This document shows positions 1 to 64,000 of a DNA stretch of 64,000 nucleotides, one piece after another. A program made the translations under genes and the position numbers. This stretch comes from Candidatus Accumulibacter conexus (GTDB taxonomy: Bacteria; Pseudomonadota; Gammaproteobacteria; Burkholderiales; Rhodocyclaceae), in the NCBI GenBank assembly GCA_017592775.1, contig JAGFNJ010000008.1, positions 1-64,000 of the forward strand, given 5' to 3'. The notes under the pieces are model-generated. The model saw only the letters and a list, made by a program, of their open reading frames with translations, was not told the origin of the DNA and did no database searches. Within the stretch, counting starts at the first letter, position 1, and every line of letters starts with the position of its first letter.

Positions 1-3000
1 CGTGTCGCGGTTGGTCGCGGCGTTGGGCAGTGTGTCGAAGCGGAAGACGTCGGCGCCGAGGCCACCCGTCAGGCTGTCGTTGCCGAGGCCGCCGAGCAGG
101 GTGTCGTTGCCGGCACCGCCGTCGAGGCCGTTGGCGCCCGCAGCGCCGTAGAGGAGGTTGCCGAGGCCGTTGCCGGTGAGGTTGGCGGCGCCGGCGGCGA
201 GGATCCAGCCGTTCTCGACGTTGGCGGCCAGGATGTGGCTTGCCAGGTAGCTATGGATCTGGTCGACTCCGCCGCTGACCGGGTTGGCGTTGGTCTCGGT
301 GACGCGGTCGTTGACGTCGTCGAGGTAGTAGGCGTCGTTGCCGTCGCCACCGACGAGGCTGTCGGCGCCGGTCCCACCCCACAGCGTGTCGTTGCCGGCG
401 CCGCCGTTGAGGGTGTCGTTGCCGGCGGCACCGTTGAGGACGTTGGCGCCCGCGGCGCCGGAGAGGAGGTTGTCGAGACCGTTGCCCGTGAGGTTGGCGG
501 CGCCGCTGGCGAGGACCCAGCCGTTTTCGACGTTGGCGGCCATGATGTGGCTTGCCAAGTAGCTATAGATCTGGTCGACTCCGCCGCTGACCGGGTTGGC
601 GTTCGTTTCGGTGACACGGTCGCCGATGTCGTCGAGGTAGTAGGCGTCGTTGCCATCGCCACCGATCAGGCTGTCAGCGCCGGTGCCGCCCCACAGCGTG
701 TCGTTGCCGCCTCCGCCGTTGAGCGTGTCGTTGCCGGCGGCACCGTTGAGGACGTTGGCGCCCGTCGCGCCGTAGAGGAGGTTGTCGAGGCCGTTGCCGG
801 TGAGGTTGGCGACGCCGGCGGCGACGATCCAGCCGTTCTCGATGTTGCTGGCGAGGATGCAGTCCGGGAGGTAGCTATAGACTTGGTCGACTCCGCCGCT
901 GACCGGGTTGGCGTTGGTCTCGGTGACACGGTCGCCGACATCATCGAGGTAGTAGGCGTCGTTGCCGTCGCCACCGATCAGGCTGTCGGCGCCGGTGCCG
1001 CCCCACAGCGTGTCGTTGCCGCCTCCGCCGTTGAGCGTGTCATTGCCGGCGGCACCGTTGAGGACGTTGGCGCCCGCGGCGCCGTAGAGGAGGTTGTCGA
1101 GGCCGTTGCCGGTGAGGTTGGCGGCGCCGGCGGCGAGGATCCAGCCGTTCTCGACGTTGGCAGCCAGGATGTGGCTTGCCAGGTAGCTATGGACCTGGTC
1201 GACTCCGCCGCTGGCCGGGTTGGCGTTGGTCTCGGTGACACGGTCGCCGACGTCGTCGAGGTAGTAGGCGTCGTTGCCGTCGCCACCGATCAGGCTGTCG
1301 GCGCCGGTGCCGCCCCACAGCGTGTCGTTGCCGCCTCCGCCGTTGAGGGTGTCGTTGCCGGCGGCACCGTTGAGGACGTTGGCGCCCGCGGCGCCGTAGA
1401 GGAGGTTGTCGAGGCCGTTGCCGGTGAGGTTGGCGGCGCCGGCGGCGAGGATCCAGCCGTTCTCGACGTGGGCGGCCAGGATGTGGCTTGCCAGGTAGCT
1501 ATAGACCTGATCGACGCCCCCGCTGGCCGGGTTGGCGTTCGTCTCGGTGACCGAGTCGAAGACGTGGTCGAGGTAATAGGCGTCGTTGCCATCGCCGCCG
1601 ATCAGGCTGTCGGCGCCGGTGCCGCCCCACAGCGTGTCGTTGCCGGTCCCGCCGTTGAGGGTGTCGTTGCCGGCGCCGCCGTCGAGGAAGTCATTGCCGG
1701 ACTCGCCGCCAAGGGCGTTGGTACTGCCGTCACCGCGCAGGAGGTCGGCGTAGGTCGAGCCGGCGAGGTTCTCGATGCCGTCCAGCGTGTCGAGGCCGGC
1801 GCCAAGCGTGTTCTGCTGCACGCCCACCGTGCCGAGGTTCACACTCACGCCAGCGCTGGCATCGGCGTAGGCTGCGGTGTCGCTGCCCGAGCCGCCAGCG
1901 AGCGTGTCGTCGCCTGCGCCACCGTGCAGCGAATCGTTGCCGCCACCGCCATCGAGGCTATCGTTGCCACCGAGCCCTTCGAGCTGGTTGTTGCCACCAT
2001 TGCCGACGAGACCGTCACCGAAGTCGCGCGACCCGCGGACGTCTTCGATGTCGTGCAGGCTGTCGGTGCCGCGGTAGCCGTCGCTCGCCAGCCCGGTCGT
2101 CAGGTTGACGCTCACGGCGGCGATGCTGCGCTCGTAGTCGACGCGGTCGGTACCTCCCCGGCCATCGATCTGGTCGTCGCCTTCACGCCCTTCGAAGGAT
2201 TCGAAGGCGGCGCTGTCGCTGCCGGTCAGGGTGTCGTTGTACGCTGAACCGCGGACGCCTTCGATGTGGCGCAGCGTGTCGGTGCCGCCGAAGCCGTCGC
2301 TGGCGCTGCCGTCGGCGCCGTCGTTGAGCTGGACGTTCACTGCCGTCGGCGAAGTAGTGTAGTCGACCCGGTCATAGCCCTGGCCACCGTAGATGGTGTC
2401 GTTGCCGGCATTGCCGACGAAGTACTCGCCGAGGCCATCGCCAACGCTGCTGCCGTTGGTCGCCAGGCCACCGTTCAGCGTGTCGTCGTGGGCCGAGCCG
2501 CGGATGCCCTCGATGTGCCGCAGAGTATCCTGGCCGCCAAAACCGTCGATGGCGATGCCGCTGACGAGATCGACCGAGACAGCGGTCGGCGAACGGTCGT
2601 AGGCGGCGATATCGACCCCGCCTCGGCCGTCGATGAAGTCGTTGCCCGCCAAGCCTTCGAAACATTCGGTGAGCGTGCCGTCGCTGCCGAGCAGGGCATC
2701 GGCGTAGGCGGAGCCTCGGACCTGGTCGAAGTTGACCAGTGTGTGCCGGTCGAACCCGAGGAAGAACTGGAAGCCAGTCGGAGTCAGCGCGGCTTCGCCA
2801 GCCGCCAGGTCAACCCAGGCGGCGTACGGCGCCGACTGATAGCTCACCAGATTGCTGTTTCGCTGGTTGAGCTGATCGGTGATGGCACCGCCGTCGAGGG
2901 TATCCTCGCCGAGACCGCCCTCGAACTGCTCGAGGATCAGCGCGCTGCTGCCGGTGATCGAGTCGGCAAGATTGGAGCCCCTGACCTGGTTGATGTGGAG

Positions 3001-6000
3001 CAGCGTGTCGGTTCCGCCGAAACCGTCGTTCGCCGTGCCGCTGCCGACGCCGGCACCGCCGCCGAGGTCGATCACGACGCCGCTGCTGCTGCCCGAGTAG
3101 TCGATCGAGTTGAAGTCGGTGCCGCCGATCCGGTCGCTGATCGTTCCGCCGTCGAGCGTGTCGTTGCCCGCACCCCCGATCAGACGGTCGGCGCCCTCGC
3201 CACCGCTCAGGCTGTCGTTGCCCGGACCGCCGCGAAGCTGGTCGTCGCCCGCGAGGCCGCTCAGGCTGTCGTTCCCTTCCAGGCCTTCGATCCAGTCGCT
3301 GTCCGCGGTGCGGTCGAGCGGGTCGTCGTCTGCCGGACCGCCGACGATCGGCTCCGGATGATAGCCGTTGAAGTTGCTGGCGACCAGCTCCGTCCTGGTC
3401 ACTGCCTGCAGGAGCAGCAGCGTCTGGAAGCTTGCCGGCCCGGCACTGCCGTCGGTGTCGATCTCCAGCAGGGTATCCCCTCCCAACTGCGTCAGCCGCG
3501 CATGCCCGCTGGCGAAGGGATTGCCGTCAGTGAAGTTGCTCAGCCGCCAGGTCGGCAGGACGATCCTGTCGCCGGATGCGCCGGCAGCGAAGTCGGTGAT
3601 CGTGTCGGCGGATGTGTCGCCGGACGTGGTCCACGGGTGCAAGCTGTCGGCGCCGGAGCCACCGCTCAGGGTGTCGTTGCCTTCGTCGCCCTGAAGACGA
3701 TCGTTGGCGTCGCCGCCACTGAGACTGTCGTCGTCCGCTCCACCGTAGAGCGTGTCGCTGCCGGCGCCGCCGCTCAGGGTGTCGTTGCCGTCCCGGCCGT
3801 GGATCTCGTCGTCGCCTGCACCGCCGGGGAGAGACTCGGCAGCCGATGTACCGAGAGTCGGATGCGGATTGAAACCCTGCGTGTTGGCCGCGACGAGGCT
3901 GTTCCGGTCTACGTTCTGCAGCGTGGCGACCGTTTCGAACACCTCGGCCGAGGCGCCCGCGCCATCGCTGTCGATCTGCAGCAGGGTGTTGGCGTCCGCC
4001 TGCAGCAACCGCAGGTGACCGGTGACGAACGGATTGCTGCCGTAGACGTAGTTGCTGATCCCCCACAGATAGCCGGAGAGTTCGTCACCACCGAGACCGG
4101 CCTGGAAGTCCGTGATGGTGGCATGCGAGCCGCTGTAGCCGCTCCAGACGTGGAAGTCGTCGGAACCGCTGCCGCCCGTCAGGGTGTCACGGCCGTCGTC
4201 ACCGTAGAGCAGATCCCTGCCCGCTCCACCTGCCAGGATGTCGTCACCCTGCTCGCCCCAGAGTTCATCGTCACCGTCGCCGCCATCCAGGCTGTCGTCG
4301 CCGTCTTCGCCCCACAGCTCATCGTCGCCACTGCTGCCGCTGAGGGTGTCGTCACCCGCAAAACCGTACATCTCCTCGCCACGGGTCGTGCCGGCAAGGA
4401 GGTCCGCGCCCGGACCACCGACGATCGGGAAGGGGTCGCAGTAGCCTTCCATGTAGCCGGAACCGAAGTTCTCGGCAGCCAGCTCGCTGGCGACGACATG
4501 GTTCAGGATGGCGACGGTGTGGAAGCTGGCGCCGCCGCCCGGACCATCGGCATCCACCTGGAACAGGGTGTCGGGGCCCGCCTGGGTGAGGCGGGCGTGG
4601 CCGCTGGCGAAGGGGTTGCCGCCGAGGTAGTTGCTCAACTGGCCGTAGGCGGGAAGCGCGATCTGGTCGCCCGCGAAGCCGACCGTGAAGTCCGTGATCG
4701 TGTCGGTCGAGGAGTCGCCGGCGGTCTGCCAGACGGTGAAGTGGTCGCGACCCGCGCCGCCACTCAGCGTGTCATTGCCTTCCCCTGCGGCGAGTTCGTC
4801 GTTGCCTTCGCCGCCTGCGAGGACGTCGTCGCCGGCACCACCCCAGAGGGTGTCGGAACCCGCCAGGCCGACGAGGGTGTCGTTGCCCGCAAGGGCGTGG
4901 ATCTCGTCCGTGCCGGCGGTGCCGGCAAGCGATTCGGGGCCTGCAGTACCGCGGATGACCTGCGGATTCCAGTTGCCGAAGTTCGCGGCGACCAGACTCT
5001 CCCGGACGACATTGCTCAGGATCGCCGCGACCTGATGGGTCCCTGCAGCGTCGGGGCCGTCGACATCCAGCTCGAGCAGCGTGTCGGCGCCCGACTGGGT
5101 GAGGCGGGCATGGCCGCTGCCGAAGGGATTGGCATTCGGCGTGTAGTTCGCGAAGCGCCCGCTCGGCAGCGCCAGGAAGTCGCCCCCGGGGCCAGGCGCG
5201 AAGTCGGTGATCGTGTCGGCCGACGTGTCGCCGGCGGTCTCCCAGACTTGGTAGTGGTCGTTGCCCGCCCCGCCGCTCAGCGTGTCGTTGCCTTCCTGGC
5301 CGCTGAGAACGTCGATCCCTTCGCCGCCGTCGAGGCTGTCGTCTCCGGGGCCACCGGCGAGGCTGTCATTGCCCGCCCCACCGCTCAGCGTGTCGTTGCC
5401 GGCAAGGCCGTCGAACTGCTCGCTGGCGCCCGTGCCGGTAAAGACATCGGGGCCGGAAGTCCCGACATGTGGATTCCAGTTGCCAAAGTTCCACGCCGTG
5501 AGTGCCGACTTGCTGACGTTGCCGAGGATGACGGCAGTCTCGAAGCTGCTGCCACTTCCGGCTCCGTCGAGGTCGAACTCGAGCAGGGTATCGGCACCGG
5601 ATTGGCTCAGGCGGGCATGGCCACTGCCGAAGGGGCTCGCCCCCGACGTGTAATCCGTGAAGCGCCCGGTGGGAAACGAAGCGATCCGGTCGCCGCCACT
5701 GCCGGCGGCAAAGTCGGTGATCGTGTCGGTCGAGGTGTCGCCGTCGGTTTCCCAGACGTGGAAGTAATCCGTGCCGGCGCCGCCGGTCAGCGTGTCGTTG
5801 CCTTCCTGTCCGTGGATCTGGTCGAGTCCTTCGCCGGCGTCGATGCTGTCGTCGCCGAGCCCACCGTAGAGGCTGTCATGGCCGGCGAGGCCGACCAAGG
5901 TATCGTTGCCGGCCAGGGCGTCGAACTCGTCGTTGCCCGCAGTGCCGGTCAACAGCTCCGGCCCCGCCGTGCCGACGTGCGGATTCCAGCCACCGAGGTT

Positions 6001-8496
6001 CGACGACGTCAGGCTCGAGCGGCCGACGTTGTTGAAGATGGCGGCGGTCTGGAAGCTGCTGCTTCCTCCCGCGCCGTCGAGGTCGAACTCGAGCAGGGTG
6101 TCGGCGGCCGATTGCGTCAGGCGCGCGTGACCGCTGCCGAAGGGGTTGGCTCCCGCCGTGTAGTTGCTGAAGTGCCCGGTGGGAAGCAGGGCGATCCGGT
6201 CGCCGCCATTGCCGGCAGTGAAGTCGGTGATCGTGTCGGTCGAGGTGTCGCCGACGCTCTCCCAGATGTAGAAGTAGTCGTTGCCCGCACCGCCGGTCAG
6301 CGTGTCGTTGCCTTCCTGTCCGTGAATGTAGTCGAAGCCTTCACCGCCATCGAGGCTGTCGTCACCGAGGCCGCCGTAGAGGCTGTCGTTGCCCGCCAGG
6401 CCGCTGACGGTGTCGTTCCCGGCCAGGCCGTCGAACTCGTCGTTGCCGGGTGTGCCGGCAAACGGCTCGGACCCCGGTGTGCCGACATTCGGAATCCAGT
6501 TGACCAGGTTCGTCGACACGAGGCTCGACTTGCTGACGTTGCTGAGGATGACGGCAGTCTGGAAACTGCCGCCACCGCCGGGGCCGTCGAGGTCGAACTC
6601 GAGCAGGGTGTCGGCGCCTGCCTGCGTCAGGCGTGCGTGGCCGCTGCCGAAGGGGTTGGTGCCCGACGTGTAGTTCGTGAAGCGCCCGGTGGGAAGCGAA
6701 GCGATCCGGTCGCCACCATTGCCGGCAGCAAAGTCGGTGATCGTGTCGGTCGAGGTGTCGCCGGTGGTGTCCCAGACGTAGAAGTGATCGGTGCCTGCTC
6801 CGCCCGTCAGCGTGTCGTTGCCTTCCTGTCCGTAGAGGTAGTCGAAGCCGTCTCCACCATCGAGGCCATCGTCGCCAAGACCGCCGTAGAGGCTGTCGCC
6901 GCCCGCCAGGCCGCCGAGCGTGTCGTTGCCGGCAAGACCGTCGAACTCGTCGTTGCCGGCCGTGCCGCTGAACAGGTCATCTGCCGAGGTTCCGACATGT
7001 GGACTCCAGCCACCGAGATTCCACGACGCCAGCGCCGTCCTGCTGACCTGGTTGAGGATGAGCGCCGTCTGAAAGCTGCCGCCGCCTGCGCCGTCGAGGT
7101 CGAAGTCGAGAAGGGTGTCGGAGCCGGACTGGGTGAGGCGCGCATGCCCGCTGCCGAAAGGGTTGGCGCCTGGCGTGTAGTTCGTGAAGCGCCAGGTGGG
7201 GAGCGATGCGATCCGGTCGCCGCCAGCGCCGGCGGCGAAGTCGGTGATCGTGTCGGTCGAGGTGTCGCCGGCCGTTTCCCAGACGTAGAAATGATCGGTG
7301 CCCGGACCACCGGTGAGCGTGTCGTTGCCTTCCTGCCCGTAGAGGTAGTCGAACCCGTCGCCCGCATCGAGGCTGTCGTCGCCGAGCCCGCCGTAGAGGC
7401 TGTCATTGCCCGCAAGGCCGTTCAAGGTGTCGTTGCCGGCGACGCCATCGAACTCGTCGTCGCTGGTCGTTCCGGTGAACAGATCGCTACCCGAAGTGCC
7501 GAGATGGGGGTTCCAGCCGCCGAGGTTCCACGACACCAGGCTCGACTTGCTGACGTTGTTCAGAATGACGACAGTCTGGAAACTGCCGCCGCCCACTGCG
7601 CCGTCGAGGTCGAACTCGAGCAGGGTGTTGGCACCGGCCTGGGTGAGACGGGCGTGACCGCTGGCGAAGGGATTGGCGCCCACCGTGTAGTTGCTGAAAC
7701 GCCACGTCGGATGTTGAATCCAGTCCCCGCCCATCCCGGCAACGAAATCCGTGATCGTGTCGGTCGAGGTGTCACTCGACTGCTGCCAGACGTAGAAGTA
7801 ATCGTTGCCCGCGCCACCGGTCAGCGTGTCGTCACCTTCCTGCCCGTAGAGCCAGTCGCTCCCCTCACCGCCATCGAGGCTGTCGTTGTCGAGCCCACCG
7901 TAGAGGCTGTCGTTGCCCGCCAGTCCGTTCAAGGTGTCGTTGCCGGCAAGACCGTCGAACTCGTCGTGGCCGGGTGTGCCGGCAAACAGGTCGGGGCCGG
8001 CTGTCCCGACATTCGGGATCCAGTTGGCCAGGTTCGCCGCCACAAGGCTCGACGTGAGCACATTGCTGAGGACTGCTGCCGTGTGGAAGTTGCTGCCCCC
8101 GCCCGCGCCATCGAGGTCGAACTCGAGCAGGGTGTCGGCACCCGCTTGCGTGAGACGCGCGTGACCACTGCCGAAGGGGTTGGCGCCCGCCGTGTAGTTG
8201 CTGAAACGCCAGGTTGGAATACTGATCCAGTCGCCACCGATGCCGGCCGCAAAGTCGGTGATGGTGTCGGTCGAGATGTCGCTGGTGGTGTTCAGGAAGT
8301 AATCGGTGCCCGCCCCACCGGTCAGCGTGTCGCTACCTTCCTCACCGTAGAGAAAGTCGGTTCCCGCGCCCCCATCGAGGCTGTCGTCGCCGAGCCCGCC
8401 GTGCAGGGTGTCATCCCCTTCGAGGCCATTCAGGGTGTCGTTGCCGGCGCTTCCCCCGAGCGGATCGTTGTCCGGGGTACCGTTGTAGGTGCTCAT
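1..8496 (-). CDS. Giant RTX-repeat type I secretion protein, C-terminus cut by window edge
   Basis: The frame is open from ATG 8496 to base 1, giving 2832 codons with no stop, so the C-terminus is missing. The start has AGGAG six bases upstream. The N-terminus (MSTYNGTPDND) has no Sec signal. Glycine/aspartate nonapeptides such as GGAGNDTLNG run throughout and are the calcium-binding RTX parallel beta-roll. Order: ten modules of about 170 residues (residues ~50-1700) alternating RTX repeats with a D-T-I-T-D-F segment; about five units with the pattern V-D-Y-x-x-S and G-G-T-D-T-L (~1780-2180); then five exact-period 104-residue RTX units. The last residues in the window (LPNAATNRDT) match the start of the C-terminal tail of the protein at 9544-23451, so only about 90 residues are probably missing. 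Its role is likely a secreted surface or matrix protein or adhesin (inference). It lacks the DUF4347 domain of its neighbour. Confidence 0.9.
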   Translation of the reverse strand, partial: MSTYNGTPDNDPLGGSAGNDTLNGLEGDDTLHGGLGDDSLDGGAGTDFLYGEEGSDTLTGGAGTDYFLNTTSDISTDTITDFAAGIGGDWISIPTWRFSNYTAGANPFGSGHARLTQAGADTLLEFDLDGAGGGSNFHTAAVLSNVLTSSLVAANLANWIPNVGTAGPDLFAGTPGHDEFDGLAGNDTLNGLAGNDSLYGGLDNDSLDGGEGSDWLYGQEGDDTLTGGAGNDYFYVWQQSSDTSTDTITDFVAGMGGDWIQHPTWRFSNYTVGANPFASGHARLTQAGANTLLEFDLDGAVGGGSFQTVVILNNVSKSSLVSWNLGGWNPHLGTSGSDLFTGTTSDDEFDGVAGNDTLNGLAGNDSLYGGLGDDSLDAGDGFDYLYGQEGNDTLTGGPGTDHFYVWETAGDTSTDTITDFAAGAGGDRIASLPTWRFTNYTPGANPFGSGHARLTQSGSDTLLDFDLDGAGGGSFQTALILNQVSRTALASWNLGGWSPHVGTSADDLFSGTAGNDEFDGLAGNDTLGGLAGGDSLYGGLGDDGLDGGDGFDYLYGQEGNDTLTGGAGTDHFYVWDTTGDTSTDTITDFAAGNGGDRIASLPTGRFTNYTSGTNPFGSGHARLTQAGADTLLEFDLDGPGGGGSFQTAVILSNVSKSSLVSTNLVNWIPNVGTPGSEPFAGTPGNDEFDGLAGNDTVSGLAGNDSLYGGLGDDSLDGGEGFDYIHGQEGNDTLTGGAGNDYFYIWESVGDTSTDTITDFTAGNGGDRIALLPTGHFSNYTAGANPFGSGHARLTQSAADTLLEFDLDGAGGSSSFQTAAIFNNVGRSSLTSSNLGGWNPHVGTAGPELLTGTAGNDEFDALAGNDTLVGLAGHDSLYGGLGDDSIDAGEGLDQIHGQEGNDTLTGGAGTDYFHVWETDGDTSTDTITDFAAGSGGDRIASFPTGRFTDYTSGASPFGSGHARLSQSGADTLLEFDLDGAGSGSSFETAVILGNVSKSALTAWNFGNWNPHVGTSGPDVFTGTGASEQFDGLAGNDTLSGGAGNDSLAGGPGDDSLDGGEGIDVLSGQEGNDTLSGGAGNDHYQVWETAGDTSADTITDFAPGPGGDFLALPSGRFANYTPNANPFGSGHARLTQSGADTLLELDVDGPDAAGTHQVAAILSNVVRESLVAANFGNWNPQVIRGTAGPESLAGTAGTDEIHALAGNDTLVGLAGSDTLWGGAGDDVLAGGEGNDELAAGEGNDTLSGGAGRDHFTVWQTAGDSSTDTITDFTVGFAGDQIALPAYGQLSNYLGGNPFASGHARLTQAGPDTLFQVDADGPGGGASFHTVAILNHVVASELAAENFGSGYMEGYCDPFPIVGGPGADLLAGTTRGEEMYGFAGDDTLSGSSGDDELWGEDGDDSLDGGDGDDELWGEQGDDILAGGAGRDLLYGDDGRDTLTGGSGSDDFHVWSGYSGSHATITDFQAGLGGDELSGYLWGISNYVYGSNPFVTGHLRLLQADANTLLQIDSDGAGASAEVFETVATLQNVDRNSLVAANTQGFNPHPTLGTSAAESLPGGAGDDEIHGRDGNDTLSGGAGSDTLYGGADDDSLSGGDANDRLQGDEGNDTLSGGSGADSLHPWTTSGDTSADTITDFAAGASGDRIVLPTWRLSNFTDGNPFASGHARLTQLGGDTLLEIDTDGSAGPASFQTLLLLQAVTRTELVASNFNGYHPEPIVGGPADDDPLDRTADSDWIEGLEGNDSLSGLAGDDQLRGGPGNDSLSGGEGADRLIGGAGNDTLDGGTISDRIGGTDFNSIDYSGSSSGVVIDLGGGAGVGSGTANDGFGGTDTLLHINQVRGSNLADSITGSSALILEQFEGGLGEDTLDGGAITDQLNQRNSNLVSYQSAPYAAWVDLAAGEAALTPTGFQFFLGFDRHTLVNFDQVRGSAYADALLGSDGTLTECFEGLAGNDFIDGRGGVDIAAYDRSPTAVSVDLVSGIAIDGFGGQDTLRHIEGIRGSAHDDTLNGGLATNGSSVGDGLGEYFVGNAGNDTIYGGQGYDRVDYTTSPTAVNVQLNDGADGSASDGFGGTDTLRHIEGVRGSAYNDTLTGSDSAAFESFEGREGDDQIDGRGGTDRVDYERSIAAVSVNLTTGLASDGYRGTDSLHDIEDVRGSRDFGDGLVGNGGNNQLEGLGGNDSLDGGGGNDSLHGGAGDDTLAGGSGSDTAAYADASAGVSVNLGTVGVQQNTLGAGLDTLDGIENLAGSTYADLLRGDGSTNALGGESGNDFLDGGAGNDTLNGGTGNDTLWGGTGADSLIGGDGNDAYYLDHVFDSVTETNANPASGGVDQVYSYLASHILAAHVENGWILAAGAANLTGNGLDNLLYGAAGANVLNGAAGNDTLNGGGGNDTLWGGTGADSLIGGDGNDAYYLDDVGDRVTETNANPASGGVDQVHSYLASHILAANVENGWILAAGAANLTGNGLDNLLYGAAGANVLNGAAGNDTLNGGGGNDTLWGGTGADSLIGGDGNDAYYLDDVGDRVTETNANPVSGGVDQVYSYLPDCILASNIENGWIVAAGVANLTGNGLDNLLYGATGANVLNGAAGNDTLNGGGGNDTLWGGTGADSLIGGDGNDAYYLDDIGDRVTETNANPVSGGVDQIYSYLASHIMAANVENGWVLASGAANLTGNGLDNLLSGAAGANVLNGAAGNDTLNGGAGNDTLWGGTGADSLVGGDGNDAYYLDDVNDRVTETNANPVSGGVDQIHSYLASHILAANVENGWILAAGAANLTGNGLGNLLYGAAGANGLDGGAGNDTLLGGLGNDSLTGGLGADVFRFDTLPNAATNRDT
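160..1690 (-). repeat. 312-bp tandem RTX repeat array (five units)
   Basis: The same anchor (ggcgtcgttgcc, encoding G-N-D-A) occurs at 331, 643, 955, 1267 and 1579, an exact period of 312 bp or 104 residues. Each unit encodes an RTX stretch with G-N-D-T-L-W-G-G followed by G-N-D-A-Y-Y-L-D and then an E-N-G-W-I-L-A segment. Exact spacing without indels implies recent duplication or ongoing homogenisation. Confidence 0.9.
3400..8440 (-). repeat. About 510-bp repeat array (ten modules) in the left RTX gene
   Basis: Equivalent anchors lie at about 3666, 4180, 4765, 5278, 5788, 6298, 6808, 7315, 7822 and 8323. Spacing is 501-513 bp for most units and 585 bp for one. Each unit encodes RTX nonapeptides, then a segment with D-T-S-T-D-T-I-T-D-F, F-G-S-G-H-A-R-L-T-Q and L-L-E-F-D-L-D-G. 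The units towards the C-terminal end are the most diverged. Confidence 0.85.
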
Positions 8497-8820
8497 GCTG
8501 CGCTCCTGATCGCTGAAGGGATTGGTGCGGAATGTCGATTCCTGCCGGACTGTGCCGGCCGCATGGCGGCAAGCGGACGGCTTTCGGGAGCGGCATGCCG
8601 CAGGCGTTCGCGCGACGCCCGCGGGAGCAGCCGGTCGTGCGGGCGGATCAGCCCTTGCCGTTCAGGTGAAACGGCCATCCGAAGACCGTTCGCCCTCGGT
8701 GCGTCGTCGCACTGGCTGTCACTCGCGCGGTGGCGGTGCATCAGAGCGGCCAACGTCCCAGAGCAGAAGTGGGCACGGCGACCGAACTTGCCGTCTTCTT
8801 CTGCACGTTCAGCGGGACGC
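8497..8820. other. Intergenic region upstream of the left RTX gene
   Basis: This 324-bp stretch lies between the degenerate PEP-CTERM gene and the RTX start. Apart from the ribosome binding site (AGGAG) next to ATG 8496, I see no convincing gene, hairpin terminator or promoter. The RTX gene may be read through from the sigma-54-type promoter at 9109-9124, but that is inference. Confidence 0.5.
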
Positions 8821-9069
8821 TCAGGGCTGGCGACGGCGGCTGCAGCCCCGGCCTGCGAGGCCGCGGCCCAGCAGTGCCAGAGAGGCAGGCAGTGAGCCCC
8901 TGATATCGACGGAATCGAGCAAGGCCGGGGTGCTCAGGTCGACCGTGCCAGTTGCATTGTCGTACAGCGAAGGACCGAAGGACGGGGCCAGTCCGCCAGC
9001 CGGTACGAACGGCCCGCCCCAGAAATTGAGGTCAATGGACGAGATGTCCAGCTGAATGAGCGTTGGCAC
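8821..9069 (-). CDS. Small protein with degenerate PEP-CTERM sorting signal, possible pseudogene
   Basis: This is an 82-residue frame starting at GTG 9069, with GAGGAA about seven bases upstream. The C-terminus reads LPASLALLGRGLAGRGCSRRRQ, closely resembling the exosortase target signal (Pro-Glu-Pro, hydrophobic helix, Arg cluster). It is damaged: the Pro-Glu-Pro site is Ser-Leu-Pro, and two leucines expected in the helix are arginines (CGC and CGG, each one base from a Leu codon). There is no N-terminal signal peptide, which exosortase substrates need. The promoter elements upstream look intact. The gene is therefore either a decaying, N-terminally shortened PEP-CTERM gene or an unusual small product. 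Homology of the tail is clear by eye; function is unknown. Confidence 0.6.
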   Translation of the reverse strand: MPTLIQLDISSIDLNFWGGPFVPAGGLAPSFGPSLYDNATGTVDLSTPALLDSVDIRGSLPASLALLGRGLAGRGCSRRRQP

Positions 9070-9108
9070 TGGTTTCTTCCTCGAACCCGGGGTTGGGCCC
9101 TCTTCTGA

Positions 9109-9124
9109 AGCAAGTTTTCTGCCA
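9109..9124 (-). promoter_or_regulatory. Sigma-54 (-24/-12) promoter
   Basis: On the minus strand the sequence is TGGCAGAAAACTTGCT. It matches the consensus TGGCACGRNNNTTGCW at all positions except 6 and 7, with correct GG-to-GC spacing. It lies 39 bases upstream of the GTG at 9069, a normal leader length. A second, similar pair of elements precedes the giant gene at 47080. Confidence 0.7.
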
Positions 9125-9160
9125 GACTGATTTCTGTCGCATATTCAGTGCCTTGACAGG

Positions 9161-9196
9161 GCGTGTCGGGGTCCATTGTAAAAAACCCCGACACGC
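9161..9196. repeat. Perfect 11-bp inverted repeat around the upstream element
   Basis: The arms are gcgtgtcgggg (9161-9171) and ccccgacacgc (9186-9196), separated by 14 bases. One arm is the first half of the 17-base element at 9177-9193. No T-run follows in either direction, so an activator-binding palindrome is more likely than a terminator. Confidence 0.8.
9177..9193 (-). promoter_or_regulatory. 17-base upstream element shared with the giant gene
   Basis: The minus strand reads TGTCGGGGTTTTTTACA. The plus-strand copy at 46894-46910 reads TGTCGGGTTTTTTTACA, a 16/17 match. It ends 52 bases before the -24/-12 promoter, a typical place for an enhancer-binding activator of sigma-54. The link to a PrsR-type regulator of exosortase systems is inference. 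Confidence 0.65.
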
Positions 9197-9502
9197 GGGA
9201 ATGGCATGCCGCGAAGCTGTCGTGGCAACCGACTGCCACCACCGAAGACCTGTCCGTCCGCCAGCGCGGAGGAAGCGGACGACCGACCGCAGAGTCGAGC
9301 GACCGTCTCTGCTGACGTCACCCCTGCGGATCTGGCTTCGCCTGCGCCAGCGGCTGTCGCACCGGGCCCGTGGGCACGGGCTTGTGCAGACGATGCGCGG
9401 GAAGGCGCCACCGTCGAACGGGAACCGCCGATCCGCTGGCGGGGCAGGGGTCGCGGGGTCGCCAGCCGATCAAGAGCCGGCTGTGCGGCAGGCTGCTGTG
9501 GG
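9197..9502. other. Intergenic region without recognised gene
   Basis: This GC-rich stretch lies between the upstream element and the hairpin after the large RTX gene. Several short frames cross it on both strands, but none has recognisable protein sequence, a good ribosome binding site or coding character. Confidence 0.5.
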
Positions 9503-9525
9503 CGCAGCCCCCCGCGGGGGCTGCG
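9503..9525 (-). terminator. GC-rich hairpin downstream of the large RTX gene
   Basis: CGCAGCCCCC and GGGGGCTGCG form a perfect 10-bp stem with a three-base loop. It begins 18 bases after the TAA at 9544-9546 (minus strand). There is no U-tract, so it may stabilise the 3' end or work with Rho rather than as a classic intrinsic terminator. Confidence 0.5.
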
Positions 9526-9543
9526 AGGAGCTACGCGCGGCGC

Positions 9544-12500
9544 TTAGGTGACGAGGAAGTCGACAGGGCTCAGCGCCAGCCCGCCGCCGAGAGAAGCGAT
9601 CTGTACCGGGCCGGCACCGGCATTGCCGTTGGCGTCGTAGTACAGCGCGCCGCTGCTGCTGTCGTAGATGACGAAGTCGTCGGCGTCGGCGGCAGCGGTG
9701 ATGCCGGCGCCGGAACGGAACGAGCCGGCGGCCAGCGGGCCCGTGGCGAGGGAGGCGAAGACGGCGTTCTCGAGTCCGATCGTGTCGTCGAGGACGTTGA
9801 AGTCACCGATCATGTCGCGGTTGGTCGCGGCGTTGGGCAGCGTGTCGAAGCGGAAGAAGTCGGCGCCGCTGCCGCCGAGGAGGGTGTCGTTGCCGGTGCC
9901 GCCGGCGAGGCGGTTGTTGCCGCTGCCGCCCTGGAGCAGGTTGTCGAGGCCGTTGCCATTGAGGTTGGCGGCGCCGGTGGCGAGGATGCGTCCGTTCTCG
10001 ACGTTGGCGGCGAGGGTGCAACTCGCGAGATAACTGAAGACCTGGTCGGTGCCGCCGCTCGCCGGGTTGGCGTTGGTCTCGCTGACGCTGTCGCCGGCGT
10101 GGTCGAGGTAGTAGGCGTCGTTGCCGTCACCGCCGACCAGGCTGTCGGCGCCGGTGCCGCCCCACAGCGTGTCGTTGCCGCTGCCACCATCGAGGGTGTC
10201 GCTGCCGGCGCCGCCGTCGAGGAAATCGTCGCCCTGCACGCCAGACAGGAGGTTGGCGCTGCCGTCGCCGCGCAACAGGTCGGCGTAGGTCGATCCGCTC
10301 AGGTTCTCGATTCCCACCAGGGTGTCGATGCCGGAACCGCCGGTCGCCTGCGCACCCGCGATGGCGAGGCTGACGCTGACGCCGCTGCTGGCGCCGTAGA
10401 GGTAGCTGGCAGTATCGATGCCGCCGGCGCCGTCGAGGATATTGCTGCCGCTGCCGGCCTCGAGGAGGTTATCGAGGCCGTTGCCGCTGAGGTTCGCGAC
10501 GCCCGGAGCGAGGATTCGCCCGTTCTCGACGTTCGCGCCGAGGGTGAGGGTCGCGAGGTAGCTGAAGACCTGGTCGGTGCCCCCACTCGCCGGGTTGGCG
10601 TTGGTCTCGCTGACGCTGTCGCCGGCGTGGTCGAGGTAATAGGCGTCGCTGCCGTCGCCGCCGAGCAGGCTGTCGGCGCCGGTGCCGCCCCAGAGCGTGT
10701 CGTTGCCGGCGCCACCATCGAGGGTGTCGCTGCCAGCGCCGCCGTCGAGAAAGTCGTTGCCCTGCGCACCGGCAAGGAGGTTGGCGTTGGCGTCGCCGCG
10801 CAACAGGTCGGTGTAGGTCGATCCAACAAGGTTCTCGATGCCGATCAGGGTGTCGCTGCCGGAACCGCCGGTCGCCTGCGCACCGGCGATGGCAAGGCTG
10901 ACGCTGACACTCTTGCTGGCGCCATAGAGGTAGCTGACGGTGTCGCGGCCGGCGCCGCCCTCGAGGCGGTTGTTGCCGGTGCCGGCTTCGAGGACGTTGT
11001 CGAGGCCGTTGCCGTTGAGGTCGGCGATGCCGCTGGTGAGGATGCGGCCGTTCTCGACGTTCGCGCCCAGGGTGTGGGTGGCGAGGCTGCTGAAGACCTG
11101 GTCGATGCCGCCGCTCACCGGGTTCGGGTTGGTCTCGCTGACGCTGTCGCCGGCGTGGTCGAGGTAATAGGCGTCGTTGCCGTCGCCGCCGAGCAGGCTG
11201 TCGGCGCCGGTGCCGCCCCAGAGCGTGTCGTTGCCGGCGCCGCCATCGAGGGTGTCGTTGCCGGCGCCACCGTCGAGGATGTTGGCGCCAGTACCGCCGT
11301 GGAGGACGTTGTCGAGGCCGTTGCCATTTAGATCGGCAGCCGCAACGCTGAGGATCCGCCCGTTCTCGATGCATGCGCCGATCGTGAGGGCGGTGAGATA
11401 GCTGAACACTTGGTCGGTGCCGCCGCTCGTGGGGTCGGCGTTGGTCTCGCTGATGCTGTCGCCTGGGTGGTCGAGGTAGTAGGCGTCGTTGCCATCACCG
11501 CCGACCAGGCTGTCGCCGCCAGTACCGCCCCACAGCGTGTCGTTGCCGTTGCCGCCGTCGAGTGTGTCGCTGCCGGCGCCGCCATCGAGGAAATCGTTGC
11601 CCTGCGCGCCAGAAAGGAGGTTGGGGTTATGGTCGCCGCGCAACAGGTCCGCGTAGGTCGAGCCGGTTAGGTTCTCGACGTGGATCAAGGTGTCGCTGCC
11701 GGAGCCGCCGGTTGCCTGTGCACCACTGACTGCGAGGCTGACACTGACGCCGCTGCTGGCGCCGTAGAGATAGCTGGCGGTATCGATCCCGCCGGCGCCG
11801 TCGAGGACATTGTTGCCACTGCCGGCCTCGAGGACGTTGTCGAGGTCGTTGCCACTGAGGTTGGCGACGCCGGGAGCGAGGATCCGCCCGTTCTCGATGT
11901 GGGTGCCGAGGGTGAGGGCAGCGAGATAACTGAAGGCTTGATCGACGCCGCCGCTCGCCGGGTTGGCATTGGTCTCGCTGGCGCTATCGCCAGGGTTGTC
12001 GAGGTAGTAGGCGTCGTTGCCGTCGCCGCCGATCAGGCTGTCGGCGCCGCTACCGCCCCAGAGGGTGTCGTTGCCGCTGTCACCGGCAAGCGAGTCGTTT
12101 CCGGCACCTCCGTCGAGGAAGTCGTTGCCCTGTGCACCAGCCAGGATGTTGGCGTTGCCGTCGCCACGCAACAGGTCGGCGTAGGTCGATCCGCCGAGGT
12201 TCTCGATGCTGATCAGGGTGTCGCTGCCGGAACCGGTGGTGGCCTGCGGACCACTGACGGCGAGGCTGACGCTGACGCCCCTGCTGGCGCCGTAGAGGTA
12301 GCTGACGGTATCGATGCCGCCGGCGCCGTCGAGAACGTTGGCGCCACTGCCCGCCTCGAGCAGGTTGTCGAGACCGTTGCCAGTGAGGTTGGCTGCGCCT
12401 GTGTTGAGGATGCGGCCGCTCTCGATGTGCGCGCCGAGGGTGTAGGCGGCCAGCGAGCTGCAGACCAGGTCGATGCCACCTGCTGCGGCGTCGGCTTTGC

Positions 12501-15500
12501 TTTCCGTGACACTGTCGCCGATGTGGTCGACGTAGTAGGAGTCTGAACCGTCGCCGCCGATCAGGCTGTCGGCACCGAGGCCGCCCCACAGGCGATCGCT
12601 GCCGGCGCCGCCGTCGAGCGTATCGTTGCCGGCGCCGCCGTCAAGGGAGTCGTCGCCAGAGCCACCGGAAAGATAGTTCGCGTTGCCGTCGCCGCTCAGC
12701 GTGTCGGCGAACGCGGAACCAGCGAGGTTCTCGATGTCGCTGAGGATGTCATGGCCAGCGCCAAGCGTGTTCTGCTGCACGCCCACCGTGGCGAGGTTTA
12801 CACTGACACCGGCGGCGGCATCGACGTAGCTGGCGCTGTCGCTGCCCGAGCCACCAGCGAGCGTGTCGTCTCCCTCGCCACCTTGCAGCGTATCGTTGCC
12901 AGCTATCCCCCTGATCACCTCGTTCGCCGCTGTGCCGATGAGCACATCGGCGGCCCACGTACCGATGATCGTCTGCGGATTCCAGGACGCGTCGCCGAAG
13001 TTCTGCCCGATCAGACTGCTCTTGACGACATTCTGGAGCGTCGCCGCAAGCTGGAAAGCCGCGGCACCATCGAAACCGTCGAGATCGATCTCGAGGCGGG
13101 TGTCGGCGCCCGACTGCGTCAGGCGCACATGACCACAGTCGAACGGGTCACCGCCGACGACGTAGTGGGTCAGGCGCGCGAGCAGAATCCGGATCGTGTC
13201 ACCACCCGTTCCAGCGACGAAGTCGGTGATCGTGTCGGTCGAACTGTCCCCGAACGCATCCCAGACGTGGAAGGTGTCCGTACCTGCGCCGCCGGTCAGC
13301 GTATCGCTCCCGGTCAGCCCTCTGAGCGCTTCGGCTGCCGTTGTGCCGACGAGAACATCCGCTGCTGCAGTACCCATGATGACCCGTGGCGTCCACGACC
13401 CGTCACCAAGGTTGTGCCCCGTGAGACTGGTGTCGCTGACATTCTGCAGCGTTGCCGCAAGCCGGAAAGCTTCCGGGCCGTCAAGGCCATCGCGATCGAT
13501 CTCCAGGCGCGTGTCGGCGCCCGCTTGGGCAAGGCGCGCATGACCACTGTAGAACGGATCGCCGCCGAAGTAGTTGCTCAGGCCGATGAGCGGGACCGGG
13601 ATCCTGTCGCCGCCCGCGCCGGCGGTGAAGTCGGTGATCGTGTCGGCCGAGGTATCCCCGGCCACATCCCACAAGAGGAAGGTGTCCGAACCGGGGCCAC
13701 CCGTCAGCGTATCGTTGCCGGCCAGCCCCCTGAGCACCTCGTTGACCGCCGTACCGACGAGCGCGTCCGCACCCGCGGTGCCGATCAGGGTCTGCGGATT
13801 CCAGGACGCGTCGCCGAAGTTCTGCCCGACGAGGCTGGTCTTGCTGACGTTCTGCAGCGTTGCCGCGAGCTGGAAGGCGCCCGCACCGTCGAGACCGTCG
13901 CGATCGATCTCCAGACGCGTGTCGGCCCCCGCTTGGGTCAGGCGGGCATGACCGCTGTGGAACGGGTCGTCGCCGAAGTGGTTGGTCAGGCGAGCAACCG
14001 GAATGCGAGCCGTGTCGCCGCCGCTTCCAGTCGTGAAGTCGGTGATCGTGTCGGCCGACGTATCCCCGGCCGCATCCCATATGTGGAAGGTATCCGTGCC
14101 GGCGCCGCCCGTCAGCGTATCGTTGCCGGCCAGTCCTCGCAGCACCTCGTCGACCGCTGTGCCGACGAGCATGTCCGCAGCGGCGGTGCCGATGAGGGTC
14201 TGCGGATTCCAGGACGCGTTGCCGAAGTTCTGCCCGTTCAGGCTGGTTTTGCTGACATTCTGCAGCGTCACCAGACGCTGGAAGGGTGCCGGGCCGCCGA
14301 TGCCATCGAGGTCGATCTCCAGGAGCGTTGCGGCGCCTGCCTGCGTCAGGCGTGCGTGACCACTCTGGAACGGGTCATCGGCAAAACGGTTGGCCAGACG
14401 GTCGACCGGAATCCGGATCGTGTCGCCGGCCGAGCCAGCGGTGAAGTCGGTGATCGTGTCGACCGAGGTGTCCCCGGCCGTATCCCAGGTGTGGAAGGTG
14501 TCCATGCCGGCGCCGCCGGTCAATATGTCGTTGCCGGCCAACCCTCTGAAAACCTCGTCGGCCGCTGTGCCGACGAGCACGTCCGTAGCCGCCGAGCCGA
14601 TGAGGGTCTGCGGATTCCAGGAGGCGTTGCCCAGATTGTGCCCGTTCAGATTGGTCTTGGCGACATTCTGCAGGGTCGCCAGGAGCTGGAACGCTCCCGG
14701 ACCACCAAGGCCGTCGAGATCGATCTCCAGACGCGTGTCGGCTCCGGATTGCGTCACGCGCGCATGACCACTGTGGAACGGGTCGCCGTAGCCGTAGTTG
14801 CTCAGGCGAGCGACCGGAATCCGAATCGTGTCGCCACCCGAGCCAGCGGTGAAGTCGGTGATCGTATCGGCCGACGTGTCCCCGGCCGTATCCCAGGTGT
14901 GGAAGGTGTCCATGCCGGCGCCGCCGGTCAGCGTGTCGTCGGCGGCCAACCCCCGGAACACCTCGTCGGCCGCGGTGCCGACGAGCGCGTCCGCTGCCGC
15001 GGTGCCGATCAGGGTCTGCGGATTCCAGGACGGGTCGCCAAGGTTCTGCCCGACGAGACTGTTCTTGCCGACATTCTGCAGCGTCGCCACCAACCGAAGG
15101 ACTCCCGGACCTTCGAGACCATCGAGATCGATTTCGAGACGCGTCTCGGCACCCGCCTGCGTCAGGCGCGCATGCCCACTGTAGAAGGGGTCGCCGTAGA
15201 AGTAGTTCGTCAAGCGAGCGATCGGAATCCGGATCGTGTCGCCACCCGTACCAGCCGTGAAGTCGGTGATCGTGTCGGTCGAGGTGTCTTCTGGCGTATC
15301 CCACACATGGAACGTATCCGTACCGGCACTACCGGTCAGCGTGTCGTTGCCGGGCAGCCCTCTGAGGATTTCACTCGCTGCCGTGCCGACGAGCACGTCC
15401 GCACCTGCGGTACCGATGAGGGTCTGCGGATTCCAGGTGGGGTCGCCGCCAAAGTTGTGCGCGATCAGGCTGGTCTTTGAGACGTTGCGAAGCGTTGCCG

Positions 15501-18500
15501 CAAGCTGGAGACCTCCTGGACCTTCGAGACCGTCCAGATCGATTTCGAGACGCGTGTCGCCGCCCAACTGAATCAGCCGCGCATGCCCACTGTCGAACGG
15601 GCTGCCACCGAAATGGTTCCTCAGACGGGCAAGCGGAATCCGGATCGTGTCGCCTCCCGTCCCGGCCGTGAAGTCGGTGATGGTGTCCGTCGAGACATCC
15701 GCAACGGTATCCCAGAAGGAAAAGGTGTCGGCACCGGCGCCGCCGGTCAGCGTGTCGTTTCCGGCCAGTCCATAAAGCATCTCGCTTGCCGCGGTTCCGA
15801 CGAGCACGTCCGCAGCACTGGTACCGATGAGAGTCTGTGGGTTCCAGAAGGCGTCGCCAACGTTCTGCCCGATCAGCGCGCTCTTGCTGACGTTCTGGAG
15901 CGTTGCAGCAAGCTGGAACGTTGCGGGACCGGCGAGGCCGTCGAGATCGATTTCGAGGCGCGTGTCGGCGCCCGACTGCGTCAGGCGTGCATGACCACTG
16001 TCGAACGGGTCGGCAGCGGTGTAGTTGCTCAGGCGGTGGAGCGGGATCGGGATGGTGTCGCCATCCATTCCAGCCGTGAAGTCGGTGATCGTGTCAGCCG
16101 AGGTGTCGCCAGCCGTATCCCAGATGTGGAAGGTGTCGGGTCCGGCACCACCCGTCAGCGTGTCGTTGCCGGCCAGCCCTCTGAGCACTTCGCGTGCCGC
16201 CGTGCCGACGAGAGAGTCGGCAGCCGCAGTGCCGATCAGGGTCTGGGGATTCCACCAGGGCGTGTCGCCAAAGTTCTCCGAGATCAGACTGCTCTTGCTG
16301 ACGTTCTGCAGCGTCGCCGCAAGCTGGACCGTGGCCGGACCCTCGAGGCCGTCGAGATCGATTTCGAGCCGCGTGTCGGCCCCCGATTGCGTCAGCCGGA
16401 CGTGACCGCTGGCAAACGGGTCGCCGACACAGTTGGTCAGGCGGGCGAGCGGAATCCGGATCGTGTCGCCACCCGCTCCAGCCATGAAGTCGGTGATCGT
16501 GTCCGTGGAAGTGTCCGCAGCCGTGTCCCATATGTGGAAGGTGTCGGTGCCGTGACTGCCGGTCAGCGTGTCGTTGCCGAGCAGCCCCCTGAGCACCTCG
16601 CTGGCCGCCGTGCCAACGAGCACGTCCGCTGCCGAGGTGCCGATCAGCGTCTGCGGGTTCCACCAGGACGCATTGCCAAAGTTCTGCCAGACGAAACTGC
16701 CCTTGCTCACGTTCTGCAGCGTCGCCGCAAGCTGGAAGGCCGCCGGACCGGCGAAACCGTCGAGATCGATCTCCAGGCGCGTGTCGGCACCCGACTGGGT
16801 CAGGCGCGCATGCCCGCTGTCGAAGGGGTCACCGCCCAGGTAGCTGCCGAGGCGAGCGACCGGAATCCGGATCGTGTCGCCACGCGCTCCAGTCGAGAAG
16901 TCGGTGATCGTATCGGTCGAGGCATCCCCAGCCACATTCCAGATGCTGAAGCTATCCGTGCCGCCGCCACCAGTCAGCGTATCGTTGCCGGACAGCCCAC
17001 TCATCACCTCGTTTGCCGCTGTGCCGACAAGCACGTCCGCAGCCGCGGTACCGATGAGAGTCTGTGGGTTCCAGAAACCGTCGCCAACGTTGTCCCCGAT
17101 CACCGCGCTCTTGCTGACATTCTGGAGCGTTGCAGCAAGCTGAAACGTTGCGGGACCGTCGAGGCCGTCGAGATCGATTTCGAGACGCGTGTCGGCGCCC
17201 GACTGCGTCAGGCGGGCATGGCCACTGTCGAACGGGTCGCCACCCGAGTAGTTGCTCAGGCGGGTGACCGGAATCCGGATCGTATCGCCATTCCAGCCGG
17301 CGGTGAAGTCGGTGATGGTGTCGGCCGAGGTATCCCCAACCGTATCCCAGAAGTGGAAGGTATCCCTACCGGCGCCACCGGTCAGCGTGTCGTTGCCGGC
17401 GAACCCTTTGATCACCTCGCCAGCCGCCGTGCCGACGAGCACCTCCGGAGCGCTGGTGCCGATGAGGCTCTGCGGGTTCCACCCGGACTCTCCGCCGAAG
17501 TTCTGCGACACCAGGCTGGCCTTGGTGACATTCTGCAGCGTCGCCGCCGGCAGGAAAGTTCCCGGACCGTCGGGGCCGTCGGGATCGATTTCGAGACGCG
17601 TGTCGGCACCCGCCTGCGTCAGGCGCGCATGCCCACTGTCGAAGGGGTCGCCGTGGAAGTAGTTCGTCAAGCGAGCGACCGGAATCCGGATCGTGTCGTC
17701 ACCCGATCCAGCCGCGAAGTCGGTGATCGTGTCGTTCGAAGTGTCCCCAACAGTATCCCAGACGTGGAAGGTGTCCGTACCGGCACCACCGGTCAGCGTG
17801 TCGTTTCCGGCCAGCCCCCTGAGCACCTCGTTTGCCGCCGTACCGGCGAGCACATCGGCAACGGCGCCACCGATGAGGGTCTGCGGATTCCACCACGTCG
17901 TTCCGCCAAAGTTCTGCGAGATCAGGCTGTTCTTGCTGACATTCTGCAGCGTCGCTGCAAGCTGGAAGGTCCCCGGACCCTGGAAACCGTCGAGATCGAA
18001 CTCCAGGAGCGAGTCGGCGCCCGATTGCCTCACGCGGGCATGACCACTGTCGAAGGGGTCGACGTAGTTGTAATTGCTCAAGCGGGCGACCGGAATCCGG
18101 ATCGTGTCGCCATCCCACCCGGCCGTGAAGTCGGTGATCGTGTCGGCCGAGGTGTCCCCAACCGTCTCCCAAAGGTGGAAGGTATCCGTACCGGCCCCGC
18201 CGGTCACCGTGTCGCGCCCGGCCAGCCCCCTGACCACCTCGTTGACCGCTGTGCCGACGAGTACGTCCGCAGCCGCGGTACCGATCAGGGTCTGCGGATT
18301 CCACGACGAAGCGTCGCCAAAGTTCTGCCAGACGAGACTGGTCTTGCTGACGTTGTGCAGCGTCGCCGCCAGTTGGAAGGATCCCGGACCCTGGAGACCA
18401 TCGAGATCAATCTCGAGAAGCGTGTCGGTGCCCGACTCCGTCAGGCGGGCATGGCCACTGTAGAAGGGGTCGTCGCCCGAGTAGTTGGTCAGGCGGTCGA

Positions 18501-21500
18501 CCGGAATCCGGAGCCTGTCGCCATCGATTCCAGCCGCGAAGTCGGTGATCGTGTCGACCGAGGTATCGCCAACCGTATCCCAGAAGAGGAAGGTGTCCGT
18601 ACCGGCGCCGCCGGTCAGAGTGTCGTTGCCGGCCAGGCCTCTGAGTACCTCGCTCAGCACCGAGCCGACGAGCACGTCCGCAAGCGCGCTACCGAGGACG
18701 GTCTGCGGATTCCACCAAGGCGTGTCGGCAAAGTTCTGCGAGACCAGGCTGTTCTTGCTGACGTTCTGCAGCGTCGCCAACGCCTGGAAGGTTGCCGGAC
18801 CGTCGAGACCGTCCACATCGATTGCGAGCTGTGTATCGGCGCCGGACTGCGTCAGGCGGGCATGGCCGCTGTAGAAGGGGTCACCGCCGGCAAAGTTGGT
18901 CAGGCTGTCGACCGGGATCCGCAGCCTGTCGCCATCGATTCCAGCCGCGAAGTCGGTGATCGTGTCGACCGAGGTGTCCCCAACCGCATCCCAGAAGTAG
19001 AAGGTGTCCGTACCGGCGCCGCCGGTCAGCGTGTCGTTGCCGGCCAGGCCTCTGAGTACCTCGCTCGCCACCGAGCCGACGAGCACGTCCGCAAACGCGG
19101 TACCGATCAGGGTCTGTGGATTCCACCAAGGCATGTCGCCCAGGTTCTGCGCGATCAGGCCGCTCTTGGTGACGTTCTGCAGCGTCGCCAACGCCTGGAA
19201 GGTTGCCGGACCGCCGCGCCCGTCGACATCGATTTCGAGACGTGTATCGGCACCCGACTGCACCAGGCGGACGTGACCACTGTCGAATGGGTCGCCACCA
19301 CCGTAGTTGGCCAGTCGAGCGAGCGGAATCCGGATCGTGTCGCCACCCGCTCCAGCCGTGAAGTCGGTGATCGTGTCGGCCGAGGTGTCCCCAGCCGTAT
19401 CCCAGAAGTGGAAGGTATCCCTACCGGCGCCACCGGTCAGCGTGTCGTTGCCTGCCAGACCTCTGAGCACCTCGCTGGCCGCCGTGCCGACGAGCACCTC
19501 GCTCGCCGCGCTACCGATCAGTGTCTGCGGCTTCCAGAAGGCGTCGCCAAGGTTCTGCCCGATCAGCGTCGTTCTGCTGACACTCTGCAGTGTTGCCGCA
19601 AGCTGGAAGGCTGCTGGACCGTCGAGACCGTCGACATCGATTTCCAGACGTGTATCGGCGCCCGACTGCACCAGGCGAGCATGACCGCTGTAGAACGGGT
19701 CACCGGAACTGTGGTTGGTCAGGCGGGCGAGCGGAATCCGGATCGTGTCGCCACCCGCTCCAGCCATGAAGTCGGTGATCGTGTCGGCCGAAGTGTCCGC
19801 AGCCGTATCCCATATGTGGAAGGTGTCGGTGCCGTGACTGCCGGTCAGCGTGTCGTTGCCGAGCAGCCCTGTGAGCACCTCGCTGGCCGCCGTGCCAACG
19901 AGCACGTCCGCTGCCGAGGTGCCGATCAGCGTCTGCGGGTTCCACCAGGACGCGTTGCCCAAGTTCTCCGAGACCAGACTGCTCTTGCTCACGTTCTGCA
20001 GCGTCGCCGCAAGCTGGAATGCCGCCGGACCGGCGAAACCGTCGAGATCGATCTCCAGGCGCGTGTCGGCACCCGACTGGGTCAGGCGAGCATGCCCGCT
20101 GTCGAAGGGGTCACCGCCCAGATAGTTGCCGAGGCGAGCGACCGGGATCCGGATCGTGTCGCCACGCGCTCCAGCCGCGAAGTCGGTGATCGTATCGGTC
20201 GAGACATCCCCAGCCACATTCCAGATGCTGAAGCTATCCGTGCCGCCGCCACCAGTCAGCGTATCGTTGCCGGACAGCCCACTCATCACCTCGTTTGCCG
20301 CTGTGCCGACAAGCACGTCCGCAGCCACGGTACCGATGAGGGTCTGCGGATTCCACCTCGGGTCGCCGCCGAGGTTTTGCGCGTCCACATTCGTCTTGGC
20401 GACATTCTGCAGCGTCACCAGGAGTTGGAAAGCTCCCGGGCCCTCGAAACCGTCTCGATCGACTTCGAGAAGCGTGTCGGCGCCCGACTGCGTCAGGCGG
20501 GCATGGCCACTGTCGAACGGGTCGCCACCCGAGTAGTTGCTCAGCCTGGCGACCGGAATCCGGATCGTATCGCCATCCCAGCCGGCGGTGAAGTCGGTGA
20601 TCGTGTCGGCCGAGGTGTCCCCAGCCGTATCCCAGAAGTGGAAGGTATCCCTACCGGCGCCACCGGTCAGCGTGTCGTTGCCGGCCAGACCTCTGAGCAC
20701 CTCGCTGGCCGCCGTGCCGACAAGTGAGTCGGCAGCCGCGGTACCGATCAGGGTCTGTGGATTCCACCAGGGCATGTCGCCAAGGTTTTGCCAGATCAGG
20801 CTGCTCTTGCTGACGTTCTGCAGCGTCGCCGCAAGCTGGAAGGCTCCCGGACCCTGCAGGCCATCCAGATCGACTTCGAAGCGCGTGTCGGCACCCGAAG
20901 GCGTCAGGCGGACGTGACCACTGTCGAACGGGTCGCCGCCAGCGTAGTTGGTCAGTCGAGCGAGCGGAATCCGGATCGTGTCGCCACCCGCTCCAGCCGT
21001 GAAGTCGGTGATCGTGTCGGCGGAGGTGTCCCCAGCGGTCTCCCAGACATGGAAGGTATCCGTGCCGGCGCCGCCGGTCAGCGTGTCGTTGCCCGACAGC
21101 CCTCTGAGCACCTCGCTGGCCGCCGTGCCGACGAGCACGTCGCCCGCCGCGCTACCGATGAGCGTCTGCGGCTTCCAGGCGGGGTCGCCAAGGTTCTGCC
21201 CGATCAGCGTGGTCTTGCTGACATTCTGCAGTGTTGCCACAAGCTGGAAGCCGCCCGGACCGTCGAGACCGTCGACATCGATTTCCAGGCGCGTATCGGC
21301 GCCCGACTGCACCAGGCGAGCATGACCGCTATAGAACGGGTCGCCGGAACCGTGGTTGGTCAGGCGGGCGAGCGGAATCCGGATCGTGTCGCCACCGGCT
21401 CCAGCCGCGAAGTCGGTGATCGTGTCGGCCGAGGTGTCAGCAGCCGTATCCCAGACGTGGAAAGTATCGGTGCCGCCACTCCCGGTCAGCGTGTCGTTGC

Positions 21501-23451
21501 CGAGCAGCCCCCTGAGCACCTCGCTGGCCGCCGTGCCAACGAGCACGTCCGCTGCCGAGGTGCCGATCAGCGTCTGTGGATTCCACCACGAAGCGTCGCC
21601 GAAGTTCTCCGAGACCAGACTGCTCTTGCTGACGTTCTGCAGCGTCGCCGCAAGCTGGAAGGCCGCCGGACCGGTGAAACCGTCGAGATCGATTTCGAGA
21701 CGCGTGTCGGCGCCCACGTGCTTCAGGCGCGTATGACCACTGTCGAAGGGGTCGCCGCCGTAGTTGTAGTTGCTCAAGCGGGCAAGCGGAATCCGGATCG
21801 TGTCGCCTTCCCATCCAGCCGTGAAGTCGGTGATCGTGTCGGCCGACGTGTCGGCAGCCGTATCCCAGACGTGGAAGGTGTCCTTGGCGGCGCCACCGGT
21901 CAGCGTATCGTTGCCGGCCAGCCCTCTGACCTGGTCGCCGGCAGCTGTTCCGACCAGTACGTCCCCGGCAGAGGTACCGATGATGAACTGCAGTTTCCAA
22001 CTGTCGCCAGGGTCAGCACCAAAGTTCTCGGCGACGAGATTCGCCTTGCTGACATTCTGCAGCGTCGCTGCAAGCTGGAACGATGCGGGGCCATCCAGAC
22101 CATCGAGATCGATTTCGAGGCGCGTGTCGGCACCCGCCTGCGTCAGGCGTGCATGACCACTGTCGAACGGGTCGCCATAGTTGTAGTTGCTCAGCGGGAT
22201 GACCGGAATCGGGATCGTGTCGCCAGCGAATCCCGCTGCGAAGTCGGTGATCGTCTCGGCGGAGGTATCCCCGGCGGTATCCCAGACATAGAAGATGTCC
22301 GCACTGCCGCCACCGGTCAGCGTGTCGTTGCCTCCCTGGCCATAGATGTCGTCCTTTCCCTCACCGCCGTCGAGGCTGTCGTTGCCGAGCCCGCCGTAGA
22401 GCGTGTCGTTCCCCTCCTCGCCACTCAGGGTGTCGTTGCCGCTGAGCCCTTTGACGAAATCGGCCGCGAGGCTGCCAGTCATCGAGTCGGGGCCGTTGGT
22501 CCCCAGAACTGCGGCGCTGATCGACAGCGTGTAGCTTCCCATTTCGTAGTAGGCATCGGCCGCGAGATAGTAGGTCCCCGTCCCAGTCGGCGCCGCGACG
22601 AACTCGAACCGCGAGTTGAGTCCGGTTCCAGAGTCGTCGTCGGCCGTCCCAGCAATGAGGGCACCGGCATCGGCGTAGATGCCGCCAAAGTAGGGATCGC
22701 TGAGCGTGCCCTTTCCGGTGTCCGAGCCTTCGAGGTCGACGCGGTAGTGAACACCGCCGATGAGCCTGACGCGGAACCAGTCGATGTCCCCGAGGTTTTC
22801 GATCTCGCCGGTGACTGGGGAGCCGGGCGTAATGCTGCCGGTGGTGCTTGGGTCGGCCGCGTAGTCGTCGGCCAACACGCCATCGTAAGCCGCCAGCGCG
22901 GCTGCCGTCGCAAACCCGGTCGACTCGATCGCCCCAGACGTCGCTTCGAGGCTCCAGTCGCCACCCAGCGCGGCATTGCCGGTGCGGTCGTCCGAGGCAG
23001 CGACGTCGGCGCCGGTGGCGGCAGCCAGTGCCCGCAGGAAGTCCGCTCCCTCGTCGCCGGCAGCGACATCGCAGCCATAGAGGAGGATATCGCCGCCTCG
23101 CCTCAAGGCGCCGCCGATGGCGGCGAGAGCGTCGGCATGTTCGGCCAGGGTCGAGTTGGAGAGGCTGGAGACACCGAGCTGGATGGACCCGGGGCGGCCA
23201 TGCGAGACGATGTGGATGGAGTCGATGCCACGGCGTCCAGCGAGGTGTGTGGCGATCTCGCGGACGCCGTTCCCGCCGGCGGTCAGACGGATGACTTCGC
23301 TGCCGGGAGGGCAGGCAGCGAGCAGTTCCGATACATCGGCGGTGGCATCGATGAAGACCATCTGCTGTGCTGTGCCGATCATCGACCAATCCGTACTGGT
23401 CGGATACCTGTTGGGTCCGCTTGCCCTCTGCCCCCACTGCCCGCCTGCCAT
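9544..23451 (-). CDS. 4635-residue RTX protein with N-terminal DUF4347 domain
   Basis: I place the start at ATG 23451 because GGGAGG lies eight bases upstream; the frame extends back to a TTG at 23592 without support. Residues ~31-193 are a DUF4347 domain with I-V-S-H-G (His84) and L-L-Y-G-C-D-V-A (Cys127). Residues ~195-315 resemble a PPC (pre-peptidase C-terminal) beta domain, ending in Y-Y-L-A-A-D and Y-T-L-S-I-S. Then come 23 copies of a ~136-residue module (nonapeptides plus D-T-I-T-D-F and G-H-A-R-L-T-Q), a bridging RTX section (~3500-3700), and five larger RTX units with D-A-Y-Y-L-D-H. The last ~95 residues (F-R-F-D-T-L-P-N-A-A-T-N-R-D to V-D-F-L-V-T) look like a type I secretion tail, ending in Asp plus hydrophobics as in serralysins. 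It is probably secreted by an ABC exporter not present here. The neighbouring RTX genes are on the same strand, but gaps of several hundred bases argue against tight coupling. Confidence 0.92.
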   Translation of the reverse strand: MAGGQWGQRASGPNRYPTSTDWSMIGTAQQMVFIDATADVSELLAACPPGSEVIRLTAGGNGVREIATHLAGRRGIDSIHIVSHGRPGSIQLGVSSLSNSTLAEHADALAAIGGALRRGGDILLYGCDVAAGDEGADFLRALAAATGADVAASDDRTGNAALGGDWSLEATSGAIESTGFATAAALAAYDGVLADDYAADPSTTGSITPGSPVTGEIENLGDIDWFRVRLIGGVHYRVDLEGSDTGKGTLSDPYFGGIYADAGALIAGTADDDSGTGLNSRFEFVAAPTGTGTYYLAADAYYEMGSYTLSISAAVLGTNGPDSMTGSLAADFVKGLSGNDTLSGEEGNDTLYGGLGNDSLDGGEGKDDIYGQGGNDTLTGGGSADIFYVWDTAGDTSAETITDFAAGFAGDTIPIPVIPLSNYNYGDPFDSGHARLTQAGADTRLEIDLDGLDGPASFQLAATLQNVSKANLVAENFGADPGDSWKLQFIIGTSAGDVLVGTAAGDQVRGLAGNDTLTGGAAKDTFHVWDTAADTSADTITDFTAGWEGDTIRIPLARLSNYNYGGDPFDSGHTRLKHVGADTRLEIDLDGFTGPAAFQLAATLQNVSKSSLVSENFGDASWWNPQTLIGTSAADVLVGTAASEVLRGLLGNDTLTGSGGTDTFHVWDTAADTSADTITDFAAGAGGDTIRIPLARLTNHGSGDPFYSGHARLVQSGADTRLEIDVDGLDGPGGFQLVATLQNVSKTTLIGQNLGDPAWKPQTLIGSAAGDVLVGTAASEVLRGLSGNDTLTGGAGTDTFHVWETAGDTSADTITDFTAGAGGDTIRIPLARLTNYAGGDPFDSGHVRLTPSGADTRFEVDLDGLQGPGAFQLAATLQNVSKSSLIWQNLGDMPWWNPQTLIGTAAADSLVGTAASEVLRGLAGNDTLTGGAGRDTFHFWDTAGDTSADTITDFTAGWDGDTIRIPVARLSNYSGGDPFDSGHARLTQSGADTLLEVDRDGFEGPGAFQLLVTLQNVAKTNVDAQNLGGDPRWNPQTLIGTVAADVLVGTAANEVMSGLSGNDTLTGGGGTDSFSIWNVAGDVSTDTITDFAAGARGDTIRIPVARLGNYLGGDPFDSGHARLTQSGADTRLEIDLDGFAGPAAFQLAATLQNVSKSSLVSENLGNASWWNPQTLIGTSAADVLVGTAASEVLTGLLGNDTLTGSHGTDTFHIWDTAADTSADTITDFMAGAGGDTIRIPLARLTNHSSGDPFYSGHARLVQSGADTRLEIDVDGLDGPAAFQLAATLQSVSRTTLIGQNLGDAFWKPQTLIGSAASEVLVGTAASEVLRGLAGNDTLTGGAGRDTFHFWDTAGDTSADTITDFTAGAGGDTIRIPLARLANYGGGDPFDSGHVRLVQSGADTRLEIDVDGRGGPATFQALATLQNVTKSGLIAQNLGDMPWWNPQTLIGTAFADVLVGSVASEVLRGLAGNDTLTGGAGTDTFYFWDAVGDTSVDTITDFAAGIDGDRLRIPVDSLTNFAGGDPFYSGHARLTQSGADTQLAIDVDGLDGPATFQALATLQNVSKNSLVSQNFADTPWWNPQTVLGSALADVLVGSVLSEVLRGLAGNDTLTGGAGTDTFLFWDTVGDTSVDTITDFAAGIDGDRLRIPVDRLTNYSGDDPFYSGHARLTESGTDTLLEIDLDGLQGPGSFQLAATLHNVSKTSLVWQNFGDASSWNPQTLIGTAAADVLVGTAVNEVVRGLAGRDTVTGGAGTDTFHLWETVGDTSADTITDFTAGWDGDTIRIPVARLSNYNYVDPFDSGHARVRQSGADSLLEFDLDGFQGPGTFQLAATLQNVSKNSLISQNFGGTTWWNPQTLIGGAVADVLAGTAANEVLRGLAGNDTLTGGAGTDTFHVWDTVGDTSNDTITDFAAGSGDDTIRIPVARLTNYFHGDPFDSGHARLTQAGADTRLEIDPDGPDGPGTFLPAATLQNVTKASLVSQNFGGESGWNPQSLIGTSAPEVLVGTAAGEVIKGFAGNDTLTGGAGRDTFHFWDTVGDTSADTITDFTAGWNGDTIRIPVTRLSNYSGGDPFDSGHARLTQSGADTRLEIDLDGLDGPATFQLAATLQNVSKSAVIGDNVGDGFWNPQTLIGTAAADVLVGTAANEVMSGLSGNDTLTGGGGTDSFSIWNVAGDASTDTITDFSTGARGDTIRIPVARLGSYLGGDPFDSGHARLTQSGADTRLEIDLDGFAGPAAFQLAATLQNVSKGSFVWQNFGNASWWNPQTLIGTSAADVLVGTAASEVLRGLLGNDTLTGSHGTDTFHIWDTAADTSTDTITDFMAGAGGDTIRIPLARLTNCVGDPFASGHVRLTQSGADTRLEIDLDGLEGPATVQLAATLQNVSKSSLISENFGDTPWWNPQTLIGTAAADSLVGTAAREVLRGLAGNDTLTGGAGPDTFHIWDTAGDTSADTITDFTAGMDGDTIPIPLHRLSNYTAADPFDSGHARLTQSGADTRLEIDLDGLAGPATFQLAATLQNVSKSALIGQNVGDAFWNPQTLIGTSAADVLVGTAASEMLYGLAGNDTLTGGAGADTFSFWDTVADVSTDTITDFTAGTGGDTIRIPLARLRNHFGGSPFDSGHARLIQLGGDTRLEIDLDGLEGPGGLQLAATLRNVSKTSLIAHNFGGDPTWNPQTLIGTAGADVLVGTAASEILRGLPGNDTLTGSAGTDTFHVWDTPEDTSTDTITDFTAGTGGDTIRIPIARLTNYFYGDPFYSGHARLTQAGAETRLEIDLDGLEGPGVLRLVATLQNVGKNSLVGQNLGDPSWNPQTLIGTAAADALVGTAADEVFRGLAADDTLTGGAGMDTFHTWDTAGDTSADTITDFTAGSGGDTIRIPVARLSNYGYGDPFHSGHARVTQSGADTRLEIDLDGLGGPGAFQLLATLQNVAKTNLNGHNLGNASWNPQTLIGSAATDVLVGTAADEVFRGLAGNDILTGGAGMDTFHTWDTAGDTSVDTITDFTAGSAGDTIRIPVDRLANRFADDPFQSGHARLTQAGAATLLEIDLDGIGGPAPFQRLVTLQNVSKTSLNGQNFGNASWNPQTLIGTAAADMLVGTAVDEVLRGLAGNDTLTGGAGTDTFHIWDAAGDTSADTITDFTTGSGGDTARIPVARLTNHFGDDPFHSGHARLTQAGADTRLEIDRDGLDGAGAFQLAATLQNVSKTSLVGQNFGDASWNPQTLIGTAGADALVGTAVNEVLRGLAGNDTLTGGPGSDTFLLWDVAGDTSADTITDFTAGAGGDRIPVPLIGLSNYFGGDPFYSGHARLAQAGADTRLEIDRDGLDGPEAFRLAATLQNVSDTSLTGHNLGDGSWTPRVIMGTAAADVLVGTTAAEALRGLTGSDTLTGGAGTDTFHVWDAFGDSSTDTITDFVAGTGGDTIRILLARLTHYVVGGDPFDCGHVRLTQSGADTRLEIDLDGFDGAAAFQLAATLQNVVKSSLIGQNFGDASWNPQTIIGTWAADVLIGTAANEVIRGIAGNDTLQGGEGDDTLAGGSGSDSASYVDAAAGVSVNLATVGVQQNTLGAGHDILSDIENLAGSAFADTLSGDGNANYLSGGSGDDSLDGGAGNDTLDGGAGSDRLWGGLGADSLIGGDGSDSYYVDHIGDSVTESKADAAAGGIDLVCSSLAAYTLGAHIESGRILNTGAANLTGNGLDNLLEAGSGANVLDGAGGIDTVSYLYGASRGVSVSLAVSGPQATTGSGSDTLISIENLGGSTYADLLRGDGNANILAGAQGNDFLDGGAGNDSLAGDSGNDTLWGGSGADSLIGGDGNDAYYLDNPGDSASETNANPASGGVDQAFSYLAALTLGTHIENGRILAPGVANLSGNDLDNVLEAGSGNNVLDGAGGIDTASYLYGASSGVSVSLAVSGAQATGGSGSDTLIHVENLTGSTYADLLRGDHNPNLLSGAQGNDFLDGGAGSDTLDGGNGNDTLWGGTGGDSLVGGDGNDAYYLDHPGDSISETNADPTSGGTDQVFSYLTALTIGACIENGRILSVAAADLNGNGLDNVLHGGTGANILDGGAGNDTLDGGAGNDTLWGGTGADSLLGGDGNDAYYLDHAGDSVSETNPNPVSGGIDQVFSSLATHTLGANVENGRILTSGIADLNGNGLDNVLEAGTGNNRLEGGAGRDTVSYLYGASKSVSVSLAIAGAQATGGSGSDTLIGIENLVGSTYTDLLRGDANANLLAGAQGNDFLDGGAGSDTLDGGAGNDTLWGGTGADSLLGGDGSDAYYLDHAGDSVSETNANPASGGTDQVFSYLATLTLGANVENGRILAPGVANLSGNGLDNLLEAGSGSNILDGAGGIDTASYLYGASSGVSVSLAIAGAQATGGSGIDTLVGIENLSGSTYADLLRGDGSANLLSGVQGDDFLDGGAGSDTLDGGSGNDTLWGGTGADSLVGGDGNDAYYLDHAGDSVSETNANPASGGTDQVFSYLASCTLAANVENGRILATGAANLNGNGLDNLLQGGSGNNRLAGGTGNDTLLGGSGADFFRFDTLPNAATNRDMIGDFNVLDDTIGLENAVFASLATGPLAAGSFRSGAGITAAADADDFVIYDSSSGALYYDANGNAGAGPVQIASLGGGLALSPVDFLVT
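9940..12600 (-). repeat. 528-bp RTX units, one shortened to 312 bp
   Basis: The anchor ttgtcgag (in one unit ttatcgag) occurs at 9941, 10469, 10997, 11309, 11837 and 12365, so the spacings are 528, 528, 312, 528 and 528 bp. The 528-bp unit equals the 312-bp unit seen at 160-1690 plus a 216-bp segment encoding S-Y-L-Y-G-A-S, V-S-V-S-L-A and A-D-L-L-R-G-D. One unit lacks exactly that segment. Confidence 0.85.
13050..22420 (-). repeat. 23-copy array of ~408-bp modules
   Basis: Neighbouring anchors (cagcgt/caatat) at 13705, 14113, 14521 and 14929 are exactly 408 bp apart, and the whole array averages about 410 bp. I count 23 D-T-I-T-D-F segments. Each module reads roughly G-N-D-T-L-T-G-G, D-T-F-H-x-W-D-T, D-T-I-T-D-F, G-D-T-I-R-I-P, F-D-S-G-H-A-R-L-T-Q, L-E-I-D-L-D-G, L-Q-N-V-S-K, N-P-Q-T-L-I-G-T. 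Copies are similar but not identical. Confidence 0.9.
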
Positions 23452-23799
23452 GTGACGCACCTCCCGAACCAATTGATGACGATTGACCGCACAGCACCTG
23501 CGATTCCCGCGCGATGGCTCGCCCCGTGCTTGGCGGATGGGCAGCGTCCCTGCCGTTACCGAGGGGCTCACCGCGGACGCCGCAGTCCCCAAAGAATAAT
23601 CTAGCAGGCGGTAAGGGAATTGGAGGAACTATTTCCATCTCACCTGCAGCATGCATCGAAGGCCGGCACGCCTTGGTGGCGGGCCCGGAGACGGCATGCG
23701 AAGCGCCGGGACCTGCGCAGCCAGGCCGTTGCCATGCCGGGCATCGGGGCCCTCGCTGGCGTCGGCGGGTTGCCTCCGGGTGAGCGGCGGCAGGGCGGT
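23452..23799. other. Intergenic region between the two RTX genes
   Basis: About 350 bp upstream of the DUF4347-RTX gene. It holds the GGGAGG ribosome binding site near 23460 and a relatively AT-rich patch at about 23590-23640 that could contain a promoter. I cannot assign convincing -35/-10 boxes. A weak -24/-12-like match at 23719-23734 is listed among the rejected items. No gene seen. Confidence 0.45.
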
Positions 23800-23829
23800 G
23801 CCTCTGCCGCCGGGAATGGCGGCAGAGGC
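23800..23829 (-). terminator. Perfect 12-bp stem-loop after the serralysin-like gene
   Basis: GCCTCTGCCGCC and GGCGGCAGAGGC pair perfectly around a six-base loop. The stem begins eight bases after the TGA at 23838-23840 (minus strand). It lacks a U-tract. Its position strongly suggests a 3'-end structure for transcript ending or stability. Confidence 0.6.
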
Positions 23830-23837
23830 TGCTGACT

Positions 23838-26800
23838 TCAGGTGATGAGGAAGTCGAGGTGGCTCAACGTGAGACCACTGCCCAGGGTGGCGATCTGCAC
23901 CGGGGCGGCGCCGGTATTGCCGTTCGCGTCGTAGTAGAGGGCGCCGGAGCTGCTGTCGTAGATCAGGTAATCGTCGGCGTCGGCGGCGCTGCTGAAGCCG
24001 GCGCCGGAGCGGAACGACGCGGCCGCGGGGGTGCCGGTGGCGGCAAGCGAGCTGAAAACAGCGTTTTCGAGTTCGATGGTGTCGTCGAGGGCACTGAAGT
24101 CGGCGATCGTGTCGCGGTTGCTTGCGGCATGCGGCTGGGTGTCGAAGCGGAAGATATCGGCGCCACTGCCACCGAAGAGACTGTCGTTGCCCAGTCCGCC
24201 GAGCAAGTGATCGTTGCCCGCGCCACCGTCGAGCGTGTCGCTGCCATTGCCGCCGTCGATCCGGTTGGCGTTGCCGTTGCCGGTCAGGGTGTCGGGGTAG
24301 GTCGATCCGGTGAGGTTCTCGATGTTGATCAGGGTGTCGCTGCCGGACCCGCCGGTTGCCTGCGCCCCGGCGACGGCGAGGCTGACGCTGACGCCGCTGC
24401 TGGCGCCGTAGAGGTAAGTGACGGTGTCGATGCCGCCGGCACCGTCGAGGACGTTGTTGCCGCTGCCGGCCTCGAGGAAGTTGTCGAGGCCGTTGCCACT
24501 GAGGTTGGCGGTGCCGGGAGCGAGGATCCGCCCGTTCTCGACGTTCGCGGCGAGGGTAATGGCGGCGAGGTAACTGAAGACCTGGTCGGTGCCGCCGCTC
24601 GCCGGGTTGGCGTTGGTCTCGCTGACGCTGTCGCCGGCGTTGTCGAGGTAGTAGGCATCGTTGCCGTCACCGCCGACCAGGCTGTCGGCGCCGGTGCCGC
24701 CCCAGAGCGTGTCGTTGCCGGCGCCACCATCGAGGGTGTCGCTGCCGGCGCCGCCGTCGAGAAAGTCGTTGCCCTGCGCGCCCGCAAGGAGGTTGGCGTT
24801 GGCGTCGCCGCGCAGCAGGTCAGCGTAGGTCGATCCGGCAAGGTTCTCGATTCCCACCAGGGTGTCGCTGCCGGAGCCGCCGGTCGCCTGCGCACCGGCG
24901 ATGGCGAGGCTGACGCTGACACTCTTGCTGGCGCCGTAGAGGTAGCTGACGGTGTCGATGCCGCCGGTGCCGTCGAGGACGTTGTTGCCGCTGCCGGCCT
25001 CGAGGAAGTTGTCGAGGCCGTTGCCACTGAGGTTGGCGGTGCCGGGAGCGAGGATCCGCCCGTTCTCGACGTTCGCGCCGAGGGTGAGGGTGGCGAGGTA
25101 ACTGAAGACCTGGTCGGTGCCGCCACTCGCCGGGTTGGCGTTGGTCTCGCTGAAGCTGTCGCCAGCGTTGTCGAGGTAGTAGGCGTCGTTGCCGTCGCCG
25201 CCGACCAGGCTGTCGGCACCGGTACCGCCCCAGAGCGTGTCGTTGCCGGCGCCGCCATCGAGGGTGTCGCTGCCGGCGCCGCCGTCGAGAAAGTCGTTGC
25301 CCTGCGCGCCAGACAGGAGGTTGGCGCTGCCGTCGCCGCGCAACAGGTCGGCGTAGGTCGAACCGCCAAGGTTCTCGATGCTTGTCAGCGTGTCGCTGCC
25401 GGAACCGCCGGTCGCCTGCGCACCGGTGACGGCGAGACTGACGCTGACGCCGCTGCTGGCGCCGTAGAGATAGCTGGCGGTATCGGTCCCGCCGGCGCCG
25501 TCGAGGACGTTGTTGCCACTGCCGGCCTCGAGGAGGTTGTCGAGGCCGTTGCCGCTGAGGCTGGCGACGCCGGGAGCGAGGATCCTCCCGTTCTCGATGT
25601 TCGTGCCGAGGGTGACGGCGGCGAGGTAACTGAAGACCTGGTCGGTGCCGCCGCTCGTCGGGTTGGCGTTGCTCTCGCTGGCGCTGTCGCCGGCATGGTC
25701 GAGGTAGTAGGCGTCGTTGCCGTCACCGCCGACCATGCTGTCGGCGCCGGTACCGCCCCAGAGCGTGTCGTTGCCGGCGCCACCGTCGAGGGTGTCGTTG
25801 CCGGCGCCGCCGTCGAGAAAGTCGTTGCCCTGCGCACCGGCAAGGAGGTTGGCGTTGCCGGCGCCGCGCAACAGGTCGGCGTAGGTCGAGCCGCTAAGGT
25901 TCTCGATTCCCACCAGGGTATCGCTGCCGGAACCGCCGGTCGCCTGCGCACCGGCGATGGCGAGGCTGACGCTGACGCCGCTGCTGGCGCCGTAGAGATA
26001 GCTGGCGGTATCGATGCCGGTCCCGCCGTTCAACGTATCGCCACCCTCGGCGCCGTCGAGCGTATCGTTGCCGTCACCGCCATCGAGGAAGTTTGCCGTG
26101 GAGTTGCCGATGAGCAGGTCGCCACCGGAACCCCCGATGGCGTTCTCGATGAGCACGCCGAAAGCGATTGCCAGGTTGTCGGTGCCGTCGTAGGTGGCCA
26201 CGGGCCCCGATGCGCCGGCCGGCAGTGGGTCCGACTCGATGGCGATGCGCGAGAAGTGGCCGGCGCGCAGGTCGAGCGTACAGGCGCGCGAGAAATTGGC
26301 CACCGACAGCGTGTCGATCCCGCCGGCGTCCCAGATGGTCATGGAGAAAGGCGACTCGGGGTCGAAGCCATAGACGTCGTCGCCGGTGTGGTAGCTCGTA
26401 TTCGCGCCGTAGAGATATTGGATGGCGGCGATGTCGTAGAGCATCGGCGTTTGCGGCGTGACGGTGAAGTAGGTCCAGGAATAGGACCCGCCACCATGAT
26501 CGACGACATCGCGAAACAGACCGTGGGGATGACTTTCGTAGGCCATCAGCGTGTACTGCTCGTTGTCCAGGCTTGGCGGCAGGACCGGCTGGTCGTCGAA
26601 GGGATGCTTCAGACCGAGGCTGTGTCCGATCTCGTGCAGCAGCGACGAGAAATCATTCGTACCGGGCGACCAGTCCGTGGTGGCTTGAGAGACATTGATC
26701 CAGATGTCGCCGCCAGCGGGCCAGTAATCGTTCGGATACAGCGACCACCCCCAGTAGGACGCGATGGCGGGGTCGGCCGTGTGGGCGAGACGGATGTCGC

Positions 26801-27119
26801 CGACGTCCGTCGCGGTTTCGCCGATTTCGACGAGGCTCAGGTTGGCGAGGTTTGCCCACGCCTGCATGGCCAGGCGTGTCGCAGCCTGGTTCGCCGGACT
26901 GAGGGCCGAGGCGGTGGCGGGTTCATTGTGCGGCGATCCGTACGCCGCCGGCGCCGCCCAGACGGCGGTCCCGCTGGCACCGGGGAAGCTGTAACCGACC
27001 GTCGCGCCAACGCCAGCGCCGGCGCTCCCCCATTTCACTCCGCCGAGCAGCGCATCGATCAGGTCGTCGCCCGAGTCGGCAACGGCGCTGGCGGGCATGG
27101 TGGACGTCGGACTGGTCAC
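23838..27119 (-). CDS. Serralysin-like RTX metalloprotease (M10)
   Basis: This 1093-residue secreted zinc protease has the motif H-E-I-G-H-S-L-G-L-K-H at residues 162-172 (His162, His166, His172 bind zinc; Glu163 is catalytic). A Met-turn L-M-A-Y follows at ~191-194; serralysins usually have S-M-S-Y, so this is slightly variant. After the catalytic domain (~20-300) comes the serralysin C-terminal region and RTX repeats built from three 176-residue units. The tail of ~95 residues ends in L-D-F-L-I-T, as expected for type I secretion. The start is GTG 27119, with AGGAGA eight bases upstream; an in-frame ATG lies at 27098. A true serralysin is ~480 residues, so this one is enlarged by extra RTX units. 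It probably processes proteins outside the cell; the substrate is unknown. Confidence 0.93.
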   Translation of the reverse strand: MTSPTSTMPASAVADSGDDLIDALLGGVKWGSAGAGVGATVGYSFPGASGTAVWAAPAAYGSPHNEPATASALSPANQAATRLAMQAWANLANLSLVEIGETATDVGDIRLAHTADPAIASYWGWSLYPNDYWPAGGDIWINVSQATTDWSPGTNDFSSLLHEIGHSLGLKHPFDDQPVLPPSLDNEQYTLMAYESHPHGLFRDVVDHGGGSYSWTYFTVTPQTPMLYDIAAIQYLYGANTSYHTGDDVYGFDPESPFSMTIWDAGGIDTLSVANFSRACTLDLRAGHFSRIAIESDPLPAGASGPVATYDGTDNLAIAFGVLIENAIGGSGGDLLIGNSTANFLDGGDGNDTLDGAEGGDTLNGGTGIDTASYLYGASSGVSVSLAIAGAQATGGSGSDTLVGIENLSGSTYADLLRGAGNANLLAGAQGNDFLDGGAGNDTLDGGAGNDTLWGGTGADSMVGGDGNDAYYLDHAGDSASESNANPTSGGTDQVFSYLAAVTLGTNIENGRILAPGVASLSGNGLDNLLEAGSGNNVLDGAGGTDTASYLYGASSGVSVSLAVTGAQATGGSGSDTLTSIENLGGSTYADLLRGDGSANLLSGAQGNDFLDGGAGSDTLDGGAGNDTLWGGTGADSLVGGDGNDAYYLDNAGDSFSETNANPASGGTDQVFSYLATLTLGANVENGRILAPGTANLSGNGLDNFLEAGSGNNVLDGTGGIDTVSYLYGASKSVSVSLAIAGAQATGGSGSDTLVGIENLAGSTYADLLRGDANANLLAGAQGNDFLDGGAGSDTLDGGAGNDTLWGGTGADSLVGGDGNDAYYLDNAGDSVSETNANPASGGTDQVFSYLAAITLAANVENGRILAPGTANLSGNGLDNFLEAGSGNNVLDGAGGIDTVTYLYGASSGVSVSLAVAGAQATGGSGSDTLINIENLTGSTYPDTLTGNGNANRIDGGNGSDTLDGGAGNDHLLGGLGNDSLFGGSGADIFRFDTQPHAASNRDTIADFSALDDTIELENAVFSSLAATGTPAAASFRSGAGFSSAADADDYLIYDSSSGALYYDANGNTGAAPVQIATLGSGLTLSHLDFLIT
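24300..26010 (-). repeat. 528-bp RTX units in the protease gene
   Basis: Anchors at 24481, 25009 and 25537 are exactly 528 bp apart. The units are very similar to those in the neighbouring gene (9940-12600), including E-N-G-R-I-L-A-P-G, S-Y-L-Y-G-A-S and A-D-L-L-R-G, which implies exchange of sequence between the genes. Confidence 0.88.
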
Positions 27120-27264
27120 GGGCCGAGTCTCCTGGCCGCTGGCGGCGAACTGCCGCTACCCGGTCTTCGCGCCACGACGCCGGGCGGCCGCAGGGACGGC
27201 GCGCGCGCGCCGGCAGCGACTCTGGCCGGCGGCGAGAGCGGGGGCACCAGTAGTGCTCGATGCC

Positions 27265-28098
27265 TCAGCCGATGACGTGGTAGCCACCATCGATGTGCAT
27301 GGTTTCGCCGGTGATCAGCTTCGCGTAGTCGGAGGCGAGGAAGGCGGTTGCCATGCCGACATCCTCGATGGTGACCAGCATGCGGCTCGGGGCGCGCGTC
27401 GCGGCGATCTCCATCAGTTCGTCGAAACGGTCGATGCCGCTGGCGGCGCGGGTCTTGATCGGTCCGGGCGAGATCGGGTGCACGCGTATCCCCTTCGGCC
27501 CCAGTTCGGCGGCGAGGTAGCGTGCCGATGCCTCGAGCGCCGCCTTCACCGGTCCCATCAGGTTGTAGCGGTCGACCACCTTCTCGGCGCCGTAGTAACT
27601 CATCGTGAACAACGCGCCGCCGTCCTTCATCAGCGGTTCGGCGAGCTTCGCCATGCGGATGAACGAGTGGCACGAGACGTCCATCGCCATCAGGAAGCCG
27701 TCCCGCGAACAGTCGGTGACGCGGCCGTGCAGATCCTCGCGTGGCGCGAAGGCAATCGAGTGCAGGCCGATGTCGAGCTGTCCCCAGGTCTTCTCGATGG
27801 CCGCGAAGACGGCTTCAAGCTGTCCCGGGATGCGGACGTCGCACGGGAGATAGAGCGCCGGGTCGACGCCGAGGTGATCGGCGAGCGCCTGCGTGTACTG
27901 CTTGCCCTTTTCGTTGACGTAGGTCATCGCCACACTCGCGCCCATGGCGCGGAAAGCGAGTGCGCAGCCATAGGCGATCGACTGGTTGTTGGCGATGCCG
28001 ATGACCAAAGCCTTCTTGCCTTCGAGTGCGCCGCCGGGGCCCTTGACCTTCTCGGCGAGGTCGCGGAAGAACTCTTCGGTCGGGTTGAGCTGGGTCAT
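27265..28098 (-). CDS. fabI: Enoyl-[acyl-carrier-protein] reductase, NADH-dependent
   Basis: A 277-residue member of the short-chain dehydrogenase family. It carries out the last reduction in each round of fatty acid elongation (trans-2-enoyl-ACP to acyl-ACP). The N-terminal nucleotide fold reads V-I-G-I-A-N-N-Q-S-I-A-Y-G as in FabI. The catalytic Y-N-L-M-G-P-V-K gives the Tyr-x6-Lys spacing of FabI, and I-S-P-G-P-I-K-T-R-A-A-S-G-I matches the substrate loop. The start is ATG 28098 with GGAG eight bases upstream; an extension to 28233 encodes Arg/Pro/His-rich sequence unlike the family. The serralysin gene lies 145 bp downstream on the same strand and is probably separately expressed. Confidence 0.9.
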   Translation of the reverse strand: MTQLNPTEEFFRDLAEKVKGPGGALEGKKALVIGIANNQSIAYGCALAFRAMGASVAMTYVNEKGKQYTQALADHLGVDPALYLPCDVRIPGQLEAVFAAIEKTWGQLDIGLHSIAFAPREDLHGRVTDCSRDGFLMAMDVSCHSFIRMAKLAEPLMKDGGALFTMSYYGAEKVVDRYNLMGPVKAALEASARYLAAELGPKGIRVHPISPGPIKTRAASGIDRFDELMEIAATRAPSRMLVTIEDVGMATAFLASDYAKLITGETMHIDGGYHVIG

Positions 28099-28448
28099 GG
28101 TCTGTTCTCCGTAGTGGTGATGGGCAGGTTTTGCCGGCAGACGGGGTCGGGTCGCGGTCGGCTCGACGCACCCACGGGCACACCTCTGGTGCCATCCGCG
28201 CCAGCCGGGAAACCCTGGATGCCGTGTGCACATTGTAGCGCAGCCACTGCGGGTCGAGGCCCACTGCCGCTGTTGCAGCAGGCCGGGTCCGGGCGTACAG
28301 TATGTGGCGGTATCGATGGCGAAGCGGCCGGGGCCCGTGCCCCTGGCCGCGGCAGCGTCGCCGCCGCTGGCCCAGGCCGGTGTCGCGGACTCGAGGAGTC
28401 ATGGTGACTTGTCGCGCAGTCCTGCGTGGTCTGGTGGAGGAAGAGGAA
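28099..28448. other. Divergent intergenic region between fabI and an unknown gene
   Basis: About 350 bp holding the start signals for both genes. On the minus strand TACAAT (28232-28237) is a fair -10 box for fabI, giving a leader of about 125 bases, but no good -35 is visible at standard spacing. On the plus strand GGAGGAAGAGGA lies directly before ATG 28449. No gene recognised. Confidence 0.4.
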
Positions 28449-29477
28449 ATGGGAATTCTCGATTGGTTCAGGAACCGGACGGCGCAGTTTGACGCCGAAC
28501 GGGTGTCCGACGAGACGGTTCGCTGGGCTGTCGACAGGGCGATCGAACTCACCAACCCGCGACTGAAGCTGCTGCCCGATCACCACAAACGCCTGGCGCC
28601 GGCGGTCGAGACGATGATCGCCTTCCTGCGCACCCAGATCCCGGCGCTGCCCGCGGTACGAATGCTGTCGCAGTCGGCATGGTCTGCCGACCCGGCGTTG
28701 CGTGCGTTTTTCGTCGCTCCGGCGGATGTTGCGCTGCCCCTCGGCCATGCGGACAACTTGCGGGCGCTGTTCGACAGCTCTCCCGAACTGGATGAGGCGT
28801 ACCTCGTTCTCGGCATGGCTTTCGCCGAGCAGCGGGTGTTCGGCATGGCGCTGCACGGCAATGTCGTGCAGCGAGACGTCGCCCAGACGAGCGTCAGCTT
28901 CAGCGATCACCGGACGCGCATCTGCGACCGCGACGAAGCGCTCCTGCGCCGCGCCATCGGCGTCCAGTTGTTCGAGTATCTGGTTGGCCACGCACTGGCA
29001 GAGATCGGCGAGGAGCGGAGCGAGCGGCAGGAACTGCAGGGCAGTCGCTCGCTGATCCGGGCCCGCCTGCGCCTGCTGCAGCAACACGGACCGGGTCTCG
29101 GATCGATGTTCGGCGAGGCGCCGGCAGCGCGAAGCGAACAGGCGCGTCTGGAGGCGGAACTCCTGGAGAACGAGCGGCAACTGGAGGCGATCGGCGGCGG
29201 TGAGTCGACGCTGGAAGCCGAGCTCGAATGCCTGCAGAACGTACTGGCGAAGCCGCAGGCGTGCCTGCTGATCGAGCCGGCGCACCTGCGGCTCAGTCCG
29301 ATGAACGTGGTCCTCGAACCGGGCAGCAGCGAGCCGGCTGCCGAGGTCGATTTCGCCGTTGCCACACTGAGCGGAACGCCGCCGATGCGCCGCGCCTTCA
29401 TCATCGCGCGCGTTGCGCGCAGCGAACTGCCGCCACCGCAGCAGATCAATTTTGCCGACGCCTCGCGCTACCTGTGA
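28449..29477 (+). CDS. Conserved-looking protein of unknown function
   Basis: A 342-residue frame starting at ATG 28449 behind a strong, extended ribosome binding site (GGAGGAAGAGGA). The frame continues upstream, but that part is Arg/Pro/Trp-rich and unlikely to be coding. There is no signal peptide or membrane segment, so the protein is probably cytoplasmic. Residues ~195-260 are rich in Glu, Arg, Leu and Gln (for example G-E-E-R-S-E-R-Q-E-L-Q) and may form a coiled coil, with a second such stretch around 230-270. I do not recognise the family and infer no function. It lies between divergent fabI and the lepA operon, with a 405-bp gap before lepA, so it is probably its own unit. Confidence 0.8.
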   Translation: MGILDWFRNRTAQFDAERVSDETVRWAVDRAIELTNPRLKLLPDHHKRLAPAVETMIAFLRTQIPALPAVRMLSQSAWSADPALRAFFVAPADVALPLGHADNLRALFDSSPELDEAYLVLGMAFAEQRVFGMALHGNVVQRDVAQTSVSFSDHRTRICDRDEALLRRAIGVQLFEYLVGHALAEIGEERSERQELQGSRSLIRARLRLLQQHGPGLGSMFGEAPAARSEQARLEAELLENERQLEAIGGGESTLEAELECLQNVLAKPQACLLIEPAHLRLSPMNVVLEPGSSEPAAEVDFAVATLSGTPPMRRAFIIARVARSELPPPQQINFADASRYL

Positions 29478-29882
29478 CGAGGCTCGCGGCTGACCGCTGG
29501 CGCCCGCGGCCCGTGCTGCCCGGCCGCTGCCGCCGTCGACCGGGTGTACAGCCTGCGCCAGCAAAGCTTGCCGCGTCAGCAGGCGACTTCAAGGTATAAT
29601 CCGCCGCCACCCGACAGCCGGCTCACCGCTGCGGGCGGCTGGCCGTCCTGCGGCCCGGAGCATGGGCGTTGCGCATCGCTGCCGGCGGTTGCTGCCGGAC
29701 GCGCGCCCGACCGGCAGCAGGGGCGGTTCTGCGGGTTTGCGCAAGCAATTGGCCGTCGCTTTGCAGGAACTGCCGCTTTCCCGGAGATCACGGGATGGAG
29801 TGCAGGACGTGGGCATTGAAGCCTGCACGGCGGGCAACTGGAAGTCTAACGAGGTCGTTCGGGATCGCTTGATGCAAGCCTA
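29478..29882. other. 405-bp leader region before lepA
   Basis: It contains a perfect TATAAT (29595-29600) but no clear -35 at 17 bases; the nearest TTGCCG is 21 bases away. If used, it gives a leader of about 275 bases for the lepA operon. Short frames crossing this region look like shadows. In several related genomes a sigma-E/DegP-type cluster precedes lepA; nothing of that is visible here. Confidence 0.45.
29595..29600 (+). promoter_or_regulatory. Candidate -10 box of the lepA operon
   Basis: TATAAT matches the sigma-70 -10 consensus exactly and is rare in this GC-rich context. The -35 is weak or off-spacing, so the call rests mainly on the hexamer and its position. Confidence 0.35.
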
Positions 29883-31679
<1,797 letters not shown>

Positions 31680-31691
31680 AGGAGTGGGCCA

Positions 31692-32480
31692 GTGAATTTC
31701 GCGTTGATCCTGTTGGTCCTGCTGCTGCTCACCGGCGCCATCTGGCTGCTCGATACCCTGGTCCTGCGCAAGCGGCGACCGGCCGACGCCAAGGACCCGT
31801 GGTGGGTCGAGTATGGCGCCAGCTTCTTCCCGGTGATCCTGATCGTCTTCGTCCTGCGTTCCTTTCTCGTCGAACCGTTCAAGATTCCCTCCGGTTCGAT
31901 GATTCCCACCCTGCACGTCGGTGACTTCATTCTCGTCAACAAGTACACCTATGGCATCCGCCTGCCGGTGGCGAACTGGAAGATCATCGACATCAACAGC
32001 CCGCAGCGGGGCGACGTGATGGTCTTCCGCTACCCCGAAGATCCCTCGCTCGACTACATCAAGCGCGTCGTCGGCCTGCCCGGCGACACCGTCGCCTACC
32101 AGAACAAGCGCTTGACGGTGAATGGCGAGGCGGTGGCGACGCAGCGGATCGACGATTACCTGCACGCCGAGCGGCTCTATTACTCGCGCCAGTTCGTCGA
32201 GAAACTCGATGCGGCCGAGTACCGGACCCTCAACGATGCCGATGCGCCGCCCTACGTTCCGGGGCCGTCGCCGTTTCCCAACCGCCAGGATTGTTCCTAC
32301 AATACGGCCGGTGTGGTGTGCAAGGTGCCGCCGGGCCACTATTTCGTCATGGGCGACAACCGCGACAACAGCAAGGACAGCCGCTTCTGGGGCTTCGTCC
32401 CCGAGCAGAACATCGTCGGCAAGGCATTCTTCATCTGGTTGAACTTCAGTGACCTGTCGAGGATCGGCTCGTTCAGGTAA
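31692..32480 (+). CDS. lepB: Signal peptidase I
   Basis: A 262-residue inner-membrane serine protease that removes Sec and Tat signal peptides. Two N-terminal membrane segments (~3-25 and ~44-60) precede the periplasmic catalytic domain. The nucleophile is Ser69 in P-S-G-S-M and the general base is Lys124 in Y-I-K-R-V-V-G. The box G-D-N-R-D-N-S-K-D-S-R is present near residue 220. The ribosome binding site GAGG is at about 31680. It is coupled closely to lepA, the common arrangement in proteobacteria. Confidence 0.97.
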   Translation: MNFALILLVLLLLTGAIWLLDTLVLRKRRPADAKDPWWVEYGASFFPVILIVFVLRSFLVEPFKIPSGSMIPTLHVGDFILVNKYTYGIRLPVANWKIIDINSPQRGDVMVFRYPEDPSLDYIKRVVGLPGDTVAYQNKRLTVNGEAVATQRIDDYLHAERLYYSRQFVEKLDAAEYRTLNDADAPPYVPGPSPFPNRQDCSYNTAGVVCKVPPGHYFVMGDNRDNSKDSRFWGFVPEQNIVGKAFFIWLNFSDLSRIGSFR

Positions 32481-32492
32481 GGAGCGCGCATC

Positions 32493-32864
32493 ATGAATGG
32501 CAATCGTCAGCGCGGCCTGGCGCTCTCGGGCCTGATTCTGTGGGGCGTGGTGATCTCGCTCATCGCCATCGTCGGGATTCGCGTGCTGCCCGAGCTCATC
32601 GACTATTACAAGATCAAGCGGGTGGTCAAGGTGGTCGCCTCGGAGTCTTCGGGCAAGACCGTGCCCGAGGTGAGGCAGGCTTTCAGCAAGTACGCCGAAG
32701 TCGAGCACATCAAGACGATCGGGCCGGCGGATCTCGACATCTTCAAGGAAGAGAATCAGGTGGTGATCGCTTTTGCCTACAACCGGAAGATTCACCTCGT
32801 CGGCAACGTCAGCCTCCTGCTCGAGTTCCGCAGCTCGACGTCGGGTCGCGGCTACGGCCCATGA
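32493..32864 (+). CDS. DUF4845 family membrane-anchored protein
   Basis: A 123-residue protein with an N-terminal membrane helix (about residues 9-32, L-A-L-S-G-L-I-L-W-G-V-V) and a small soluble domain (V-P-E-V-R-Q-A-F-S-K-Y). DUF4845 proteins sit between lepB and rnc in many betaproteobacteria; their function is not established. The stop overlaps the rnc start (ATGA at 32861-32864), indicating translational coupling. Confidence 0.88.
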   Translation: MNGNRQRGLALSGLILWGVVISLIAIVGIRVLPELIDYYKIKRVVKVVASESSGKTVPEVRQAFSKYAEVEHIKTIGPADLDIFKEENQVVIAFAYNRKIHLVGNVSLLLEFRSSTSGRGYGP

Positions 32865-33532
32865 CGGTCGCCCGGCTGCAGCGGGCGCTCGGCTACGTCT
32901 TCAGGGATCAGGAGCTGCTGCAAACCGCGCTCACCCATCGCAGCTATTGCTCACCGCACAACGAGCGGCTGGAGTTCATCGGTGACGCGATCCTCAATGC
33001 CGTGATTGCCCGCAGCCTGTTCACGCGTTTTCCGGAGCTGCCAGAAGGCGATCTGTCGCGCCTGCGCGCCAGCCTGGTGCGGCAGGACAGCCTGCACCAG
33101 CAGGCACTCGCCCTGTCGCTGGGCGAAAGCCTGCGCCTCGGCGAAGGCGAGCAGAAGAGCGGTGGGCAGCAGCGACCGTCGATCCTCGCCGACGCCCTCG
33201 AGGCGCTGTTCGGCGCCCTCTGGCTGGATGCCGGCTTCGATGCCGCGAGCGAGGTCATCGTCCGCCGCTATGACTCGGTCCTCGGCCGGCTGACACCGGG
33301 GCAGGGGGAAAAGGACGCCAAGACGCGCCTGCAGGAACACCTGCAGGGAATCCGGCTGGCGCTGCCGCAGTACCGGCTGGCCGGGACCGAAGGCGAGGCG
33401 CACGCGCAGCAGTTCCGTGTCGCCTGCATCATCGACAGCCTCGGCATCCGCACCGAGGGTCGCGGTGCCAGCCGGCGGGCTGCCGAGCAGATGGCCGCCG
33501 AGCGGGCGCTGGCGGCACTGGACAGCCGATGA
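32861..33532 (+). CDS. rnc: Ribonuclease III
   Basis: A 223-residue enzyme that cuts double-stranded RNA, including rRNA precursors. The signature [13 protein letters not shown] lies at ~33-45, with acidic metal-binding residues including Glu36 and Asp40 and a second cluster in D-A-L-E-A-L-F-G-A. The C-terminal double-stranded RNA-binding domain starts at ~150 ([11 protein letters not shown]) and ends with [12 protein letters not shown]. It overlaps its neighbours by ATGA at both ends. The frame extends upstream, but the overlap and family length fix the start. Confidence 0.96.
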
Positions 33533-34413
33533 GCGAGCGCTGCTCGGGGCAGATCGCCATCGTCGGCCGGCCGAACGTCGGCAAGTCGACGCTGCTCAAT
33601 GCGCTGGTCGGCGAGAAGTTGAGCATCGTTTCGCGGCGCGCGCAGACGACGCGGCATCGCATCATCGGCGTTCTCACCCGCGCCGATGCGCAGTACGTCT
33701 TCGTCGACACACCGGGCTTCCAGACGCGCCACGGCAACGCCCTCAATCGCGTCATGAACCGCGGCGTGCGGCAGGCGCTGGCCGAGGTGGATGTCGTCTT
33801 TCTCGTCGTCGAGGCCGGCCGTTTCGACGAGCGCGACCGCCAGGTCCGCCGGCTGGTACCGGCCGACCGGCCGCTGATCATCGTCGTCAGCAAGATCGAC
33901 CAGTTGCCCGACAAGACCCAACTGTTGCCGTTTCTCGCGCGCCTGGCGGGCGAGGGGGAGTTCACGGCGATCGTTCCGGTCAGTGCGACGCGCGGCGATC
34001 AGCTCGAGGTGCTGCTGGCCGAGGCCCGCAAGCACCTGCCGAACGAGGGCCTGCTGTTTGCCGAGGACGATCTGACCGATCGCAGCGAACGCTTCCTCGC
34101 TGCCGAGTACATTCGTGAGAAGGTGTTTCGCCTGATTGGCGACGAACTCCCGTACGCCGTGGCGGTGGAGATCGAGCGCTTCGTCGTCGATGGCGGCCTG
34201 CGCCGCATCAGCGCGGCGATCCTCGTCGATCGCGAGGGACACAAGCCGATCGTCGTCGGCCGGGGAGGCGAGGTCGTCAAGCGCATCGCCACGGAAGCGC
34301 GGCACGACATGGAGCGGCTGTTCGGGGGTCCGGTCTTCCTCGAAGTCTTCGTCAAGCTGAAGTCGGGCTGGGCCGACGACGAGCGCCTGCTGCAGACGCT
34401 TGGTTACGATTAG
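33529..34413 (+). CDS. era: GTPase Era, ribosome small-subunit maturation factor
   Basis: A 294-residue GTPase that binds 16S rRNA and helps assemble the 30S subunit. G1 is G-R-P-N-V-G-K-S-T, switch region Q-T-T-R-H-R, G3 D-T-P-G-F and G4 S-K-I-D. The C-terminal KH RNA-binding domain contains [11 protein letters not shown], with the expected GxxG loop. It overlaps rnc by four bases; this rnc-era pairing is widely conserved. Confidence 0.97.
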
Positions 34414-34451
34414 GCGCCAGAGCCGACGATGACTGGCGGACGAGTCGGCGG

Positions 34452-35168
34452 GTGAACCAGCGGCACAGGGTCGACGGGCAGCCGGCTTTCGTCCTGCATG
34501 CCTACCCGTACAGCGAGACCAGCCTGATCGTCGACGTCTTCTCGCGCGACCACGGGCGGGTCGCACTGCTGGCGCGCGGTGCGCGGCGGCCGCGCTCGCT
34601 CCTGCGCGGTGTGCTGCTCGCCTTTCAGCCGCTCGAGCTGGCCTGGGCCGGGCGCGGCGAGGTGCAGACGCTGGTGCGGGCCGAGTGGCAGGGCGGACAG
34701 CCGCTGCTGGCGGGCAAGTCGCTGTTCTGCGCCTACTATCTCAACGAACTGCTGATGCACCTGCTGCCGCGCGCCGACGCCCATGCCGCCCTGTTCGCAG
34801 TCTACGCCGCGACCCTGCGCCGTTTTGCCGATGGCGCGCAGGAGGCCGATCTGCGCCGTTTCGAGCGGGCTCTGCTGCGCGAACTCGGCTACGGGCCGAC
34901 CCTCGAGGCCGATGTCGCCGGCGCCGCGGTCGAGGCCGATGCCCATTACGCTTACGAGATCGAACGCGGCCCGGTGCGCCTGCCCGGTCCGCTGGCGTCG
35001 CCGCTGGCGCTCAGCGGCCGCACGCTGCTCGATCTGGCACGCGAGGATTTTTCCGATCCGCGTTCGCTGGCCGAGGCCAAGCAACTGATGCGGACGCTGA
35101 TCGGGCACTACACCGGCGGCCGGAGTCTCGTCAGCCGCCGGATTTTCAGGGAGCTACAGGAACTATGA
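34452..35168 (+). CDS. recO: DNA repair protein RecO
   Basis: A 238-residue protein, normal length, that mediates RecA loading in the RecFOR recombination pathway. The N-terminal OB-fold reads [18 protein letters not shown], followed by R-G-A-R-R-P-R-S; the helical domain includes Y-Y-L-N-E-L-L. The start is GTG 34452, 38 bases after era. Its stop overlaps the pdxJ start (ATGA at 35165-35168). As in many proteobacterial RecO proteins, the zinc-binding cysteines found in some families are not evident. Confidence 0.95.
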
Positions 35169-35920
35169 TCGAACTTGGCGTCAACATCGACCACGTGGCG
35201 ACGATCCGGCAGGCGCGTTGCACCTACGAGCCGGACCCGGTCTGGGCGGCAGTCGAAGCGCATCTCGGTGGCGCCGATGGCATCACCATCCACCTGCGCG
35301 AGGACCGCCGTCACATCCAGGATGCCGACGTCGAGAAGCTGCACGCGCTGGCGCAGATCAAGCTCAACCTGGAAATGGCGGCGACCGACGAGATGGTCGC
35401 CATCGCCTGCCGGATCAAGCCGCAGATGGCGATGCTGGTACCCGAGGGCCGGCACGAGGTGACGACCGAGGGCGGTCTCGACGTCGTCGCACAGGAGGCC
35501 CGGCTGCGACAGGTGGTGAGCCGCCTCGCCGATGCCGGCATCGTCAGCAGCGTCTTCATCAACGCCGACCTGGCGCAGGTCGAGGCGGCGGCGCGCATCG
35601 GCGCGCGCGTCTGCGAGATCCACACCGGCCCCTACGCGCATGCCTTCTATACCCAGGGGCGCGATCCGGAAAGCCCGGCAGTGCTCGCCGAGCTCGAGCA
35701 GATCCGTGGCGCCGGCGAGGCCATTCGCCAGCTCGGCATGCGCTTCAACGCCGGCCATGCGCTCAACTACTTCAATGTGCAGCCGGTCGCGCAGCTGCGC
35801 GGCATCCGCGAGTTGCACATCGGCCATGCGATCATCAGCCGGGCGGTCTTCGTCGGCCTGCGCGAGGCCGTGCGTGAAATGAAGCGCCTGCTGCGTGAAG
35901 CGCAGGCGCGGGTCCGATGA
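35165..35920 (+). CDS. pdxJ: Pyridoxine 5'-phosphate synthase
   Basis: A 251-residue TIM-barrel enzyme. It condenses 3-amino-2-oxopropyl phosphate with deoxyxylulose 5-phosphate in the last ring-forming step of vitamin B6 synthesis. Hallmarks: [18 protein letters not shown] at the N-terminus, [20 protein letters not shown] and the late G-H-A-L-N-Y with E-L-H-I-G-H-A-I. The ATG overlaps the recO stop and the stop overlaps acpS. Confidence 0.97.
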
Positions 35921-36294
35921 TCGTCGGCGTCGGCACCGACATCGTCGCCGTCGCCCGCCTCGGCAGCCTGCACGCGCGCCACGGCGCGCGTGCGCTGCGC
36001 CGCATCCTGTCGCCGGCGGAGTGCGCCGAGATTGCCGGCGTGCGCGATCCGGCGCGCTTTCTCGCCAAGCGCTTCGCCGCCAAGGAAGCGCTGGGCAAGG
36101 CACTCGGCATCGGCCTCGTCGCGCCGGCGACCCTGCCGAACATCGGCATCGCGCACGATGCGCGTGGCCGACCGGTCTTCACCTACGCGCCCGCGCTGGC
36201 CGCCCACTTGGCGCAGCGCCGGCTCGTCGCCCACCTGTCGATCAGCGACGAGAACGATTACGCCGTCGCCTTCGTCGTCATGGAGCAGTCATGA
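35917..36294 (+). CDS. acpS: Holo-[acyl-carrier-protein] synthase
   Basis: A 125-residue phosphopantetheinyl transferase that activates acyl carrier protein. The N-terminal G-V-G-T-D-I-V supplies the magnesium-binding Asp8, and [13 protein letters not shown] is the second signature, with Glu57 as metal ligand. H-L-S-I-S-D-E lies near the end. It overlaps pdxJ and nagZ by ATGA; the pdxJ-acpS pair is widely conserved. Confidence 0.97.
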
Positions 36295-37319
36295 GCACCA
36301 TTTCCCTGCTTGCCCCCGGCCCGCTGATGATCGATCTGGCTGGCTGCCGCCTCTCCGGGTTGGAAAGAGAGCGCCTGCAGCACCCGCTGGTCGGTGGCCT
36401 GATCCTCTTTTCGCGCAACTACGAGTCGCCGCAGCAATTGGCGCAACTGACCGCCGAAGTGCATTCGCTGCGCTCGCCGCCACTGCTGATCGGCATCGAC
36501 CACGAGGGGGGGAGGGTACAGCGGTGCCGCAACGGCTTCAGTCGCCTGCCGCCGATGCGCCGCCTCGGCGAGCTGTGGGACCGGCAGCCCGATGCGGCGC
36601 GGTTGGCGGCGCGGCGCATCGGTTACGTGCTGGCGGCCGAGCTGCGCGCCTGCGGCGTCGACCTGTCATTCACGCCGGTCCTCGATCTCGACTGGGGGCG
36701 CAGCGCGGTCATCGGCGATCGCGCCTTCCACGGCGACCCAGTGGCGGTCAGCGAACTCGCCGGGGCGCTGGTCGAGGGACTGCACCGCGCCGGCATGGCG
36801 GCCTGCGGCAAGCATTTTCCCGGCCATGGCTGGGTCGCAGCCGACTCGCATGTCGATCTGCCGATGGACGAGCGCCCACTGCCAGAGATGGCGCCCGACC
36901 TCGAGCCCTACCGCCGGCTGCAGCTCGACGCCGTGATGCCGGCACACGTCATCTATCGCCTGCTCGACGCCCGTCCGGCGGGCTTCTCGCCGTTCTGGAT
37001 CGACCTGCTGCGCAACGAACTGGCCTTCGACGGGGTGATCTTCAGCGATGACCTGTCGATGGCCGGCGCCAGCTTCGCCGGCGGCATCGTCGGCCGCTGC
37101 ACGGCGGCCTGGCAGGCGGGTTGCGACCTGCTGCTGGTCTGCAACTCGCCGGATGCGGTCGGCGAACTGCTCGCCGAATGGCGGCCGCCGGCCGCTCCGG
37201 AGCGGGCGCGCCGGGTCGAGCGGCTGTCGTCAGCGGCAGCCGCCGTCGACCGGGCCGGTCTGCAGCACGATCCCGAGTACCTTGCCGGCGTCGCGGCGGC
37301 GAGCGCGCTCGTCACCTGA
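36291..37319 (+). CDS. nagZ: Beta-N-acetylhexosaminidase (family GH3), peptidoglycan recycling
   Basis: A 342-residue cytosolic enzyme that removes N-acetylglucosamine from anhydro-muropeptides. [11 protein letters not shown] and C-G-K-H-F-P-G-H-G are the family signatures; the histidine of the latter loop acts as acid/base, and Asp in I-F-S-D-D-L-S-M is the nucleophile. The ATG overlaps the acpS stop. Last gene of the operon. It ends 47 bases before the convergent metacaspase gene; no strong terminator was seen, only a short GGAC/GTCC stem. Confidence 0.96.
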
Positions 37320-37366
37320 AGGCACCGCCCGGTGTCATCAGGAACGGACTTCCGTCCGAGGACTGG

Positions 37367-38158
37367 CTAGCTGAAGACTTTCCACTTGCGGGCCGTAGCC
37401 GAGCCGAACAGCTGCGGGTCCTGCGGCAACTGGTTGGTCGGCAGGTAGGCCGGCGTGATGGCCTTGAACCATTGGGCGTAGGAGGCGCTGGCACCGAGCT
37501 TCGCCAGGGTCTTCAGGGCGTAGTAGGTGAACGCACCATTCGGCCGTCCATTGAAGCGCGTATCCCAGCTGTACTGGGTGTCGAGGCAGCCTGCCATCAG
37601 CAGGTCGCCGCCGGAGCGGGCGATGCCACCGGCCAGCCGGCGCGGGATTGCGGCCGGCAGGTCGACATCGCGCAGCCATGTTTCCGGCGGCAGGAAGCGG
37701 GCGCGCGGCATGCCCGGATCCAGGTCCGAGGTGTCGCCACGGGTGACGGAACCGGAGTGGCAGCTGTCCGACATCAGGACGATGCGAACGCCAGCGGCCC
37801 GCTTCGCCAGCAGCAGGTGCAACTCGTCGTCGAGCAGCACCTTGCCCTGGCCAATGTCCCATGGGCAAAGCGCTTCGTCACGCTGATCCGGCTCGTCGCC
37901 ATCCCGATCGGGCACCCAGGTGCCATGGCCGGAATAGGTGATGACCACCGTATCACCACGGACCGCCTTGCCGATGAGGCTGCCGATGGCGGCGACCATG
38001 GCCGCCTTGGTGGCCTGCGAATCGAGCAGCTTGAGAACACTGAAGCTGCGTCCGGCCAGTGCCGCAGCCCAGTCATTGGCGTCGTTGACGCAGCCAGAGA
38101 GGTCGTTCTGTGTGCCGGGGTAGTCGTTGATGCCGATACATAGGGCGTGCTTGCTCAT
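37367..38158 (-). CDS. Metacaspase-like cysteine protease (caspase family, C14)
   Basis: A 263-residue protein starting at ATG 38158 with AGGAGA about seven bases upstream. The domain begins at once (K-H-A-L-C-I-G-I-N-D-Y). The catalytic pair is His78 in Y-S-G-H-G-T-W and Cys133 in D-S-C-H-S-G. Between them, D-R-D-G-D-E-P-D-Q-R-D-E-A-L-C-P-W-D matches the acidic segment of type I metacaspases. There is no signal peptide and no extra domain, so it is a stand-alone cytosolic enzyme, probably cutting after basic residues (family knowledge). Its role here is unknown; bacterial members occur in stress, cell death and conflict systems. The Arg-rich extension upstream to 38767 is not convincing. Confidence 0.92.
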   Translation of the reverse strand: MSKHALCIGINDYPGTQNDLSGCVNDANDWAAALAGRSFSVLKLLDSQATKAAMVAAIGSLIGKAVRGDTVVITYSGHGTWVPDRDGDEPDQRDEALCPWDIGQGKVLLDDELHLLLAKRAAGVRIVLMSDSCHSGSVTRGDTSDLDPGMPRARFLPPETWLRDVDLPAAIPRRLAGGIARSGGDLLMAGCLDTQYSWDTRFNGRPNGAFTYYALKTLAKLGASASYAQWFKAITPAYLPTNQLPQDPQLFGSATARKWKVFS

Positions 38159-38483
38159 CGGGACTCTCCTTGGTCGAGTTGGGACGTACCGGCAAGGGAC
38201 GCCGCGGGTGGACGCCGCGTGACGTTGCCTTGCCTGCAACGACTGAAGAATAGTCGATGTCGGGCACTCGGCGCGGCCTTTTCTTCGCCCAGCATGGCGG
38301 CGCGGCTGCGGCGCGGGCCAGGGTCGCCGGCGTCCGCCCGGGCAGCACGCAGATCTGCTGCCGCGACCGCCAGCGCCCTGAGCTTGCGCACGGGCAGCCA
38401 GCGCGTTGCGGCCGGGTATTCGCCGATTTGCCCGTTTCCGGGGTAAGCTGGACCCCTCCGACCGCCTTCGCGCCCCCTCGTCG
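38159..38483. other. Divergent promoter region of the two protease genes
   Basis: A 325-bp spacer between the metacaspase-like gene and the trypsin-like gene. The metacaspase ribosome binding site lies at its left end. I looked for -35/-10 pairs, for a -24/-12 promoter and for the 17-base element seen elsewhere, and found no convincing match. Confidence 0.45.
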
Positions 38484-39215
38484 ATGATCGACTCCATCCT
38501 TCTTGCTGCGACGCGCATCAGCACCTTCCTGCAGCAGCAGCCACTGACCAATGCCAGCGGCTTCTTCTTCGCCCGCGACGGGCGGCTGTTCCTGGTCAGC
38601 AGCCGGCACGTTCTGATCGACGAGCCGAGCCGGCATTTCCCCGACCGGATCGAGATCGAGTTGCATGTCGACCCGGCCAATCTGGCCGAGTCGATCGGCT
38701 TCTCGATTCCCCTGTACCGCAACGGTCGCAGCCTCTGGCGGCAGGGCAGCGATTCCGCCGGCGACATCGACGTCGCGGTGATCGAGATCGAGCGCAGCGC
38801 CCTGCCGGTGCGAACGCTGCTCGGCGCCTTCGGCCCCGAGAATCTGCCGGGCCGCTGCGATCACGTCGAGATCGGCGGCTCGCTGCTCGTCGTCGGTTTC
38901 CCGCTCGGTTTTCACGATACCCTGCACCACATGCCGGTCGTCCGCCAGGCGGTCCTGGCCTCGCCCTGGGGACTGCGCTTCAAGGGCGAGGGCTACTTCC
39001 TCAGCGATGCGCGAACGCATCGCGGCACCAGCGGGGCGCCGGTGGTGATGCGCATGGCAGCGGACGATGCGGGCCGTGCCGGGCTGCCGTGGCTGCTCCT
39101 GGGCGTGCACTCGGCACGGCTCGACGTCGGGTCGCGCGACCTCGAACTCGACGAGGCGCTCGGTCTCAACTGTGTCTGGTACGCCGACATCCTGATGACG
39201 CTGACCGCCGGCTGA
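38484..39215 (+). CDS. Trypsin-like serine peptidase domain protein
   Basis: A 243-residue protein starting at ATG 38484. The triad is visible: His42 in S-S-R-H-V-L-I, Asp96 in G-D-I-D-V-A-V (Asp94 is possible) and Ser183 in H-R-G-T-S-G-A-P. G-F-P-L-G-F precedes the serine loop, as in trypsin-like (DegP-class) folds. No signal peptide, PDZ or other domain is seen, so it is probably cytosolic. It is transcribed away from the metacaspase-like gene; the pairing may be functional or chance. The frame extends upstream to 38406 without a ribosome binding site. Good confidence in the fold, none in the substrate. Confidence 0.85.
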   Translation: MIDSILLAATRISTFLQQQPLTNASGFFFARDGRLFLVSSRHVLIDEPSRHFPDRIEIELHVDPANLAESIGFSIPLYRNGRSLWRQGSDSAGDIDVAVIEIERSALPVRTLLGAFGPENLPGRCDHVEIGGSLLVVGFPLGFHDTLHHMPVVRQAVLASPWGLRFKGEGYFLSDARTHRGTSGAPVVMRMAADDAGRAGLPWLLLGVHSARLDVGSRDLELDEALGLNCVWYADILMTLTAG

Positions 39216-39297
39216 GAGGCCGCCCCGGTGCCCGCTGCCGACCCTTGCCCTTTGCCGGCGTATCCCTCATCATCCGCCGCATCATCTGGAAGGCATC

Positions 39298-40281
39298 GTG
39301 AAGGAACGCCAATACATTGCCCGACGCGCGGCGGAATGGGAAGCCTGGGACCGCTGGCTGGCACCGGCGAGGGGACCGCGCACGGCGGCGCCGGAGGGCG
39401 ATGCTGCCGGCGCCGCCGGGCTGCCGCAGCGCTTTCGGCGGCTTTGTCACGACCTGGCGCTGGTGCTCGATCGCAACTACTCGGCGGCGCTGGCGGAGGA
39501 CCTGCATCGCCGCGTTCTGGCAGCACATCAGCGCATCTACGGCGCTGGCGAGCCGCAGGGGCATGCCTGGCGACGCTTCTTCGGCGGCGACCTGTCGGCA
39601 CTGGTGCGGCGCGAGTGGCGGCTCGTGCTGGCTGCCGGCCTGCTGCTCTTCGTTCCCATGTTGAGCTTGCTGCTGCTGACCCAGGTCTGGCCGGACGCCG
39701 CCTTCCTGTTGCTTTCCCCGGAGACGGTGGGCGAGATCGAGGAGATGTATTCGCCGACGGCGCCTCACCTCGGACGGTCGCGTGCGGCCAGCAGCGAGTG
39801 GGCGATGTGGGGCTTCTACATTGCCAACAACGTGCGCATCGACTTCCAGGCCTTTGCCGGCGGCGTCGCGTTCGGTCTCGGGACGGTCTTCTACCTCGTG
39901 TACAACGGGTTGCACATCGGCGCCATCGCCGGTCACCTGACGCAGATCGGTTACGTGTACACCTTCTGGGGTTTCGTTGCCGGGCACAGCGCTTTCGAAC
40001 TCACCGGTGCCGTGCTTGCCGGTGCGGCCGGACTGAAGCTCGGCATGGCACTGGTCGCGCCCGGGCGGCAGACGCGGCTGGCGGCACTGCGGCAGCATGC
40101 GCGGGTGGCGGTCAAGCTGCTCTATGGTGCGGCCGCCCTGACCTTGCTCGCGGCATTCGTCGAAGCCTTCTGGTCGCCCCGGCCCGGTGTCCCGTTTGCG
40201 TTCAAGGTTGCCGTCGGCGGCGCGCTGTGGCTGCTGACCTGGGCTTACCTGCTGCTGGCCGGGCGCGCCCGTGCGGCTTGA
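39298..40281 (+). CDS. Stage II sporulation protein M (SpoIIM/DUF95) family membrane protein
   Basis: A 327-residue protein starting at GTG 39298. A soluble N-terminal part (~1-100) is followed by about five membrane segments (from L-V-L-A-A-G-L-L-L-F-V-P-M at ~120). The conserved core N-N-V-R-I-D-F-Q-A-F-A-G-G and the loop H-S-A-F-E-L-T-G identify the family. In bacteria that do not sporulate these proteins sit with MoxR/DUF58 genes; the function is not established. It overlaps the next gene by 11 bases. Confidence 0.87.
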   Translation: MKERQYIARRAAEWEAWDRWLAPARGPRTAAPEGDAAGAAGLPQRFRRLCHDLALVLDRNYSAALAEDLHRRVLAAHQRIYGAGEPQGHAWRRFFGGDLSALVRREWRLVLAAGLLLFVPMLSLLLLTQVWPDAAFLLLSPETVGEIEEMYSPTAPHLGRSRAASSEWAMWGFYIANNVRIDFQAFAGGVAFGLGTVFYLVYNGLHIGAIAGHLTQIGYVYTFWGFVAGHSAFELTGAVLAGAAGLKLGMALVAPGRQTRLAALRQHARVAVKLLYGAAALTLLAAFVEAFWSPRPGVPFAFKVAVGGALWLLTWAYLLLAGRARAA

Positions 40282-41791
40282 GGACATCGCCGTCGGCCTG
40301 CGCCGGCGCAGCCCCTGGGAGGCGATCGACCTTGGACAGGCCATGCTGCGGCGGTGGGCCGGGCGTGTTTACGGCGCCTGGTTCGCCACCTACTGGCTGG
40401 CCGGTCTGCTGCTGCTCGGTCTCTGGCCCTGGCCGGAGTACGTGATCCCGCTGCTGTGGTGGCTGAAGCCGCTCTTCGACCGCGTGCTGCTGCACGTCTA
40501 CAGCCGTTCGCTGTTCGGCGACGCCTGCAGCATCGGCGATGTGCTGCGCGCGCTGCCGCGCCTGCTGCGTGCACCGGGGATGATCTCCGGACTCAGCCTG
40601 CGCCGCTTCAGCCTCGCGCGCTCGCTGCTGCTGCCGGTGTGGCAGCTCGAGGAACAGCGCGGCGCCGCCGCCCGTGCCCGCTTCGCGCTGCTCGGCCGGC
40701 GCTGCCGCGGGCATGCCGTCTGGCTGACCTTCTTCTGCGCCAACATGTCGACCATCCTGCTGTTGTCGCTGCTGTTCCTGCTGCTGGCGCTGACTCCCGG
40801 CGAGCATCCGGACCGGTCGCTGTGGGACTGGTTCAGCGATGAGGAATCGCCGGCGCGTCATCTGGTGGGCACGCTGGGCTTCATGCTCGCCGAGACGATC
40901 ATCGAGCCGCTGTACGTCGCTTCCGGCTTTTCGCACTACCTCAACCGGCGCAGCGAACTCGAGGGCTGGGACATCGAACTCGGTCTGCGGCGGCTGGCAC
41001 AGCGCCTCGAGGCCGGCGCCGTCAGCGCACCACCCTTGCTCGCGCTCGTCCTGCTGGCGGTCGGCGCGTGCTGGCTGCCGCCAGCACCGGCGCTGGCGGA
41101 CGCGACGCCGCCAGCCAGCGTCGCCGCGACGGGCGAAGCCGGCGCGGCCAGGCCGCCGGCAGCGGCGCGCGAGGTGATCGACGCGGTCCTCGCCGAACCG
41201 GTCTTCGGGCAGTTGCGCGAGGACTGGCGCTGGCACTGGCGGCGACAGGAGAGCCCAGCCGGCGAGCCAGGGCACAACTGGGTGGCGATGCTGGCGATGC
41301 TCGCCGAGAGCCTGGCCGAATTCCTGCGCGGCGTCTTGTGGCTGTTCACCGGGCTGGCACTGGCGGCACTGGTCCTGCTGCTCGTCCGCCAGCGGCAGCG
41401 GTCGGCGCCGACGCGCACGCAGCGGCTGCCCGAGTTCGTTGCCGGTGTCGACCTGCGGCCCGAGTCACTGCCCGCCGAGGTCGTTCCGGCGGCGGCTGCG
41501 GCGCTGGCCCGGGGCGCCGCCGTCGAGGCGCTGAGCCTGCTCTACCGCGGTGCCTTGCGCAACCTGATCGCACAGTGGCAGATCGAGTTTGCTGCCGGCG
41601 ACACCGAGGAAGACTGCCTGCGTCGCGTTGCCGGGCAGGTGCCGGCGGCCGTCGAGAGGTGTTTTGCCGAGGTCGTCGAGGCCTGGTGCCTGGTCGCCTA
41701 TGCCGGCTGGCCGCTGCCGGGTCGGCGCGGCGAGGAACTGCTGGCGGCTTGGCAACGGTCTTTCGGCAGCAGCGGTGGTGGCGAGCGATGA
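40271..41791 (+). CDS. DUF4129 domain membrane protein
   Basis: A 506-residue protein starting at GTG 40271, inside the end of the previous gene. Membrane segments occur near residues 36-65, 150-180 and 255-275, with another at ~360-378 (L-F-T-G-L-A-L-A-A-L-V-L). The C-terminal domain after ~400 (A-V-E-A-L-S-L-L-Y-R-G-A-L) matches DUF4129, which is found in MoxR clusters. The domain contains Trp-rich A-W-C-L-V-A-Y-A-G-W. Function unknown; probably a membrane partner of the MoxR system. The stop overlaps the next start (ATGA). Confidence 0.82.
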   Translation: MRLEDIAVGLRRRSPWEAIDLGQAMLRRWAGRVYGAWFATYWLAGLLLLGLWPWPEYVIPLLWWLKPLFDRVLLHVYSRSLFGDACSIGDVLRALPRLLRAPGMISGLSLRRFSLARSLLLPVWQLEEQRGAAARARFALLGRRCRGHAVWLTFFCANMSTILLLSLLFLLLALTPGEHPDRSLWDWFSDEESPARHLVGTLGFMLAETIIEPLYVASGFSHYLNRRSELEGWDIELGLRRLAQRLEAGAVSAPPLLALVLLAVGACWLPPAPALADATPPASVAATGEAGAARPPAAAREVIDAVLAEPVFGQLREDWRWHWRRQESPAGEPGHNWVAMLAMLAESLAEFLRGVLWLFTGLALAALVLLLVRQRQRSAPTRTQRLPEFVAGVDLRPESLPAEVVPAAAAALARGAAVEALSLLYRGALRNLIAQWQIEFAAGDTEEDCLRRVAGQVPAAVERCFAEVVEAWCLVAYAGWPLPGRRGEELLAAWQRSFGSSGGGER

Positions 41792-42921
41792 GACGGCGAT
41801 TGCTGGCGGCGGCACTGCTGGCGCTGCTGGCCGTCGGCCTGCTTGCCGGCTGGGTCATCAATCGTCTCGAGCGCGTACCGGTGTCGGTGCGCGAGGCGCC
41901 GCAGGCCGAGGCGCGCCGCAATCCATATCTGGCACTCGAGCGCCTGACCATCGGCATGGGTGGCAGGCTGACACGGCAGTCCGATGCGCGCGTGCTCGAC
42001 CATCCGCCAGCGGGGACCACCCTCTTTCTCGACCGCCGGCGCGTCCACCTGCTGCCGCCGGAGCGTCTGCGCCGCCTGCTGGCCTGGGTCGAGGCGGGGG
42101 GGCACCTGATCGCGGTGGCGGAAGCGCCACAGCTCGCCGACCCGCTGCTCGACAGTGTCGGCGTCGGCCGTCAGACGAAACGAGCCGAAGACTTGCGTCG
42201 CCGACCGGCGTCGATCAGCGTGCAGTTGCCGGGTGGCAGCCGTCCGCTGCAGGTTGCCGCCAGTTGGCAGACCCTGAGCAGCGGTGAGCGGCAGCCGGTC
42301 TGGTCGGCTGGCGAGGGCGAGCAGGGGGCGCAGATGCTGCGGTTCCGCATCGGCCAGGGGTGGCTGACGGTGGCCAGCGAACTCGATCAGCAGCTCGGCA
42401 ACCGGCAAATCGGTGAACTGGACCACGCCGAGTTCTACTGGACGCTGATCAGCGGCAACGGCGGCACATCGCCGCCGCAAGTGTTGTTGCTGTCGCGGCT
42501 GCAGATGCCGACGCTGTTCGAATGGATCGCCGAGAACGCCCGCGCGGCGGCGGTCGCGACGCTGCTCCTGCTGCTGCTCTGGCTGTGGCGCATCGTTCCC
42601 CGCTTCGGCAGCCTGCAGCCCGAGGCGGCGCCGACACGCCGCGAGCTGCGTGAGCACCTGGCTGCGGTTGGCCGCTACCTGTGGCGTTGCGGGCAACTGG
42701 CGGCGCTGCTGCCGGCTGCACGCGAGCACTTTCGCTGCCGCCTCGCGCAGCGTCGGCCAGGAATCGCCGGCCGGCCGCCGGCGGCGCAGGCCAGCCAGTT
42801 GGCAGCACTCTCCGGTCTGCCGGTGGCACGCATTGCCGCTGCGCTGGCTGGCCCCGCCGACAGCCCGTACGCCTTCACCGATGCTCTGCGCACGCTGCGC
42901 GAGCTCGAACGTGTCCTTTGA
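41788..42921 (+). CDS. DUF4350 domain protein of the MoxR cluster
   Basis: A 377-residue protein with an N-terminal membrane segment (~5-24, L-L-A-A-A-L-L-A-L-L-A-V-G) and a second near ~250 (A-A-A-V-A-T-L-L-L-L-L-L-W-L-W). The region between (residues ~40-230) looks like the DUF4350 glutamine-amidotransferase-like fold, with G-G-H-L-I-A-V-A-E and E-F-Y-W-T-L-I-S-G-N. It is coupled to DUF4129 by ATGA overlap and precedes the MoxR gene by 10 bases. Function unknown. Confidence 0.82.
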   Translation: MRRRLLAAALLALLAVGLLAGWVINRLERVPVSVREAPQAEARRNPYLALERLTIGMGGRLTRQSDARVLDHPPAGTTLFLDRRRVHLLPPERLRRLLAWVEAGGHLIAVAEAPQLADPLLDSVGVGRQTKRAEDLRRRPASISVQLPGGSRPLQVAASWQTLSSGERQPVWSAGEGEQGAQMLRFRIGQGWLTVASELDQQLGNRQIGELDHAEFYWTLISGNGGTSPPQVLLLSRLQMPTLFEWIAENARAAAVATLLLLLLWLWRIVPRFGSLQPEAAPTRRELREHLAAVGRYLWRCGQLAALLPAAREHFRCRLAQRRPGIAGRPPAAQASQLAALSGLPVARIAAALAGPADSPYAFTDALRTLRELERVL

Positions 42922-42931
42922 GAAGTCCGCC

Positions 42932-43921
<990 letters not shown>

Positions 43922-45232
43922 ATGCTCCTTCCCGATCGTCCGCTCCTGCTCGCCGCCGGCTGCTGGCTGCTGCTGGCGGTGGCCGTTGTCGTCGTGCCCG
44001 CCTGGCTGCCGTTGTGGCACGTTGCCGGCGTCGCGCTGGCTGCGCTGGCAACCGTCGATGCGCTGGCCGCCCACCGCCGGCGCGGCGCTGTCAGCGTGCA
44101 GCGGCAACTGGCACACGCGATGCCGGTGGGTACCTGGCAGACCGTCGGTCTGCGTCTGCGCTGTGACGGTGGCGATGCCCGCGGCTGGCTGTCCGACGGA
44201 CATCCAGCGGCATTTGCCAGCGACGGCCTGCCGCTGCCTTTCACGATCGCAAGCGGACGCTGGCTGCGCCTGAGCTACCGCGTTGCGGTCAGCGAACGCG
44301 GCCGGCAGTGCTTCGACGGCGTCACGCTGCGCCGCTCGTCGCCACTGCGCCTGTGGCAGATGCAGGAGCGGCTGGCTGTCCGTGACGAGGTGCGGGTGTA
44401 CCCGAATTTCGCGCGCATCGCCCACTACACGCTGCTGGCGACCGACAACCGGCTGTCGCAGATCGGCATCCTGCAGCGGCGGCGGCGCGGTCAGGGAATG
44501 GAGTTCCGGCAACTGCGCGACTACCGCCAGGACGACTCGCCGCGGCAGATCGACTGGAAAGCCAGTTCGCGCGTCAGCCGCCTGATCTCGCGCGAGTATG
44601 CCGACGAGCGCGACCAGCAGATCGTCTTCCTGCTCGACTGCAGTGCCCGCATGCGCGCCCGCGACGGCGATCTGTCGCACTTCGACCATACCCTCAACGC
44701 GCTCCTGCTGCTCGCCTGGGTGGCCCTGCGCCAGGGCGATGCGGTCGGTCTCGCCACCTTCGGCCATGCGCGGCCGCGGGTTCTCCTGCCGGGCAAGACG
44801 GTGGCGACGGTCAACACGCTGATGAACGCGGTGTACGATCTCGAGCCATCGCTGCAGGTGCCCGATTATCTCGCTGCCGGCGCGACGCTGAGCCATCATC
44901 TGCGCAAGCGGGCGCTGGTGATCCTGGTCACCAACCTGCGCGACGAGGACGACGATACGCTGCTGCCGGCCGTGCGGCAGTTGCGCCGCAGGCACGCGGT
45001 GAGCGTCGCCAGCCTGCGTGAACCGGTGCTCGACGAAGTGCTCGCGGCGCCGGTCGACGACTTCGCCGCCGCGCTGACGCGTGCCGCCGGTCTCGAGTAC
45101 CTGCAGGCACGGCGGCGGCAGCTCGCACTGCTGCGTCACGGCGGCGTCGAGATCCTGGATGTCAGCGCTGGCGAACTGCCGGTCGCGCTGATCAACCATT
45201 ACCGGGCCAGAAAGCGCGCGGGCACGCTATAG
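43922..45232 (+). CDS. DUF58 / von Willebrand A-like domain protein
   Basis: A 436-residue protein. Two N-terminal membrane segments (~8-30 and ~33-50) precede a beta domain. The DUF58 signature G-M-E-F-R-Q-L-R-D-Y-R-Q-D-D and Q-I-D-W-K-A-S-S-R is at ~195-220. The following F-L-L-D-C-S-A-R-M is a MIDAS-like motif (D-x-S-x-R), so metal binding is possible. Its ATG abuts the MoxR stop, supporting joint action. The substrate is unknown. Confidence 0.92.
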   Translation: MLLPDRPLLLAAGCWLLLAVAVVVVPAWLPLWHVAGVALAALATVDALAAHRRRGAVSVQRQLAHAMPVGTWQTVGLRLRCDGGDARGWLSDGHPAAFASDGLPLPFTIASGRWLRLSYRVAVSERGRQCFDGVTLRRSSPLRLWQMQERLAVRDEVRVYPNFARIAHYTLLATDNRLSQIGILQRRRRGQGMEFRQLRDYRQDDSPRQIDWKASSRVSRLISREYADERDQQIVFLLDCSARMRARDGDLSHFDHTLNALLLLAWVALRQGDAVGLATFGHARPRVLLPGKTVATVNTLMNAVYDLEPSLQVPDYLAAGATLSHHLRKRALVILVTNLRDEDDDTLLPAVRQLRRRHAVSVASLREPVLDEVLAAPVDDFAAALTRAAGLEYLQARRRQLALLRHGGVEILDVSAGELPVALINHYRARKRAGTL

Positions 45233-45259
45233 TACGCGCCTGCAGGCGGCGGTGCGACC

Positions 45260-45320
45260 GCGCCCCCCCTGAAGATGGCGGCAAGGATGGCAATGGTGGT
45301 GTCTGCGGCGCGGGGGGCGC
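45260..45320 (+). repeat. 9-bp inverted repeat covering the ribosome binding site
   Basis: GCGCCCCCC (45260-45268) can pair perfectly with GGGGGGCGC (45312-45320). The right arm is the ribosome binding site of the next gene (ATG 45322). The 43-base loop makes formation less certain, but the stem is entirely G-C. If it forms, it would hide the start and lower translation. Confidence 0.45.
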
Positions 45321-45321
45321 T

Positions 45322-46101
45322 ATGAGTATCCAGGACAATCCGTTTCAGGCGCCGGTGGCGCGGCTGCAGGACCAGGGCGACCTGGTCGTCGACGATTTCC
45401 GGGCCGAGGGCCGTCTGGTGCCACTCAGCCATGGCTACCGCTGGCTGCAGCGGGGCTGGGCGATCTTCCGCACCGCTCCGGGTACCTGGATCGGCATCGC
45501 CGTCGCCTGCATGGGCGTGCTGCTCATTCTCGGCAGCATCCCGCTGTTGAACGTCGTCGTGAACCTCTTGGCACCGGTGTTCATCGGCGGTCTCAGCATC
45601 GGCTGCCGCGCCATCGACGACGGCGAAGGTATCCGTTTTGCGCACCTCTTTGCCGGCTTCTCGCGCCGTCCGGGGACGCTGCTGATGGTTGGCCTGCTGT
45701 ATCTGCTCGGCTTGCTGGCAATGGCCATCATCATCGGCGTCTTCGCCGCCCTGACCGGTGCGATGGCGCTGGGAACGGCGGCCGGTGCGGGCGACGAGGC
45801 GGCGATGTGGACCTTCCTGCTCTCGGTCGGGGTGATGATCCTGGTGTTCACGCCGCTGGCGATGGCCGTCTGGCTGGCGCCGCCGCTGGTCGTGCTGCAC
45901 GACTTCTCGGCCAGCCAGGCGATCTGGACCAGCCTGCGGGTCGCGCTGCGCAACTTCCCGCCGTTCATGGTCTATGGCGTGCTCGTCCTGCTGCTGGCGG
46001 TCTGCGCCAGCCTGCCGCTGCTGCTCGGCTGGCTGCTGCTGCTGCCGGTGATCTACGCTTCGTTGTACGCCGCGTACCGCGACATCTTCTTCAACGAATG
46101 A
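45322..46101 (+). CDS. BPSS1780-family membrane protein
   Basis: A 259-residue multi-pass membrane protein. The N-terminal cytosolic part contains H-G-Y-R-W-L-Q-R-G-W-A-I-F, typical of this betaproteobacterial family; about five or six hydrophobic segments follow, including P-G-T-W-I-G-I-A and P-P-L-V-V-L-H-D. The family has no known function. The stop overlaps the start of the next gene by ATGA at 46098-46101. Confidence 0.82.
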   Translation: MSIQDNPFQAPVARLQDQGDLVVDDFRAEGRLVPLSHGYRWLQRGWAIFRTAPGTWIGIAVACMGVLLILGSIPLLNVVVNLLAPVFIGGLSIGCRAIDDGEGIRFAHLFAGFSRRPGTLLMVGLLYLLGLLAMAIIIGVFAALTGAMALGTAAGAGDEAAMWTFLLSVGVMILVFTPLAMAVWLAPPLVVLHDFSASQAIWTSLRVALRNFPPFMVYGVLVLLLAVCASLPLLLGWLLLLPVIYASLYAAYRDIFFNE

Positions 46102-46808
46102 CGCCCGCGGCACGTCTGGATACCGTTCGCCGGCTGGCGACTCCGGAGGGTTGCGTCATCGACCTGCGGCTGGCCGGTCCGGTGGTGCGCGCGCGCGCCT
46201 GGTTGATCGATTTCCTGATCCGCGTCGCCGTCTGGCTGCTGCTGGTGGTCCTGGCGTCGCAGCTCGGCGACTTTGGTGCCGGTCTGCTGCTGCTGGCGGC
46301 CTTCCTGCTCGAATGGTTCTATCCGGTCGTCTTCGAGGTCTGGTTTCGCGGCCAGACGCCGGGCAAGAAGGCGTGCGGGCTGGAAGTGGTGCACGATGAC
46401 GGGCGGCCGGTCGGCAGCAACGCGGCATTCATCCGCAATACCCTGCGCGCCATTGACTTCCTGCCGCTGCTCTATGCCACCGGTTTCGTCAGCAGCCTTC
46501 TCAACGCCGACGGCAAACGGCTCGGCGACCTCGCCGCCGGGACGCTGGTGGTGTATGTCGAGCGTGGCCGCCGGCCAGCGCTCGGCGCCGGCATCGATGT
46601 CGGCAGCGAGCCGCCGCCGTTCGCACTCAGCCGCGAAGAGCAACTGGTGCTGATCGAGTTCAGCCAGCGCGCACCCCTGCTGACGCCGGAGCGGGCCGCC
46701 GAGCTGGCCGGCGCCGCCGGCCCGCTGCTTGGCGGTGTCGATGGCGCGGCAGGAGCGCTTCGCCTGCGGCGCATCGGCAACTTCCTGCTCGGCAGCCGCG
46801 CGGGCTGA
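46098..46808 (+). CDS. RDD-family membrane protein
   Basis: A 236-residue protein. R-A-R-A-W-L-I-D-F at ~31-39 is the N-terminal part of the RDD domain (Arg-x-x-Asp), followed by two to three membrane helices and G-Q-T-P-G-K-K-A-C-G-L and D-G-K-R-L-G-D-L-A-A-G-T. The cytosolic C-terminal tail is about 80 residues. RDD genes usually lie next to SpoIIM/MoxR/DUF58 clusters, as here. Possible transport function is not shown. Confidence 0.87.
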   Translation: MTPAARLDTVRRLATPEGCVIDLRLAGPVVRARAWLIDFLIRVAVWLLLVVLASQLGDFGAGLLLLAAFLLEWFYPVVFEVWFRGQTPGKKACGLEVVHDDGRPVGSNAAFIRNTLRAIDFLPLLYATGFVSSLLNADGKRLGDLAAGTLVVYVERGRRPALGAGIDVGSEPPPFALSREEQLVLIEFSQRAPLLTPERAAELAGAAGPLLGGVDGAAGALRLRRIGNFLLGSRAG

Positions 46809-46893
46809 CGGCTCCTCCCCTTTCGTTGTCCGGGCCTGCGGGGGCACTTGCGTAGCGGCGCCGCGAGCATCTCCGGCGCGGACCACATCAGGG

Positions 46894-46910
46894 TGTCGGG
46901 TTTTTTTACA
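46894..46910 (+). promoter_or_regulatory. 17-base upstream element of the giant gene
   Basis: TGTCGGGTTTTTTTACA, a 16/17 match to the element upstream of the PEP-CTERM remnant (9177-9193, minus strand), and both are preceded by G. It ends 63 bases before the -24/-12 promoter, against 52 bases in the other copy. The 11-base difference is about one helix turn, so an activator would face the same side. Confidence 0.65.
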
Positions 46911-46973
46911 CTTCGGTCGCGCCCGGTGATGGGATCTACGGCAATAAGTTGATGTAATGCGGGAAAACTCGCC

Positions 46974-46989
46974 CGGCGCGAATCTTGCT
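46974..46989 (+). promoter_or_regulatory. Sigma-54 (-24/-12) promoter of the giant gene
   Basis: CGGCGCGAATCTTGCT matches TGGCACGRNNNTTGCW except at positions 1 and 5; the essential GG and GC are correctly spaced. Transcription would start near 47001, giving an 80-base leader to ATG 47080. Confidence 0.6.
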
Positions 46990-47079
46990 TCTCAGTGGGC
47001 ATTCGAGCGGCGGGTTCGCGGAGCAGCAGGCAAGGACTCCCGAGCACTCCAGAGGTTGGCCTGACAAAGGGGATTGGTG

Positions 47080-50000
47080 ATGAAAGTCTTCGGTGAAGAG
47101 CGGGTGAATTCCTATTTCTCCAACAGCCAGTCGGCTCCGGCCGTCGCGGCGCTCGCAGCTGGAGGCTACGTCACCACCTGGGTCTCGAATGGCCAGGATG
47201 GCAGTGTCGACGGAATTTACGCCCAGCGGATGGACGCCAACGGGGTCGCCATCGGCCCCGAGTTCCGCGTGAATAGCACCACCGGCAACAACCAGACCGA
47301 CCCGAGGATCGCCGCGCTCTCCGATGGTGGCTTCGTCATCGTCTGGTCCGACGATGGTGGCGCCGACGGCAGCGGCTGGGGCGTCTACGCCCAGCGCTAC
47401 AGTGCCGCCGGCGTGCCCCAGGGGGACGAGTTCCGCATCAACACGACGACCTACAGCACGCAGTATCAGGCCAGCGTGGCGGCCTACGCGGGCGGCTTCG
47501 TGGTCACCTGGGCAAACCATTCCGGGAATGTGGATACCAGCGGCCATGGCGTCTTCGGCACCCGTTTCGACAACGCCGGCAACGTCGTGCAGACCGGCGG
47601 GCAGAACGAGTTCCAGGTCAATGCCTACACCACGAGTCACCAGTGGGAACCCGACGTCGCAGCCTATGCCGACGGCAGCTACGTGGTGGTCTGGCGATCG
47701 GAGGGACAGGAAGGCGATGGCTATTCCGGGGTCTACGGGCAGCGCTACGGCAGCAATGGCGCCAAGCTTGGCGGCGAATTTCACGTCAACAGCTACGTCA
47801 CCGACTACCAGTTCGCGCCGCGTGTGGCGACCCTGTCTGATGGTGGATTCGTCGTCGTCTGGCAGTCGCGTGGCCAGGATGGCAACGGTGACGGGGTCTA
47901 CGGCCAGCGCTACGACGCTGCCGGCAACGCGGCCGGCGGCGAATTCCGCGTCAACGTCGCGACCGATCACGACCAGGGCAATCCCGACGTGATCGGCCTG
48001 TCCACCGGCGGCTTCGTCGTCACCTGGTACAGCTACTATGTGCCCGCCGAAGGCAAGTACTACGAGATCTACACCCGCGAATACGATGCCGCCGGCGCGC
48101 CGAGTTCGGGCGAGCAAAAGGTCAACACCTTCGACAGCAGTTCCTATGGCCAGATCCAGCCGGTGGTGGCCGATCTGGGGCAGGGCAATTACGTGGTGGT
48201 GTGGTCGTCGGACAATCAGGATGGCAGCAGCTACGGCGTCTATCAGCAGATGTTCGGCGACCCGGCGGATTTCACGCGCCAGGCCAATCCCGAACTGGCG
48301 GATTTCGGCGGCAGCGTCGCCTTCGGCGAAAATCTGGTCAACGCCGGTCTGCAGGTGCTGGATGCGGCGGTGAGCCTGAGCGACGCCGACTCGGCGAACT
48401 TCGATGGCGGCCGTATCGAGCTCTATTTCGTCAAGGGCGGTAGTCTCGAAGACCAGTTGGGCGTGGTGCATGAAGGCGACACCCCGGGCCGCATCGGCGT
48501 CTCCGGCACGACGGTCAGCTTTGGCGGCACGGCCATCGGGACGATCAGCGGCGGCGTCAACGGCGCCAACCTGATCATCGACCTCAACGCCAACGCCAGC
48601 GTCGACGCGGTCGAGCAGCTCATCCAGCGCCTGGGCTACGGCAACGGCAGCGGCAACCCCGCCGCCTCCCGCGAAGTGGGCATCCGCGTCTCTGATGGCG
48701 ACGGCGGCTCCACCTTCGGTGGCATCGTCAGCATCAACGTCACGCGAGAGCTTGACGGCACCCCCGCCGCGTACGGCGAGCAACAAGTCAACACCTACAC
48801 CTACGACCACCAGCACAACCCGGAAGTCGCCAAGCTGGCCGGCGGCGGCTACGTCGTCGTTTGGACCTCGCGCAGCCAGGACAGCGCCAGTGACAGCGAC
48901 GGCATCTATGCCCAGCGCTACAACGCCAGCGGCGTCGCCGTCGGGCCGGAATTCCGCGTCCCGACCCTCACCGGATCCAGTCAGGAATATGCGCACGTGG
49001 CGGGCCTTTCGGATGGCGGCTTCGTCATCACCTGGCAGGACAATGCCGGTCACGACGGATCGAGCTGGGGCGTGTTCGGACAGCGTTTTGACGTGAATGG
49101 CGTCGCCCAGGGCGCTCAGTTCGCTCTGTCCAGCTACACCAGCAACGACCAGTACCACGATGCAGTCAGCGCCTATGCCGGCGGCTTCGCTGCGGTCTGG
49201 AGTTCCTACAATCCGGCAGACGGCGGCTATCACGACATCCATCTGCGGCGCTTCAACAACGATGGCACCGCGTTGGACGGCACGCAGCTGTTGGTCAGCA
49301 CCACACCGGGCAATCCGGCGCAGCAGCAGAGCGGACACCAGTTCCTGCCCGACATCGCCACTCTTTCGGATGGCGATCTGCTCGTGGTCTGGCGCGACGA
49401 CAACGGCAACGATGGCAGCAGCCATGGCGTCTATGGCCGCCGCTTCGATGTCGGCACCGGCACCTTCGGCGACAGCTTCCTGGTGAACACGCGCACCGAC
49501 GACGCCCAGTACGAGGCCCGGGTGGCCGCCCTCAGCGACGGCGGCTACGTCGTCGTGTGGCGGGAAAACAACCAGGACGGCAGCGGCTCGGCGGTGATGG
49601 CCCAACGCTACGCCGCGAATGATGCCAAAGTCGGCATCGCCATCCGGGTCAACGAATACACCACCGGCAGCCAGTACGAGCCCGACGTCATCGGCCTGTC
49701 GAGCGGCGGCTTCGTGGTCAGCTTCTTCAATGACTACTACGGTCCCGACGGCACCAGCGCCAACGTCTACATCCGTGAGTATGACGCCGCCGGCAACCCG
49801 GTCGATGGCGACCGGATCGTCAATACCTTCACCGCCAACAATCAGCACCAGCCGGCGATGGCTGACCTCGGTCAGGGCAACTATGTCGTCGTCTGGCGTT
49901 CCGACTATCAGGATGGCAGCAACAGCGGCATCTACCAGCAACTGTACGGCGACACCACCGAACTCCCCCGTTCCGCCAACCCGGAACTGGCGGATTTCAC

Positions 50001-53000
50001 CGGCACCGTCAGCTTCGACGAGAACGCCGTCAACGCCGGCCTGCAGGTCATCGACTCGGCAGTGAATCTGATCGACAGCGATTCCGCCAACTTCAACGGT
50101 GGCCGCCTGGATCTGTACTACCTCACTGGCCAGGCGGCCGAAGACCAGCTCGGCGTCGTGCACCAAGGCACCGGCGCCGGCCAGATCGGCGTCTCCGGCC
50201 AGACCGTCAGCTTCGGCGGCGTCGCCATTGGCACCATTTCCGGCGGTGCCAACGGCGCCAACCTGCGCATCGACTTCAGCAGCAATGCCGCGACGCCGGA
50301 CGCGGTGGAAGCGCTGATCCAGCGCCTTGGCTATCAGAACGCCGACTCCAGCCCGAACGCCAGCCGCACCCTGGGCCTGCGCGTGTCCGATGGTGATGGC
50401 GGCACGAGCCAGCCCAACGTGCTGACCATCAACGTCAGTGCACAACTCGACGGCACACCGAAGGCTCATGGCGAAGAACGGATCAACACCCATGTTCCCA
50501 ACAACCAGAGCGAGGCGGCGGTCGCCGCCCTGACGGGTGGCGGTTACGTGGTGGCGTGGACTTCCGACGGTCAGGACGGATCCTCCGGCGGGATCTTCGC
50601 CCAGCGCTTCAACGCGAGTGGCGTCGCGGTGGGTCCGGAATGGCAGGTCAACAGCGTGACCGCGGGTTCGCAGAGCTATGGCCATGTGGCCGGCCTCTCC
50701 GACGGCGGCTTTGTCATCACCTGGCAGGACGACAGCAATCATGACGGCTCCGGGTGGGGCGTGTTCGGCCAGCGCTACGACGCCGGCGGCGTCGCCCAAG
50801 GCAGCCAGTTCCTGGTCAACAGCTTGACCACCAGCACCCAGTACCACGACACGCTGACCGCCTACAGCGGCGGTTTCGCCACGGCCTGGAGTTCCTACAA
50901 TCCTGCTGAAGGCGGTTACCACGATATCTTCCTGCAGCGCTGGGACAACGCCGGCAACAAGGTCGGTGGCGAACTGCTGGTCAGCACCGACCCGGGCAGC
51001 GCTGCGTCCCAGCCCGGCTACCAGTACCTGCCTGACATCGCCGCCCTGAGCGACGGCGACCTGCTGCTGGTGTGGCGGGACGACAACGGCAACGATGGCA
51101 GCAGCCACGGGGTCTACGCCCGTCGCTTCGATGTGGCCACACAGAGCTTCGGCGACACGTTCCTGGTCAACACCGGCAACACGAGCGGTGCCCAATACGA
51201 GCCCAGGGTGGCAGCCCTGTCCGACGGTGGCTACGTCATCGTCTGGCGCGACGACAACCAGGACGGCAGCAGCGCGGCGGTCATCGGCCAGCGCTACGAC
51301 GCCAGCGGCGCCGCCGTCGGCAGCCAGTTCCGCGTCAACGAAAACACGGCCGGTGGCCAGTACCAGCCTGAGGTCATCGGCCTGTCGACTGGCGGCTTCG
51401 TGGTAAGCTTCTACAATGACAGCTGGGGTTCCCAGGGCACCTATTCCGACGTCTACGTGCGCGAATACGATGCCGCCGGGAATCCGGTGGACGGTGACCG
51501 GCAGATCAACGATCCGGCCAGCAATCATTACTGGTCCGGCCAGTCGCAGCCGGCTCTGGCCGACTTGGGCAATGGCAACTACGTCGCCGTCTGGACCTCC
51601 GACGGGCTCCAGGATGGCAGCGGCAACGGCATCTACCAGCAACTGTTCGGCGACCTCGCCGAACTGGCGCGCCAGGCCAACCCGGACCTCGCGGATTTCA
51701 CCGGCACCGTCACCTTCGACGAGAACGCCGTCAACGCCGGCCTGCAGGTCATCGACGCGGCGGTCAGCCTGGTCGACAGCGATTCAGCCAACTTCAACGG
51801 CGGCCGCCTGGATCTCTACTACCTCACTGGTCAGGCGGCGGAGGACCAGCTCGGCGTCGTGCATCAGGGCAATGCTGCCGGCCAGGTCGGCGTTTCCGGC
51901 AGCACGGTCAGCTACGGCAACGTTGTCATCGGTACGATCAGCGGTGGCGCCAACGGCAGCAGCCTGCGCATCGACTTCACGAGCAACGCCGCCACGGCGG
52001 AGGCGGTGGAAGCCCTGATCCAGCGACTGGGCTATGCCAACACCGACTCGAGCCCCAACGCCAGCCGCAGCCTGGGTCTGCGGGTGTCCGACGGAGATGG
52101 CGGCGCAAGCCAAGCCAACGTGCTGACGATCAACGTCACGCCACAACTGGACGGCACTCCCGCCGCTCATGGCGAAGAGCAAGTCAATACTTACACGGCG
52201 GACAGTCAGCAGAGTTCCAACGTGGCCAAACTCGCGGGCGGCGGCTACGTCGTGACCTGGATTTCGTATGGCCAGGATGGCAGTTCATGGGGCATCCACG
52301 CCCAGCGTTTCAACGCCAGCGGCGTGGCGGTCGGGCCTGAGTTCAAGGTGAACAGCCTGACCGGTGGCGAACAGAGCTGGCCGCACGTGGCCGGATTGTC
52401 CAACGGCGGCTTCCTCATCACCTGGCAGGACAACAATGGCCATGACGGCTCTGGCTGGGGGGTCTACGGCCAGCGTTACGATGCCACTGGCGCGGCGGCA
52501 GGCAGTCAGTTTCTGGTCAACGCCCACACCGACAGCACCCAATACCACGACAGCGTCGTCGCCTATACAGGAGGCTTCGCGACCGTCTGGTCTTCCTACG
52601 GCAACTCCGGTGGCAGCGGCCACGACATCTACCTGCAGCGCTGGGACGACGCCGGCAACAGAGTACTGACCGGCGGCCAGAACGAGGTACGGATCAGCAC
52701 CGATCCCGGCAGCAGTACGGCCCAAGGCGGCAACCAGTACTTGCCGGAAGTGGCGGCGCAGGCCAACGGCAACCTGTTCGTCGTCTGGACCGACGAGGGT
52801 GGCAATGACGGCGCCGGCTACGGCGTCTACGGCCGCTTCTACAATGCCGGTTCAGGCACCTTCGGTGACCCAGTGGTCGTCAACACCACCGCTTCGGGTT
52901 CCCAGAGCTACGGTGCCAGCGGCGACTTCGAGCCCAACGTGGCGGCTCTCAGCGACGGGGGCTTCGTCGTCGTCTGGCCGTCCGACAGCAACGACGGCAG

Positions 53001-56000
53001 TGGCTGGGGAGTGATGGGCCAGCGCTTCGACGCCAGCGGCAACAAGATGGGCGGCGAGTTTCGGGTCAACGAGAATCCTGCCAGCAACCAGTACCAGACC
53101 GACGTCATCGGCCTGTCCACCGGCGGCTTCGTGGTGGGCTTCTATCACGACGGCAGCGGTCCGGATGGCACTTATTACGATGCCTACATCCGTGAGTTCG
53201 ATGCCGCCGGCAATCCAGTGGATGGTGACCGCAAGGTCAATACGTTCAACGGCTACAACTACTACCAAGGTGAGCCCGCACTGGCAGACCTGGGCAACGG
53301 CAACTTCGTGGTGACCTGGGCCAGCCAGTATCAGGATTCCGGTTCCAGCTACGGTATCTACCAGCAGTTGTTTGGCGACCCGGCCGAGTTGCCACGGCAG
53401 GCCAACCCCGTTCTCGATGATGTGATCGCCACGCGCACCCTGGGCACCGCTCAGGCTGCCACGCCGCAGATCATCGATGCCGATGCCTGGGTCAGCGACA
53501 GCGATTCCGCCAACTTCGACGGCGGCAGCCTGTGGGTCTATTTCACTTCGGGCCAATTGGCCCTGGACGTACTTGCCGTCAACGACGAGGGCACCGGTGC
53601 GCTGCAGATCGGCGTGTCCGGCAGCAACATCAGCTACGGCGGCACGGTGATCGGCACCTTGGCCGGCGGCAGCGCCGGCGCGCCACTGGTGATCAGCTTC
53701 AATGCCAGCGCCACTCCCGAAGCGGTGCGCCATCTGGTGGAGAACATCACCTACCGGTACGATGACCTCACCGCTCCCATCGGTAGCCGCACCGTCGCGT
53801 TCCGCCTGTTCGACGGCGACGGCGGCGCCTCCGCACCTGCCAGCACCACCATCAGCATCGAGGCTTCGGCGCCGCCGGCGGCACTCGGTCTGTCGGGTCT
53901 GGACGGCAGCGTCACGCTGTCTGAAGCCACGGCGCAACTGGGAACCGTCGTCGACGAGAACGTCGACGTGACGCAGGGCGCCGATGCGATCACCACGCTG
54001 ACGGTGTCTTACGCCGGTGGTTCCGAACGCCCGGAAGACCAGCTCTCGATCCGCCATCAGGGCTCGGGCGCTGGCCAGGTCGGCGTCTCCGGATTCGACA
54101 TCAGCTACGAGGGAACGGTCATCGGCACGGTCAACGCCGCTGACACCGGCGCCAACGGCGACAACCTGGTGGTCGACTTCAACGGCTCTGCCACCGCCCA
54201 GGCCGTCGAGCGGGTGATCGAGAACCTGCGCTACCAGACCAGCAGCGACGGCCCGCTGGCCAGCCGCACGATCCAGGTCCAGGTGACGGACGCGGCCAGC
54301 GCGACGACCACGCAGGCGATGGCGATCAACATCACCGCCGAGGACGAAGGCGTGCAACCGCTGTTCGGCGACGAACAGGTGAATACCTACGAGCCCGGCG
54401 ACCAGTACTTCCCGCGCGTCGTTGGCCTTGAAGGCCCCAACGCCGGCAGCTATGTGGTGGTCTGGCAGTCGCCCAACGAGGATGGCAGCGGCAACGGCGT
54501 CTTCGCCCAGCGCTACAACGCCCAGGGCGTTCAGGTGGGTACCGAGTTCCAGGCCAACACCTATGCCAGCAACGACCAGACCGCGCCGATGGTGGCCAGC
54601 TTGGCCAATGGCGGTTTCCTCATCGTCTGGCGCAGCGAAGGCCAGGACGGCTCCTCGGGCGGCGTTTACGCCCAGCGCTATGGTGCCGACGGGGCGCCAG
54701 CGGGTGGCGAGTTCCGCGTCTCCACGGTTACCGCCTACGACCAGACGCACCCGACCGCAGTGGGACTGGTCGATGGCAGTTTCGTCATCGCCTGGGCCGA
54801 CCAGTATCGGGATACGAGCAGCTACGGCAGCTACGCCCAGCGCTACGCCGCTGACGGCACGCCCATCGGCACGGAGTTCGAGCTCAACAGCTATCTGCCT
54901 GGTGAACAGTACCTGCCGTATCTGGCGACGCTGAAGGATGATTCCTCAACGGTCGGTACGGATGAGAGCGGCTTCATCGCGGTATGGGAATCCAATGGCC
55001 AGGACGGCTCCGGCTGGGGCGTCTATGCCCAGCGCTTCGACCTAACCGGCACCAAGGTTGGCAGCGAACTTCTGGTCAATACCGCCACCAGCGGCAGCCA
55101 GACCAATCCCGATGTCGCCGTTCTGGCCAATGGCCATATCGTTGTCGTTTGGGTTGACCAGGCCATTGGCGACATCCGTGGCCAGCTCTATACCGCTGCC
55201 GGCGTGACCATCGGCGGCGAATTCACCGTCAGCAGCAGCGACTTCAATTCCGACTACGGCCAATGGCCGCATGTCACCGCGCTGCAAAGCGGCGGCTTCG
55301 TGGTGAGCTGGGACGGCTACTCCAGCCCGAGCGACAGCGGCTACGGCGTCTATGCCCAGGAATTCGACGCCAATGGCGACAAGGTGGACGGCCCCTTCTC
55401 GCTCAACGGCAATACCGCCAACAACCAGCACTACCCGGACATCGCCGCGCTCACCGGCAACAACTTCGTCGCCGTCTGGATGAGCAATTACCAGGAGAGC
55501 GACGGCAACAGCAGCCACGGTATCTTCCAGAAGGTGTTCGGCACGCCGGGCAGCATCACCCGCCAGGCTTCGCCGGAACTGATCGATCTGGACAACTCGG
55601 TCAGCTTCAATGAAAACGTCGTCAACGCGGCAGCGCAACTCCTCGATCCGGGCGTGCGGGTGGTGGACGCGGATTCCGCCAACTTCGACGGTGGCCGTGT
55701 GCACGTCAGCGTCATCACCGGCTACGGTGCCGCGCAGGCCTTCGACCCCGTCGCATTCCAGCAGGACCACTTCTCCATTCGCAACCAGGGCAGCGGCGCC
55801 GGCCAAGTCGGCTTCAATTCCGGCACCGGTGTGGTGACCTACGCCGGCACGGCCATCGGCAGCATCATCAGCAACGGCCAGAACGGCGCCGATCTGGTGC
55901 TGCAGTTCAACGCCAACGCGAGCGCCGAAGCCGTCGAAGCGGTGATCGAGAACCTGACCTACCGCAACAGCGCCAGCAACCCCACCGCCAGCCGCCAAGT

Positions 56001-59000
56001 GTCCGTGGTGGTATCCGACGGCGACGGCGGCCAGAGCGCGCCGCGCGTGATGACGATCAACGTCGCCGCCGAGACCGACGGCGCCGTGGCGCTGTTGAAT
56101 CAGGAGCAGCGCGTCAACACCTACACCGCCGGCGACCAGATCGAGCCGATCATCGCCGCCCTGCAGGGTGGCAACAGCGGTCAGTACGTGGTGGTCTGGG
56201 AGTCCAGCGGCCAGGACAGCAGCGGCTACGGCGTGTTCGGCCAGCGCTACGACGTCAACGGCTCGGCCATCGGACCCGAGTTCCAGGTCAACACCCACAC
56301 GCCGAGCGACCAGCACGGCAACTCTTTGCTCGGCGCTGCCGGGCTTTCCACCGGCGGTTTCGTCGTGGCGTGGGATTCCTATGACCAGGATGGATCGCTC
56401 TACGGCGTCTACGCGCAGCGCTACGGCACCGACGGACAGCCGGTGGGCAGTGAGTTCCTGGTCAACACCGCGACTTGGCATCACCAGTTCCAGGCCCAGG
56501 TCCTTGGCCTGAACGGCGGCGCCTTCGTCATCGCCTACACCGACTACCAGAACGCCGACGGCGACAGCTATGGCGTGCGCGTACAGCACTACGACGTCAA
56601 TGGCGTCGCCCAGGGTGCGCCGTTCACGGTCAACGCCCATGTTTCCGGCAACCAGTCGTTCCCGCAGTTGGCCAGGCTCAACGACGGCGGCTACGTGGTG
56701 GTGTGGCATTCGGAAGGCCAGGACGGCAGCAACTGGAGCGTGCAGGCGCGGTTGATGAACGCCGACGGCACCGCGCGCAGCGGCGAGTTCCAGGTCAACA
56801 GCTACACACCCGACAACCAGTCCAACCCCGACGTGGCGGTGTTGAGCAACGGCGATTTCGTGGTCAGCTGGGTCAGCAACAACGCGGGTCTCGGCGGTTG
56901 GTCGATCATGGCCCAGCGCTACACCGCTGCCGGCGTCAAGATCGGCGGCGAGGTGCTGGTCAACGACGGCGCCAGCGCCCCCAGCAACGGCGACACCTAC
57001 AGCCGCATTGCCGCCCTGGACAACGGCGGCTACGTGATCACCTGGAGCGACTATCCCGGTATCAGCGACCATGAGGCCATGGCGCAGCAGTTCGACGCGG
57101 CGGGCAACAAGGTCGACGCGCCGTTGATGTTGAACCACTACACCAGCAGCACGCAGTACCGTCCGGACATCGCGGGCCTCACCGGCGGCCGCTGGGCGGC
57201 GGCCTGGCAGTCGTATGACCAGGATGGTGACCAGTATTACGGCATCTACCAGAACCTGTTCGGCCCGGCCGGCTCGTTGACCAAGTCGGCCGCCCCGGTC
57301 ATCAGCGACCTCACCAACAGCATCAGCGTGCTGGAGAATGCTGCCAATCAGGCTGCGGGCGTGCTCATCGACCCGGCGGTCAGCGTCAGCGACAGCGACT
57401 CCGCCAACTTCTCCGGTGGCCGCCTGACCGTGTCGGTGATTTCCGGTTACAACAGCCTGGGCTCCGACCTCGCCCAGAACCTGCCCCTGCAGGATCACTT
57501 CAGTGTCCGCAACCAGGGCAGCGGTGCGGGTCAAGTGGGCTTCAACGCCGGCACGGGTGTCGTCAGCTACGGTGGCGTCGCCATCGGCGCCATCGTGTCC
57601 GGCTTCAATGGCCAAAACGGCGTCGACCTGGTGATCGAGTTCAATCCCCAGGCCAGCGCCGAGGCAGTCGAAGCAGTCATCGAGAACCTGAGTTACCGCA
57701 ACAACTCCAGCGACCCGGTGCCCGGGCGCCTGGTCAGCGTGACGGTCAGCGACGGCGACGGCAGCACGTCAGCGCCGCGCACGGTGCAGATCAACGTCAC
57801 GGCGGAAGCCGACGGCGCGATCCCGCTGTTCAACGCGGAACAGGTCAACACCTACACCACCAGCACCCAGAGCGCGCCGGCGATGGCGAAACTGGCGGGT
57901 GGCGGTTACGTCACGCTGTGGCAATCCAACGGACAGGACGGTTGGGATTACGGCATCTTCGGTCAGCGCTTCGCGGCCGACGGGACGCGGGTCGGCAACG
58001 AGTTCCGCGTCAGCGACTACACGCCGTACAACCAGACCGAGGCCGCCGTGGCCGGCCTGACCGACGGCGGCTTCGTCGCCGTCTTCCGCGGCCAGTACCG
58101 CGATGCCGCGGGTGACGGCGTCATCGGCCAGCGCTTCGACGCCAATGGCGTCAAGGTGGGCAGCGAATTCCTGGTCAACACCAGCAGCGGCGGCACCCAG
58201 TACCAGCCTGCCATCACCGCTTTGGCCGACGGCGGCTTCGCCGTCGCCTGGTATTCCGACGGCGAGCGTGACGGCCAGTATTATGACGTGTTCTTCCAGC
58301 GCTACGACGCCGCCGGCCAGGCAGTGGGCAGCGAAACGCGGGCCAACACCAGCGCTGGCTACGAAGACACCTACCAGTCGGAACCCGCCATCATCCAGCT
58401 CGCCGGTGGCGACATCCTGATGGCCTGGCGCGGCGAACAGCAGGACGGCTCCAGTTCCGGCGTCTACGCCCAGCGCTTCAGCGCCAGCACCGGCGCCAAG
58501 CTGGGCAGCGAGTTCCAGCTCAACACCTACACCAACGACTACCAGTACGACCCCAAGATCACGGCGACCGCGAATGGTTTCGTTGCGGTCTGGACGTCAC
58601 GCGGCCAGGACAGCTCCTACGACGGCATCTATGCCCGCCTGTTCAACAACGATGGTTCGCCGGCCTCGAACGAGTTCCGCGTCAACGACACCTATTACAA
58701 CTGGCAGAACACACCGGAGGTCGCCACCCTGGCCAACGGCGGCTTCGTCGTGACCTGGTACGACAACAGCAACGGTAACCGCATCCTCGCCCAGCAGTAC
58801 GACGCACTGGGCAACCGGGTCGACGGCGAGCTGCAACTCAACGGCCCCGGCACCAGCAGCGACCAGAGCCCGGCCGTCGTGGCCCTGTCGAACGGCAATT
58901 TTGCGGTGAGCTGGTGGGGCTATTACGACGCCAGCGACAGCGGCATCTTCCAGCGGCTCGTCGGCAATCCGGCTGATTTCCCGCGCCAGGCGGCGCCGCA

Positions 59001-60690
59001 GATCATCGATCTGGTGTCCAGCGTCACGTACATGGAAAACCTGATCAACGACACGCCGCAGCTCATCGACGCCGGAGTGGGTCTGGTGGACCCGGATTCC
59101 GCCAACTTCGACGGCGGCCGCCTGGACGTGAGTTACGTCACGCCCTACGGCAACCCGAACCAGTTCGACATCCCCGGCATCAACGCCCAGGATCAACTGG
59201 GAATTCGCAACGAAGGCACCGGCGTCGGCCAGATCGGCGTGTCGGGCAACAGCGTCACCTACAACGACGGCACGGGCGCCGTGGTCATCGGCAGCATCGT
59301 CTCCGACGGGGTCAACGGCAAGCCGCTGACCGTCGTGTTCAATGCCAATGCCACCCCCGACGCGGCCGAGGCGTTGATCGAGAACCTGACCTATGCCAAC
59401 CCGCTGTCCAACCCCGAACCCAGCCGGACCGTTTCGCTGAGCCTGTCCGACGGCGACGGCGGCGTGACCACGCCGCGGGCGATCACGATCAACATCACCG
59501 CCCAGCCGGACGGCGCTTCGCTCTACGGTGCCGAGAAGGTGGTCAACAGCACCATCGGCGGTACGCAGGAGAACCCGTCGATCGCCCATCTCGACAACGG
59601 CAACTACGTGGTGGTGTGGACAGACACCAGCGGCCAGGACGGCAGCAGCCAAGGGGTCTTCGCCCGCGTCTACGACAGCAACGACCACCCGTTGGCGCCC
59701 GAGTTCCAGGTCAACACCACCACCGCCAGCACGCAGTGGCAGCCGAGCGTGGTGGCCCTGCAGGGCGGCGGCTTCGCCGTCGCCTGGTCTGGGTACAACC
59801 AGATTGGTTCAACCAGCTACGACGTGGTCGGCCGTACCTTCGACAACACCGGCACCGCCACCAGCACCGAATTCGTCATCAACAACCCGGCGGCGACCTA
59901 CGCCAACTACGACCAGTCGCAGCCCGCACTGGCTGCCCTGCAGAGTGGCGGCTTCGTGGCGCTGTGGTATGCAAACTACGATCAGGCCGACAACACTTGG
60001 GCCGAGATCTGGGGCCAGCACTTCACGAGTGCCGGTGTCCGCAGCGGCGATGTGTTCAAAGTGAACACCAGCACCGGCTTCCAGGCCAACTCCCAGGACA
60101 GCCCGCAGGCAGCCACGCTCGCCGATGGTCGCTATGTGGTGGTGTGGCGTTCCAACGATCAGGATGGCAGCAGCGCCGGCGTCTACGGTCAGCGCTTCAA
60201 CGCCGACGGCACGATGGACGGCGCCGAGTTCCGCGCCAACACCTACACCGCCAACGGTCAGTACCAGCAGGACGTGGCGGCGCTGAACGACGGCGGCTAC
60301 GTCGTGGTCTGGGGCTCCGACAGCAACCAGGATACGAGCGGCTGGGGCGTCTATGGCCAGCGTTACGACTCGTCCGGGAATGCCGTGGGTGGCGAGTTCC
60401 GCGTCAACTACACCGTATCCGGCACCCAGTACGTCCCGGCGGTGGCCGCACTGGCCAACGGCGGCTTCGTCGTCAGCTGGACGAATGGCGATGAAATCCT
60501 GTTCCAGCAATACGATGCGGCGGGCCGCAAGGTCGATAGCGAACAGTTGGTCAATCCGACCGCGAACTACGAGTACAGCAATGACTCCGACCTGGTCGGC
60601 ACGCCCGATGGCGGCTTCATCCTGACCTGGGGCGGTTACAACCACGGCAACGGCTCCTACGACGTCTTCCTGCAGCGCTACAGCAACCAG
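47080..60690 (+). repeat. Eight ~1.2-kb blocks of seven propeller-like blades (about 1.7-kb super-period)
   Basis: Each blade is about 50-62 residues, with core V-A-A-L-x-D-G-G-F-V-V-x-W. Blocks start at about 47080, 48770, 50460, 52160, 54355, 56075, 57820 and 59510. I checked the block-opening motifs (e.g. V-A-K-L, V-A-G-L, V-S-A-Y, I-A-T-L, V-A-A-L, V-I-G-L, M-A-D-L in block 2) and counted seven in every block. The seven-fold grouping suggests a closed beta-propeller per block. Confidence 0.75.
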
Positions 60691-63600
60691 GCGCCGCAAG
60701 TGCAGGACGTGTCGGTGGTCGGGCCGGAAGATGCGCCGATCATCCTCAGCGACGACCTGTTCGCCTCCGGCTTCTTCGATGCCGAGGGGCAGACCCTGGC
60801 GGCGATCAAGATCATCACCTTGCCGGCCTCCGGTGTCCTCAAGCTGGATGGTGTGGACGTCACCGCCGGCCAGGTGATCAGCGTGGCCGACCTGGCTGCC
60901 GACAGGCTCACCTACCAGGGCAACCTGAACTTCCATGGGCCCGACGAATTCCGCTGGAACGGCAGTGACGGCAACGTCTTTGCCACCACTTCGGTGTTCA
61001 CCCGCATCACCGTCAACAACGTCAACGACGGCCCGGCACTGGAAGCCGGTGTCGATCAGACCGCGAACGAGGGCGCCAACTTCAGCCACACGATCGCCAT
61101 CGGCGACCCGGATCCGACGGACGTGCATCTGGTGACCGTGAGCTGGGTCGGCAGCGGCGGCCAGTCTGGCGGTTACCAGTTCACCACCGGCTCCGGCAAT
61201 CCGTCCATCGGGCTGACCCTGCCCGATGATGGCATCTACACGGTGACCGTCACCGCGAACGATCAGCAGGGCCAGGCCAACAGCATCGAGACCGATAGCT
61301 TCACGGTCACGGTGGACAACGTCGCACCGACGCTGCCGTACCTGTCCGGCAACAACACGGTCGAACAGGGACAGGTCTACACGCTGGACCTGAGTGGACC
61401 CAACAACTGGGGACCGGTGTCCGATCCAGGCACCGACACGGTGACCGAGTACCGCATCGACTGGGGCGATGGTACTGCAGTGCAGATCATCGCGGCCGCT
61501 TCTCTGCCGCCGAATGGGGAGGTCACCCACACCTATGCAGCGCCGGGTACACCGACCATCCGGGTCGCCGTGGTCGACGAGGATGGCGCGCACGCCGATG
61601 CCGGCACCAAGGCCATCACCGTCGCGCCACCGGCGGAAGTCATCGTCGTCGATGCCGGCGCCGATGCCAGCGTCAATGAAGGCGCGCTGTTCAGCCGCAG
61701 CATCAGCTTCACCGATCCGGCCGATCAGGATCCGGCTGGCCGGAATGTGACGGTGGACTGGGGTGACGGTTCGGGCACCCAGAACGTCCGCATCGCCACC
61801 GGCCAGACCAGCTTCGACATCCAGCACGTGTTCGCCGACAATCGGACCACGCCTTACACCGTCACCGTGACCGTCGATGACGACGGCTTCCAGTCCGATG
61901 CCGACAGCTTCGACGTCACGGTCAACAACGTCGCGCCCAGCTTGTCGCTGGGGGGCAACGGCAGCACGCCCGAGGGCGCTGTATACACCCTCGCTCTTGG
62001 CAGCGTGGTCGACCCGGGCAACGACAGCGTCACCAGCCATGTCGTGCACTGGGGCGACGGCAACACCCAGACCTTCCTGCCGGGCGATCTGCTCCCGAAC
62101 CGCGAAGTGCAACATGTGTACAACGATGGCGACGTCAGCGGCACGAGCCGCACGATCACCGTAGACCTGGTGGACGAGGATGGCACGCACACCAGCGTTG
62201 CCAGCAAGTCCGTCACGGTCACCAACGTCGCGCCCGGCGTGCCGCTGAGTGGTGCCGATGCCGTGAACGAGGGTAGTGCCTATGTCCTGAACGTCGGCGC
62301 AGCGGTCGATCCCGGTGTCGACACACCGACGCTGTACCGCATCGACTGGGGCGACGGCAGCCCGACCACGGACTTCACGCCCACCAACTACGCCAACCTG
62401 TTGGCGGCGGGCGGCGACGTCAGCCACACCTATGCCGACGGTGCGGCCAGCGGAACTCCGCGCACGATCGTCATGCAGGTGCTCGACGAAGACGGTGCGC
62501 ACAACGCGGGCAGCAAGAGCATCACCGTCAACAACGTGACGCCGGCGATCGCCCTGACGGGCAACGCCAGCGTCGATGAGGGCGCGAGCTACACGCTGAC
62601 GCTCGGGACGGTGAGCGATCCGGGCACGGATGCGGTGAGCAGCTACATCGTGCACTGGGGTGACGGCAGCAGCGACACCTACGGCAGCGCCGGCAATGTC
62701 ACCCACACCTACGCCGACGGTGCGGCCACGCCGACGATCACGGTCGATCTGGTGGACGAGGACGGCACGCACCTCGCGGCCGGCAGCCTGGCGCTCAGCG
62801 TGCTCGACGTGGCGCCGACGGCGAACGTCAGCGGCGCGGACAGCGTCGCCGAGGGCAGTGCCTACGCCCTGAGCGTTGGCCCGGTCAATGATCCGGGTGC
62901 CGACAGCATTACCGGCTACAGCATCGATTGGGGCGACGGCACGGTGGAGAACCTCACGCTTGCGCAATGGGCGGCTGCGTCCGGCAGCTTCAGCCACAGC
63001 TATGCCGACGGCGCCGCCACCCCCACCATCACGGTCAGCGCCACGGACGAGGACGGTACGCACGCCCTGGGCAGCAAGTCGCTCACGGTCAACAACGTGG
63101 CGCCGGCGATCGCCCTGACGGGCAACGCCAGCGTCGATGAAGGTGCGAGCTACACGCTGACACTTGGCACGGTGAGCGATCCGGGCACGGATGCGGTGAG
63201 CAGCTACATCGTGCACTGGGGTGACGGCAGCAGCGACACCTACGGCAGCGCCGGCAATGTCACCCACACCTACGCCGACGGTGCGGCCACGTCGACGATC
63301 ACGGTCGACCTGGTGGACGAGGACGGCACGCACCTGACGGCCGGCAGCCTGGCGCTCAGCGTGCTCGACGTGGCGCCGACGGCGAACGTCAGCGGCGCGG
63401 ACAGCGTCGCCGAGGGCAGTGCCTACGCCCTGAGCGTCGGCCCGGTCAATGATCCGGGTGCCGACAGCATTACCGGCTACAGCATCGACTGGGGCGACGG
63501 CACGGTGGAGAACCTCACGCCTGCGCAATGGGCGGCTGCGTCCGGCAGCTTCAGCCACAGCTATGCCGACGGCGCCGCCACCCCCACCATCACGGTCAGC

Positions 63601-64000
63601 GCCACGGACGAGGACGGTACGCACACCCTGGGCAGCAAGTCGCTCACGGTCAACAACGTGGCGCCGGCGATCGCCCTGACGGGCAACGCCAGCGTCGATG
63701 AAGGTGCGAGCTACACGCTGACGCTCGGTACGGTGAGCGATCCAGGCACGGATACGGTGAGCAGCTACATCGTGCACTGGGGTGACGGCAGCAGTGACAG
63801 CTACGGCAGTGCCGGCGATGTCACCCACACCTACGCCGACGGTGCGGCCACGCCGACGATCACGGTCGACCTGGTGGACGAGGACGGCACGCACCTGACG
63901 GCCGGCAGCCTGGCGCTCAGCGTGCTCGACGTGACGCCGACGGCGAACGTCAGCGGCGCGGGCAGCGTCGCCGAGGGCAGTGCCTACGCCCTGAGCGTCG
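47080..64000 (+). CDS. Giant secreted repeat protein: propeller-like blocks, cadherin-like and PKD repeats; 3' end off-window
   Basis: The frame is open from ATG 47080 to the right edge (5640 codons, no stop); AAGGGG lies seven bases upstream. TGA at 47062-47064 limits the start, and no Sec signal is visible (MKVFGEERVNSYF), so type I secretion is likely (inference). Residues 1 to ~4537 consist of eight blocks of seven short repeats (F/Y-V-V-x-W, Q-D-G-S, G-V-Y-x-Q-R-Y, G-x-E-F-x-V-N). Blocks are joined by a ~160-residue domain (D-S-D-S-A-N-F-x-G-G-R, E-D-Q-L-G-V, V-S-D-G-D-G-G). Residues ~4538-4650 resemble a cadherin-like repeat (E-D-A-P-I, F-H-G-P-D-E-F-R-W-N-G-S-D-G). From ~4650 on come PKD-like repeats (V-D-W-G-D-G, H-T-Y-A-D-G), growing very similar towards the edge. 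Probable role: large adhesin or matrix protein. Confidence 0.9.
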   Translation, partial: MKVFGEERVNSYFSNSQSAPAVAALAAGGYVTTWVSNGQDGSVDGIYAQRMDANGVAIGPEFRVNSTTGNNQTDPRIAALSDGGFVIVWSDDGGADGSGWGVYAQRYSAAGVPQGDEFRINTTTYSTQYQASVAAYAGGFVVTWANHSGNVDTSGHGVFGTRFDNAGNVVQTGGQNEFQVNAYTTSHQWEPDVAAYADGSYVVVWRSEGQEGDGYSGVYGQRYGSNGAKLGGEFHVNSYVTDYQFAPRVATLSDGGFVVVWQSRGQDGNGDGVYGQRYDAAGNAAGGEFRVNVATDHDQGNPDVIGLSTGGFVVTWYSYYVPAEGKYYEIYTREYDAAGAPSSGEQKVNTFDSSSYGQIQPVVADLGQGNYVVVWSSDNQDGSSYGVYQQMFGDPADFTRQANPELADFGGSVAFGENLVNAGLQVLDAAVSLSDADSANFDGGRIELYFVKGGSLEDQLGVVHEGDTPGRIGVSGTTVSFGGTAIGTISGGVNGANLIIDLNANASVDAVEQLIQRLGYGNGSGNPAASREVGIRVSDGDGGSTFGGIVSINVTRELDGTPAAYGEQQVNTYTYDHQHNPEVAKLAGGGYVVVWTSRSQDSASDSDGIYAQRYNASGVAVGPEFRVPTLTGSSQEYAHVAGLSDGGFVITWQDNAGHDGSSWGVFGQRFDVNGVAQGAQFALSSYTSNDQYHDAVSAYAGGFAAVWSSYNPADGGYHDIHLRRFNNDGTALDGTQLLVSTTPGNPAQQQSGHQFLPDIATLSDGDLLVVWRDDNGNDGSSHGVYGRRFDVGTGTFGDSFLVNTRTDDAQYEARVAALSDGGYVVVWRENNQDGSGSAVMAQRYAANDAKVGIAIRVNEYTTGSQYEPDVIGLSSGGFVVSFFNDYYGPDGTSANVYIREYDAAGNPVDGDRIVNTFTANNQHQPAMADLGQGNYVVVWRSDYQDGSNSGIYQQLYGDTTELPRSANPELADFTGTVSFDENAVNAGLQVIDSAVNLIDSDSANFNGGRLDLYYLTGQAAEDQLGVVHQGTGAGQIGVSGQTVSFGGVAIGTISGGANGANLRIDFSSNAATPDAVEALIQRLGYQNADSSPNASRTLGLRVSDGDGGTSQPNVLTINVSAQLDGTPKAHGEERINTHVPNNQSEAAVAALTGGGYVVAWTSDGQDGSSGGIFAQRFNASGVAVGPEWQVNSVTAGSQSYGHVAGLSDGGFVITWQDDSNHDGSGWGVFGQRYDAGGVAQGSQFLVNSLTTSTQYHDTLTAYSGGFATAWSSYNPAEGGYHDIFLQRWDNAGNKVGGELLVSTDPGSAASQPGYQYLPDIAALSDGDLLLVWRDDNGNDGSSHGVYARRFDVATQSFGDTFLVNTGNTSGAQYEPRVAALSDGGYVIVWRDDNQDGSSAAVIGQRYDASGAAVGSQFRVNENTAGGQYQPEVIGLSTGGFVVSFYNDSWGSQGTYSDVYVREYDAAGNPVDGDRQINDPASNHYWSGQSQPALADLGNGNYVAVWTSDGLQDGSGNGIYQQLFGDLAELARQANPDLADFTGTVTFDENAVNAGLQVIDAAVSLVDSDSANFNGGRLDLYYLTGQAAEDQLGVVHQGNAAGQVGVSGSTVSYGNVVIGTISGGANGSSLRIDFTSNAATAEAVEALIQRLGYANTDSSPNASRSLGLRVSDGDGGASQANVLTINVTPQLDGTPAAHGEEQVNTYTADSQQSSNVAKLAGGGYVVTWISYGQDGSSWGIHAQRFNASGVAVGPEFKVNSLTGGEQSWPHVAGLSNGGFLITWQDNNGHDGSGWGVYGQRYDATGAAAGSQFLVNAHTDSTQYHDSVVAYTGGFATVWSSYGNSGGSGHDIYLQRWDDAGNRVLTGGQNEVRISTDPGSSTAQGGNQYLPEVAAQANGNLFVVWTDEGGNDGAGYGVYGRFYNAGSGTFGDPVVVNTTASGSQSYGASGDFEPNVAALSDGGFVVVWPSDSNDGSGWGVMGQRFDASGNKMGGEFRVNENPASNQYQTDVIGLSTGGFVVGFYHDGSGPDGTYYDAYIREFDAAGNPVDGDRKVNTFNGYNYYQGEPALADLGNGNFVVTWASQYQDSGSSYGIYQQLFGDPAELPRQANPVLDDVIATRTLGTAQAATPQIIDADAWVSDSDSANFDGGSLWVYFTSGQLALDVLAVNDEGTGALQIGVSGSNISYGGTVIGTLAGGSAGAPLVISFNASATPEAVRHLVENITYRYDDLTAPIGSRTVAFRLFDGDGGASAPASTTISIEASAPPAALGLSGLDGSVTLSEATAQLGTVVDENVDVTQGADAITTLTVSYAGGSERPEDQLSIRHQGSGAGQVGVSGFDISYEGTVIGTVNAADTGANGDNLVVDFNGSATAQAVERVIENLRYQTSSDGPLASRTIQVQVTDAASATTTQAMAINITAEDEGVQPLFGDEQVNTYEPGDQYFPRVVGLEGPNAGSYVVVWQSPNEDGSGNGVFAQRYNAQGVQVGTEFQANTYASNDQTAPMVASLANGGFLIVWRSEGQDGSSGGVYAQRYGADGAPAGGEFRVSTVTAYDQTHPTAVGLVDGSFVIAWADQYRDTSSYGSYAQRYAADGTPIGTEFELNSYLPGEQYLPYLATLKDDSSTVGTDESGFIAVWESNGQDGSGWGVYAQRFDLTGTKVGSELLVNTATSGSQTNPDVAVLANGHIVVVWVDQAIGDIRGQLYTAAGVTIGGEFTVSSSDFNSDYGQWPHVTALQSGGFVVSWDGYSSPSDSGYGVYAQEFDANGDKVDGPFSLNGNTANNQHYPDIAALTGNNFVAVWMSNYQESDGNSSHGIFQKVFGTPGSITRQASPELIDLDNSVSFNENVVNAAAQLLDPGVRVVDADSANFDGGRVHVSVITGYGAAQAFDPVAFQQDHFSIRNQGSGAGQVGFNSGTGVVTYAGTAIGSIISNGQNGADLVLQFNANASAEAVEAVIENLTYRNSASNPTASRQVSVVVSDGDGGQSAPRVMTINVAAETDGAVALLNQEQRVNTYTAGDQIEPIIAALQGGNSGQYVVVWESSGQDSSGYGVFGQRYDVNGSAIGPEFQVNTHTPSDQHGNSLLGAAGLSTGGFVVAWDSYDQDGSLYGVYAQRYGTDGQPVGSEFLVNTATWHHQFQAQVLGLNGGAFVIAYTDYQNADGDSYGVRVQHYDVNGVAQGAPFTVNAHVSGNQSFPQLARLNDGGYVVVWHSEGQDGSNWSVQARLMNADGTARSGEFQVNSYTPDNQSNPDVAVLSNGDFVVSWVSNNAGLGGWSIMAQRYTAAGVKIGGEVLVNDGASAPSNGDTYSRIAALDNGGYVITWSDYPGISDHEAMAQQFDAAGNKVDAPLMLNHYTSSTQYRPDIAGLTGGRWAAAWQSYDQDGDQYYGIYQNLFGPAGSLTKSAAPVISDLTNSISVLENAANQAAGVLIDPAVSVSDSDSANFSGGRLTVSVISGYNSLGSDLAQNLPLQDHFSVRNQGSGAGQVGFNAGTGVVSYGGVAIGAIVSGFNGQNGVDLVIEFNPQASAEAVEAVIENLSYRNNSSDPVPGRLVSVTVSDGDGSTSAPRTVQINVTAEADGAIPLFNAEQVNTYTTSTQSAPAMAKLAGGGYVTLWQSNGQDGWDYGIFGQRFAADGTRVGNEFRVSDYTPYNQTEAAVAGLTDGGFVAVFRGQYRDAAGDGVIGQRFDANGVKVGSEFLVNTSSGGTQYQPAITALADGGFAVAWYSDGERDGQYYDVFFQRYDAAGQAVGSETRANTSAGYEDTYQSEPAIIQLAGGDILMAWRGEQQDGSSSGVYAQRFSASTGAKLGSEFQLNTYTNDYQYDPKITATANGFVAVWTSRGQDSSYDGIYARLFNNDGSPASNEFRVNDTYYNWQNTPEVATLANGGFVVTWYDNSNGNRILAQQYDALGNRVDGELQLNGPGTSSDQSPAVVALSNGNFAVSWWGYYDASDSGIFQRLVGNPADFPRQAAPQIIDLVSSVTYMENLINDTPQLIDAGVGLVDPDSANFDGGRLDVSYVTPYGNPNQFDIPGINAQDQLGIRNEGTGVGQIGVSGNSVTYNDGTGAVVIGSIVSDGVNGKPLTVVFNANATPDAAEALIENLTYANPLSNPEPSRTVSLSLSDGDGGVTTPRAITINITAQPDGASLYGAEKVVNSTIGGTQENPSIAHLDNGNYVVVWTDTSGQDGSSQGVFARVYDSNDHPLAPEFQVNTTTASTQWQPSVVALQGGGFAVAWSGYNQIGSTSYDVVGRTFDNTGTATSTEFVINNPAATYANYDQSQPALAALQSGGFVALWYANYDQADNTWAEIWGQHFTSAGVRSGDVFKVNTSTGFQANSQDSPQAATLADGRYVVVWRSNDQDGSSAGVYGQRFNADGTMDGAEFRANTYTANGQYQQDVAALNDGGYVVVWGSDSNQDTSGWGVYGQRYDSSGNAVGGEFRVNYTVSGTQYVPAVAALANGGFVVSWTNGDEILFQQYDAAGRKVDSEQLVNPTANYEYSNDSDLVGTPDGGFILTWGGYNHGNGSYDVFLQRYSNQAPQVQDVSVVGPEDAPIILSDDLFASGFFDAEGQTLAAIKIITLPASGVLKLDGVDVTAGQVISVADLAADRLTYQGNLNFHGPDEFRWNGSDGNVFATTSVFTRITVNNVNDGPALEAGVDQTANEGANFSHTIAIGDPDPTDVHLVTVSWVGSGGQSGGYQFTTGSGNPSIGLTLPDDGIYTVTVTANDQQGQANSIETDSFTVTVDNVAPTLPYLSGNNTVEQGQVYTLDLSGPNNWGPVSDPGTDTVTEYRIDWGDGTAVQIIAAASLPPNGEVTHTYAAPGTPTIRVAVVDEDGAHADAGTKAITVAPPAEVIVVDAGADASVNEGALFSRSISFTDPADQDPAGRNVTVDWGDGSGTQNVRIATGQTSFDIQHVFADNRTTPYTVTVTVDDDGFQSDADSFDVTVNNVAPSLSLGGNGSTPEGAVYTLALGSVVDPGNDSVTSHVVHWGDGNTQTFLPGDLLPNREVQHVYNDGDVSGTSRTITVDLVDEDGTHTSVASKSVTVTNVAPGVPLSGADAVNEGSAYVLNVGAAVDPGVDTPTLYRIDWGDGSPTTDFTPTNYANLLAAGGDVSHTYADGAASGTPRTIVMQVLDEDGAHNAGSKSITVNNVTPAIALTGNASVDEGASYTLTLGTVSDPGTDAVSSYIVHWGDGSSDTYGSAGNVTHTYADGAATPTITVDLVDEDGTHLAAGSLALSVLDVAPTANVSGADSVAEGSAYALSVGPVNDPGADSITGYSIDWGDGTVENLTLAQWAAASGSFSHSYADGAATPTITVSATDEDGTHALGSKSLTVNNVAPAIALTGNASVDEGASYTLTLGTVSDPGTDAVSSYIVHWGDGSSDTYGSAGNVTHTYADGAATSTITVDLVDEDGTHLTAGSLALSVLDVAPTANVSGADSVAEGSAYALSVGPVNDPGADSITGYSIDWGDGTVENLTPAQWAAASGSFSHSYADGAATPTITVSATDEDGTHTLGSKSLTVNNVAPAIALTGNASVDEGASYTLTLGTVSDPGTDTVSSYIVHWGDGSSDSYGSAGDVTHTYADGAATPTITVDLVDEDGTHLTAGSLALSVLDVTPTANVSGAGSVAEGSAYALSV
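48265..59500 (+). other. Inter-block domain, eight copies
   Basis: Copies begin near 48265, 49965, 51660, 53395, 53890, 55560, 57290 and 58980. Each is ~150-165 residues and carries V-N-A-G-L-Q-V-I-D, D-S-D-S-A-N-F, E-D-Q-L-G-V-V-H, G-V-S-G-x-T-V-S, N-A-T-x-D-A-V-E-x-L-I and S-D-G-D-G-G. Between blocks four and five two copies stand in tandem, the second more diverged. The pattern resembles beta-sandwich repeats of bacterial surface proteins; I cannot name the family with certainty. Confidence 0.65.
62541..64000 (+). repeat. 561-bp tandem repeats (PKD-like pair)
   Basis: gccggcgatc occurs at 62541, 63102 and 63663, exactly 561 bp apart (187 residues, two PKD-like domains). The copies are nearly identical at DNA level, with only scattered differences (e.g. 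cacgcc versus cacacc). The array runs off the right edge. Confidence 0.92.

Follow-up and report, generated by a model that had tools for sequence, protein, structure and literature searches.

Motif-1/sigma-54 promoters of the PEP-CTERM type before a truncated gene and a giant gene with an exosortase-type partner in a Candidatus Accumulibacter genome

Introduction

Candidatus Accumulibacter ranks among the foremost bacteria that form granules and remove phosphate in wastewater treatment, and the exosortase/PEP-CTERM system has been linked to floc formation. The secretome of Accumulibacter granules contained proteins with PEP-CTERM motifs, according to the relevant part of PMC12019908. The locus studied here raises the question of why two near-identical 17-nt elements, each followed by a sigma-54-type promoter, stand before a PEP-CTERM remnant on one strand and before a giant gene without a visible Sec signal on the other. 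The window, that is the whole stretch of DNA analysed, covers 64 kb from the start of contig C81, which is 112,463 bases long and belongs to a 4.87-Mb Ca. Accumulibacter genome, referred to below as the host genome.

A promoter of this kind is described in the passages of Haft 2006 (PMC1569441) that deal with it. It consists of a 17-nt motif 1 with TTTACA at its end and a sigma-54 motif 2, separated by 62.8 +/- 10.6 nt (range 32-92), and it precedes 99 of 167 proteobacterial PEP-CTERM genes. PrsR is the predicted binder, tied to the motif through its phylogenetic profile; a few extra sites before other genes and repeated copies of motif 1 are also noted there.

Elements and sigma-54 boxes of the window

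The following features were found by scanning the window; both spacers fall on the comb of preferred spacings described below.

9177..9193, minus strand: motif-1 element TGTCGGGGTTTTTTACA, predicted PrsR site
9110..9124, minus strand: sigma-54 box TGGCAGAAAACTTGC, spacer 52 bp from the 9193 element
46894..46910, plus strand: motif-1 element TGTCGGGTTTTTTTACA, the same 17 letters being present in the relative G014
46974..46988, plus strand: sigma-54 box CGGCGCGAATCTTGC, spacer 63 bp from the 46894 element

The preliminary description of this DNA had pointed to two near-identical 17-mers at these places, with sigma-54-type promoters 52 and 63 bases downstream and a PEP-CTERM remnant and a giant gene behind them. 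All of this is borne out: TGTCGGGGTTTTTTACA and TGTCGGGTTTTTTTACA are the sole matches to the 17-mer in the window with up to 3 mismatches allowed (100 dinucleotide shuffles of the window gave 0 matches), the boxes lie at exactly these spacers, and downstream are a remnant of 82 codons (8821-9069, minus strand) and a giant frame from 47080. At both elements a -24(GG)/-12(GC) box lies inside the 32-92 nt downstream range. The -24 box of the 46894 promoter is imperfect, with CGG instead of TGG. A strict TGG...TGC pattern of the whole promoter gives 8 sites in the host genome and misses 46894 because of this CGG; boxes were scored locus by locus instead.

Compared with the text description of Haft motif 1, the window element is motif 1 of the PEP-CTERM promoter and is already known. 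The proposal in the preliminary description that it may serve as a PrsR site is not new, having been published in 2006 in the passages cited above. What goes beyond that description is the spacer comb, the giant-gene promoter kept in a relative, and the pair formed by the giant gene and its partner.

Several further genes are found in the window. A serralysin-like metalloprotease frame with an M10 C-terminal domain and RTX repeats lies at 23838-27119 (minus strand), and housekeeping genes of the lepA, signal peptidase I, rnc, era, pdxJ and nagZ types occupy 29883-37316 (plus strand), between two giant-gene groups. A frame at 37370-38767 (minus strand), opposite a plus-strand frame, has a weak match to an EACC1-associated caspase (29.5 bits, cut-off 140).

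The predicted regulator

The preliminary description had noted that a PrsK-PrsR pair commonly accompanies exosortase/PEP-CTERM loci, and the host genome does encode these proteins: a cluster on contig C46 contains PrsK (851 bits), PrsR (726.5) and PrsT (897.3), all above curated cut-offs, adjoined by an XrtA-system glycosyltransferase (518.4 bits, above its cut-off). The genome also contains other sigma-54 activators of like build, with seven more strong matches to the PrsR model TIGR02915 at 292-351 bits, and one of these NtrC-family proteins could in principle bind the element in place of PrsR. We regard this as unlikely: only one of the 42 matches to TIGR02915 in the host genome exceeds the cut-off of 502.6, the phylogenetic profile of Haft 2006 links the motif to PrsR, and in the relevant part of PMC3333781 the predicted PEP-CTERM regulator of D. 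vulgaris, DVUA0057, was enriched in vitro (DAP-chip) at its five predicted PEP-CTERM targets. PrsR is therefore retained as the predicted binder.

Distribution in the host genome and its relatives

The preliminary description had proposed a genome scan for the element and for PEP-CTERM genes downstream of it, and had named a scattering without regard to sigma-54 promoters or PEP-CTERM genes as what would speak against its reading. The pattern TGTC-N7-TTTACA is found 21 times in the host genome, compared with 2 for the reversed pattern; for the 17-mer with up to 3 mismatches the counts are 26 and 6. Judged by the first downstream frames, a protein ending in a PEP motif follows 11 of the 21 exact sites, or 12 if one PLPAS variant is counted. 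Approached from the genes, 30 PEP-CTERM loci were examined out of 33 matches in the host genome, and an element with a box is present upstream of 15 of them (one doubtful); the opposite strand gave 2 of 30.

In the search of relatives, 50 of 101 genomes (host included) contain an element with a box, among them all 28 genus genomes, while the reversed control gave 4 matches across the 101. From the 124 same-genus sites listed, 80 were taken in listing order; at 63 of these a PEP-CTERM-like frame starts within 400 nt of the box, a few being loose calls. At the other 17 no following frame fits the PEP-CTERM pattern used, some of them having PLPG or VPxP variants. The sites are thus not scattered without regard to promoters or genes: they have helical spacings to sigma-54 boxes, as set out in the next section, and the majority lie before PEP-CTERM genes.

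The nine remaining exact sites of the host genome are the two of the window and those on C24, C59, C14, C15 (5918), C20, C70 and C11 (63105), the last of which is probably a chance occurrence. The sites on C20 and C70 have no clear target. On C24 (L085) and C59 (L088) the motif-1 promoters lie upstream of HPr-kinase-related genes, with 362 and 88 bits respectively (HprK_rel_A cut-off 200); a PEP-CTERM gene is found further downstream on C24. The element at C14:57367-57383 is followed by a CBS-domain-type gene, and a similar gene follows the element in three relatives (L187, L219, L249), the CBS domain itself having been shown in one of these. A motif-1 promoter precedes a LuxR-type regulator frame at C15:5902-5918 and at L230 (G022), the C15 matches being under the cut-off; further downstream on C15 a large gene of at least 1346 aa begins, without a Sec-like start. 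Large proteins without a Sec-like start (by eye) also follow the element in two relatives: G009 has a 1409-aa protein with SdrD_B repeats and a similar one, and G013 has one with cadherin repeats.

Spacing between element and box

In the host genome the spacer was taken to the best-scoring box within 20-150 nt. For 25 of the 32 element-like places the spacers fall into five groups (52-53, 62-65, 74-75, 84-86 and 96-97), with R=0.91, a value that none of 20,000 uniform draws reached. Seven places were dropped by judgement, namely L013, L014, L018, L022, L024 and L026 (3 mismatches each) and the exact site C11:63105 (L076), with spacers of 102, 137, 118, 73, 148, 62 and 55 and box scores of 9-11 (11-14 for those kept); other places with 3 mismatches were kept. 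Adding C11:63105 back lowers R from 0.91 to 0.88, and with all 32 places R=0.79, which none of 5,000 uniform draws reached.

The comb is also seen in the relatives. Without the host genome, the relatives have at least 142 sites at spacers of 45-70 and at least 141 at 71-100, the latter search having been run as a prediction from the comb of the host genome. Among these 283 listed sites, a few elements being counted twice, the tooth means are 52.0, 63.4, 74.2, 85.5 and 96.6, and the step is 11.12 bp per tooth (bootstrap 10.97-11.28, an interval that is too narrow because orthologous promoters were counted as separate). The troughs, which were defined after the data had been seen, hold 9 of the 283 in 23 of the 56 spacer lengths.

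The tolerance of sigma-54 enhancers for helical phase is known in general (relevant parts of PMC4740811 and PMC7408454), and in the LuxO/sigma-54 qrr enhancers of Vibrio natural indels of one helical repeat are tolerated (PMC4740811, same part). Among the listed titles and abstracts of open-licence PMC papers, no report of a spacer comb for PrsR was found.

The giant gene and its promoter

The 46894 promoter is followed by two genes.

47080..64000, continuing to C81:68454, plus strand: giant gene, 7124 aa, cysteine-free (frame reading and domain scans)
C81:68509-69174, outside the window, plus strand: partner gene, 222 aa, its product having a signal peptide (by eye) and ending in PEPAVPALALLAAAAVARRR

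The giant protein is very long, repeat-rich and acidic, and its start has no Sec signal visible by eye, in agreement with the preliminary description. Its first 422 residues form a unit that recurs several times in the protein, and PKD repeats come after this N-terminal unit. The model of the unit is all-beta and propeller-like (pLDDT 84) and matches propeller-type enzymes at about 8-14% identity; we take it as predicted to be all-beta and propeller-like only, and assign no enzyme identity. A search with the unit finds 3 loci among the genome contigs, one in Accumulibacter and two distant and weak (28-30% identity).

Giant type I-secreted RTX or Ig-repeat adhesins are likewise very long, repeat-rich, acidic and cysteine-free, and lack a Sec signal. 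The giant protein of the window is probably also exported by a type I system, a reading from sequence based on its Sec-less start together with an exporter gene elsewhere in the host genome (LssB-type, 988 bits), not a linked one. At the locus itself no exporter linked to the giant gene was recognised; an ABC gene after the partner was considered but not taken as the exporter, its best matches being to MsbA-related models, below their cut-offs. The RTX motif GG[AS]G[AN]D is absent from the giant of the window and no RTX match was obtained in the three segments scanned, whereas RTX repeats are present in the version of G010.

The giant gene could be transcribed from an ordinary promoter, the element at 46894 being incidental or serving another transcript. 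The CGG of the -24 box would fit this, as would the missing element at four of nine paired giants with a readable start (see below). The closest relative of the giant, in G014 (contig named Accumulibacter sp. SCELSE-3), argues otherwise. It has 87% identity in the N-terminal 422 residues, and upstream of it the same 17-mer stands exactly 63 bp before the box GGGCACGGATCTTGC, although the flanking upstream DNA has diverged and contains indels. The element also precedes related giants in four more genomes (G002, G026, G010 and G075). On balance the ordinary-promoter reading appears improbable, and we keep the 46894 promoter as that of the giant gene. In G002 the N-terminal homologue, at 50% identity, is also preceded by an exact consensus element, whose best box is 183 nt off, outside the comb range; a claim that this spacer is in phase was judged uninformative and dropped.

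The giant gene and its partner

The partner gene begins 54 nt after the stop of the giant gene; counted from an earlier in-frame ATG, the gap would be 15 nt. By eye, its product has a PEP motif, a hydrophobic segment and a basic tail; compared with Pfam and NCBIfam it matches no PEP-CTERM model. The partners of G024 (an 86% homologue; 18.4 bits) and G003 (22.7 bits) pass the TIGR02595 cut-off of 16, and several others have PLPG or no PEP motif.

Homologues of the partner are found in 11 of the 28 genus genomes, host included, with 12 matches, two of them in G026. All 11 genus loci that can be read have the partner directly behind a giant frame (broken in G018), the twelfth match, in G014, sitting at a contig edge. 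The gaps between giant and partner are 5-168 nt at the nine measured genus loci. The C-terminal domain of the giant was recognised by alignment at nine loci, the nine sequences having 43-90% identity to that of the window, and by an end motif in G018 and at the second G026 locus. Pfam and NCBIfam gave nothing above chance in the five versions of the domain scanned, its model (pLDDT 66) has no PDB match below E 0.001, and a plasmid collection contained no match. One sequence match to a solved structure, at E 0.044, was taken as chance.

When 399 genomes drawn evenly across the order were searched, the domain appeared at E <=1e-10 in two, the host and G075; the genus is barely sampled in this set, as the other genus carriers are absent from its matches. 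G075 belongs to another family and contains a giant of 2785 aa with DUF4347, Calx-beta and PKD domains; 45 nt behind it lies a partner homologue (51/144 residues identical to the partner of the window; score 163, at most 63 in 200 shuffles). Its giant is preceded by two exact copies of motif 1, 134 bp apart (L280:1132-1282), and the best box lies 346 nt after the second, outside the comb range.

PEP-CTERM genes are numerous in the host genome (33 matches), so some adjacency is to be expected by chance, and the small gene might be an independent PEP-CTERM gene that is merely a neighbour. We consider this very improbable, as the partners form one homologous family and, at each of the 11 genus loci that can be read and in G075, lie directly behind giants with a common C-terminal domain. 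Taking giant and partner as a pair, the element precedes five of the nine paired giants with a readable start: those of the host, G014, G026, G010 and G075. G014 is counted as paired because of its 87% identity and the end of a partner at the contig edge. G002, for which the C-terminal end of the giant was not read, is not among the nine. No element was found before the giants of G022, G019, G023 and G018 (broken frame), relaxed scoring included, and the link between the pair and PrsR is therefore not universal. No literature on a giant/PEP-CTERM pair was found among the listed titles and abstracts of open-licence PMC papers.

The site at 9193

The surroundings of the 9193 element include the following features.

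8821..9069, minus strand: PEP-CTERM remnant, 82 codons (sequence reading and match to a gene on C41)
9161-9171 and 9186-9196: perfect 11-bp inverted repeat, GCGTGTCGGGG / CCCCGACACGC, overlapping the 9193 element
1..8496, minus strand: RTX-repeat gene of at least 2832 aa, downstream of the remnant and cut short by the end of the contig

The remnant has no signal peptide and has arginines in its hydrophobic segment. A block of 159 nt matches an intact PEP-CTERM gene (C41:6026-6184) at 79%; compared with that gene, an open frame of 275 codons, the remnant has lost its beginning and a segment ahead of the PEP region. The intact homologue has its own element-like site, TGTCGACGAATCTTACA, with the box TGGCATGAAATGTGC and a spacer that is also 52. 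From the sequence, the 9193 promoter is best read as the surviving promoter of the truncated PEP-CTERM gene. The next gene identified is the RTX gene with its start at 8496, some 614 nt beyond the box, and the promoter may now feed it. A second giant RTX gene, a frame of 4682 aa at 9544-23592 (minus strand) with an N-terminal DUF4347, is found just upstream of the promoter.

The inverted repeat, absent from the preliminary description, brings in a competing account: the site could be dead or accidental, with the 17-mer being one arm of the repeat and perhaps part of a hairpin after the RTX gene ending at 9544. The other host sites do not show this repeat: a CCGACA in the 45 nt that follow the element occurs at only one of 25 host sites, the present one, and at 2 of 80 in the relatives; moreover, the downstream gene is a remnant and the next identified start is far from the box. 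Pointing the other way are the spacer of 52, the good box (TGGCA-N6-TTGC), the spacing equal to that of the C41 homologue, and the lack of a T run behind the hairpin in the direction of the gene. A dead or accidental site is a real contender, a little short of an even chance, and the surviving promoter is the reading carried forward.

Proposed mechanism and its meaning

The explanation that we find most convincing, and hold to be very probable, joins both sites: the window elements would be PrsK-PrsR/sigma-54 enhancers, that at 46894 acting on a unit of giant and partner and that at 9193 being left over from the truncated gene. It draws on the elements and boxes, the comb, the PrsK, PrsR and PrsT genes, the promoter conservation (in part) and the conservation of the gene pair, all of which are read from sequence. 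The suggestion of the preliminary description that the element is a candidate PrsR site, and that the exosortase regulon includes the giant gene, gains support in the same way from the genome-wide sites, their helical spacings, their PEP-CTERM targets and the conservation in G014.

The steps proposed here concern PrsR binding, transcription, co-transcription, the export route and anchoring. PrsK would phosphorylate PrsR, which would bind TGTCGR-N5-TTTACA, contact the sigma-54 polymerase at the -24/-12 box through a DNA loop of 52-97 bp and open the promoter; these steps are established for the activator class and are extended to PrsR by analogy. Such a loop should work best with both sites in one helical phase, and natural spacers would therefore be expected to begin near 52 bp and to lengthen in whole steps of about 11 bp. 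The 46894 promoter would drive a two-gene unit of the giant Sec-less surface protein and then the short secreted partner of exosortase type, the giant leaving by type I secretion and the partner by the Sec/exosortase route. The partner may help to keep the giant at the surface, or to receive it there, by way of the conserved C-terminal domain of the giant. Both the single transcript and the anchoring by the partner are suggested by the strict adjacency and the shared C-terminal domain.

A wider proposal is tentative, and we would sooner expect it to fail than to hold: PrsK-PrsR may also switch on a giant Sec-independent adhesin, which an exosortase-processed partner captures or anchors through the C-terminal domain of about 200 residues, joining two export routes. 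If true, one matrix-building unit would combine the type I and the Sec/exosortase routes. If the switch also makes giants with dedicated partners, the regulon would reach beyond a set of small anchored proteins to a broader matrix programme, and the pair would suggest a concrete role for some PEP-CTERM proteins, that of holding another protein. The comb records helical phasing in short natural activation loops (52-97 bp) with unusual clarity, and it gives a direct prediction that can be tested with reporters.

Comparison with known systems

The giant of the window shares with the type I giant adhesins its great length, its repeats, its acidic and cysteine-free composition and the lack of a Sec signal (by eye). 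Unlike them, it has no RTX repeats in the parts scanned, an end domain that falls into no Pfam or NCBIfam family, and a partner of exosortase type.

The promoter agrees with that of Haft 2006, as far as the passages on it go, in the motif ending in TTTACA, the sigma-54 box, the spacer range, the presence of PrsK, PrsR and PrsT in the genome, and the mostly PEP-CTERM targets. Those passages give the spacer as a mean and standard deviation only, with no helical comb, the word 'helical' occurring only in the title of one reference; among the predicted targets here, unlike those discussed in them, is a giant gene for a Sec-less protein, paired with a partner of exosortase type. The same promoter type is common to the window and to two cases with experimental support, as given in the relevant parts of the sources: pepA of Aquincola is RpoN1-dependent, with its start mapped by primer extension (PMC9850573), and mutants of PrsK and PrsR in Zoogloea resiniphila show that both are needed for flocs (PMC9012009, citing earlier work). 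Those cases concern small PEP-CTERM proteins, not giants. With regard to spacing, the nearest comparison is the LuxO/qrr system of Vibrio, for which the part of PMC4740811 concerned covers 61 qrr genes; the comb described here is based on 283 listed sites, involves another activator and has five teeth, over spacers of 52-97 bp.
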